This document shows, in pieces, positions 1 through 36,796 of a stretch of DNA of 36,796 nt. Source of the DNA: Atopobacter phocae ATCC BAA-285 (GTDB lineage: Bacteria > Bacillota > Bacilli > Lactobacillales > Aerococcaceae). The notes under the pieces are model-generated. The model was not told the origin of the DNA, searched no databases, and saw only the letters and a list, made by a program, of their open reading frames with translations. The DNA is taken from assembly GCF_000526675.1 (NCBI RefSeq), contig NZ_JAGN01000013.1:1-36796 (forward strand), read 5' to 3'. A program made the translations under genes and the position numbers. The first letter of the stretch is position 1. The number at the start of each line of letters is the position of its first letter.

Positions 1-1
1 T

Positions 2-250
2 TATCAATATACCTCTCATGCATTCGCTCAATTTATTAAGGATCACCAAGCCATTCAAAGTATGTCACGTGTAGGAAAATGTATCGATAATGGTCCAATG
101 GAAAACTTTTTTGGCATGCTCAAATCAGAATTATATTATTTAAATAAATATGATACATTTGAAAGTTTAACAAAAGATATTGATCAATATATTCATTTCT
201 TTAACACTAAACGAATCACATTAAAGATGGGTTTAGCTATTCCAGCATAA
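2..250 (+). CDS. IS3-family transposase OrfB, C-terminal part (partial)
   Basis: The frame is open from base 2 and ends with TAA at 248-250, giving the last 82 residues of a DDE transposase. The block CIDNGPMENFFGMLKSELYY, then a YIHFFNTKRI segment, is the hallmark of the IS3 OrfB C terminus (rve integrase core); the E in MENFFGMLKSE corresponds to the final catalytic Glu of the DDE triad. The C terminus (KMGLAIPA) is shorter than the usual 'SPxxYR' ending, so the last few codons may be altered. The start lies upstream of the window. An apparent ATG at 62 is internal and not a true start. Confidence 0.85.
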   Translation, partial: YQYTSHAFAQFIKDHQAIQSMSRVGKCIDNGPMENFFGMLKSELYYLNKYDTFESLTKDIDQYIHFFNTKRITLKMGLAIPA

Positions 251-255
251 AAAAA

Positions 256-281
256 CACCTATGGATGAAAAACCATAGGTG
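256..281 (+). terminator. Hairpin after the IS3 transposase
   Basis: Nine-base arms CACCTATGG (256-264) and CCATAGGTG (273-281) pair perfectly around an 8-nt loop, directly after the transposase stop. The T-rich stretch begins about ten bases downstream, so it is a plausible though not textbook terminator. Confidence 0.6.
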
Positions 282-381
282 CATAAAATTTATTTTTTTA
301 CCTGTCTACTTGACAGGGAGCAGTTCACTCAATAAGAGTTCACATCTTTTTATCGATTGCTCATATGATTGATACAACGTT

Positions 382-1377
382 TTAGAAATCGATTGTTGTA
401 CCAATATTTTGTTGCATTGCTTTTTCAATAATTTGTTGAGCTGTTACTATATCTAAAACTGCAGAACCCACACTCTTAAATACTGTTACATCTTGCTCAG
501 ATGTTCTTCCTTCAATTTTATCTAGTAACAGTTCGCCTAATTCACCTGTATAATCTTCTGCTGTCATTAAACCTTCTTTAATTGGTGCTTGGATATCTCC
601 AGCTTCAGCTAATACGCCATCTTTTGTATCAAAAATAACTGCATTCGCTTCAGTTAATAACTTAGACGGTAATTCTAACATGTCTGGTGTATAAGCGCCC
701 ATACCATTCACGTGAACACCTGGCTTTAAGTCATCTGCGTCAAATGTATTCACTTTTGAAGTCGTTACTGTTGTGACAATATCTGCTTCTAAAACAGCTT
801 CTTTGGATGTTTTAACAGCTTTAATTTTTGTTTGGAATACACCTTGCATATCGAGTGCAAGTTCTTTAGCAAATTGTTGCGCTCGATCAAAATCAATATC
901 AAACACTCTTAACTCGGTCAATTCTCGTGCAGTCATCATCGCAATGGCTTGTTGATAACCTTGTCCACCTGTCCCAATTAACGCCCCTATTTTTGCGTTA
1001 GTATTCGACAATTCTTCTGTCGCTGCGCCTTGGACAGCAGCTGTACGTAATTGTGTTAAGTACGTTCCATCTAAAATTGCCGAAACAATTCCTGTTTCTG
1101 GATCTAATGCGACCATTGTTGCAGGAACAGAAGGTAGATTTTTTTGAATATTATCAGGATAAACAGAAACAATTTTCACACCTAAAGCACTTTGCTCACC
1201 ACTTGAAACGGCTGGCATATATAAACTTTGTCCGTTAAACTTCTCAACATTTAAGTTAGTTCTTAATGGAACATTTGCATCACCAGCTGTATAAATTTTT
1301 AATGATTCTTTCGCTGCGCGAATTGCATCAGTCATTGAAAAACATTTTTGAATATCTTCTTTTGTTAAAATTAACAT
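382..1377 (-). CDS. Ornithine cyclodeaminase / mu-crystallin family protein
   Basis: 331 residues, the normal length for the OCD/mu-crystallin family of NAD(P)-dependent imine or amino-acid-processing enzymes. Family features: an N-terminal half with PLRTNLNV and LYMPAVSS, the block LTQLRTAAVQGAATEELSN, then a Rossmann segment with a glycine-rich loop (IGTGGQGYQQ, about residues 132-141) followed by an acidic strand end (RVFDIDFDRA). The substrate cannot be read from sequence, since members include ornithine cyclodeaminase, alanine dehydrogenase-like enzymes and ketimine reductases. The start is supported by AAAGGAGG upstream of ATG. It is the last gene of a three-gene operon, 14 nt after the exporter gene, which suggests that a metabolite made or consumed here is sensed by the regulator and exported by the membrane protein; that link is inference. 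Confidence 0.85.
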   Translation of the reverse strand: MLILTKEDIQKCFSMTDAIRAAKESLKIYTAGDANVPLRTNLNVEKFNGQSLYMPAVSSGEQSALGVKIVSVYPDNIQKNLPSVPATMVALDPETGIVSAILDGTYLTQLRTAAVQGAATEELSNTNAKIGALIGTGGQGYQQAIAMMTARELTELRVFDIDFDRAQQFAKELALDMQGVFQTKIKAVKTSKEAVLEADIVTTVTTSKVNTFDADDLKPGVHVNGMGAYTPDMLELPSKLLTEANAVIFDTKDGVLAEAGDIQAPIKEGLMTAEDYTGELGELLLDKIEGRTSEQDVTVFKSVGSAVLDIVTAQQIIEKAMQQNIGTTIDF

Positions 1378-1391
1378 GATAAAATCCTCCT

Positions 1392-2252
1392 TTAATTACT
1401 TTTCTTAAGCATGCCGTAAGCACTATAGAATAAGATAAAGACAACAAACCATTGTAGTAAAGAAATCTCTAAATTAGTTACAATAAAGACAGCAGCTAGC
1501 ACACCAAGAACACCAAATGTTGACGTAAACAGTGTGATTTTACGACTGTATTCACCCGATTTAACAAATTGAACACTTCCTACAGGTACAGAAAATGTTG
1601 CTGCACCCATCATAATTGGAAAAGCAACCGCTGGATTTAATCCTAAAAGGTAAACTGTAATCATTGTTAAAGCATATGATCCAATACCAATATTATTTAA
1701 AGCACCAAATAATGCCAAAGCTACAGCTGCAATAATTAATTTTATTCCTTCTAATTCGGTTGCTGTACCACCACCAGGTAATAGTCCAAATTTACCGCCT
1801 AAAATAATTAACGCTGCGATAATCATCCCAATACCAATAGAAAGTTTTAATTTATCGGCTGGTAACTTAACAGCAAATTTAGCGCCAAAATATGAACCAA
1901 TCATTTGACTCACAATACATACAATCAATGTTGTTATTCCTACTTGAATATTTGTTATATAGGCTAACGCCATGACTGCAACTGGAATGGTACATTGCGT
2001 GTTTAATGTACCAGGTAGTTTTTTTACACTCGTCCATTTTAACTTTGGATAAAGTGTTGTACTAATTGCAAAGTCTGAAATGCCCAATGTTGATAAGAAA
2101 AAGATAATAGCACTAGTAAATGGTAAGGCTACTGTATGAGCTGGTTCAGTCATCACCTCATTTTTATTTTTAACCAAATCTTTCACAAAAACAAATGCAA
2201 AATATGCATTAACCAATACGACTAATAATAATAATATATCTTTGAATGTCAT
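1392..2252 (-). CDS. TauE/SafE (DUF81) family membrane exporter
   Basis: 286 residues, very hydrophobic, with about eight predicted membrane segments in two similar halves. The N-terminal half carries FFLSTLGISDFAISTTLYPK and a GSYFGAKFAVKLP segment; the C-terminal half repeats the theme with LFGALNNIGIGSYALTMI and GSVQFVKSGEYSRK. These are typical of TauE/SafE-type permeases, which export sulfonates, sulfite or small organic anions; the substrate here is unknown. A GGGGG-containing ribosome-binding site precedes the ATG. The gene lies 14 nt from each operon neighbour, so co-regulation with the OCD-like enzyme is likely. Confidence 0.85.
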   Translation of the reverse strand: MTFKDILLLLVVLVNAYFAFVFVKDLVKNKNEVMTEPAHTVALPFTSAIIFFLSTLGISDFAISTTLYPKLKWTSVKKLPGTLNTQCTIPVAVMALAYITNIQVGITTLIVCIVSQMIGSYFGAKFAVKLPADKLKLSIGIGMIIAALIILGGKFGLLPGGGTATELEGIKLIIAAVALALFGALNNIGIGSYALTMITVYLLGLNPAVAFPIMMGAATFSVPVGSVQFVKSGEYSRKITLFTSTFGVLGVLAAVFIVTNLEISLLQWFVVFILFYSAYGMLKKSN

Positions 2253-2266
2253 GTTTTATCCCCCTA

Positions 2267-3049
2267 TTAATAAATATTTCTAATTTTTTCAAAATTATTT
2301 CCATAGAATGTTTGTAACTCTTGCGTATGTTCTTTGATAATTTTTAGCGTATAAGCATCATGTTTAATATACTCTTTTGATAAAAGACGCATTGCTTGAT
2401 TTTGCGTCCAAATAACATCACATACTTCATCCAACGTACCAAACAATACTTCATCATCACTCACTAAGTTAATCCATTGTCCATTCATATCTTTGACTTT
2501 ATCCATTTCAAACCCATGTGAGTAGAATCGTTTAAAAGGAAGAGTGTACGTACTTTTTGTACTAAATAAGATACATACAAATTGATCTAATCTAGCTTCA
2601 GCTTTTGTTAATGCCTCTTGAATGACGTCAGTTAAACTTTCATCCCATATTTGAATGTATAAGCTTTGTTCAGCTTGATCAATCATATGGTGAACTTTTT
2701 GTAAAACGTGTTCTCTTTCGTTTAATTGCCACAACAAATCATTATTCACACTTTTTTTATGAATCTGATTCATGAACTCTTCTATTTTATTAATGTTAGT
2801 TGTAGTCGTCATTTTTAAACTTTTCACAAACTCTTCTGTGGATATGCTGGAATACAGTTTGGGTTCATTTTTATTTACTAATACAATTCCTTTTTGAATG
2901 AGTCGTTCCAAATGATTGTATACTTTAGATCTTGGAACACCTGATTTTTTACTCACTTCATATCCAGTCATTTCACCATGTTCAACCAATGTCATGTAAA
3001 TATTCATTTCAGACTCTGTATAACCAAATTGTTTCATAATGCTAATCAA
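2267..3049 (-). CDS. TrmB-like transcriptional regulator
   Basis: 260 residues. Residues about 1-75 form a winged helix of TrmB type: an N-terminal helix (GYTESEMNIYMTLVEHGEMT), then GYEVSKKSGVPRSKVYNHLE as the recognition helix-turn-helix, then a wing (KGIVLVNKNEPKLYSS). A helical linker follows, and the rest resembles the TrmB effector-binding domain (residues about 105-245, with SLYIQIWDES). The start is TTG at 3049, since AGGAGAG lies nine bases upstream while the next in-frame ATG is too far from it. It is first in the operon behind a promoter overlapped by a perfect palindrome, which suggests autoregulation. The effector ligand is unknown. Confidence 0.8.
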   Translation of the reverse strand: MISIMKQFGYTESEMNIYMTLVEHGEMTGYEVSKKSGVPRSKVYNHLERLIQKGIVLVNKNEPKLYSSISTEEFVKSLKMTTTTNINKIEEFMNQIHKKSVNNDLLWQLNEREHVLQKVHHMIDQAEQSLYIQIWDESLTDVIQEALTKAEARLDQFVCILFSTKSTYTLPFKRFYSHGFEMDKVKDMNGQWINLVSDDEVLFGTLDEVCDVIWTQNQAMRLLSKEYIKHDAYTLKIIKEHTQELQTFYGNNFEKIRNIY

Positions 3050-3075
3050 TTTCCATTCTCTCCTTTCTTTGTTAG

Positions 3076-3100
3076 TAGTAGTTACTTATGGTAACTACTA
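3076..3100 (-). promoter_or_regulatory. Perfect 10-bp inverted repeat, likely operator
   Basis: Arms TAGTAGTTAC (3076-3085) and GTAACTACTA (3091-3100) are exact reverse complements separated by 5 nt. The site starts in the -10 element and runs over the probable transcription start of the regulator-exporter-OCD operon. A two-fold site here fits a dimeric winged-helix repressor such as the TrmB-like protein encoded first in the operon; that assignment is inference. Confidence 0.7.
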
Positions 3101-3125
3101 TATTATCTTAAAGAATCATTGTCAA
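3097..3125 (-). promoter_or_regulatory. Sigma-A promoter of the trmB-like operon
   Basis: Read on the minus strand: -35 TTGACA (3125-3120, perfect consensus), a 17-bp spacer, and -10 TATAGT (3102-3097, five of six). It is placed correctly for the TTG start at 3049. Confidence 0.8.
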
Positions 3126-3338
3126 TCATTTTATGTGATTTTTTTAACATATCAATTTTAGTTCTTCACAATTTGTGTCTGCCTTAGATAATATGAACTA
3201 AATTTCATTAAAAAACTCAAAATTGTTTTGATACGTTCTTTTAAATAACTATTTATCAGGTGTTTTTTGATACCCTAAAAGGTGTAATTAATTTTCGGCT
3301 TTCACATGTTGTCGATGGTTCCTGCTTGTTTGTAAAAC
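3126..3338. other. Intergenic stretch with no gene seen
   Basis: AT-rich DNA between the trmB-like promoter and the terminator of the large surface-protein gene. No open frame with a ribosome-binding site, structured RNA or repeat was recognised. Confidence 0.5.
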
Positions 3339-3380
3339 AAAAAAAGAAGATGAAATCAACTCATTCGTTGCTTCATCTTC
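3339..3380 (-). terminator. Rho-independent terminator of the surface-protein gene
   Basis: Read on the minus strand, GAAGATGAA (3380-3372) pairs with TTCATCTTC (3354-3346) and is followed by seven T residues. It lies 27 nt after the stop of the LPXTG protein gene. Confidence 0.85.
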
Positions 3381-3406
3381 CCTTCGTTTTCAAGGACTAA
3401 TTTATT

Positions 3407-6400
3407 TTAATTTTTTTCTCTTTTTAATTTTTGAATCCATTTCTTAATTGTATATGCCATCGCTATAAAGGCCATTGCGTATACAGAATAGAAGGTACGA
3501 GTTTCACCTGTTTGTGGTAATTTTGCTTGTTTATTAACTACCTTATTTGTGCTTGTGTTAGAGTTCATTTTATTTTCAGTCAATGCGTTTAACTCAGATT
3601 GTTTGTTATTTCCAGACTGAGAACCATTCTCATTAATTGATCCTTGTGTCCGCTCTTTCGTTCCATACTCTACTACTGCATCAACTTTTTCTTTTAAAAT
3701 AACTTCTTCTTGTTGCAATATAACCACTTCATGCTCACTATTGAGTTGGTAAGTAGTTGTTACTTGTTTTTCACCATTTTTTCCTTCAGTGATTATTTGT
3801 TCCGCTTCATCTTTATAGCGCATATTATTGGCTACTCGTTTAGTTTCGTAAGGGATTTCTACTGTTTGGACAGTTGGTTTGATTCCTACTAAAATAACTT
3901 GATTAATTGGTTCTTTTATCACGATACCATCTTTCTTTTCACCTAATTGTCCAGTTACTTGTACTTTAACTTCTCCAACTTCCAATGTTTCATCTGCTTG
4001 ATAAATAATCTCAAATGGAATAGATTGTGACTCATTCATCTCATCTTGTTTCGTTTCGCCATCATTTTCTGATTGTTCTCGTTTCTTTGTACCATATTCT
4101 ACCACTTGTTCAACTGGTAATTGTAAAATGTTTTCTTTTTCTTCGAGAATAACAACTTGATGGTTCTCATCTAATTGGTAAGTGGTTGTCACTGATTTTG
4201 AGCCATTAACACCTGGTGTAACAATTATTTCTTCTCCTTCAAAACGTTCATCATTTGGAATACGTTTGATTTCAAATGGAATTTCTACCACTTGGGTCGT
4301 TGGTTGAGTACCGATTAAAATAATTTGGTCAATCGCTGGAGTCACTACTTTTCCATCAATTGCTTCACCAACTCGCCCTTCTCTTTCCACTTTTTGTTCA
4401 CCTTTTGGAATAGACGGATCTGCACGATATTCTGTTTTGAATGGAATTTCATTTTTTCCTTTTTGATTTTTATTAATTGCAGGTGCTCCTGTTGTTATTG
4501 AATTATTCAATGGATTAACAATACTTGTATCCAAACCTGGTGCTTTTAATCCAATCCAGTATGGTGATTTTTCATCATCTGTTAAAGTTGGTTTGTGAAT
4601 ACCGTCGTAGGCGTAACCGATTGTTCGACCATCAATTTGGACATGTTCAGTGTACGCTTTACCGACTGGACTTTTCTCATCAAAGTTACTTCCACCTTGT
4701 AAGAATGCTTCACTAACAGCAATTGTTCCATCTCCATTAACAGCATGACCGCCCTGTAAAGCTTGACCATATCCACCAACTGCAATTAATTTACCGTCTC
4801 CCTCAATTCGACTGTTTTTATTTAAAATAAGTGCGTCTCCACCAATTGAAGTAGTTGCAAAACGTCCGCCTCCGTATAATCCTAATTCAGAGTCTTTCGG
4901 TATAATTAATTGACTGTTTGCGGCCATTTCTAAAGCTGGTTGGCCTGTATACATTTTCCCATCTGAATGTGTTCCCGTTGCTGATTCATCACCGCGAATA
5001 TACACTTTACCATCTAATTGAACTTTTCCTTCAACTTTTACGACTGGTGTGTCGATTAAACGAGCTACTCGACTATCTGTTAAGTTATTTGCATTAGAAT
5101 AAATGAGTGAAGATCCTAAAATAGCGCCGTCTTTTAATATGACTTGTCCGTTAATTGATGAACCTGTTAAATACTGATTATGATGCTCATCGTAGTTCAT
5201 TTGCAATTTTCCGCCTTTTTCAACGGTAATTGTTCCATAAAGTGATGAATCATAAAAATTGAGATGCCCACCATTTTTAACTAAGATATTTACACTACTT
5301 AAAATTTTCATATTTCTCAATGTTAAATTAGTATCTTTATCGACTACTAACGTTTGATGCGGTACGTGATGTTGGTCCACTGCATAACCTAATACACCAT
5401 ACACACCACTTTCATGCGAGCCATGCCATAATTTTAATTCCGATGGCACAGTTACTTGAGATGGTTTCGTTTTATCTGCATCTCCAAACTGCTCAATATA
5501 CCATGGGGCCATATCCCATTGATATTTATCTTTGCTATTTAGTAATTTAAATTGCTCTGATTTAAATTCATCTGTTAATTTAACTTTTGATAAATCATAA
5601 ACTTTAAAAGGTAATTCATTTGAAGTCTCTTTACGTCCAAGTTCATCCGCTACAGTGACACTAATTTTGTATTCCCCTGCCTTACTTGGTATACCACTTA
5701 ACATCACAGAACTTTCATACGTGTTATAGAATGGTTTCATGCCCATTGTTTCATCATTAATATTGACTTTACTTTGATTATGAATTGCACGAATATTTGG
5801 TGAATCTTTTAAAAGTTTCCAATCTTCTTCTTTTGGCTTTTGATTATTTTCAGTTTCTGCCACTTGAAGCACAACATTACTATTTTTATTCATCGTTGCT
5901 GATCCAGTAGCTGAAGAAACTGCATCATATTTTTTCTGATTAACTAGAGCTGCTTCAAAGGATCCGACTAAACGTACATGTAATTGTTTATCTGTTAATT
6001 TATCAGAGTTTACAGCTTCAAATGTATTGTCTTTAATTTTTCTGAATTTACCAAGTACTTTATCATTTACGTCTTTCAAAACAATTACGCCATTTTCTTT
6101 TAACTCATTTCCTAAAAACAATTCTTTCTTGGTTGTATCTTTATAAAAAACATCATTGAATACAGCTGCTTTTGAGTCCGTTTTTCTATAAGAGATAGTA
6201 CCTACCTCTACCTTTTCAATCTTTTCAAAATCTATACCACTAAATTCCAAAGAATAGATATTCGTTCCTACTTTTTTATTTTCTTTCTTTATTTCTTTTT
6301 TATTATTTTCAGATATTAGATTTGTATCCACACTAACTAAATCTCTCTTTTTTCTTTTCTTCTTTTCACTTAAAATTTCTTTTTGCTTCATTGGTATTGA

Positions 6401-7507
6401 GTTTTCATTATTTTTCCGAACAATTTTTTCTTCTTTTTCAACTTGTTCATTGTGCTTTATTTCCTTATTTTGTTTTAATTGATCTTCTTGCTTTACTAGC
6501 TCTTTCGCTGGTACTTGCTCTTTTACTTTTATTTCCTCTTTTACTTTTATTTCCTCTTTTTCTCTTACTTGCTCTTTTGCTTTTACTTGCTCTTTTGCTT
6601 TTACTTGCTCTTCTTGTGTTATTTCTCCTTTTCCTTCTTTACTGTTTTGTGCTTTTTCTTTGGAACTTTCCACTGATTTTGAAATTTCATTTTCTAAAGT
6701 TAAAATTTCAAATTGATTATCTTCAACTTTTTTTATTTGAGTTAATATCTTTTTATTTTCGTCTTTAAACGTAATTATCGCATCTTTTTTTATAACTTTT
6801 TCAAAAAATATATATCCATTTTCTTTATCAATATAAAATCCACCATTCGATGTTGACTGTTTATAACTAGCTTCTCTTAATTTATGCGAATCTATTTCTA
6901 CTTCTTTAATTTGATTTACTAATTCTTTTGGTTCCAAGGATATATAATAAAAATCAAATACATTTGATTTCTGATGTTCATTAACTGTTTTTATTTTTAA
7001 TTTATTTGATAATTTGACTGCATCAAGCATCTTTTCTTCCTTTTGCTCATTACCTAATTCATTATCTGACTTTTCAACAATTTTTGTCTCAACATCAAAT
7101 ATTTGTTCAAAATTTTTTTTATTTTTATTGTATTTATATTTCCCTAATAATTGATCGTCCTTATCTTTTAATTCAATTACTTTTTCATTATCAGGTTCTT
7201 GGATATAAAGTTCTCCATTTTCTTTATCAATAAAGTATTTAACTTCCTTTCCAAACACTGATAGTCTACTTGAAACAAGTTTAGCTGTTTCATTATCAAC
7301 TAATACCTTGTCAATAATTAATGCTTTATCAATAGGTGTAATTTTTACTTTAAAATCAAACCCGTTTTCATATTTTAATTCTATTTTATCTTTGTTTACT
7401 TGTTTTGCCACAATATGATGATGACTTGCCCCGTTCAAACATACGAGTAATCCCGCTGCTGTGACAATTTTAAAATATTTTGATTGTTTGTTGTTTGCTT
7501 CTTTCAT
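3407..7507 (-). CDS. LPXTG-anchored surface protein with beta-helix-like core and two G5-type modules
   Basis: 1366 residues, sortase-anchored. Order: signal sequence (about 1-35; ends in a histidine-rich ASHHHIVAKQ stretch); two related beta-rich units (about 46-130 and 180-270, each with an FYIDKENG- or YFIDKENG-like strand); a charged low-complexity stalk (about 290-375) built on (K/R)(A/V)KEQV-type repeats; a third related unit (about 425-500); a region ending in an Ig-like segment (IPSKAGEYKISVTVADELGR); a central domain (about 690-1000) of short Gly/Asn-rich beta turns typical of a parallel beta-helix; two similar modules of about 125 residues (about 1020-1147 and 1162-1286) with VVEIPFEIKRI / VTTTYQL / VVEYGTK signatures of G5-type domains; LPQTG (1330-1334), hydrophobic segment and positive tail. 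AAGGAGG precedes ATG. The binding partner is unknown; adhesin is the best guess. It is monocistronic. Confidence 0.85.
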   Translation of the reverse strand: MKEANNKQSKYFKIVTAAGLLVCLNGASHHHIVAKQVNKDKIELKYENGFDFKVKITPIDKALIIDKVLVDNETAKLVSSRLSVFGKEVKYFIDKENGELYIQEPDNEKVIELKDKDDQLLGKYKYNKNKKNFEQIFDVETKIVEKSDNELGNEQKEEKMLDAVKLSNKLKIKTVNEHQKSNVFDFYYISLEPKELVNQIKEVEIDSHKLREASYKQSTSNGGFYIDKENGYIFFEKVIKKDAIITFKDENKKILTQIKKVEDNQFEILTLENEISKSVESSKEKAQNSKEGKGEITQEEQVKAKEQVKAKEQVREKEEIKVKEEIKVKEQVPAKELVKQEDQLKQNKEIKHNEQVEKEEKIVRKNNENSIPMKQKEILSEKKKRKKRDLVSVDTNLISENNKKEIKKENKKVGTNIYSLEFSGIDFEKIEKVEVGTISYRKTDSKAAVFNDVFYKDTTKKELFLGNELKENGVIVLKDVNDKVLGKFRKIKDNTFEAVNSDKLTDKQLHVRLVGSFEAALVNQKKYDAVSSATGSATMNKNSNVVLQVAETENNQKPKEEDWKLLKDSPNIRAIHNQSKVNINDETMGMKPFYNTYESSVMLSGIPSKAGEYKISVTVADELGRKETSNELPFKVYDLSKVKLTDEFKSEQFKLLNSKDKYQWDMAPWYIEQFGDADKTKPSQVTVPSELKLWHGSHESGVYGVLGYAVDQHHVPHQTLVVDKDTNLTLRNMKILSSVNILVKNGGHLNFYDSSLYGTITVEKGGKLQMNYDEHHNQYLTGSSINGQVILKDGAILGSSLIYSNANNLTDSRVARLIDTPVVKVEGKVQLDGKVYIRGDESATGTHSDGKMYTGQPALEMAANSQLIIPKDSELGLYGGGRFATTSIGGDALILNKNSRIEGDGKLIAVGGYGQALQGGHAVNGDGTIAVSEAFLQGGSNFDEKSPVGKAYTEHVQIDGRTIGYAYDGIHKPTLTDDEKSPYWIGLKAPGLDTSIVNPLNNSITTGAPAINKNQKGKNEIPFKTEYRADPSIPKGEQKVEREGRVGEAIDGKVVTPAIDQIILIGTQPTTQVVEIPFEIKRIPNDERFEGEEIIVTPGVNGSKSVTTTYQLDENHQVVILEEKENILQLPVEQVVEYGTKKREQSENDGETKQDEMNESQSIPFEIIYQADETLEVGEVKVQVTGQLGEKKDGIVIKEPINQVILVGIKPTVQTVEIPYETKRVANNMRYKDEAEQIITEGKNGEKQVTTTYQLNSEHEVVILQQEEVILKEKVDAVVEYGTKERTQGSINENGSQSGNNKQSELNALTENKMNSNTSTNKVVNKQAKLPQTGETRTFYSVYAMAFIAMAYTIKKWIQKLKREKN

Positions 7508-7768
7508 AGATAGCCTCCTTAAATTTGTTCGATATTAGTGTACTATATCACATTTTTTAAGTAAACTTAATTTTTATAAAAATATAAAATTTTACAATCA
7601 AATATATCTTTTATCAATAATCGCTCTAAAAAACTGATTAAAATTTACTTTTTATGTCTTTTCATCACTTATTTTTAGCATACTCATGCTATTTGTTGTG
7701 TGACAAAAACATATTGCTTTTTGAAAAGAATTTGATTTTTAATCATTTAAAATTTTAAAGCACAAAAA
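7508..7768. other. AT-rich upstream region of the surface-protein gene
   Basis: Holds the AAGGAGG ribosome-binding site just above the ATG at 7507. A TATAGT hexamer on the minus strand near 7535-7545 could be a -10, but no convincing -35 was found. No gene was seen in the remainder. Confidence 0.4.
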
Positions 7769-7789
7769 AACGAGCCTTTAAGACTCGTT
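7764..7789 (-). terminator. Terminator of the sirTM-type operon
   Basis: On the minus strand ACGAG and CTCGT arms (7789-7785 and 7774-7770) close a short hairpin followed by a run of seven T residues. It lies about 12 nt after the lplA2-type stop codon and closes the seven-gene operon. Confidence 0.75.
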
Positions 7790-7801
7790 TTAAAACTTCT
7801 A

Positions 7802-8821
7802 TTATGAAAAAATTAATTCTACTAATTCTTCTTTAGTAATTGAACCAAAATAAATTGGCAAGTCAAGTGGCGTTAAAGCAGATAAAACATCTTCTTTTTC
7901 CATCTTTGTTCCGATTAATGCTTTTTCAACATCATGGATATCCGCTTTTCCAAAGAAATCCCCGTAAATGCGACAAGCTTCAATGCGCCCTTTTTCAATC
8001 GATAAATGAATATCAATGGTCCCTCCCGCAAATCGTGCATCGCGATGATAACTGTATTGAGGTGAGTTTCCATAATTCCATTCCCAATTTTTATATTTTG
8101 ATTCGGTTAATTCATCAATTTTTTGCCAGTCTTCTTCTGTTAAGTCATAACGCTTAGCTTGATCAATATGTTCGATATCCAATAATTGACAAACCATTAA
8201 ATCTTTAAATTCATCCACCGTAACCTCTTGATATTCTGGTGCTAAATGTTCCCGAATATTGCCCACTCGACTACGAACGGATTTAATTCCTTTTGATTCA
8301 ATTTTCTTACGATTTGGATTTAAAACCTTTTCCATCTCATCAAAATCTACATCTAAAAGTAATGAATAGCCACCATACACACGGCCATTCGCAATGGTCA
8401 TAGCAGCGCCTGAAACTTTTTTGCCATTAGCAACTAAATCGTTGCGCCCCGTCATTTCAACAGAAGTTGCACCAAGATGATGGAGTGCTTTAACAGCTGG
8501 CTCATAAGCTCGTTTAAAATCACCAAAGATACCATTGTCATTAATTAAATAACAAATATTAACGGCTCCTGAATCAACATAAACTGCTCCGCCACCAGTG
8601 TCACGACGAACAACTGGAATATGATGTTCTTTTAAATAATCTTGATTAGTTTCAACTACGGCATTTTGATACCGACCAATTTCTACTTTAGGATCACAGT
8701 AATAAGGGAATAAAATATCATCATCTAAGAAGATATTTTGTTGGACGTAAACTTGCATCGCTAAAGCGACAGCACCATCAGTGATACGTTTTCCATTGCG
8801 TATTGGTTCAATTAAGTACAT
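7802..8821 (-). CDS. lplA2: Lipoate-protein ligase A (LplA2-type)
   Basis: 339 residues, full length for an LplA with both the catalytic and the C-terminal accessory domain. It adenylates lipoate and transfers it to a lysine of an acceptor, here most likely the GcvH-like protein of the same operon. The diagnostic motif RRDTGGGAVYVD is at residues 72-83, and the conserved lysine loop NGKKVSGAAMT lies around 132-142. AAAAGGAG precedes ATG. It is the last gene, 48 nt after the sirtuin. In characterised SirTM operons (Staphylococcus aureus, Streptococcus pyogenes) the linked LplA2 lipoylates GcvH-L, which is a prerequisite for ADP-ribosylation. The symbol is assigned by operon context. Confidence 0.9.
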   Translation of the reverse strand: MYLIEPIRNGKRITDGAVALAMQVYVQQNIFLDDDILFPYYCDPKVEIGRYQNAVVETNQDYLKEHHIPVVRRDTGGGAVYVDSGAVNICYLINDNGIFGDFKRAYEPAVKALHHLGATSVEMTGRNDLVANGKKVSGAAMTIANGRVYGGYSLLLDVDFDEMEKVLNPNRKKIESKGIKSVRSRVGNIREHLAPEYQEVTVDEFKDLMVCQLLDIEHIDQAKRYDLTEEDWQKIDELTESKYKNWEWNYGNSPQYSYHRDARFAGGTIDIHLSIEKGRIEACRIYGDFFGKADIHDVEKALIGTKMEKEDVLSALTPLDLPIYFGSITKEELVELIFS

Positions 8822-8869
8822 GGTATTCTCCTTTTGGGTTTAAAATTTTTGATTATTTAAGTGAACGAT

Positions 8870-9760
8870 TTATTGTACATGCGCGTTAAAATAATATGCT
8901 TTTGTTTCATTAAGTAGCGTTGCAATATGTTGAGTCAACTCGATACTTTGTTTGCGAATAGGTTGTGGCAGCCGATAATGCTTATGATTTAACGTTACAA
9001 ATAAAGCGTCTGGATTATCTGCCACTCGTTTCCAAAACGGATGCTTAATAAATTGTGGCGTTGTGTGACCAACACCAATCTCTAAATAGAGTACTCGACC
9101 TGTCTCATGTTGCGAGAGAAATGACTCATACCTTTGTTGTTGTGCATCAAAATCAGCATCTTCCACCATCCCTTTTTCTTCATTGCGTTTGTTGATTTCA
9201 AAAGGTGCATGGCATTTTGGACAGTGTGGAACCAAATGACTTGGTATTTTCATATCTTGTTGTTCCTTAATCATTTGTCGAATGAGTGAATCATCTCGAT
9301 AAGTTTGTTGATGACAATGTTCACTACATTGCCACAACCCATATTCTCCTTGAATGTGAAAGACCTTTCCTGGATCATAATCGGTGATCCAAAAAGCATT
9401 ATCCGCATTAGTCGTAATCACATGATAAGGCTTCGTTTCCAGTATTTGACGCAAATCAATATAAGAAGGTCCGATTGGTTGATCTAAATAATTTAAAGCA
9501 ACAAACCGACTTTGAAAAGCCCAATACTCTTCCCAATCTTCAAATGAATGCAAGCTTGCTTGTAACATGTCGAGAAAATGATATTTTTCAATAAAATCTG
9601 GAAAAGCCGTTTCAAAGCGAGATCCAATATACGTAAATCCGTCAGCTGCAGACATCCCGGCCCCAATTCCGACGACAAGCGCATCGGATTCATGGATCAA
9701 TTGTGCTAACTGTTCTGCTTGATTCAAATGAGTATTTGAAAGAGTGTGCCATATTGTCAT
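8870..9760 (-). CDS. sirTM: SirTM, class M sirtuin protein ADP-ribosyltransferase
   Basis: 296 residues. Sirtuin Rossmann fold with [10 protein letters not shown] (33-42) in place of the usual [13 protein letters not shown] (116-123) in place of TQNID, and HIQGEYG (135-141) where deacetylase sirtuins have the HGS region. Asn118 and Gln137 match the positions reported as catalytically important in the S. pyogenes class M enzyme, which ADP-ribosylates rather than deacylates. A zinc site is visible as CSEHC (145/149) and CPKC (180/183). The expected substrate is the lipoylated GcvH-like protein encoded two genes upstream. It begins 1 nt after the macrodomain gene, and AAGGAGGAATAAA just before ATG gives it a strong ribosome-binding site. 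Confidence 0.93.
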
Positions 9761-9761
9761 T

Positions 9762-10559
9762 TTATTCCTCCTTTCTTAACAATTGATGATAATAACGTTT
9801 ATCTTCTTGAGTGAACGTATTAAAAATAACGTTTATTTTGTCATCATGTGTCCTTAACCACTGTTTTACCGTATCGACAGCAATCGTAGCCGCAAGCTGT
9901 TTTGGAAAAGCAAACTCCCCCGTCGAAATGGCACAAAAAGCTAATGAATGTAATCCCTCTTTTAACGCTAAGTCTAAACACGATTGATAACATCGTTTTA
10001 ATAAATCTTGTCTTATCGCAGAAACTTTTCGACCGGGTTGAACGCTTGGACCGACCGTATGAATAATGTGCGATGCCGGTAAATGATAGGCTTTTGTTAT
10101 TTTCGCCTGTCCAACTGGTTCTTTTCTACCTTGTACAGTCATTAAATGGTGGCAAGCTAAGCGTAAGCGAACACCCGCATATGTATGAATGGCATTATCA
10201 ATGCACCCATGATTTGGAATAAAACAGCCAATCATCTCACTATTTGCCGCATTGACAATCCCATCCACTTCTAAATGTCTAATATCGCCATGATAGGTAT
10301 AAATATTAGGATGATTGGTTATATGACATTCTGCTAATTGAATCGGCTGATATTGATGATGATACTGCGTTAAAAAAGTGTCTTCTAAGGACAAATATTC
10401 TGAAGATACATTAACTGGTGGTCGGATATTAATTAATTCCCGCCACATTCGCTCCCGTTCTCGTATAGTTGAAGGTAACGCCTCTTCTACCAAACGACTG
10501 CCTTGTTCCAACTTGAGCAGTTGAATCATCTGTTTAAGCAAATCAAATGTATTAAGCAT
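9762..10559 (-). CDS. Zinc-containing macrodomain ADP-ribosyl hydrolase (MacroD-type)
   Basis: 265 residues. An N-terminal helical extension of about 80 residues precedes a macrodomain (about 85-260) with [17 protein letters not shown] as the ADP-ribose-binding strand-loop and [14 protein letters not shown] as the second phosphate loop. Cys112, His117 and Cys119 in [17 protein letters not shown] match the zinc ligands of the Zn-macro subclass found in SirTM operons. Its expected role is to remove the modification that SirTM places on GcvH-L. The start codon lies inside the end of gcvH-L (8-nt overlap) without a strong ribosome-binding site of its own, suggesting translational coupling that ties eraser level to substrate level. 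Confidence 0.93.
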
Positions 10560-10887
10560 CTTCTAGCGCTTCAAATGACGCAACATCTACATCTGTTAAC
10601 TTCACAATCCAATGTTCTTCAGCTTTTTCAGAGTTTAACAAAGTAGGGGTCATAATAGCTGCTTCATTACGTTCAACAATGGTTCCTGCTAACGGTGATA
10701 AAATCCCCATAACGGTTTTAGAAGCCTCTATGTTAAGCAATGTATCATCAACTGCTACATGAGTCGCTTCAGAAAATTCTGCATAACCCACTGTTCCTAC
10801 ATCGTCTTGTAGTTCAGGTGTCATACTAATTGTATAAAGGTCTCCTTCTTTTTCAATTAACAAATAATTGGCCATTTTTTTCATCAT
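10552..10887 (-). CDS. GcvH-like lipoyl carrier protein (GcvH-L)
   Basis: 111 residues, slightly shorter than true glycine-cleavage H protein. The lipoyl-lysine hairpin reads [17 protein letters not shown], with Lys57 as the predicted lipoylation site. Acidic residues in [12 protein letters not shown] (Asp28/Asp29) sit where the ADP-ribosylated Asp is reported in the staphylococcal homologue; this position match is from memory of the family and approximate. No other glycine-cleavage gene is in the window, so this is the dedicated carrier of the SirTM circuit rather than a glycine-cleavage subunit. The start could be the first or second of two tandem ATG codons after AAGGAAGGA. Confidence 0.9.
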
Positions 10888-10928
10888 TAATCCATTCCTT
10901 CCTTTTTTAAGATTGAATTCTTTTGTAA

Positions 10929-11924
10929 CTATTTATAAAGCTGAGCTAATAATTCTAGTGAGCGTATCCGTTGATCAACTGTTGGCACAAGTGGTATCAC
11001 AAGTACCTCATTCGCTTGCGCAGCTTGAATGAGTGTATCCAATTGTTCTTTAACACGTTCTGGTCCACCGATAATCATACGTTCTCGATTAGCTTTGATG
11101 GTCACTCGTTGTAAATCCGTTAACTGATAATTACCTACATCCTGTTTGTCAGGATACTTTTCAAATTCATTGAAGACTTGGTTACCTAACATCCACAAGT
11201 CCAATGATTGCGCCATTTTTTCAGCCACTTCATCGGTATCGCCAATTACGATAAACGCAGCAACCATTAGCTGTGGATTCGGACAATGAGCTGTTGGTCT
11301 AAAATGGTTAAAATATGTTTGAGATACTTTTGGTGCTTCAATTAGCGGATTTTTCTGCATATAAGGGAATACACCAAACGTATAGCCCATTCCTAACTCA
11401 CCCGCCCATTGTGCAGTTTGTTCGCTATTACTTAGCGTCCACATTTGAGGCATTGTTTCAACAAGTGGCGTCACACGTACTGGTAATTGAGGTGCTATCG
11501 GAACAGTTAAATATCTTTGTATTGTCGCTAATACTTCTGGATAATCGCTTTTAGTATGAATACTATTTAATGCGCGATGAACAGGATGACTACCTAAAAA
11601 ACTACCCATTCCTAAATCAATTCGGTTCGGATGAATAGCTTCCAAGGTTTTAAAGTTTTCAGCTATTTTATAACTACTGTAATGTAAAGCCATCACGCCA
11701 CCAGACCCAATACGAATGTGTTGTGTTCGATCCGCAAGATGCATCATTAATACTTCTGGACTACTTGTTGAAAACGCTGATATATTATGGTGTTCAGCTA
11801 CCCAAAAACGCTGATATCCAAGTTGCTCTGCTCTTTGAGCCAATCGAACCGTATCTTTTAATGCATCACGAGCTGTTTTTCCTTTAACCACTACACCGTA
11901 ATCCAGTACACTTAATTCCATCAT
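10929..11924 (-). CDS. Luciferase-like flavin monooxygenase (LLM class)
   Basis: 331 residues, normal for the bacterial luciferase-like TIM-barrel family using FMNH2 or F420-type flavins. Family marks: LSVLDYG at the N terminus, [20 protein letters not shown] as the conserved barrel segment, and [20 protein letters not shown]. The gene overlaps the end of the OYE-family gene by 4 nt (ATGA) and has AAGGAG 6 nt upstream. In the longer versions of the SirTM operon an LLM and an OYE oxidoreductase accompany the core genes; their substrate is not known, and a role in the oxidative-stress response linked to lipoyl groups is inferred. Confidence 0.88.
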
Positions 11925-13120
11925 GAACGCTCCTTATAGTTTGATTCAAGCGAACGAAATAGCGTACGCGCTTCTTGGGGTAAAGATTCTCCATAATCCA
12001 TTAATGGAACAATATCTTTAAAAGACGCTGATGGAATAGCTAACTGTTCCAAATCTTCCAATCGAATTTTTAATTGGATCATGTCCTCTTCCCCGTTCAT
12101 CATTTTTACCACAAATTCAGGGTCCACAACTAAGGGAGTCGAGGCACCAATGAAATCCGTATGAGCTAAAGCTTCCATTGCTTTCTCTGGTGTATTGATC
12201 CCGCCAGTCGCCATAACAGGTAATCGGCCTTTAAAATGTTCCCAAACGACCTGATTCACTAACGCTCCTTGAACCGGCCCTTTTGCTCGAATTTTATTTC
12301 GAAAAGCATCATGTCCCCAACTTGCAATAGCTAAATAATCTAAATGCGCTACCTCTAACGCCCATTCTACAAATTGAATGAATTCATCAACTGTATAGCC
12401 AATCGAATCTCCTCTCGTTTCTTCCGGTGTTCCTCGAAAGCCTAGGATAAAATTTTCAGGTGCTTCTTCTGTTATAACTGACTGAACGGCGCGTAACACA
12501 TCCAACCCTATTTTTGATCGAGTCACTAAGCTTTGCACACCATATTCATCGGTTCGTTGATTCGAAAAGGTTGAGAAAAAAGTTTGTATTAACAATCTTT
12601 GAGCAGAAGATATTTCTACCCCATCAAATCCTGCCGCAATTGCACGCCGTGTCGCCTGAGCATAACGTTCGACAATCGCTTCGATTTGTTCGACAGATAA
12701 CGCTTTAACTTCATGCGGTTGAGGCGCGTTTAAGCGCATTGGGCTCGGTCCATAAACAAACCCATATTTCTTCAATGTATGCGTTGAAAAACGTCCTGCA
12801 TGTGTCAATTGTAAAATTGCTTTTCCACCTTTGGATTTCATCGCTTGTGCTAATTTTTTTAGCCCAGGAATATCTTCATCTTTAGCTGAACTAAACCCAT
12901 ATTCAAATAATTGGCCGTATTCGTCAACATAAGCTGCCCCAGTAATTTGCAGATGAGCTGACGCGGCTCTTCGGGCTGCGTACTGAATGTCATCTTCTGT
13001 CACTAAACCATGAGCTGTTGAGGAATTCGTAACCATGGGTGATAATACGAAGCGATGTTTTAAAACAGTGCCATTAGGTAGCACTAATGGTCTAAATAAT
13101 GATTTAAAACGCTCGTCCAT
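11921..13120 (-). CDS. Old Yellow Enzyme family NADH:flavin oxidoreductase
   Basis: 399 residues, FMN-binding TIM barrel. Visible family blocks: FRPLVLPNGTVLKHRFVLSP, AILQLTHAGRFS, a GFDGVEISSAQRLLIQTFFS segment, SNQRTDEYG, and the phosphate-binding end PVMATGGINTPEKA. In most OYE enzymes the segment after GVEI is HGAxxYL, whose His and His/Asn pair binds the substrate; here it is SSAQRLL, so the usual active-site pair is absent and the substrate is probably unusual for the family. The ATG has AAAGGAATAAATT upstream. It follows the lipL-like gene directly. Confidence 0.88.
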   Translation of the reverse strand: MDERFKSLFRPLVLPNGTVLKHRFVLSPMVTNSSTAHGLVTEDDIQYAARRAASAHLQITGAAYVDEYGQLFEYGFSSAKDEDIPGLKKLAQAMKSKGGKAILQLTHAGRFSTHTLKKYGFVYGPSPMRLNAPQPHEVKALSVEQIEAIVERYAQATRRAIAAGFDGVEISSAQRLLIQTFFSTFSNQRTDEYGVQSLVTRSKIGLDVLRAVQSVITEEAPENFILGFRGTPEETRGDSIGYTVDEFIQFVEWALEVAHLDYLAIASWGHDAFRNKIRAKGPVQGALVNQVVWEHFKGRLPVMATGGINTPEKAMEALAHTDFIGASTPLVVDPEFVVKMMNGEEDMIQLKIRLEDLEQLAIPSASFKDIVPLMDYGESLPQEARTLFRSLESNYKERS

Positions 13121-13123
13121 AAT

Positions 13124-13951
13124 TTATTCCTTTCTAATTGATTGATTCATTCGTTGATAAAACTGACTAAAAGACGTCACATATTGAGCTTGAGGTTGCC
13201 AATCTTGATAATCAAAGCCAATCTGTTTCAGTGCTCGTTTTAACCGTTCAACAACTATTGATACCGTTAAAGTCGAGTCTAACAATTCACTTAAGTTAGC
13301 CATACACATCGGATCAACTACTGGATAACGAGTTCCTGCTTGCTCTTCCTGCAATCCTTCTCGATAAAATGCTGCAATCATTTGTCCACGCTTCATTTGA
13401 TCGCCATTTACACTCATATATATGGACACCACAATTCCTTTTTTGATTCGACGTTGCGCAATTCCAGCAAATTTTTTGCCATCAATACTTAAATCATAGC
13501 GGCCTGGACAATAGGACTGCTCTATTTCATAACAGTCAATTTTTTTCGAAAAATCAGAAAACATTACTCGGACTAATCGAACCATCATCTGATAGGCTTC
13601 ATCAATAGTAATGCGTTCCTCCAATTGATCTGGAATAATGAGAGAAAAGTTTAACACACCTTTATCAGCAACTACTGCCAATCCACCTATATTTCGGATA
13701 ATAGGACGATAATTCTGTTGTTCAATAGTATGTAATGCTCCTTGAATATGAGGAAGTCTTTTATCCGCCATACCAAGAATCACCGTTCTCTCCATTGGCC
13801 AAATATGTACAATCATTTGATTAGTTTCTTCATTTATTTGACGAATAAACGTTTCAGTCCACGCAAATGGCGCAAATGCTCGTTCCTTATCTGAGATAGC
13901 TTCTTGATAAATACGAACCGGCAATGACGTCAAATTTTCTAATTTTGACAT
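13124..13951 (-). CDS. LipL-like lipoyl/octanoyl amidotransferase (LplA/LipB family)
   Basis: 275 residues from the preferred ATG at 13951, which has AGAGGTG five bases upstream; an in-frame ATG at 13990 has only a weak AGG. The cofactor-transferase fold shows RNIGGLAVVADKGVLNFSL, and SYCPGRYDLSIDGKKFAGIA contains a Cys at residue 148. A Cys in this context is the nucleophile of Bacillus LipL, which moves octanoyl or lipoyl groups from GcvH to other acceptors by a thioester intermediate, whereas LplA enzymes use an adenylate. The gene is therefore better read as an amidotransferase working with GcvH-L than as a second ligase. It is first in the operon. Confidence 0.85.
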   Translation of the reverse strand: MSKLENLTSLPVRIYQEAISDKERAFAPFAWTETFIRQINEETNQMIVHIWPMERTVILGMADKRLPHIQGALHTIEQQNYRPIIRNIGGLAVVADKGVLNFSLIIPDQLEERITIDEAYQMMVRLVRVMFSDFSKKIDCYEIEQSYCPGRYDLSIDGKKFAGIAQRRIKKGIVVSIYMSVNGDQMKRGQMIAAFYREGLQEEQAGTRYPVVDPMCMANLSELLDSTLTVSIVVERLKRALKQIGFDYQDWQPQAQYVTSFSQFYQRMNQSIRKE

Positions 13952-14026
13952 AAGTGTCACCTCTTTCTCCGGTAGGTTTTCTATTAACATTTTACCTAAA
14001 AAAACTCAATATAACAATTATGATAT

Positions 14027-14040
14027 GTATAGCGTTTTCA
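14027..14040 (-). promoter_or_regulatory. Possible cre (CcpA) site upstream of the lipL-like gene
   Basis: The minus strand reads TGAAAACGCTATAC, which agrees with the Bacillus-type consensus TGWAARCGYTWNCW at 12 of 14 positions. It lies about 75 nt above the operon's first start codon in an AT-rich region that should hold the promoter. The mismatches are at the 3' end, so this is tentative. Confidence 0.35.
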
Positions 14041-14163
14041 TTATTTTTTAATATTGTATTTAATATGGAAAAATTTATAAAAAATTAGATTCATACTTTT
14101 TAATTCAACCATAATAGCGTATAAAATAAAAACTTAGACCAATCAAACTTTTCCAAACCAAAA

Positions 14164-14194
14164 AAGAAGGTGGTACCTCATCTACCACCTTCTT
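14164..14194 (-). terminator. Terminator of the ABC/two-component operon
   Basis: Twelve-base arms AAGAAGGTGGTA (14164-14175) and TACCACCTTCTT (14183-14194) pair perfectly around a 7-nt loop, with A and T runs on both sides. It lies 25 nt after the response-regulator stop and could also act in the other direction. Confidence 0.88.
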
Positions 14195-14218
14195 TTAACT
14201 TAGACTAATTTATAATGT

Positions 14219-14818
14219 TTAAATCCAATTATTTTCTCGTGGAATTCGAACAGCGTCCATACGATTTTCTGCTTCTAATTTTTGAATAATATTACTCACG
14301 TAATTGCGGACAGTACCATTTGATAAATGCAATTGCTCAGCAATTTCTTTATTCGATAGTCCTTGAGCAACTATTTTGAGTAATTCTTCTTCAGAGTGAT
14401 TGAGCGGCCGATGATCCTTTAACATTATATCCATTAACTCAGGCGAATATTCTTTTCGTCCTGCTAATACGTTACGAATGGTCTGCATTAATTCATCAAT
14501 TGACCGTTCTTTCAAAACATAAGCGTCTACTCCTGCTTTAACTGCTCGTTCAAAATAACCTGGTCGTTTAAATGTCGTTATAATAATAACTTTAGTATTT
14601 AAGGATGTTGTTTTAACCCATTCTAATACGTCTAAGCCTGTTTGTTCTGGCATTTCTACATCTAGTATGGCTACATCGATTAATTCGCGTTGCAATAGCT
14701 CTTTAGCCTCTACACCGTTAGCTGCAGGCCAGACTTGCTCGACTTCCTCTTGAAAAGTCAACAATTGACATAATGCATCGCGTAACATACTTTGATCTTC
14801 GGCTACTAAAATTTTCAT
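14219..14818 (-). CDS. NarL/LuxR-family response regulator
   Basis: 199 residues. Receiver domain 1-120 with the phospho-acceptor Asp53 ([15 protein letters not shown]) and the acidic pair at AEDQ. The output domain is a LuxR-type helix-turn-helix near the C terminus ([20 protein letters not shown]), typical of the DesR/LiaR group. The ATG overlaps the kinase stop by 4 nt, so the pair is translationally coupled. It most likely regulates the ABC genes of its own operon through the TGTCAT/ATGACA half-sites upstream of the ATPase gene. Confidence 0.9.
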
Positions 14819-15903
14819 GAGTTTTCCTCCATTGGAATCATAAGGCGAAAATGTGTCGGATTTTTTAAAGAAATCACTTCTAGTGTCGCTTGCATCGTCA
14901 CTAATCGATTTTTTACCGCTTGCAATTCATTTCCTCTCCACTCTCTAAATCCTATACCGTTATCCTGATAATCTAAAATCAATTGATGTTTTTGTTGATT
15001 AAAATGCAATTGACATTGCGTTGCCTGACTGTGCTTAATCAAATTAGTCATGAATTCTCTTAGAATCATTGCTAATTTTCCTTGTTTTTCGAGTGATAAC
15101 TGCTGAGGCAATGAACGATTAGTAATTATTAATTCAACATTCGCCATTTCTAACATGTTACTTAAAATGACTAGTTCTTCTTCAACTTGATGATTTTTAA
15201 GCGAATGAACAATAGATCGGATATCATTCATCGTCTGTTTAGATATTACTAAAATTTCATTCGCTTCTTTTTTAGCTTGATCTAATTGTTCGTGCTCTAT
15301 TAATGTTTTCAGTAACTCGGATTTTACCGATAGTAATGCAAAAACATGGCCAAGTGTATCATGTAAGTCTTGACCAATTCGATTGCGTTCATTATCAGCT
15401 AATAACAAATTAATTGATTCATTTTTTTTTATTAATTCATCTTTTTGTCGCTTATAATTAGCTTCTTTTTTAAAAAAATACAACATACTGCAATTAAATA
15501 AGGGAATTAAAATAACAATCATTCGCACAAATGTATCCTCAATATTCCATAAGCCGACTATGACAATCATTAAAATCGTCAATAAATAGGATAGCATGCG
15601 AAAAGATTTCAATGAATCTTTGAAACGAAACGCTAGTAGCGAATTAAAATAAAATAAAAACCAAATCATTGAATATTCTATACACAAAGTCATATATAAT
15701 ACGTACAGAATCATATAGGTCCAAGTTAGATTGATTTTCCATTCACTCTTTCCAAATATGGTGTACAAATAACTTAAAACAAATCCTAGTGTCAAAAAAA
15801 GTGAATAAGTTGGATAAGTTTGGGTGATTGCACCAACAACTGGGAATGCAATAAAGACTAAATTTATGTAGTAAAGAGGATGTTTCAACTGAACGTAATC
15901 CAT
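14815..15903 (-). CDS. DesK/LiaS-like sensor histidine kinase
   Basis: 362 residues. Five or six membrane segments fill residues about 10-145, with almost no extracellular domain, so the signal is likely sensed in or at the membrane. A short coiled linker leads to the HisKA_3 motif [13 protein letters not shown] with His181. The ATPase domain shows [14 protein letters not shown] (N box) and DYQDNGIGF (G1 box). The ATG follows the permease stop directly. The signal is not deducible; related systems sense membrane fluidity or envelope stress. Confidence 0.88.
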
Positions 15904-16635
15904 TTAATTGACCTCACGTTTTTGTTTAATGCGAATGGCTAATGCTGCAATAATTATCGCATACACTAAAACGATTAGTAAAGACTTTGTAGCTATATTT
16001 TCTTGTGAAATATAGCTCGTTATAAAGTGATTAACGTGATAACTTGGTGTTAATTTAGAAATAGCTTGTACCCCTTTTGGAAATAAAGAAATAGGCCACC
16101 ATGATCCACCGATAATGGCTAGACCTAAAAAACTAATATTGCTGACAATCGACATCACTTGTTGCTTATTAATTTGACTAATTAATAAGCCGATTGCAAG
16201 ATATACTGAACTTGTCAATAATAAAAATAAAGCACTTATAAGCCATTTATTGACAGACAATTCTACCCCACGAGCAAAAGCACCCGCAAAGAAAGTCACT
16301 ACAATCGAAACTGAAAAATAAATGATCACTCGAATGATTTTTGATAAATAGTATTGACTCATTTTTAATGGTGAATGCTCGATATATTTTAAATAGTGAT
16401 TATTCAAATCTTCTTTTAATAGCACTGGAAAAGTAAATAGTGCAAACGAAGACATAGAAAATGATGTCATCGTCAACATATATTCTCTAATAAATTTTTG
16501 TTTTAACACGGCGTTTTCAAAATTGTTAGTCGACGAAAAAAATAAAAAGAAAGCTAGAGGCATACCGACTGACATAATAAACACTGGCCAATTGCGTCGT
16601 ATTTGAATCCATTCCATTTTTAATAAAGCACTCAT
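15904..16635 (-). CDS. ABC-2 type transporter permease
   Basis: 243 residues with six predicted membrane segments, the ABC-2 permease layout. The start LLKMEWIQIRRNWPVFIMSVGMP and the LIGLLISQINKQQ-type internal stretch fit drug or Na+ export permeases of the NatB/YhfI kind. It begins 3 nt after the ATPase gene and partners with it. The substrate is unknown. Confidence 0.85.
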   Translation of the reverse strand: MSALLKMEWIQIRRNWPVFIMSVGMPLAFFLFFSSTNNFENAVLKQKFIREYMLTMTSFSMSSFALFTFPVLLKEDLNNHYLKYIEHSPLKMSQYYLSKIIRVIIYFSVSIVVTFFAGAFARGVELSVNKWLISALFLLLTSSVYLAIGLLISQINKQQVMSIVSNISFLGLAIIGGSWWPISLFPKGVQAISKLTPSYHVNHFITSYISQENIATKSLLIVLVYAIIIAALAIRIKQKREVN

Positions 16636-16638
16636 TTT

Positions 16639-17511
16639 TTAATCCTCCCGTGTTGTGTCAAATAGCGTATTTAACAACGTCTTATTTTGAATTTCCAAAT
16701 CATTTATAGTACAACCTGCTACCTGTAATTTTGAAAATATATCTTCCATCTGATTCGTCTTAAATTGAATAAATTCTTTCGATACTTTTAAATCTTCAAT
16801 AAAATCAAACGTTTGAACAACTGATAAAAATTTAATAGGTACTGTTACTAGTTTACTTGTTTCCTCTTTACGCATCATATAAGGCGTTGTATCTCGTATT
16901 AACTGACCTTGATGAAGCACTAAAATACGATCAGCAGTATGCTCGACTTCTTCAATATAGTGACTAGAATACACAATCGTTACACCTTGCTTTTTCAATT
17001 GTTGAACAATTTCCCAAAAACGTTGGCGAGTTGTTGTATCCATCCCTGCTGTTGGTTCATCTAAAAACAACATATTAGGTTGCCCGATTAAACACAAAAC
17101 AAAGGCTAATAAGCGTTTTTGTCCACCTGATAATTTGTCGGCTAGCTGATTTTCTTGATTTGAAGTGAATTGCAATAACGCCCGTACTTCCTCTAGACTT
17201 AATGGGCGATCATGAATCGATTGAAAAAATTGAATTAATTCATTCACTTTAAAATCTGTGGGAATGACATTATCTTGCATTAACACAGCTACTTGTTTTT
17301 TATTACTAACTGTTTTTGGTGATTGTTGATGAATGAGAATCTTTCCTCCATTAATTTTCTTATCTCCTAACATACACGATAGTAGCGTTGTTTTACCTGC
17401 TCCATTTTGTCCAATTAACGCCACACATTCTCCTGGATTAATTTTAAATGTAATATCTTGAAGAATGTTTTTATTATTTATCACTTTTTTAACATGTTCT
17501 ACTTCAATCAT
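16639..17511 (-). CDS. ABC transporter ATP-binding protein
   Basis: 290 residues from ATG 17511; GGAGGG lies six bases upstream of it, so a TTG 18 bases earlier is not used. Walker A GQNGAGKT, signature LSGGQKR and Walker B MLFLDEPTAGMD are all intact. The C-terminal extension of about 80 residues is typical of ATPases that pair with a separate ABC-2 permease. It heads a four-gene operon of ATPase, permease, kinase and regulator, a layout commonly devoted to self-regulated export in response to membrane or antibiotic stress. Confidence 0.9.
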   Translation of the reverse strand: MIEVEHVKKVINNKNILQDITFKINPGECVALIGQNGAGKTTLLSCMLGDKKINGGKILIHQQSPKTVSNKKQVAVLMQDNVIPTDFKVNELIQFFQSIHDRPLSLEEVRALLQFTSNQENQLADKLSGGQKRLLAFVLCLIGQPNMLFLDEPTAGMDTTTRQRFWEIVQQLKKQGVTIVYSSHYIEEVEHTADRILVLHQGQLIRDTTPYMMRKEETSKLVTVPIKFLSVVQTFDFIEDLKVSKEFIQFKTNQMEDIFSKLQVAGCTINDLEIQNKTLLNTLFDTTRED

Positions 17512-17545
17512 TTGTATCCCTCCAATCAATCGATGAGTAAATTAT

Positions 17546-17551
17546 ATAATG
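17546..17551 (-). promoter_or_regulatory. -10 element of the ABC/two-component operon (approximate)
   Basis: A perfect TATAAT hexamer is present on the minus strand about 35-40 nt above the ATPase start (position approximate). The hexamer 17 bp upstream matches the -35 consensus poorly, which would fit a promoter that needs activation by the linked response regulator. Confidence 0.5.
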
Positions 17552-17577
17552 AATCACATGCGATAACTAATCACACC

Positions 17578-17604
17578 TGTCATTACTTCACATGACAAAT
17601 GTCA
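17578..17604 (-). promoter_or_regulatory. Inverted half-sites, candidate response-regulator operator
   Basis: TGTCAT (17578-17583) and ATGACA (17592-17597) form one inverted pair. The second arm forms another tighter pair, TGACA (17593-17597) with TGTCA (17600-17604). Overlapping two-fold half-sites just upstream of a promoter with a poor -35 are typical of NarL/LuxR-family regulators. Confidence 0.5.
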
Positions 17605-17640
17605 CATAATTTAAATGAATCATTTGTAAATAGCAAAAAA

Positions 17641-17662
17641 AGAGAAGCAACTAAGCTTCTCT
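17641..17662 (-). terminator. Terminator of the pilus operon
   Basis: AGAGAAGC (17641-17648) pairs with GCTTCTCT (17655-17662) around a 6-nt loop. On the minus strand the hairpin is followed by a long T run. It lies just after the anchor pilin stop. Confidence 0.88.
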
Positions 17663-17669
17663 TTTTTGT

Positions 17670-18353
17670 TCATTCCTTTGAATCAATCTTTAAATGTGTT
17701 TCGTCACCATTTATTGGTTCTAAATCTTCTTTATTTCTTTTTTTTAAAAGAAACATAAGATAGCCTAAGAATACAAAACTTACTCCAATTAAAATGTTCC
17801 CCATTTCTATCTCACCTGTTTGTGGTAAGAACCCCAAATGTTTATGAGCTATTTTTTTAGGGATATGATACGTTGGATAAAAATTAGTGGATTCTACTTT
17901 GTAATGTTCACTATTCACTAACATCATTTCTTTCACTTCAAGATGAGTTCCCGAACCTGTAACTGTTATACGCCATTCGTAAACTTCTTGATCAGGCGTT
18001 AAATAGTCAATCGACTCATTATCTTTTTGATAAACTCGATAATAATATTCACCGGCTTTTTTGATTGGTAAATGAATGAATCGTTCTTCATTTCCAGTAA
18101 GATAAAAGACAAATTGCTCATGTGCACTTTGTGGCAACGGTGCATCAGGAGTAATCGGTTCGATGACGTACTTTAATCGATCATTAGGTGTACTATACTC
18201 ATGATTTACCGTGACCTTTTGTTTTACAGTCATACTGACAGGCAATTCAAGGGCAAATATTTTATTTGAATGAAAGGAAAGAGCCAAAAACGTCATCAAA
18301 ATTGCACATAACGTTTGCCTTATGAAAACGTTATATCGTTTATTTTTGTACAA
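17670..18353 (-). CDS. FctB-like basal/anchor pilin with LPQTG sorting signal
   Basis: 227 residues from TTG at 18353, chosen because GGAGAGGAGG lies nine bases upstream; frames starting earlier run through that ribosome-binding site. A signal peptide (about residues 8-36) is followed by one compact beta domain of about 130 residues with a pilin-type YRVYQKDNES segment, then LPQTG at about 176, a hydrophobic helix and a charged tail. Small size, position after the pilus sortase and a canonical LPXTG match FctB-type proteins, which join the finished fibre to the wall through the housekeeping sortase. The start overlaps the sortase gene by 14 nt. Confidence 0.82.
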   Translation of the reverse strand: MYKNKRYNVFIRQTLCAILMTFLALSFHSNKIFALELPVSMTVKQKVTVNHEYSTPNDRLKYVIEPITPDAPLPQSAHEQFVFYLTGNEERFIHLPIKKAGEYYYRVYQKDNESIDYLTPDQEVYEWRITVTGSGTHLEVKEMMLVNSEHYKVESTNFYPTYHIPKKIAHKHLGFLPQTGEIEMGNILIGVSFVFLGYLMFLLKKRNKEDLEPINGDETHLKIDSKE

Positions 18354-19272
18354 TTGGATTGGCCTCCTCTCCTTTTTTCTTTCGTTGAATCTTATCATAA
18401 ATGAAGTATATAGTTACTAATACAAGCCATAGTACAATTAAAACAAATAAGACATTCATACGGTAAGCTCGTTTAATCAATGAACTTAATTGATGATTCG
18501 ATTTCGTTTCTGGATAGGGATTGCCAACGACTTGATCTGTTAAGCGACCAATTAGAATGTATCGTCCATTTGTAATGGTCAAATCACATGTGTCCAAGAC
18601 GACTAAACGATCTTCTTCTTTAAAATCGATAGGCCTTGAATAAGTTGCCCCCTCATAAATATGTTCAATTAGTCCTTGCTTATCTTCGCTCGACTTAGCT
18701 GTGGAAAGAATAGTTTGGTCTGTTCCAACTGTTTTTAAATAGGCAAAAAATTCAATACCTAGACTTTTTTGTCCTGTTCGATGAATTGCCCCATATTGAT
18801 GTGTGTCAAAGAATTCTTTTGATTTAAATCGTTCGACATCGCCAAACATCTTTCGCTCTGCCATATAATGTCCGTATAAAATATTTTGAAAATCCGAAAA
18901 ATCTTGATTATTTCGAGCGTCTAAAAAAATGCTACCAGCTGTTGAAAAGTCGCCCAGGACTGTTTTGTTTAAGTATTCCCAATTGTCTTCACCTTGGACA
19001 ATTGGATAGTCTATTTTGGTGCCATATACATCAATCCAGCCAATAACATCTTCATTAATGTTTTTCAATTCATCTAAGGAAAGATTGTCTTCCTTATTCG
19101 GCTTATAAACAGTGTATTGATCGCTGCTGGCGATTGTCATCACTTGATGTGTATCCCAAAAAGCATATGCACCAATGAATAGCGCTAATAAAGATAAAAT
19201 CAAAATTACATAATCTAATCCTCTTGAAACCCTTCGAATCATTCGAATTTTCTTTTTTTGCTGATTGGTCAA
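18340..19272 (-). CDS. Class B pilus sortase
   Basis: 310 residues. An N-terminal membrane anchor (about 19-39) is followed by a sortase barrel with His135 (LYGHYM), Cys229 (VVLDTCDLT, the TLxTC motif) and Arg237 (NGRYILIGRL). The class B fold is suggested by the helix-rich insert between His and Cys (about 145-210), as in the pilus sortases of FCT-2/FCT-3 and pneumococcal PI-2. It should join backbone pilins through their QTPTG signals. The start is TTG at 19272 with GGTGG upstream; the first ATG is 30 bases inside and lacks a ribosome-binding site. A 111-nt gap separates it from the pilin gene. A second hydrophobic helix lies at the C terminus (about 270-290). Confidence 0.87.
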   Translation of the reverse strand: MTNQQKKKIRMIRRVSRGLDYVILILSLLALFIGAYAFWDTHQVMTIASSDQYTVYKPNKEDNLSLDELKNINEDVIGWIDVYGTKIDYPIVQGEDNWEYLNKTVLGDFSTAGSIFLDARNNQDFSDFQNILYGHYMAERKMFGDVERFKSKEFFDTHQYGAIHRTGQKSLGIEFFAYLKTVGTDQTILSTAKSSEDKQGLIEHIYEGATYSRPIDFKEEDRLVVLDTCDLTITNGRYILIGRLTDQVVGNPYPETKSNHQLSSLIKRAYRMNVLFVLIVLWLVLVTIYFIYDKIQRKKKGEEANPIVQK

Positions 19273-19383
19273 TTATTCCGACCACCCTTCAATCGCTGAA
19301 GATCAGGAAGCATGTTTACTTACTCGTTTAACTTCAGGATTCTTAGTGCCTACAATTACTTTTGTACGCATAAACTAATTGCC

Positions 19384-20553
19384 TTAAGCTTCTAATTCCT
19401 CTTCTTCATCTTCATCACGATTTTTAATAAAGAAGAAAATACCGGTAGCTGCTAAAAGAGCCAATGTAATAAATGGTAAGTTATTTAACAGAATACCTGT
19501 TGGAGTTTGCTGTGTGTTTTTAAATTCAACAAAGTTTTCACCTTCATCACCTATGATCATACCATTTTTTAAGTTTTCTACTGTTGAAACTTGTTGTCCA
19601 TTCAATAATCCGTTATCAATACTTGGTGTATATCCTTGACTGTCTGTTTCTTCCACAGATACCTTACTACCTAATAATACTTTCCCAAAAACGACTCGTT
19701 CATTATGTTTTAAAGTAATATCAAAATCTTCATCATAATTTTTAGTGTCTTCTTTTTTTACAGTTCCTTCATTGCTTACGATATAGTATTTAAATGAATT
19801 TAATTGATCTTTTGCATTTGATGGTTTGATAACTTTTAATTTAAAAGTAAAGTCAGCAGCTTTATTCGATACTTCTCCACTAACATTTTTCTTTAAAACA
19901 AACCCTTTCTTGTCTTCAATTGTAATATCTTTCCCACTAGGAGTGTCATTTCCATCTACTCTATTATAATTATTTTTAAAAACAAACTTATTGGTAGATA
20001 AGTCAGATGTGTATTCTTCTTTTTCGGGAGAAAGTACTTCTTCTCCTTTCTCATTAATTATCTGAGCAATTAATATATTTGTTACTTTAAATTCATTGCC
20101 TTCTTTTGATACAAATAATGATAAGCGATATTTTACTTTTGAATATGTCATAAATTCTTTTTTATCATTTTTCTCCTGAACAGTATAAACATATTGGCCT
20201 GAAGTAGGAAATTTTAAATTTGACAATATATTCGTAGTTTCTTTAACAAGTTCGCCGTTAGAATTAGTTTTATCTTGAGAAGTTTGATAATTTACAATTA
20301 TTCCTTTTATTTCGGGCATATCATTTATATTTTTTTCATCTTTATTGCCATTCAAACTTTCTTTATTAAAATCAAATTCAAAATTTACATCTGGTGTTTT
20401 TACGCCTTCCGGTAAAGTCAATACTTTCTTAATTTTTAATTCTGGCTGCTCAGCTGCGTTTGCTACTTGTGATTGGTTTCCTGCTCCTGAAAAGCCTAGT
20501 GTAACTGCCATTGTTACAGCTAATACAGCGTTTTTAATTGTTTTTAATTTCAT
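19384..20553 (-). CDS. FctA-like major backbone pilin
   Basis: 389 residues. Signal peptide ending near ANAA (about 34), then two pilin domains of the streptococcal isopeptide-linkage type. E-box-like segments are YTVQEKND in the first domain and VSVEETDSQGY in the second; these carry the Glu that promotes Lys-Asn intramolecular isopeptide bonds in this family. The sorting motif is QTPTG (349-353), then a hydrophobic helix and an unusually acidic tail (DEDEEEELEA); most such tails are basic. QTPTG-like motifs (QVPTG, VTPTG) are typical substrates of class B pilus sortases. Its position between the SipA-like gene and the sortase gene matches FCT and PI-2 clusters. Confidence 0.88.
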   Translation of the reverse strand: MKLKTIKNAVLAVTMAVTLGFSGAGNQSQVANAAEQPELKIKKVLTLPEGVKTPDVNFEFDFNKESLNGNKDEKNINDMPEIKGIIVNYQTSQDKTNSNGELVKETTNILSNLKFPTSGQYVYTVQEKNDKKEFMTYSKVKYRLSLFVSKEGNEFKVTNILIAQIINEKGEEVLSPEKEEYTSDLSTNKFVFKNNYNRVDGNDTPSGKDITIEDKKGFVLKKNVSGEVSNKAADFTFKLKVIKPSNAKDQLNSFKYYIVSNEGTVKKEDTKNYDEDFDITLKHNERVVFGKVLLGSKVSVEETDSQGYTPSIDNGLLNGQQVSTVENLKNGMIIGDEGENFVEFKNTQQTPTGILLNNLPFITLALLAATGIFFFIKNRDEDEEEELEA

Positions 20554-20581
20554 ATTATTCCTTCTTTCTTATGGGTTGTTT

Positions 20582-21118
20582 TTATATATCGCGACGTCTA
20601 ATAAGTGTAAATATTTTCCCAGATATATCTTTTGTTTGAACTGGCCCAAAAAGTCTTGAATCAGTTGCTTTATCTCGATTATCAGCTAAAAGAAATACCT
20701 CTCCTTCTTTTAACGTAACTGGAAATTTGATTCCTTCTTTAAAAGGAAGTGTTTCTTTATAGATTTTGTCCTCATATTGATGCGAATTGTTAACTTTAAA
20801 TCCATTTTCATCAATATCTACTGTGTCCCCTGATGAAGCAACAATACGTGCTATTTTTATATCCCCTTTGTACTGATATACAACAGGCTCACCTACCAAA
20901 TATTTTTTATCGATTCGATAATACAAAATCATGTCTCCCGGATTGATGTTGGGAACCATTCCTGTATCATTCACTCGATGTATTCCAAATATAAAGGTAA
21001 ATACACTGACTATTACAATCGCAAACGTAACTATTTTTATAAATAATTTCAATGTTGCTTTTGTCACTGGGTCTTTCACTCGTCTAGTTGTTTTTATTTT
21101 TTGAGGAGATGTTACCAT
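20582..21118 (-). CDS. sipA: SipA-like signal-peptidase homologue lacking catalytic residues
   Basis: 178 residues, type I signal peptidase fold. One N-terminal membrane segment (about 24-45), then the box B region TGMVPNINPGDMILYYR. The catalytic Ser of the usual SM-x-P motif is replaced by Gly53. In box D, where active enzymes have KRV-x-G-x-x-GD, this protein has ARIVASSGD, with Ala90 in place of the general-base Lys. Box E (DNRDKATDSRLFG, 146-158) is kept. The S. pyogenes SipA/LepA also lost both residues and acts as a pilus-assembly chaperone, so the same role is inferred. The ATG overlaps the end of the ancillary gene and has AGGAG eight bases upstream. Confidence 0.88.
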   Translation of the reverse strand: MVTSPQKIKTTRRVKDPVTKATLKLFIKIVTFAIVIVSVFTFIFGIHRVNDTGMVPNINPGDMILYYRIDKKYLVGEPVVYQYKGDIKIARIVASSGDTVDIDENGFKVNNSHQYEDKIYKETLPFKEGIKFPVTLKEGEVFLLADNRDKATDSRLFGPVQTKDISGKIFTLIRRRDI

Positions 21119-22938
21119 TCAATCCACTCCTCTCGAGTTCTTAGTTTTTTCCACATAATCATACTTGATACACCACTAAGTAACAAAATACTTAGCGGTA
21201 TTGTATAACCAGTTTCTCTTGTCCCAACAGGAATCATTCCTGGATTTTCTTTGACATGGATGGTAACAAGTTGTTCTATTGATTCATTGTCTTTAGGATC
21301 AGTTGCTTTGACTTTAAATGTAAGGGTCTGAGTATCCTGTCCTTCGTCAAATTTTATGTTTTTTAAAGTCCCTACAATAGACAATGTTCCATCTTCATTG
21401 TTCTTTAAAGATAGTCCTTCCGGAAGTGGAGTAGCCGGATCAACCGAAATCGAATCCATAAATTCTTTTGGACCGATTCCAGTAATTTTAATCTCCTTAA
21501 TCGCCTCTTGGTCTGATACTTTTTGTTCTAATGGATCCACTTGTAAATCTTTTTGAACAATATATTTATTGACATCTCTTAAAACACTCACTGTGCCATC
21601 TTGCCAACTGATATACATCGCTCCGTTAGACGTTATTTGAATCTGATTATTATCATTAGCAGCTAATAATTCTGCTTGTTCTTTCGTTAATTCTGGTTGC
21701 TTATTTTTATAGTATTTAAGTGTTTCTTCTATAATCTTATTTTTAACTTCTAATTTTTCTGTTTCGGTCAAATTATTTTTATTTTTTACATAAGTAATCT
21801 TTTCTGGTCTTTTCAATTCATGACGGTTAACAATACCAAAACTTCCTGTCATCAATGTCCGGACGTATCGATAACCCATATTTTGAATAGTTACACCTAA
21901 AGGAACCTTATCCAGATTCGTTTGCCTATCGTGTTTTGTTATAAATCGATATGTTGTAACAGAGCGATCGATTAACCGTCCTGGATTGTCTTCTAACAGC
22001 ATAGAAAGTTTTCCTGTATCTACCCACCAATTTAAATCACTTAACACAGAAGCTTGATTACTCGCATTCTCAGCAACTGTAGCGTAATATTTTTTATAAA
22101 ATTGTGTCTGTTTATCTGTCGTCTTTTCACCATTACTATTAATACTTATCTCATTATTAAATTTTTGAAAATTGTCTAATCCAAGTATTAAACTTCCGTT
22201 AAAGTTATCTCTATTAAAATCAGATACACCGATATTTTCAGGAAGCCAAAAATATATTCTCGGATTAGCCCATGATCCGTCATTTGCTGATATTTTTACC
22301 GTCCATGTAATTTCATTTGAGTTATAATCTAACTGCTTATCAACTGTAACAGTTTGTGCAACTAAAATTTCTTGTAATTTAGAATCTCCTATATATGCTC
22401 TCTCACCACTAACATCCCAAGAAGCTGAACGACTTTGAATATCACTTCTTGCTTGATTTAGTTTTTCGTCATATTTTTTTGTCAATGTTTTATCTACTTG
22501 AGAAATCTTCTTCGTCAACTGAGTAATTTCCATCTGACTGAGTTCACTATTATTTAAAGCATCTTGAGCTTGGGCCAAAGTATTTTTTGCATTAATTAGT
22601 TCTTGGTCTTGAAACCCATTTTCTTCATATACTAAGATTTTGCTTGACAAGTTTTTAATAGCTTCTTTTAAACCTGATTTATCAATTGTCGATTCGGTAA
22701 ACTCTTCAGAAGATAATGGTGGTCCATTCGTCTCACTTGAATTAAGTTCATTCGAATTGTCCGTTGTTACTATAGAACCATCTTGCTCTTCGTATGCATT
22801 AGGAGATGTGATTTTGTTTTCATCATCTGCATATAAGAATGTTGCTTGTCCCATAGATAATGGAGATATCAACATATTTATCGTTATCAGTGCTAGAACT
22901 GTTTTACTTAAAAAAGAAAATTTAGAGTGCTTATGCAA
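21112..22938 (-). CDS. Ancillary pilus protein / tip adhesin (Cpa/PitA position)
   Basis: 608 residues from TTG at 22938; AAAGGAGG lies seven bases before it, whereas the ATG 24 bases earlier is upstream of that ribosome-binding site. Signal peptide (about 1-38), an acidic Ser/Thr-rich segment, a helical coiled region (about 85-155, KNTLAQAQDALNN type), a large central beta domain (about 165-400), a second helical stretch, an Ig/cadherin-like domain (about 460-565, with PLPEGLSLKNNEDGTLSIVG) and a C-terminal anchor. The sorting motif is not LPXTG; the best candidate is TRETG (about 573-577). No cysteine is present anywhere, so the Cys-Gln thioester domain of Cpa-type adhesins is absent. First gene of the operon. 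Confidence 0.8.
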   Translation of the reverse strand: MHKHSKFSFLSKTVLALITINMLISPLSMGQATFLYADDENKITSPNAYEEQDGSIVTTDNSNELNSSETNGPPLSSEEFTESTIDKSGLKEAIKNLSSKILVYEENGFQDQELINAKNTLAQAQDALNNSELSQMEITQLTKKISQVDKTLTKKYDEKLNQARSDIQSRSASWDVSGERAYIGDSKLQEILVAQTVTVDKQLDYNSNEITWTVKISANDGSWANPRIYFWLPENIGVSDFNRDNFNGSLILGLDNFQKFNNEISINSNGEKTTDKQTQFYKKYYATVAENASNQASVLSDLNWWVDTGKLSMLLEDNPGRLIDRSVTTYRFITKHDRQTNLDKVPLGVTIQNMGYRYVRTLMTGSFGIVNRHELKRPEKITYVKNKNNLTETEKLEVKNKIIEETLKYYKNKQPELTKEQAELLAANDNNQIQITSNGAMYISWQDGTVSVLRDVNKYIVQKDLQVDPLEQKVSDQEAIKEIKITGIGPKEFMDSISVDPATPLPEGLSLKNNEDGTLSIVGTLKNIKFDEGQDTQTLTFKVKATDPKDNESIEQLVTIHVKENPGMIPVGTRETGYTIPLSILLLSGVSSMIMWKKLRTREEWIEW

Positions 22939-23003
22939 TATTTCACCTCCTTTGAGGTACATTCGCTAAAAATAGAAATATGTAATGTTAATTAGAAGTT
23001 ATC

Positions 23004-23032
23004 TTAATATTCTTCTCTCTACATTGTCTCAA
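23004..23032 (-). promoter_or_regulatory. Candidate promoter of the pilus operon
   Basis: On the minus strand -35 TTGAGA (23032-23027, five of six), a 17-bp spacer, -10 TATTAA (23009-23004, four of six). It would give a 5' leader of about 60 nt before the TTG start. No RofA/Nra-type regulator gene is in the window. Confidence 0.4.
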
Positions 23033-23160
23033 ATATTTCTATCATACACAAGCTATTCACTTTTATTTTACATGTTTTGTATAAATTTTTTTACATTTTA
23101 TAATTTATCCGAAAATAATACCTTTATTTAAATTTATTTGAAATGTATTTAACTCATTTA

Positions 23161-23225
23161 AAAAAGTATAAAAATAGGAACAACCATTGTTATTCCAGTT
23201 TTTATACTTTTCTTTAATATTAATC
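23161..23225. repeat. Terminator-like direct repeat, copy 1
   Basis: About 65 bp that recurs at 25891-25956 in the same orientation with roughly ten differences; the last 26-27 bases are identical, starting TTTTTATACTTTTCTTTAAT. The unit contains A-rich and T-rich outer arms that pair (AAAAGTATAAAAA with TTTTTATACTTTT) and an inner GGAACAA/TTGTTATTCC pairing. Confidence 0.75.
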
Positions 23226-23263
23226 TGAGTTCAATAACAGTCAAACTTAAACGATTCACCATT

Positions 23264-23800
23264 TTGGGCATAACACCGTTGCCGCGATTGATAAACAAAA
23301 TCAATCAACTCTATTATCAAATAGCAGAGTATGAGGAAGTTCGCCAAACTATTATCAATAGACATTCAAATTTATCAGCTCAAAATTCACTCCGATCTAC
23401 CTTAAACAACTATTTAGCCCAATCCCAACAAAAACTCTCAGGTAGGTTTAGCTGATCAGCATCTTTATCAAACCCATCAAAGTATCTCTTAATCGTTAGC
23501 CTTAATATCCTACAATCAGATATTGGCAATGTTGCGACTTATGCTAACAGCCCGGAAACAAAAGTAAAGGTTCTGAGAATCCAGTTTTTACAAACGACCT
23601 CTTAACAAATGACCAGCCTTAAAATATAAATCACAGAGCTGACTGCACAACTAGCGTAAACAACTATTTGACTAAAAAATAGTACTATTACAGCTCCTGA
23701 AATAGTGATCATCCATTCCAATAGTGAATTTGAAGGGAAACCACTGATATCAAATGACAGTAAACTTGCTCAAAATTACACCACATCTCTTTGGCAGATT
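23264..23800 (+). pseudogene. Decayed ComB/BlpB-like bacteriocin-secretion accessory protein
   Basis: No intact frame. Reading across at least two frames gives pieces in the right order for the HlyD-like partner of a peptide exporter: a helical piece (QLYYQIAEYEEVRQTI, SLRSTLNNYLAQSQQKL) at about 23290-23440, a piece LADQHLYQTHQSIS at about 23448-23490, then, after stops, NSTITAPE, VIIHSNSEFEGK and SKLAQ at about 23665-23775. The last pieces match the lipoyl-like motif near the C terminus of ComB/BlpB (KxxITAxEDGVxHLNxE...xLAQ). Multiple stops and shifts make expression as a functional protein very unlikely. The start of the original gene is missing. Confidence 0.65.
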
Positions 23801-23888
23801 AGTGGAGTGCTTTTACTCAATTTCTTCCTAGAAGAGACAAAGTTACAAATAGCAATAATAAACATAAAGTAGTTTAGCGTCAAAAAAA

Positions 23889-23917
23889 TGGACCAAGAGA
23901 ATTACTCCCTCGGTCCA
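23889..23917 (-). terminator. Terminator after the BlpH/ComD-like kinase
   Basis: TGGACC (23889-23894) pairs with GGTCCA (23912-23917), with further imperfect pairing inside. On the minus strand the hairpin is followed by seven T residues. It lies just downstream of the kinase stop at 23927. Confidence 0.8.
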
Positions 23918-23926
23918 AATTTTTGG

Positions 23927-25012
23927 TTATTTAGATGACAATTCAATTTCTAAGGATTGGCAAAACAGATAGGACTGACTAGTCGTGTTTAGTGATACGT
24001 GTGGATAACGTTCTATGATTTTCATGACATTATACAAGCCAACTCCTCTGTTATTACCTTTGGAACTATGACCAAAATCATAAACTTTTGAAAGATCAAC
24101 AGTTTCTTCCTGAGTGGTATTTTCTATAATAAACATCTGCTTATTATTGACTGTCAAAAAAGCTAGCGTTACTTTTGAATCAGCAGCATCTATGGCGTTG
24201 TCACATAGTATCGATACTATTGTCATAAAAACCACTAAGGCCATGCCTAGCGGTTTAATCACTTCTGGGACTTCCAAGCTAACTGATACGCTTTTATCAT
24301 TAGCCTGCAAAAAATTGGATGCCAGTAGACTTTTCAAAGCAGAATTATCAATATTGACCAATCGTCCAATATCATATTTACTAGCTCGCAAACTTTTATG
24401 TGAGTCTTTTAAAACCGACTGGTAAACATCCTTTATTTGCTCAATGTCATTCTCTTCAATGCCCAATCGTAATGTGGTCAACAAATTAGCGTAATCATGC
24501 CTAAAACCTTTAACTTCACGATAAATCTCCTCCACCTGTTTACTGTACTCTTCCAGGTTTTTTAGTTGCAAATCTTGTTGGAAATTAAGCTGTTTTTGAA
24601 TTTTATTTTTCAAATGCAAGTCAAGCTGTTTGATAATTCCCATGAATATAACAAGATAAATAACTAGAATCAATTGACGATAAGCCATTGTAGACAAGCT
24701 TATTTCATGCTCTAAGTAAGTCAACGTTTGCATTAGTAAGTAATAAACAATCATTATCCAGTTAGTCAGATAAAGTATACGCATGTCTTCAGCTGCAACC
24801 TTATCAGTTCTTAATTTGATAGAATCATACCTCAACCATCGTAAAAAAGAAAGAACAGCAATTAAAGAAAGCAAATTAGCTAAAGCAAAAGTAAGTGTGT
24901 CTTCTATGATACCTGGGAGCTGACCAAACAAGGGGAAAATAAAGTAAAGGACCATACGATAAAAGAGATTTTCCAAAATAATCTGTCGGCCTAGACTAAA
25001 GCTCATTACCAA
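23927..25012 (-). CDS. ComD/BlpH-like (HPK10) sensor kinase, probably 5'-truncated
   Basis: 361 residues. About four membrane segments (16-36, 42-60, 82-100, 112-128), a coiled linker, then the HPK10 H-box FRHDYANLL with His172, an N box CDNAIDAAD and a G box GVGLYNVMKI. This is the kinase family that senses secreted peptide pheromones (ComD, BlpH, AgrC). Relatives are about 80-90 residues longer with six or seven membrane segments. Here the frame begins at TTG with no ribosome-binding site, only 15 nt after the hairpin of a terminator, so the N-terminal part appears deleted. No cognate LytTR response regulator is in the window. It may be non-functional. Confidence 0.7.
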   Translation of the reverse strand: MVMSFSLGRQIILENLFYRMVLYFIFPLFGQLPGIIEDTLTFALANLLSLIAVLSFLRWLRYDSIKLRTDKVAAEDMRILYLTNWIMIVYYLLMQTLTYLEHEISLSTMAYRQLILVIYLVIFMGIIKQLDLHLKNKIQKQLNFQQDLQLKNLEEYSKQVEEIYREVKGFRHDYANLLTTLRLGIEENDIEQIKDVYQSVLKDSHKSLRASKYDIGRLVNIDNSALKSLLASNFLQANDKSVSVSLEVPEVIKPLGMALVVFMTIVSILCDNAIDAADSKVTLAFLTVNNKQMFIIENTTQEETVDLSKVYDFGHSSKGNNRGVGLYNVMKIIERYPHVSLNTTSQSYLFCQSLEIELSSK

Positions 25013-25028
25013 TTGAGAATCTTATGAC

Positions 25029-25055
25029 AAAAAAAACACCAGCTCAAACTGGTGT
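25029..25055 (-). terminator. Terminator after the small membrane-protein gene
   Basis: ACACCAG (25036-25042) and CTGGTGT (25049-25055) pair perfectly around six bases. On the minus strand the hairpin is followed by a run of eight T residues. It separates the 57-residue protein gene from the truncated kinase. Confidence 0.85.
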
Positions 25056-25062
25056 AGATCAA

Positions 25063-25236
25063 TCACTTTTCTAATTGGATGCGTTTAATATTGACCGATA
25101 ACAATAATAGAAAGCTGGAAAATCCAATAATATTTAACGTGAAGAGTATTGGTGATAACTCTCTAAAAAAATTAAATATTGATACTATAAGGAATCCTAT
25201 TGTTACGATTAAAGGAACTACTCTTGCTTTATTCAT
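25063..25236 (-). CDS. Small two-helix membrane protein, possible bacteriocin immunity protein
   Basis: 57 residues from ATG 25236, with GGAGAG nine bases upstream. Two hydrophobic helices (about 6-24 and 30-49), a short polar turn, and a basic C-terminal tail (NIKRIQLEK). I do not recognise a named family. It lies directly downstream of a broken double-glycine bacteriocin peptide and behind the same pheromone-type promoter, where class II loci usually place the immunity gene, so that role is inferred from position, size and topology only. Confidence 0.6.
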   Translation of the reverse strand: MNKARVVPLIVTIGFLIVSIFNFFRELSPILFTLNIIGFSSFLLLLSVNIKRIQLEK

Positions 25237-25279
25237 TCTAAACAACTCTCCTTTCTTTTACTAAAACAAATAAAAGATA

Positions 25280-25389
25280 CTAAAAAAAATAGCAGGATAT
25301 TGCTGAACCGATCGCTACACCACTAGTTAAAGCACCTCAAACTGTGCCGAATCCAAAAGTTCGAATTATGAAATTGTTTGCGTATTCAT
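25280..25389 (-). pseudogene. Broken double-glycine-leader bacteriocin peptide
   Basis: From ATG 25389 (AGAGGG eight bases upstream) the first frame reads MNTQTIS, stop, FELLDSAQFEVL, stop, which is the form of a class II leader (short polar N terminus, FExLDxxxLxxVxGG). Another frame of the same segment gives GFGTV, stop, GALTSGVAIGSAISCYFF, a Gly/Ala-rich stretch like the mature part of two-peptide bacteriocins. At least two in-frame stops and a shift are needed to join them, so the gene is dead. Confidence 0.6.
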
Positions 25390-25448
25390 AACAAATACCC
25401 TCTTATATTTTATAATAATATTCGTCAGGTTGCAACATTGACATGTTT

Positions 25449-25454
25449 AGTATA
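25449..25454 (-). promoter_or_regulatory. -10 element of the bacteriocin promoter
   Basis: TATACT on the minus strand, 30 nt downstream of the leftward regulator boxes and about 60 nt above the broken peptide's start. No -35 hexamer is evident, as expected when a LytTR regulator binds at that position. Confidence 0.5.
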
Positions 25455-25484
25455 GAACTTCCTTTTTAAAATCTTTTTTCATTT

Positions 25485-25515
25485 CCTGAACAGTCATTTA
25501 ACTTTCCTAAATGGG
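25485..25515 (-). promoter_or_regulatory. BlpR/ComE-type direct repeats, leftward
   Basis: On the minus strand CCCATTTAG (25515-25507) and ACTGTTCAG (25494-25486) are two nine-base units starting exactly 21 bp apart. This is the spacing of LytTR-family (ComE, BlpR) binding sites, which bind two successive turns on one helix face. They face the broken bacteriocin gene. Confidence 0.6.
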
Positions 25516-25523
25516 AAAATTTG

Positions 25524-25553
25524 ACCGTTAAAGAGAATAAAACAACCGTTCAG
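25524..25553 (+). promoter_or_regulatory. BlpR/ComE-type direct repeats, rightward
   Basis: ACCGTTAAA (25524-25532) and ACCGTTCAG (25545-25553) again start exactly 21 bp apart but read on the plus strand, back to back with the leftward pair. No intact gene follows on that strand, so the original target is lost. Confidence 0.55.
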
Positions 25554-25601
25554 GAGACTTGTTAAAACTCAAAGACAATAGATAAAACTGATCCGTAAGA
25601 C

Positions 25602-25709
25602 TTATACTTTTCCAAGATTAAAATGTCTACCTCGTCGTTTAACCATCAAAAGAACAAACAATAAATGGATACCAATAAAGAAGGTGACTAAACTAAACCA
25701 GCCATTGGT
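25602..25709 (-). pseudogene. C-terminal remnant of a small membrane protein
   Basis: An open frame of 35 residues with no start codon, ending at TAA 25602: it begins TNGWFSLVTFFIGIH, continues as one hydrophobic helix, and ends MVKRRGRHFNLGKV. A single helix followed by a basic tail fits a blp-type immunity or transporter fragment. An in-frame TAG stands just upstream and no ribosome-binding site is present. Confidence 0.4.
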
Positions 25710-25890
25710 CTAACATTCACTCAAAAAAGTGCCGTTTCTGTGAATAATAAGTACAGTCCTAAACTTCTATAAAGTTAAAAAAATCCTCAAACAATGATAA
25801 GAAGGCCTGTTCCTTCTTTATATAACCTTCAACTACTAATAAGCATCATACTTATATTTAGCGGTAATCACTCAAGAGGTCATCTAAAAT
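25710..25890. other. Non-coding remainder of the decayed locus
   Basis: No gene seen. A small hairpin, AAGAAGG (25799-25805) with CCTTCTT (25812-25818), could be an old terminator. Confidence 0.4.
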
Positions 25891-25956
25891 AAAAAAACAT
25901 AAAAACGGGAGCAACAATTGTTACTCCCATTTTTATACTTTTCTTTAATATTAATC
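25891..25956 (-). repeat. Terminator-like direct repeat, copy 2
   Basis: Second copy of the 65-bp unit seen at 23161-23225. Here the inner hairpin is strong: GGGAGCAACAA pairs with TTGTTACTCCC with one G-U pair, flanked by A and T runs. It serves as terminator for the frameshifted gene on its right, and the repeat runs through that gene's stop codon (25951-25953). Confidence 0.8.
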
Positions 25957-26765
25957 AATTATATTACATACAAAATGATACACTTTTTTATTCCATTGAA
26001 TTAGGCCATCATTATCGTATTTTAAATAAAAAACACGATTTTTAATATTCTCTGGGACTAACTTTTCGAAGAGTAGTTGCTGTTGCTTTGGCACAACACA
26101 CGCAAACATTAACTCATTTAAATTGACCGCATCTTTTATTTTAGCTGGATGATAGCCATCAAACACAAAATCTTTATGCTTGAGCAAATCTTCATACTTA
26201 AAATGAAAACTGACACCTGGAACAAAGTTTTCTTTTAGATCTTTCTGTTCTGGCATTCTTTTTATTAAACGTTCCATGGCCAAGCGATAGCCTGAAGTCA
26301 CATTAGACCAAGCAAACATGACATATTGAAAATAATCAGCTGGATCTCCAGCAGCATTTCTTGAGTCATTTACAAGTTCCTCTCCTGATAGATTGAAGGC
26401 TCTTTCAGCAGATAATAACTGGCCATCACTTATAATCTTTTGAGCAGTCTCTATAGTTGTTGTATGACTTAAATAATCGGATATGATACACTGTCCTTCT
26501 TCATTATAAATGCATCCCTCTAATGGATTAATTGGATAAAAAGGATAATTTGGATGAGTGTTCTTAACATATTCAGTCACTTGATTTAAATAAAAGAATT
26601 CTTACAATATAGTTCTGTTTTTCGATTATTTATTTGTTCGTATGCTATAAATTTTGCGATTCGATCGAGTTCATAAGGCTTTACTTTCGGATAATCCGAT
26701 AAAGCAAAATAATAAGTTCCGCCCCACTGAATGCTGTACGATTGATTACATATTTCTAATTTAAT
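25951..26765 (-). pseudogene. Frameshifted gene of unknown function (about 271 residues if repaired)
   Basis: Two frames together make one protein. The first starts with ATT at 26765, eight bases after AGGAGG, and reads KLEICNQSYSIQWGGTYYFA, ..., TELYCKNSFI, stop. The second is open for 209 codons from GTG 26580 and continues the same protein if one T is restored in the T run at 26592-26595. The second part has an HTTTIETAQKIISDGQLLSA segment and an SRNAAGDPADYF block. This resembles a streptococcal family often carrying uninformative transporter-like names; the HTTT...I..DG pattern recalls ADP-ribosyltransferase-fold proteins (DarT/RNA 2'-phosphotransferase type), but this is only a hint. 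No membrane segment or ATPase motif is present. Confidence 0.65.
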
Positions 26766-26773
26766 TAGTACAA

Positions 26774-26817
26774 CCTCCTTACTCTACACATAAATGAACA
26801 GTTAAACTATTCATTTA
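26774..26817 (-). promoter_or_regulatory. Leader with ribosome-binding site and an 8-bp inverted repeat
   Basis: TAAATGAA (26791-26798) and TTCATTTA (26810-26817) form an exact inverted repeat with an 11-nt spacer, upstream of the AGGAGG at 26774-26779. A possible promoter further upstream reads TTGGCA, 17 bp, TAGTAT on the minus strand. The repeat may be an operator. Confidence 0.4.
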
Positions 26818-26881
26818 TTAATATAATCATATACTAATTTAATAACATTTTATTGCCAATTCTATTATGATGATTGCGTGC

Positions 26882-28246
26882 TCATGATTTCAGAGGTAAT
26901 TGAATAATTACTTCTGCGCCTTTTTCATTTTCTCTATTATTTAAAAGTAAACTACCGTTATGCTTTGTCACAATTTGTTTAGTCGAATAAAGTCCTAATC
27001 CATAATTAAGTGATGAATGACGGCTTTTATCCCCTCGGTAAAATGGTTCTGTGCCTTTTATTAAGTCTTCTGGGGTGAATCCAGGTCCATCATCTGATAC
27101 ACGAATGATTAAATGATTTACCGTCGTATTGATATGAATATCAATTGCTGCTTCTTCTGTATGCTCTACTGCATTACTTATAACGTTTTGAATCGCACGC
27201 TCAAAAGCATTCATATCCACTAAAAGCTCGTGATGGTCTATTTCCATTAATTCAGATAATTTAAAATGATGTACACTAGCCATTTCTCTTGCTACATCTT
27301 TTACCTTTTCGGCTATTGTTACAGTGTCTATTGGCTTAAAATTGATTGATGTTAAATCAGACTGACTCATTTCAATTAGCGCTTGAGAATAATATGAAAT
27401 ACGGTCGATATTCTTCACGACAAAATGGACATATGCTGCTTGTTCTTGAGTTAATTCCGTATCGCTTAATAATTCTGCATTTCCTTGCGCAATTGCTAGA
27501 GGCGTTTTTAAATCATGAGTCAATGCTGATATTTGTCGTTTTCTAGTTTCTTCTTGCATCCAATTATTTCGTAAGGACTCACTTAAAGCACTTTTCATAT
27601 CGTCTAAACTATTCAGAACATCATTGAATTCTTTAATCGATGATTGTCCCATTTTAAAATCTAAATCTTGCATCGCAATTTTTTGGGAAGCTTGTAGCAT
27701 TGGTGCGAGCTGGGCTGATATTTGCTTAGCCCACCATACCGTTATAAATAACCCACTCAATAAGCACAACAGGGCAGTCCATATTCCGAATAATATTTCG
27801 ACTTTAGGCGCATGTGCTTCCAACCACTGATTGGCATAGTGCGGCTCAATCATATAATTAATAATGACATAGCCATCTGGGCGTTTTACTTCAATGAAAA
27901 ACGTTTTGGGAGTCAAGATTTCATCATGTTGATGAAAATGTTTAGCTTCCTTTTTAAGCGATTCATTCATATTCGTATCAATGAATTTACCATCTTGTGA
28001 TAATAATAAGTAAGATGTTCCTTCAGGCAATAGTGCTTGATTGAAAGGGTACGACTTAGCAATCGATTCTTTATTTTTTAAAATAATTTGTTCCGCATAA
28101 TTGGCAGGAAGGACTAGCTTGGAGTTAATAAAAAGACTAAATGATGAGATTGCTACTCCTGCCGCTAAAACTAACCCTAGCCCGACACTAAAGAGATATT
28201 TAAAAAATATAATTTGTAGCGATTGGGTACCTCGTTTTATTCCCAT
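26882..28246 (-). CDS. Sensor histidine kinase of a LanFEG-linked two-component system
   Basis: 454 residues from ATG 28246, which overlaps the regulator gene by 10 nt. Two membrane segments (about 18-40 and 150-172) enclose an extracytoplasmic domain of about 110 residues; then a HAMP-like linker, the HisKA motif SALTHDLKTPLAIAQGN with His244, an N box VISNAVEHTEE and a G box SDDGPGFTP. Ends QLPLKS. Such kinases next to LanFEG transporters usually sense a lantibiotic or other envelope-active peptide. Confidence 0.87.
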   Translation of the reverse strand: MGIKRGTQSLQIIFFKYLFSVGLGLVLAAGVAISSFSLFINSKLVLPANYAEQIILKNKESIAKSYPFNQALLPEGTSYLLLSQDGKFIDTNMNESLKKEAKHFHQHDEILTPKTFFIEVKRPDGYVIINYMIEPHYANQWLEAHAPKVEILFGIWTALLCLLSGLFITVWWAKQISAQLAPMLQASQKIAMQDLDFKMGQSSIKEFNDVLNSLDDMKSALSESLRNNWMQEETRKRQISALTHDLKTPLAIAQGNAELLSDTELTQEQAAYVHFVVKNIDRISYYSQALIEMSQSDLTSINFKPIDTVTIAEKVKDVAREMASVHHFKLSELMEIDHHELLVDMNAFERAIQNVISNAVEHTEEAAIDIHINTTVNHLIIRVSDDGPGFTPEDLIKGTEPFYRGDKSRHSSLNYGLGLYSTKQIVTKHNGSLLLNNRENEKGAEVIIQLPLKS

Positions 28247-28896
28247 TTGTAGCCAATCCCCCAAACTGTGGCAATTGGTTGTTCGTTATGCAGTTGAAAC
28301 TTCGCGCGAATATTTTTGACATGTTCAGAAATAGCTGAAGCGTCACCCATTCGATCGTAGCCGAATACCATCTCATAAATTTGCTCTCTTGAAAAAACTT
28401 GACCTTTTCGCTTAGCCAATAATTCAGAGATTTCATATTCGGATTTAGTCAGGGCCACCTTCTCTTCATTAACAAATACTTCTCTTGAGGATAAATCAAA
28501 ACGAATATTTCCTAAATGTAATCCCTCATGTTTTTCACGTTTTTCACGTCTTAAATGAGCTTCAACTCGTGCTAATAACTCTTGTATGCCAAAAGGTTTC
28601 GTAATATAATCATCAGCACCACTCACTAACCCCTCTACAATATCCGATTCCAGCGTCTTGGCCGTTAAAAAAATAATGGGACAGTCCACTTGATTACGTA
28701 TATTTTTACAATAACTTACTCCATCGATTTCTGGCATCATAACATCTAATAAGATTAAATCGTAACGGCGTAATTGATGAGTATTAATAGCTATAGGTGA
28801 TATATAACAGTCCACTTGATGGTTCATCTTTTTCAAAATATTTTTGATTAAAATGAGCATGTCTTGTTCATCGTCAATTGCTAGTATCCTTGCCAT
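28237..28896 (-). CDS. OmpR-family response regulator
   Basis: 219 residues. Receiver domain with AIDDE at the N terminus and phospho-acceptor Asp51 (LILLDVMMPEIDG), a linker, and a winged-helix output domain (about 125-219) with SKREIYEMVFGYD-type helices and a final IGYKWE strand. GGCGGAGG precedes ATG. The gene lies 116 nt after the transporter operon's last permease gene, with a possible -10 (TATAAT) in the gap. It is the likely regulator of the transporter genes upstream. Confidence 0.88.
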   Translation of the reverse strand: MARILAIDDEQDMLILIKNILKKMNHQVDCYISPIAINTHQLRRYDLILLDVMMPEIDGVSYCKNIRNQVDCPIIFLTAKTLESDIVEGLVSGADDYITKPFGIQELLARVEAHLRREKREKHEGLHLGNIRFDLSSREVFVNEEKVALTKSEYEISELLAKRKGQVFSREQIYEMVFGYDRMGDASAISEHVKNIRAKFQLHNEQPIATVWGIGYKWE

Positions 28897-29012
28897 ACAA
28901 CTACCTCCGCCTTATAAAGAATAATTTATTTTATTATACACCATACACCTTAAGAAGGATTAATTAAGTTAATATCGTTCAATCTTCCTTTTTATTTTAA
29001 TTATTGCTTATC

Positions 29013-29759
29013 TTAATCTGTATACGATTGGCCTTCCCATCTTGTAAACCAAATGGCTGAACTAACAAAAATTATAATGGTGATAGGTACCGCCACAACA
29101 AGCCACTTATACAGCTCATGATACAAAAATGCGTTATGAAATCCCACTTTTTTGGCAAGGCAGTAAAGTCCGGATAATCTCGATGGCCATGTACATGGTA
29201 CAAAATACCAAATGTCATCTCCTAAAATTAAAATTAAAAGAAGAGCTAAAAGCATTTCTACAAAACCTAACCCTAAAGATGCACCGCCACCAAAAAAGAT
29301 AGCAACCACTAAATGAATAGCATATGTCGCCATACAGCTGATAAATATTAATAATGCCTCTATGAATAAGTCTTGTACTGTTTGATGCCCAAATAATATT
29401 CCAAACAGAAATACCGATAAAATAATCGATCCGAAAGCACCGATTAATAAGACTAATAATTTACCCATATACACTTTACTTCTTAAATAGGTCGACGATA
29501 GAAGCACTTGAAAGTGTCCAGCATTTGCTTCTATCTCTACTACTTTAGATGTGATTGCTCCAATGATAATGGGTAATACCGCACCTAGAATCATTAAATA
29601 ATTTTGAATGATTTCTTTTGGCTCATAGAATTTTAACCCCGTTACTTTTACAGCAATAAAAAAACACAGCGCATAAACAATCGGAATTACGACATGAATG
29701 AGCGGTAACCACGTATGTTTAGTTTTATAACATTCCGCTTTGAGTATTCGAATCATCAT
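29013..29759 (-). CDS. LanG/MutG-type ABC permease
   Basis: 248 residues, six predicted membrane segments. The start MMIRILKAECYKTKHTWLPL and the AGHFQVLLSSTYLRSKVYMGK loop are typical of lantibiotic-immunity permeases (LanE/LanG group). It overlaps the preceding permease gene by 4 nt. It should pair with the frameshifted permease and the ATPase to expel a peptide antibiotic from the membrane. Confidence 0.83.
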   Translation of the reverse strand: MMIRILKAECYKTKHTWLPLIHVVIPIVYALCFFIAVKVTGLKFYEPKEIIQNYLMILGAVLPIIIGAITSKVVEIEANAGHFQVLLSSTYLRSKVYMGKLLVLLIGAFGSIILSVFLFGILFGHQTVQDLFIEALLIFISCMATYAIHLVVAIFFGGGASLGLGFVEMLLALLLILILGDDIWYFVPCTWPSRLSGLYCLAKKVGFHNAFLYHELYKWLVVAVPITIIIFVSSAIWFTRWEGQSYTD

Positions 29760-30495
29760 ATCACCTCAAGTTTTGAAAACCATTTTGAAAGAAAAACATT
29801 TAATCCGATAAAATATACTACTGATAGTACACTTGGTATAATCACTGATGTATTAGTTAGCATGGGGTTATTTGCTGTTGCATAAAGTCCATTAGGTAGT
29901 AAATGCATCACAGGTACTAAAAGTCGTGCCCCCCAAGAATAAGGATAAATTAACCAGAACGATGTATCCGCAAAGAAAATACCGATTACACTTAAAACCG
30001 TATGAACAATGACGCTGGCAATAAATCCTATTTTCCTTGCTAAAAAAGACACCATGGTAATTGCCATAAATTCGTCCAAATTAAAAGAAAAGTTGCTAAC
30101 AATAAGGTACTCACTGAGTATTCAACAGGAATTAGTTGAGGACCAGCAATAAATGGAGTAACATAAGCACTGATTAAATGAATCAAACTTGAAATGGTTA
30201 AAAAAATCAGTGCGATAAACACTTTAGATAGCCATAACTTATTTAAGTCAATTGGCAATGGATAAACAGCTCGATACTTGAGTTTCTTCTGTTCTTTTTG
30301 ATGAATCATTGCCATGATTAATGCAGTCGTTGCTGGTAATAAAATCACGGTCCACCAATTATAAGAATTCGTTATAATATAACTTTGTGACAAAATAAAT
30401 GATTGAATAGTCGCCACCAAAGGCATCAATACTAATAATACTTTTAAAAAGCTATGTTTCATTTTTAAAAATTCTGCTAGCATATACCGTTTCAT
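29756..30495 (-). pseudogene. LanE/MutE-type ABC permease with a one-base frameshift
   Basis: The first frame (ATG 30495) starts MKRYMLAEFLKMKHSFLKVL and ends in WQLPWCLF, stop, at 30040. The second frame overlaps and continues SFLARKIGFIASVIVHTVL to a stop at 29756. Restoring one T in the T run at 30042-30047 joins them as WQLPWCLFLARKIGF, a very typical join for this family, and yields 246 residues with about six membrane segments, equal to its partner permease. The interruption is therefore a single-base loss in a homopolymer. Confidence 0.85.
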
Positions 30496-31202
30496 TGTCT
30501 CGTACCTCGCTTCGTATTGTGTACACTATTCATAAATAGTTCTTCCAAGTTTTGATGATGATCAATAGCGCCTTGAAAATCTAATCGTCCTTCATTAATA
30601 ATGCCGATATGATCTACTATTTGTTCCACTTCGGCTAAAATATGACTAGATAAAATAACTGTTATCCCCTTTTTAGGAAAACTTCGGATTAAATCACGTA
30701 ACTCTTGAATACCTATCGGATCTAATCCATTAGTAGGTTCATCTAAAATTAACAATTTGGGGTGATTAATTAACGCTATTGCAATACCTAAACGTTGCTT
30801 CATTCCTAATGAAAATTGACCACTTCGTTTATTTCCCGTATCCTTTAAATCAACAATTTCCAATACTTCATCAATTCTTGAATCCGGTAATCCCAGTAAC
30901 AATGTTCTCACTTTAAGATTTTCCCTTGCTGTCAAATTTTCATACAAAGGGGGCGTCTCGATTAAAGCACCAATATTTGCTAAATCTTTTCGGCTCCAAG
31001 GATGACCGTCAAAAATAATTTCGCCAGATGTCCGATAAAGCATCCCGGTAATCATTTTTAAAGTAGTTGATTTACCTGCTCCATTCGGTCCTAATAATCC
31101 ATATATGGAACAAGCTTCAATTTGTAACGATATGTTATCTACCGCCTTTTGTTGACCAAATGATTTAGTCAATTGTTTCGTTTCTAATATATATTTTTTC
31201 AT
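30492..31202 (-). CDS. LanF/BcrA-type ABC ATPase
   Basis: 236 residues. Walker A GPNGAGKS (38-45), signature FSLGMKQRLGIA, Walker B LLILDEPTNGLD, H-loop SSHIL. It belongs to the drug/peptide-export subfamily (BcrA, LanF). AAAGGAGGG lies before ATG, and the gene overlaps the next permease gene by 4 nt. First gene of the F-E-G set, with an inverted repeat just above its ribosome-binding site. Confidence 0.9.
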   Translation of the reverse strand: MKKYILETKQLTKSFGQQKAVDNISLQIEACSIYGLLGPNGAGKSTTLKMITGMLYRTSGEIIFDGHPWSRKDLANIGALIETPPLYENLTARENLKVRTLLLGLPDSRIDEVLEIVDLKDTGNKRSGQFSLGMKQRLGIAIALINHPKLLILDEPTNGLDPIGIQELRDLIRSFPKKGITVILSSHILAEVEQIVDHIGIINEGRLDFQGAIDHHQNLEELFMNSVHNTKRGTRQ

Positions 31203-31222
31203 TACTATTCCCTCCTTTATGT

Positions 31223-31239
31223 TTACACTAACAGTGTAA
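31223..31239 (-). promoter_or_regulatory. Inverted repeat upstream of the LanF-type gene
   Basis: TTACACT (31223-31229) and AGTGTAA (31233-31239) are exact reverse complements separated by AAC. The site is about 20 nt above the ATG, next to the ribosome-binding site. The first arm contains TACACT, a possible -10. It fits an operator; the cognate protein is unknown. Confidence 0.5.
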
Positions 31240-31313
31240 CTATTAAATTTAAGGATTTTATAAGGAAATAAACGATTATCATTAAATAGTCCGCTTCAAT
31301 AATTTTGACAATT

Positions 31314-31344
31314 AAAAAAACACTTACCCGATAGTAAGTGTTTT
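31314..31344 (-). terminator. Terminator of the second LanFEG-type operon
   Basis: CACTTAC (31321-31327) and GTAAGTG (31334-31340), extended by A and T pairs, close a 6-nt loop. Seven T residues follow on the minus strand. Strong in both directions. Confidence 0.88.
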
Positions 31345-31388
31345 AACATAACTGAAAAAACAGTAGATGAATGCTCACATGGACTGAT

Positions 31389-31475
31389 TCAATTCACTAC
31401 ATACTTTTCATTTATCCAGTCTATATGTTGATGTAATTGGATAGTCTTTATACTTGGTCCACCACAATTTTTCAC
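31389..31475 (-). CDS. Possible 28-residue peptide after the permease gene
   Basis: GTG at 31475 stands one base after the permease stop and five bases after AGAAGGA, so it is positioned for translation. The product begins VKNCGGPSIKTIQLHQHIDW and ends NEKYVVN; it has a single Cys followed by Gly-Gly-Pro and is not hydrophobic. It is followed by the operon terminator. I recognise no family. It could be a real small peptide or a chance frame. Confidence 0.35.
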   Translation of the reverse strand: MKNCGGPSIKTIQLHQHIDWINEKYVVN

Positions 31476-31476
31476 T

Positions 31477-32214
31477 TTAGTCCTTCTTTTCAAGTGTTCT
31501 TAAAGTCAGATAATAAAAAATTGTGCTATAAATGATGTTCACCAAAAGAAAAACAATCAATTCTCTGATACTCATATCTACTAAGGCTCGACTACGTATC
31601 CCAATCATTGGTTGTGAGTAAGGAAATACGCTGTTGAAAAGCTCCCCCATCATAATAAATATAAAACCTGCAAATGACCCGATGGCAGCAACACCTACCG
31701 ATTTCGCAAAATTTTTAGTCTTCACCATAATATAGCTATGAAGCATTAAGACCGAAGTTGATCCCACTACTGATAATACCGTCGCTCTTAGACATAAATA
31801 CACGTCGTTCATTTCAAACGGAATATGACTGAAATACAACGTCACTAAATAAATAATGAATAATACACCTTGAATGATTGAGACTAATATTAACATTAAT
31901 AAAAACTTACTCATCAATAACTTTCTGCTCGACACATGATTAGCTCTTAGCATTTCAAATGTTTTCTGTTCAAATTCAGGGAGAAGAATCATAGCTGAAA
32001 AAATAGCTAGCATCGCTGGGAAAAGCAACTGACTATTATAGAAAGTGAGCTGGCCCCAAAGAACTCGACTCATTTGATTTTCAATTAATACGTCATAATT
32101 AAAAAAGAAAATCGTTAATCCAATAAAACTTGATAAGGCAAGAAATAATAATCCCACGGCTAAAATAACACCTTTTGGAATCTTCATCCACTCTGCTTTA
32201 AAATATTCCGTCAT
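31477..32214 (-). CDS. ABC-2 permease (LanG/BcrB-like), second transporter
   Basis: 245 residues, six predicted membrane segments, beginning MTEYFKAEWMKIPKGVILAV. A polar loop PEFEQKTFEMLRANHVSSRK between the second and third helices is typical of lantibiotic-immunity permeases. The start overlaps the upstream permease stop (TAATG). Last recognisable transporter gene of its operon. Confidence 0.82.
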   Translation of the reverse strand: MTEYFKAEWMKIPKGVILAVGLLFLALSSFIGLTIFFFNYDVLIENQMSRVLWGQLTFYNSQLLFPAMLAIFSAMILLPEFEQKTFEMLRANHVSSRKLLMSKFLLMLILVSIIQGVLFIIYLVTLYFSHIPFEMNDVYLCLRATVLSVVGSTSVLMLHSYIMVKTKNFAKSVGVAAIGSFAGFIFIMMGELFNSVFPYSQPMIGIRSRALVDMSIRELIVFLLVNIIYSTIFYYLTLRTLEKKD

Positions 32215-32972
32215 TATTTCTCCTCCTCTTTTTTCATCATTAAATATCTAACTAGAAGATAACATAATAAACAATAAATAGCGTAAACAACATAATTAAT
32301 CGGAACACTTTTATCCCAAATAAAAGCATAGTCTAACTTGTCGCTAGAAGACATCAATTCAAAACGATATAGCGCGAGAAAACTAGAGCCTCCAAATGGA
32401 AAAATGAGATTGATCCATTTTAATGATTTAGTCATGATAATTCCAAAAAAACCAGATAGAACTCCCATGCCAATCAGTAAACCTTGTTTGTCTATTACCA
32501 TCGATAAATATAAAAAGAATACCAGCAACGTAAAACTCGACATAGTCAGACCTAATGTTTGTAAAATTAAAATACCTATAGACACATCAATGCCATATCT
32601 CCATACGTATAAATAGACCATCAAAACTTGAGCGACATTCAATAAGAAAAAAGCCATATTAGCAAAAATCAATTTGCGGTTAAAAATAGTCATTAAAGTT
32701 GTATTATTGGCTTCTTGTAATTTAAATGTTCGTCCTTCTTTTTCATTACTTACAATACGTGAAATGAATAGGCATGTAGCAATCGGTAAAAAGATAGGGT
32801 TAGTTTGCAAATTGTTAAAGAATAAGCCAATTGTTTGTAGATTCATCACATGCATACTTTTAGAAGCTGCTGCTAGTGACCATAAAACCGCTACTAACAT
32901 CATCATAATCGAAATCATAAATGACTTAGTTCGTTTACTTTTTAACCATTCGATTTGTATAGCTTTTATCAT
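32214..32972 (-). CDS. ABC-2 permease (LanE/BcrB-like), second transporter
   Basis: 252 residues, about six membrane segments. It begins MIKAIQIEWLKSKRTKSFMI and has the SRIVSNEKEGRTFKLQEANN loop of this family. AAGGAGG precedes ATG, overlapping the 3' end of the ATPase gene. It forms the membrane part of the transporter with the next permease. Confidence 0.82.
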   Translation of the reverse strand: MIKAIQIEWLKSKRTKSFMISIMMMLVAVLWSLAAASKSMHVMNLQTIGLFFNNLQTNPIFLPIATCLFISRIVSNEKEGRTFKLQEANNTTLMTIFNRKLIFANMAFFLLNVAQVLMVYLYVWRYGIDVSIGILILQTLGLTMSSFTLLVFFLYLSMVIDKQGLLIGMGVLSGFFGIIMTKSLKWINLIFPFGGSSFLALYRFELMSSSDKLDYAFIWDKSVPINYVVYAIYCLLCYLLVRYLMMKKEEEK

Positions 32973-32974
32973 GT

Positions 32975-33892
32975 TTAATCCTCCTTAGTCAATGAAAGGA
33001 AAATGTCCTCTAGACTTTCTTTTTCACGAGTCACTCGAAAAATACGATAATTATTTCTAATTAAATATGTTACAAGATCTGCTAATGTTTCATTACTCAT
33101 ATTAGCCAATTTTATTTGACTAGCTGATGCTTCTAAAATTTGTACTTTGTTAATCATAGATAACGTATGAACAATATTATCTTTTGAAAAATCTCCACCA
33201 ATTTCAATCCACGTATTGGACTGAATCGCATCAATATCTCCTTCATAAATAAGGCGACCATGGTTAATAATCCCCACTCGATCAGCAATATGTTCAATCT
33301 CCGATAAAATATGACTCGAAATAAATACTGTTAATCCATTTTGTTTGGAGAGTTTCACAATCAATTCTCTAATTTCATGAATACCTGCAGGATCAAGTCC
33401 GTTTGTCGGTTCATCTAACAGTAATATTTTAGGTTGTTTAACTAGCGCAAATGCCAAAGCTAATCGCTGTTTCATTCCTAACGAATATTCTTTTACAATT
33501 TTTTTGCGATTTTTTTCTTCAGCTAATCCAACTAATTCCAAAGTTGGCCAAATATTATTTTTGTCAAATCCTAACATTTTTTGAAAAACCAATAGATTTT
33601 CATATCCTGTTAAATTGGGATAATATGATGGTTCTTCAATCATTGAACCAATTTGGCTCAAATAGTTTTTATTTTGGGTGATATTTTTTTCATTCACTAA
33701 AATTTCTCCATTGGTTGGCGAAATAAGTGATAAAATCATTTTCATTGTCGTTGTTTTTCCTGCTCCATTCGGCCCTAAAAAACCATAAATTTCTCCTTCT
33801 TGAACAGTGATTTTCTTTAAATTCACGGTCTCAATATCTTGATAAACTTTTGTTAGATTTTTTAATTCAATGACATTTTTCATTTTCATCAT
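32975..33892 (-). CDS. LanF/BcrA-type ABC ATPase, second transporter
   Basis: 305 residues from ATG 33892, chosen because AAGGAAG lies five bases before it; earlier in-frame codons lack a ribosome-binding site (the exact choice among closely spaced ATGs is uncertain). Walker A GPNGAGKT, signature YSLGMKQRLALAFAL, Walker B LLLDEPTNGLDPAGIHE and H-loop SSHILSE are intact. The C-terminal domain (about 215-305) is longer than in the first system. It is divergently arranged from a two-component system. Confidence 0.9.
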   Translation of the reverse strand: MMKMKNVIELKNLTKVYQDIETVNLKKITVQEGEIYGFLGPNGAGKTTTMKMILSLISPTNGEILVNEKNITQNKNYLSQIGSMIEEPSYYPNLTGYENLLVFQKMLGFDKNNIWPTLELVGLAEEKNRKKIVKEYSLGMKQRLALAFALVKQPKILLLDEPTNGLDPAGIHEIRELIVKLSKQNGLTVFISSHILSEIEHIADRVGIINHGRLIYEGDIDAIQSNTWIEIGGDFSKDNIVHTLSMINKVQILEASASQIKLANMSNETLADLVTYLIRNNYRIFRVTREKESLEDIFLSLTKED

Positions 33893-33916
33893 CCTTTCTT
33901 CCTTTATCCTATCCAT

Positions 33917-34160
33917 AGGTGACTTCGCTTACTCGATAACTTTTTTAATTCAATCGGTTAACTTAGCTATTATTTATTATTTTATTGGCCGCCTTAATAA
34001 ACCTCTCTTTCTAACGTCTGTTAAACACGTTGGTATAGAATATTAAACGAAATATTGAAGAACTATTAATCATTAACTTATTTACACTTTAATTTTAGAA
34101 CGCGAACCTAAAGACAAGCTTAAGGGAAACTAAATTTTAGATAAATTTCTAATCGATTCA
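33917..34160. other. Divergent intergenic region, left part
   Basis: AT-rich leader of the second transporter operon. No gene or clear promoter was recognised in this part. Confidence 0.4.
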
Positions 34161-34163
34161 AAT

Positions 34164-34185
34164 AAAAAAAGAGGGTCCCCTCTTT
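34164..34185 (-). terminator. Terminator-like hairpin in the leader of the transporter operon
   Basis: AAAGAGG and CCTCTTT arms (34168-34185 overall) with a tiny loop, followed on the minus strand by seven T residues. No minus-strand gene ends here, and the transporter ATPase starts about 270 nt further on, so this may be an attenuator or the end of a short RNA. A TATACT hexamer stands about 30 nt upstream on the same strand. Confidence 0.55.
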
Positions 34186-34261
34186 GCATTCCGTACAATT
34201 TTTATCAGTATATTCGTTTGAATCGCTCTTTTAGACGAAGCAGTCGTTGTCGTAATACACC

Positions 34262-34290
34262 TTTAGAAGTGAATAACTTTGTTGTATAAT
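34262..34290 (+). promoter_or_regulatory. Promoter of the rightward two-component system
   Basis: -35 TTTAGA (34262-34267, four of six), 17-bp spacer, -10 TATAAT (34285-34290, perfect). GGAGGTG at 34301-34307 is the ribosome-binding site for ATG 34316. Confidence 0.7.
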
Positions 34291-34315
34291 TTAATCAATT
34301 GGAGGTGCTATCAAT

Positions 34316-35014
34316 ATGAACGCTGAGTCACCATTATTGAAGAAACATATATTAATCGTAGATGACGATGTATCATTAAATCGTTCGATTAAAGACATCC
34401 TCATTAGTAGAGGATTTAAAAATATTAGTTGTGCATACAGTATCAGTGAAGGCATTGATATTTTCTCAGTATCATCGATTGATTTAATTATTCTTGATGT
34501 AATGCTTCCCGACGGAGAGGGTTATTTACTCGCAAAATATGTCAGAAAAACTTCTGATGTTCCCATATTATTTTTAACGGCTAAAAATAATCCGGATGAT
34601 GAGATTCGAGGTTTGGATTCAGGTGGTGATGACTTTGTTACGAAGCCTTTTCTGCCTAAAGTTTTAACTTATCGCATCATTGCTTTATTAAGACGATCAT
34701 ACAAAAATGAATCTGAAGTCATTCATTTAACTTCTTGTACGATTGATTTAAACAACGCCAGTGTAGAAAAAAATGGCCAATACCTCTCACTCACTCCAAC
34801 TGAAATACAGATACTTCGAAAACTTTACGTCAATAAAAACTATATCGTTTCAACAGAATCCATATGTGATACGGTTTGGGGGCTTGAAAGTTATGGTTAT
34901 GAAAAATCATTGATGGTTCATATTCGGAATATTAGAGAAAAAATAGAATTAACCCCATCAAAACCCATCCATTTGATTACGGTTAAAGGGCTTGGCTATA
35001 AACTCAAAGTCTGA
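34316..35014 (+). CDS. OmpR-family response regulator, second system
   Basis: 232 residues. Receiver with IVDDD at the N terminus and phospho-acceptor Asp61 (LIILDVMLPDGEG), then a winged helix (about 135-232) ending in KGLGYKLKV. Transcribed away from the second LanFEG-type transporter, which it probably controls. The kinase gene follows after a short gap. Confidence 0.9.
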   Translation: MNAESPLLKKHILIVDDDVSLNRSIKDILISRGFKNISCAYSISEGIDIFSVSSIDLIILDVMLPDGEGYLLAKYVRKTSDVPILFLTAKNNPDDEIRGLDSGGDDFVTKPFLPKVLTYRIIALLRRSYKNESEVIHLTSCTIDLNNASVEKNGQYLSLTPTEIQILRKLYVNKNYIVSTESICDTVWGLESYGYEKSLMVHIRNIREKIELTPSKPIHLITVKGLGYKLKV

Positions 35015-35032
35015 TTGCATGAGGAGATTTCT

Positions 35033-36412
35033 ATGAATATTTTTAAAAAAAGTATCCTAAAATTTATTTTATCTTTTCTTTTTATTATCTTGATTGATAT
35101 TTTACTGTTATTTTTCTCGGTTAACTATATACGTAATCATCAGTCTGCTCTTCAAATTATTGAAACCATTTCTTCTAATATTAATTATTCAAACGACCGG
35201 TATAAAGTTAATCCAGTCGCAGATCGACTCATCAAAGAGGAAAAACTATGGGTGATGATTATCGACAAAGATAGTGGCAGAGAAAAATTTAATATCCACA
35301 AGCCTGATCACATTGATGATCATTTTGACTATGCCGATGTTGTTAAATTTTCTCGATACTATTTGAACGACTATCCTATTTTCTCTCAAGTTAAAGAAAA
35401 AGATAATGATATTTATTTAATTGCATTTCCAAAAAATCGCATCGTTCGATATAATTCAAATTATTTTGAAATCAATCGAATTAAAATTTTCCCATTTATT
35501 ATTTTATCTATAATATTTTTAAATTGTTTATTCTGCTTTGTTTTATATACATATAGTGTGACCTTCTTAAATCGTAAGATGAAACCCATTATTAATGCGA
35601 TAGCAACGTTACCAAATGGTTTAAACAAAGAGATTACTTCTGTGCAAGAATTAGATCGACTCACTTTAGCAGTTAATTCTGCTAATCAAAAACTTCGAAC
35701 CAACGAAGCATTTAAAGAAAATTGGATTTCTGGCATAGCACATGATATAAAAACGCCACTCTCCGTTATTGTATCTAATACTGCTTTGGCCATTGAGAAG
35801 ACGAATAACGAATATCTTCTTAAACATTTACAAACGACATTAATGGAAAGTTATTATATTCAAAATTTAATAAATGATCTCAATATTTTTGCTCGATTAA
35901 CTAATGGCAATTTAAAATTAAATTTAGAACTAGTTGATATTATTCCTTTCTTTAAAGAAATAATCATTCAAATAATTAATCAAGAAATTTGGGAAGCATT
36001 CAATTTTGAGTTCATACCAGATTCCCGTCTAACAGGAAAGAAAATGAAGATTGAAAAAGCGCTTGTCTCTCGAGTGTTTCATAATTTAATTTATAACTCT
36101 GTTCTTCACAATCCCTTAGGATGTGACATTAAAATTATCCTTGAATATGTTTCGGATCATCGTTTTAATATTATCGTCCGTGACAATGGGGCAGGCGTTT
36201 CACCAGAACGATTAAAAAGTATTAATGACTATAACATTGAAGAATTTAATTTTGATATTTCTGGCGTTCGAAGAAGCGGTATGGGACTTAAAATTTCTCA
36301 ACAAATCATTGATTTACATGATGGCCAATTGATACTTACAAGTCAGCAAGGAGAATATTTCCAATCGTCTATTAATCTGCCACTTCATTCCACCCATACG
36401 CAAGATAATTAA
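35033..36412 (+). CDS. Sensor histidine kinase, second system
   Basis: 459 residues from ATG 35033, with GAGGAG upstream; an in-frame TTG 18 bases earlier precedes the ribosome-binding site. Two membrane segments (about 7-30 and 150-175) bracket an extracytoplasmic domain of about 115 residues. HisKA motif WISGIAHDIKTPLSVIVSN with His237, N box HNLIYNSVLHNP, G box RDNGAGVSPE and GMGLKIS. Same architecture as the kinase at 26882-28246, so the two systems are probably paralogous. Confidence 0.88.
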   Translation: MNIFKKSILKFILSFLFIILIDILLLFFSVNYIRNHQSALQIIETISSNINYSNDRYKVNPVADRLIKEEKLWVMIIDKDSGREKFNIHKPDHIDDHFDYADVVKFSRYYLNDYPIFSQVKEKDNDIYLIAFPKNRIVRYNSNYFEINRIKIFPFIILSIIFLNCLFCFVLYTYSVTFLNRKMKPIINAIATLPNGLNKEITSVQELDRLTLAVNSANQKLRTNEAFKENWISGIAHDIKTPLSVIVSNTALAIEKTNNEYLLKHLQTTLMESYYIQNLINDLNIFARLTNGNLKLNLELVDIIPFFKEIIIQIINQEIWEAFNFEFIPDSRLTGKKMKIEKALVSRVFHNLIYNSVLHNPLGCDIKIILEYVSDHRFNIIVRDNGAGVSPERLKSINDYNIEEFNFDISGVRRSGMGLKISQQIIDLHDGQLILTSQQGEYFQSSINLPLHSTHTQDN

Positions 36413-36443
36413 GTTCAAGTTTGACTTAATGTTTAATTGATAA

Positions 36444-36475
36444 AGTTGATGATTAAAGATATCAACTCTATTTTT
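36444..36475 (+). terminator. Probable terminator after the second kinase gene
   Basis: AGTTGAT (36444-36450) pairs with ATCAACT (36461-36467), followed by CTATTTTT. It lies 32 nt after the kinase stop. A wider pairing of TTGACTTA with TAAGTCAA surrounds it. Confidence 0.65.
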
Positions 36476-36478
36476 AAG

Positions 36479-36796
36479 TCAAGTCCATAATCTTGTGTAA
36501 AAGTTTCTAGTACAATGTTCTATACTCTCTTACTGGTTAAACTTGATATACTTTCTTTTAGAACTGATCCATTCGTCATGCGTGTCCATCAGGACAGCAC
36601 CAATTAAACGATTGGCTGACACACGATTGGGGAAAATACGAATAATCTTTTCTCTTCGGCGTACTTCTTGGTTCAATCGTTCAAGAAGATTAGTACTTTT
36701 TAAACGATTGTGACTCTTATCCATTACTGTGTATTGGAAGGCATCTTCGAAGCCATTATCTAAAGTCTCACAGGCTTTTGCATAGTTCCTTTGATT
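36479..36796 (-). mobile_element. 3' end of an IS256-family insertion sequence
   Basis: A terminal-repeat-like stretch at about 36479-36503 (CAAGTCCATAATCTTGTG and onward) resembles IS256-type inverted repeats. The element then continues to the window edge with the C-terminal part of its transposase on the minus strand. The exact end base is uncertain. Confidence 0.7.
36530..36796 (-). CDS. IS256-family transposase, C-terminal part (partial)
   Basis: 88 residues; the frame is open to the window edge, so the N terminus is missing. The block LKSTNLLERLNQEVRRREKI, then RIFPNRVSANRLIGAVLMD and HDEWISSKRKYIKF is the conserved C terminus of IS256-family (mutator-type) DDE transposases. The ending is intact with a stop at 36530. 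Confidence 0.9.
   Translation of the reverse strand, partial: NQRNYAKACETLDNGFEDAFQYTVMDKSHNRLKSTNLLERLNQEVRRREKIIRIFPNRVSANRLIGAVLMDTHDEWISSKRKYIKFNQ

Follow-up and report, generated by a model that had tools for sequence, protein, structure and literature searches.

A streptococcal-type SirTM operon headed by a LipL-like gene in Atopobacter phocae: likely horizontal acquisition and a putative role in lipoyl transfer

The window, a stretch of 36,796 nucleotides from Atopobacter phocae ATCC BAA-285, carries seven open reading frames on its minus strand from position 13951 to 7802, in the order LipL-like protein, OYE, LLM, GcvH-L, MacroD, SirTM and LplA2. The initial annotation had given this order and a tight spacing, and both were borne out: LipL and OYE are 3 nt apart, OYE and LLM overlap by 4 nt, 41 nt lie between LLM and GcvH-L, GcvH-L and MacroD overlap by 8 nt, and gaps of 1 nt and 48 nt separate MacroD from SirTM and SirTM from LplA2. 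Its start for the LipL-like gene at 13951 was also preferred over the mechanical ORF start at 13990, because the sequence GAGGTG precedes 13951 and streptococcal homologues have about the same length. Terminator-like hairpins follow lplA2 (7767..7791) and lie between the operon and upstream two-component/ABC genes (14162..14196); both are consensus matches only and weakly supported, as the scan returned seven such sites vs 4.9 in shuffled sequences. No Rfam match to a structured RNA was found within the window, and no conserved regulator box was seen by eye in 23 regions upstream of LipL, including that of the window. The gene order recurs in all 14 named Streptococcus loci (S. pyogenes is not one of them; LipL is truncated in S. 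phocae), which argues that the arrangement is not due to chance.

The GcvH-L, macrodomain, SirTM and LplA2 genes are adjacent in the order that defines an extended SirTM operon. SirTM (8870..9760; 296 aa), the putative ADP-ribosyltransferase, matched no Pfam or NCBIfam model, and its best solved relative was the S. pyogenes SirTM structure 5a3a (E 1e-163). Asn118 and Gln137, as well as Arg192, are present and conserved in 108 of 108 rows; with Gln137 replacing the catalytic His, plus Asn118 and Arg192, the protein is a class M sirtuin. MacroD (9762..10559; 265 aa), the predicted Zn-macrodomain ADP-ribosyl hydrolase, scored 358 bits against NF003163 (cut-off 272) and best matched the S. pyogenes macrodomain structure 8rsm (E 7.5e-99). 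It has Cys112, His117 and Cys119, conserved in 103 of 103 rows, which we take to be the three zinc ligands. Passages of a study on zinc macrodomains describe three ligands within eight residues, as would fit this triad, name His118 in the S. aureus macrodomain and use H117Y as the inactive S. pyogenes control (PMC11490716). The carrier GcvH-L (10552..10887; 110 aa from the second ATG at 10884) matched PF01597 and best matched the structure 5a35 (E 1.7e-52), while it fell below the NCBIfam cut-off for canonical GcvH (51.6 vs 115.85). Its lipoyl lysine Lys57 and its Glu25 and Asp28 correspond to Lys56, Glu24 and Asp27 of the S. pyogenes protein, the numbering used below; 5A35 and 5A3A-C are deposits of Rack 2015. 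LplA2 (7802..8821; 339 aa) exceeded the cut-off of the lipoate-protein ligase model TIGR00545 (390 bits vs 280) and contains PF21948 and PF10437. The residues of SirTM and MacroD named in the initial annotation (Asn118/Gln137 and Cys112/His117/Cys119) were thus all found, and its statement that writer, eraser and carrier look active agrees with predicted proteins that all appear intact, as does the ligase.

Six of the seven genes are already published as the extended SirTM operon, which in S. pyogenes consists of six loci, OYE and LLM included (Rack 2015, PMC4518038). GcvH-L, Zn-MacroD, SirTM, LplA2, OYE and LLM, together with the characterised residues, are common to that operon and the window (PMC4518038; zinc macrodomains, PMC11490716), and among solved structures the S. 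pyogenes proteins are the best relatives of the window SirTM, MacroD and GcvH-L. The window operon differs by having LipL joined on as its first gene. The word LipL is absent from the main text of the 2015 paper, and its Table 1 gives no LplA3 or LplA4 (LipM/LipL) for S. pyogenes (PMC4518038). The initial annotation had treated the core as known and the roles of the two flavin enzymes as not established. A SirTM operon with a LipL-like first gene stands, but OYE and LLM are not extra to it, since they belong to the published operon, and LipL is the added part; moreover, S. pyogenes OYE binds lipoyl-GcvH-L (PMC4518038). This binding and the LplA2, SirTM and MacroD reactions were demonstrated on proteins of S. 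pyogenes and S. aureus: LplA2 loads GcvH-L directly, Glu24 and Asp27 are required for ADP-ribosylation of GcvH-L and dispensable for its lipoylation, and the S. pyogenes operon is induced under oxidative stress (PMC4518038).

The LipL-like protein (13124..13951; 275 aa) is by family a LipL-type lipoyl/octanoyl-GcvH:protein transferase, the type exemplified by the known LipL amidotransferase of Bacillus subtilis. The NCBIfam LipL models were its best matches, both below cut-off (268.7 vs 400 and 238.1 vs 450). The housekeeping LipL of the same genome also fell short (219.5 and 184), as did S. agalactiae LipL and six other LipL-type genes, so that the cut-off does not separate these genes; we therefore call the protein LipL-like, and the match does not settle which acyl group and acceptor it uses. 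Cys148, in the motif SYCPG, is kept in 60 of 60 LipL rows (57 of them different) and is presumably the catalytic Cys of the LipL family motif. A role as a second ligase was rejected, as TIGR00545 gave only 46.8 bits (cut-off 280) and the LipL models matched best, and that of the octanoyl-ACP transferase LipM was set aside, no LipM-named model being among the NCBIfam matches. The protein also matched the structure 2p0l (E 5e-88), which was deposited under the name 'Lipoate-protein ligase A' but is by family a LipL-type transferase. The sequence of 2p0l is near-identical to that of the LipL in the S. agalactiae operon, with a match of 612 bits across 278 residues, and the operon type of LipL thus already has a crystal structure. 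By NCBIfam best match, LipL of the S. aureus pta-lipL locus belongs to the same family (PMC5049849, PMC13155669), although lipL is linked to pta there and to the SirTM operon in the window. In its introduction, a 2026 paper states that S. aureus LipL uses lipoate bound to GcvH or GcvH-L for E2, and in a passage it suggests that LipL could enable lipoate to be redistributed dynamically (PMC13155669).

Of the two flavin enzymes, LLM (10929..11924; 331 aa) is a luciferase-like oxidoreductase of the MsnO8 subfamily (TIGR03558, 335.8 bits vs cut-off 167; PF00296). OYE (11921..13120; 399 aa) has the Old-Yellow-Enzyme fold (PF00724; 3l5a, E 1e-144) and lacks the usual His/His/Tyr: in the alignment with 3hf3, the positions of His172, His175 and the following Tyr are occupied by Ser171, Gln174 and Leu176 in 93 of 93 operon-type rows, and 92 of the 93 have Asn32 in place of Tyr27. 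Neither the His/His or His/Asn pair nor the Tyr proton donor of an ene-reductase was found, and although the protein is a family member by sequence, its function as an ene-reductase is doubtful. Most operon-type rows have a QL(A/T)HAGR stretch, which we assume to play a role in flavin binding. This stretch is common to class III Old Yellow Enzymes (3hf3, YqjM; S. aureus OfrB, PMC9152700), which are of the same family. In another OYE, single changes at the His/His/Tyr residues left about 30% activity (PMC10787880). The changed active site is a reason to assay the enzyme with lipoyl-GcvH-L and not with alkenes.

LipL heads all 26 streptococcal SirTM operons (one copy truncated) and is linked to none of 34 non-streptococcal GcvH-L loci, the window operon being the only non-streptococcal one with a linked LipL in our samples. 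Among 284 Streptococcus genomes, in raw counts uncorrected for descent, GcvH-L occurs in 33, all of which have LipL (one truncated), 13 have LipL without GcvH-L and 238 have neither. E2 is present in 269 of the 284, and 223 genomes have E2 and no LipL, which indicates that LipL follows GcvH-L more than E2. E2 was discarded as a predictor of LipL (LipL in 0 of 15 E2-less vs 46 of 269 E2 genomes; p 0.14). The order sample contains seven streptococci. GcvH-L alone gives a full-length GcvH match in them, the others being partial (about 35-38 model positions in frames of 147-168 aa, three just over the cut-off), and they have no LipL-type gene besides the operon LipL. In six non-streptococcal genomes (G098, G254, G274, G305, G365 and G381), two of them only 85% complete, GcvH-L is the only GcvH over the cut-off and a gene elsewhere has the LipL models as its best matches. 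The window genome also carries a housekeeping LipL, LplA1 and a second GcvH, and the operon LipL may therefore be redundant there.

In seven of the 33 Streptococcus genomes with GcvH-L, only LipL and GcvH-L are present at the locus, and OYE, LLM, SirTM and MacroD are absent from it; for six of these genomes the view took in roughly 7 kb of flanking sequence either way, or less where the contig ended in one case. For the seventh, G219, no SirTM was found genome-wide, and of the ligase family only LplA1 and LipL are left, without LplA2, so that its GcvH-L would be loaded by LplA1 or by LipL. The GcvH-L proteins of all seven pairs keep the lipoylation motif Glu53/Lys56/Gly67. However, Tyr7 is lost in all seven, Glu24 in three and Asp28 in five, and Asp27 is replaced by Glu in two; Glu24, Asp27 and Asp28 are invariant in 103 rows of operon GcvH-L, and each pair protein is altered at one or more residues invariant in those rows. 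The changes affect residues of the ADP-ribosylation and predicted macrodomain-contact surface and spare the lipoylation site. The seven pairs form only two LipL clades, of three and four, and therefore represent few independent events; in the clade of four, the remaining operon genes may never have been present.

In a tree of six operon proteins, the window operon falls among Streptococcus, and in the LipL tree the window LipL lies on the streptococcal branch. As the host belongs to another family, we conclude that this streptococcal-type operon was most likely acquired horizontally. AU tests were run with all family-mates as one clade and also separately, since the joint clade is uninformative on the window alone; the family-mates are scattered in the tree even without the window operon. 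Sampled family-mates include Granulicatella, Abiotrophia and Aerococcus. The G+C content of the operon is 38.2%, compared with 31-32% in the window flanks. Since 38% is also reached elsewhere in the genome, composition is no proof of transfer, and the trees carry the claim. SirTM was matched in 24 records of plasmids and 2 of phages, but every match had less than 60% identity, and none was accepted as a near source.

The comparisons made here show a tie between LipL and GcvH-L, streptococcal descent and conserved residues. With a probability of roughly 55%, we read the locus as a horizontally acquired, streptococcal-type seven-gene SirTM operon in which LipL moves lipoyl groups between GcvH-L and E2-type proteins and SirTM and MacroD gate the carrier. 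Scavenged lipoate would be attached to GcvH-L by LplA2, and LipL, by way of a Cys148 acyl-enzyme, would shuttle the lipoyl group between this carrier and lipoyl domains of the E2 type (e.g. that of a PDH-type E2). SirTM would ADP-ribosylate lipoyl-GcvH-L at Asp27 and MacroD would remove the mark, which would lock or unlock GcvH-L as the lipoyl partner of LipL, so that lipoate is either held on GcvH-L or released to metabolism. During oxidative stress, the held lipoyl-GcvH-L would be acted on by OYE and perhaps LLM. We infer the acyl-enzyme from family membership, and the direction of transfer and its gating by ADP-ribosylation are inferred as well. A sharper version is possible but improbable: here the SirTM mark is a lipoyl lock that decides between LipL/PDH and the operon's own redox enzymes, LipL and GcvH-L form the core, SirTM and MacroD are a regulatory layer, and OYE reduces lipoyl-GcvH-L instead of acting as an ene-reductase. 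The presence of LipL in the streptococcal operon suggests what the little-understood ADP-ribose tag may be switching and, together with the altered GcvH-L proteins of the pairs, poses a definite and cheap question: can LipL still remove lipoate from GcvH-L that carries ADP-ribose?

The published model by itself, with GcvH-L-bound lipoate as a redox scavenger or OYE/LLM substrate, ADP-ribosylation switching its role and LipL a mere neighbour, explains the OYE binding and stress induction reported for S. pyogenes (PMC4518038) and the many operons with OYE and LLM but no linked LipL. We consider it unlikely in view of the 33 of 33 GcvH-L streptococci with LipL, the seven loci that carry only LipL and GcvH-L, and the mere 3 nt between LipL and OYE in the window. 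Transfer could also run in the loading direction, with LipL taking lipoyl groups from E2, or from some other lipoyl domain, and placing them on GcvH-L. Under stress, this would turn PDH down and arm GcvH-L. The proposed redistribution of lipoate by LipL (in the passage of PMC13155669 cited above) and the lack of LplA2 in G219 are consistent with this direction; yet in operons GcvH-L is already loaded directly by LplA2 (PMC4518038), and we give loading through LipL little weight.

LipL might instead be a streptococcal housekeeping gene for E2 lipoylation that just happens to occupy the same chromosomal site as the SirTM operon. All 46 LipL-bearing Streptococcus genomes do have E2, and LipL can persist without GcvH-L, as ten streptococci carry an intact-length LipL and no GcvH-L match; one of them, G312, has no match to the GcvH family whatsoever, and nine of the ten were checked and have LipL at sites where other species have the complete operon. 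A housekeeping function sits poorly with the 238 of 284 streptococci that lack LipL, 223 of which have E2, and we judge it a doubtful account. Furthermore, the chromosomal surroundings of the LipL-headed operon are of at least four kinds, and in the window genome a LipL from the streptococcal branch of the tree accompanies the operon.

All seven open reading frames of the minus-strand operon claimed in the initial annotation proved to be real. A LipL-like gene comes first (13951-13124) and is followed by OYE (13120-11921), LLM (11924-10929), GcvH-L (10887-10552), MacroD (10559-9762), SirTM (9760-8870) and LplA2 (8821-7802), and neighbors overlap by up to 8 nt or stand up to 48 nt apart. Family assignments are firm. 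The SirTM protein had no match in Pfam or NCBIfam and matches the Streptococcus pyogenes SirTM structure 5a3a. The residues singled out by the annotation are invariant in our alignments, in which some strains were entered twice and sequences below 75% of the length of the window protein were excluded: SirTM Asn118 and Gln137 in 108 of 108 sequences and the MacroD zinc triad Cys112/His117/Cys119 in 103 of 103. The lipoyl lysine of GcvH-L is likewise kept (111/111). The core was correctly recognized as a known system, because six of the seven genes already belong to the extended SirTM operon of Rack et al. (2015, PMC4518038): GcvH-L, the macrodomain protein, SirTM and LplA2 make it up, and OYE and LLM commonly join them. 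There, LplA2 carries out lipoylation, ADP-ribosylation by SirTM requires lipoylation and is reversed by the macrodomain protein, and OYE binds GcvH-L dependent on lipoylation. Asp27 is the likely ADP-ribose site of GcvH-L and Glu24 is involved (PMC4518038).

The seventh gene is the LipL-like one. Its name stood insofar as the best NCBIfam matches are both LipL models, although both scores lie below the cut-off. Cys148 within an SYCPG motif is invariant in 60 of 60 aligned LipL sequences. The nearest solved relative, 2p0l, was deposited as a ligase and is nearly identical to the operon LipL of S. agalactiae. LipL is nowhere named in the main text of Rack et al., whose Table 1 gives no S. pyogenes counterpart (PMC4518038). 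Staphylococcus aureus LipL draws GcvH- or GcvH-L-bound lipoate for E2, according to the introduction of a 2026 paper that also places S. pyogenes lipL about 70 kb from pta and makes no mention of SirTM (PMC13155669). Lipoyl-GcvH-L had been raised earlier as a possible LipL substrate (PMC5049849). No statement that LipL is a member of the SirTM operon was found in the literature searched, which was covered mostly as listings and passages.

SirTM matches occur in 71 of 395 sampled genomes of the order. In a sample built from the stretches of 53 SirTM matches, weaker ones being excluded, LipL lay inside the operon in 7/7 extended operons of Streptococcus and in 0/34 non-streptococcal GcvH-L loci. 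A named collection of 46 loci, which overlaps this sample, lacks S. pyogenes and includes a few short non-streptococcal contigs, had LipL as first gene in 14/14 Streptococcus loci (the S. phocae copy being truncated) and in 0/32 others. The genome of the window was the sole case of operon-linked LipL seen outside Streptococcus. At the S. phocae locus (L166, 4146-4607), LipL is cut to 153 aa and the six remaining genes are of normal length. A 60% SirTM match also occurs in a 5.5-kb record (OR849908.1) that is labeled as Staphylococcus phage and is perhaps host DNA.

Among 284 Streptococcus genomes, 33 encode GcvH-L and 46 LipL proper, counting four broken copies and excluding seven further genomes with weak LipL matches alone. 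All 33 GcvH-L genomes carry LipL (truncated in G320), 13 have LipL without GcvH-L and 238 have neither (Fisher p 7e-33, kinship ignored). Ten of the 13 lone LipLs are of intact length and three are broken; the intact ones argue against strict dependence of LipL on GcvH-L. One genome, G312, kept LipL with no match to GcvH whatever. E2 is present in 269 of the 284 genomes, including all 46 with LipL, and LipL is therefore not a general requirement of E2. In six non-streptococcal genomes, two of them 85% complete, GcvH-L is the sole GcvH above the cut-off, and a separate gene best matches the LipL models; no GcvH-type protein other than GcvH-L was seen there that could partner LipL. Five streptococci (G137, G257, G308, G248 and G180; loci L089-L093) have a distant SirTM adjoining a macrodomain gene at a locus that lacks GcvH-L; in their genomes no GcvH exceeds the cut-off and the ligase family is represented by one gene only.

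The 33 GcvH-L streptococci comprise 26 operons, three of them irregular (no LLM ORF matched in G423, SirTM in two ORFs in G462, LipL truncated in G320), and seven loci with LipL and GcvH-L only. A whole-genome search of one of the seven, G219, returned no SirTM, and none was seen in the neighborhood of the other six. In the LipL tree these pairs form two clades. The clade of three looks derived by loss, because its relative S. pacificus carries the complete operon in a matching chromosomal context. The loci of the clade of four are flanked by coaBC-like and fhs-like genes (identified by eye); full operons and lone LipLs also occur in this setting, and the clade may have lost the other genes or may never have had them. 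The 103 operon GcvH-L sequences all share Glu24, Asp27, Asp28 and the lipoylation residues Glu53/Lys56/Gly67, and position 7 is Tyr or Phe in 101 (S. pyogenes numbering). The pair proteins keep the lipoylation residues in 7/7 cases; Tyr7 is lost in 7/7, Asp28 in 5/7 and Glu24 in 3/7, Asp27 is replaced by Glu in 2/7, and each lacks at least one of Glu24, Asp27 and Asp28. Glu36 is Asp in all seven and also varies among operon proteins. Glu24 and Asp27 serve ADP-ribosylation of GcvH-L (PMC4518038), and contacts with the macrodomain have been predicted for Tyr7, Asp27 and Glu36 (PMC11490716). The pattern, from two clades only, is suggestive of a lipoyl-carrier function that continues beside LipL where the ADP-ribosylation function is absent.

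The operon of the window was most likely acquired horizontally, as indicated by the trees, topology tests and a genus-mate (G122) in which a SirTM search found no match. In a six-protein concatenated tree of 29 sequences, the window fell into an 11-member group (support 99) otherwise made up of Streptococcus and Granulicatella balaenopterae. AU tests rejected forced groupings with three other Granulicatella-type sequences (p 2e-67), G. balaenopterae (p 1e-4), Abiotrophia (p 4e-8) and genome G004 (p 6e-10). SirTM by itself gave poorer resolution. In the LipL tree the operon LipL lies among streptococcal LipLs (support 96), and the housekeeping LipL of the same genome joins those of other families on a long branch. 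Granulicatella sequences are also nested among streptococci; hence the operon moved more than once, and for the Granulicatella sequences the tree would allow either direction.

The genome of the window has four ligase/transferase-family genes (LplA1, LplA2, operon LipL and housekeeping LipL) and, besides GcvH-L, a stand-alone GcvH and a PDH-type E2 that has a single lipoyl domain. Two lipoylation circuits thus coexist. The stand-alone GcvH-type protein (contig C7, locus L001, 1498-1842; 114 aa) follows a rodA/ftsW-type gene and scores below the NCBIfam GcvH cut-off; the ORFs of its 3.3-kb locus include no glycine-cleavage gene. Comparison supports well a scheme in which LplA2 would load GcvH-L with lipoyl and LipL would exchange lipoyl, in one direction or the other, between GcvH-L and E2-type domains. 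We hypothesize that SirTM and MacroD might gate this process by setting GcvH-L availability.

When the operon OYEs were aligned to 3hf3, Ser171, Gln174 and Leu176 were found in 93/93 sequences where 3hf3 has His172, His175 and Tyr177, and Asn32 occupied the position of Tyr27 in 92/93. Most sequences retain the family's flavin-proximal motif. The substrate pair of 3hf3 is His172/His175 (PMC10787880). Ordinary ene-reductase chemistry thus appears doubtful, and is not settled because single changes of either His or of the Tyr in another OYE left about 30% activity (PMC10787880).

Directly upstream of the operon, genes for a LuxR-type response regulator, a HisKA_3 kinase, an ABC-2 permease and an ABC ATPase (14219-17529, minus strand) are followed by a terminator-like hairpin. 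On the same strand, 18340-22962 is perhaps a pilus or surface-protein locus, encoding an FctA/DUF7601 pilin-like protein, a signal peptidase S26 and proteins that weakly match sortase and atypical Rib, and 3407-7507 encodes a large surface protein that ends in an LPQTG signal and has overlapping repeats in 18-nt steps near 6441-6638.
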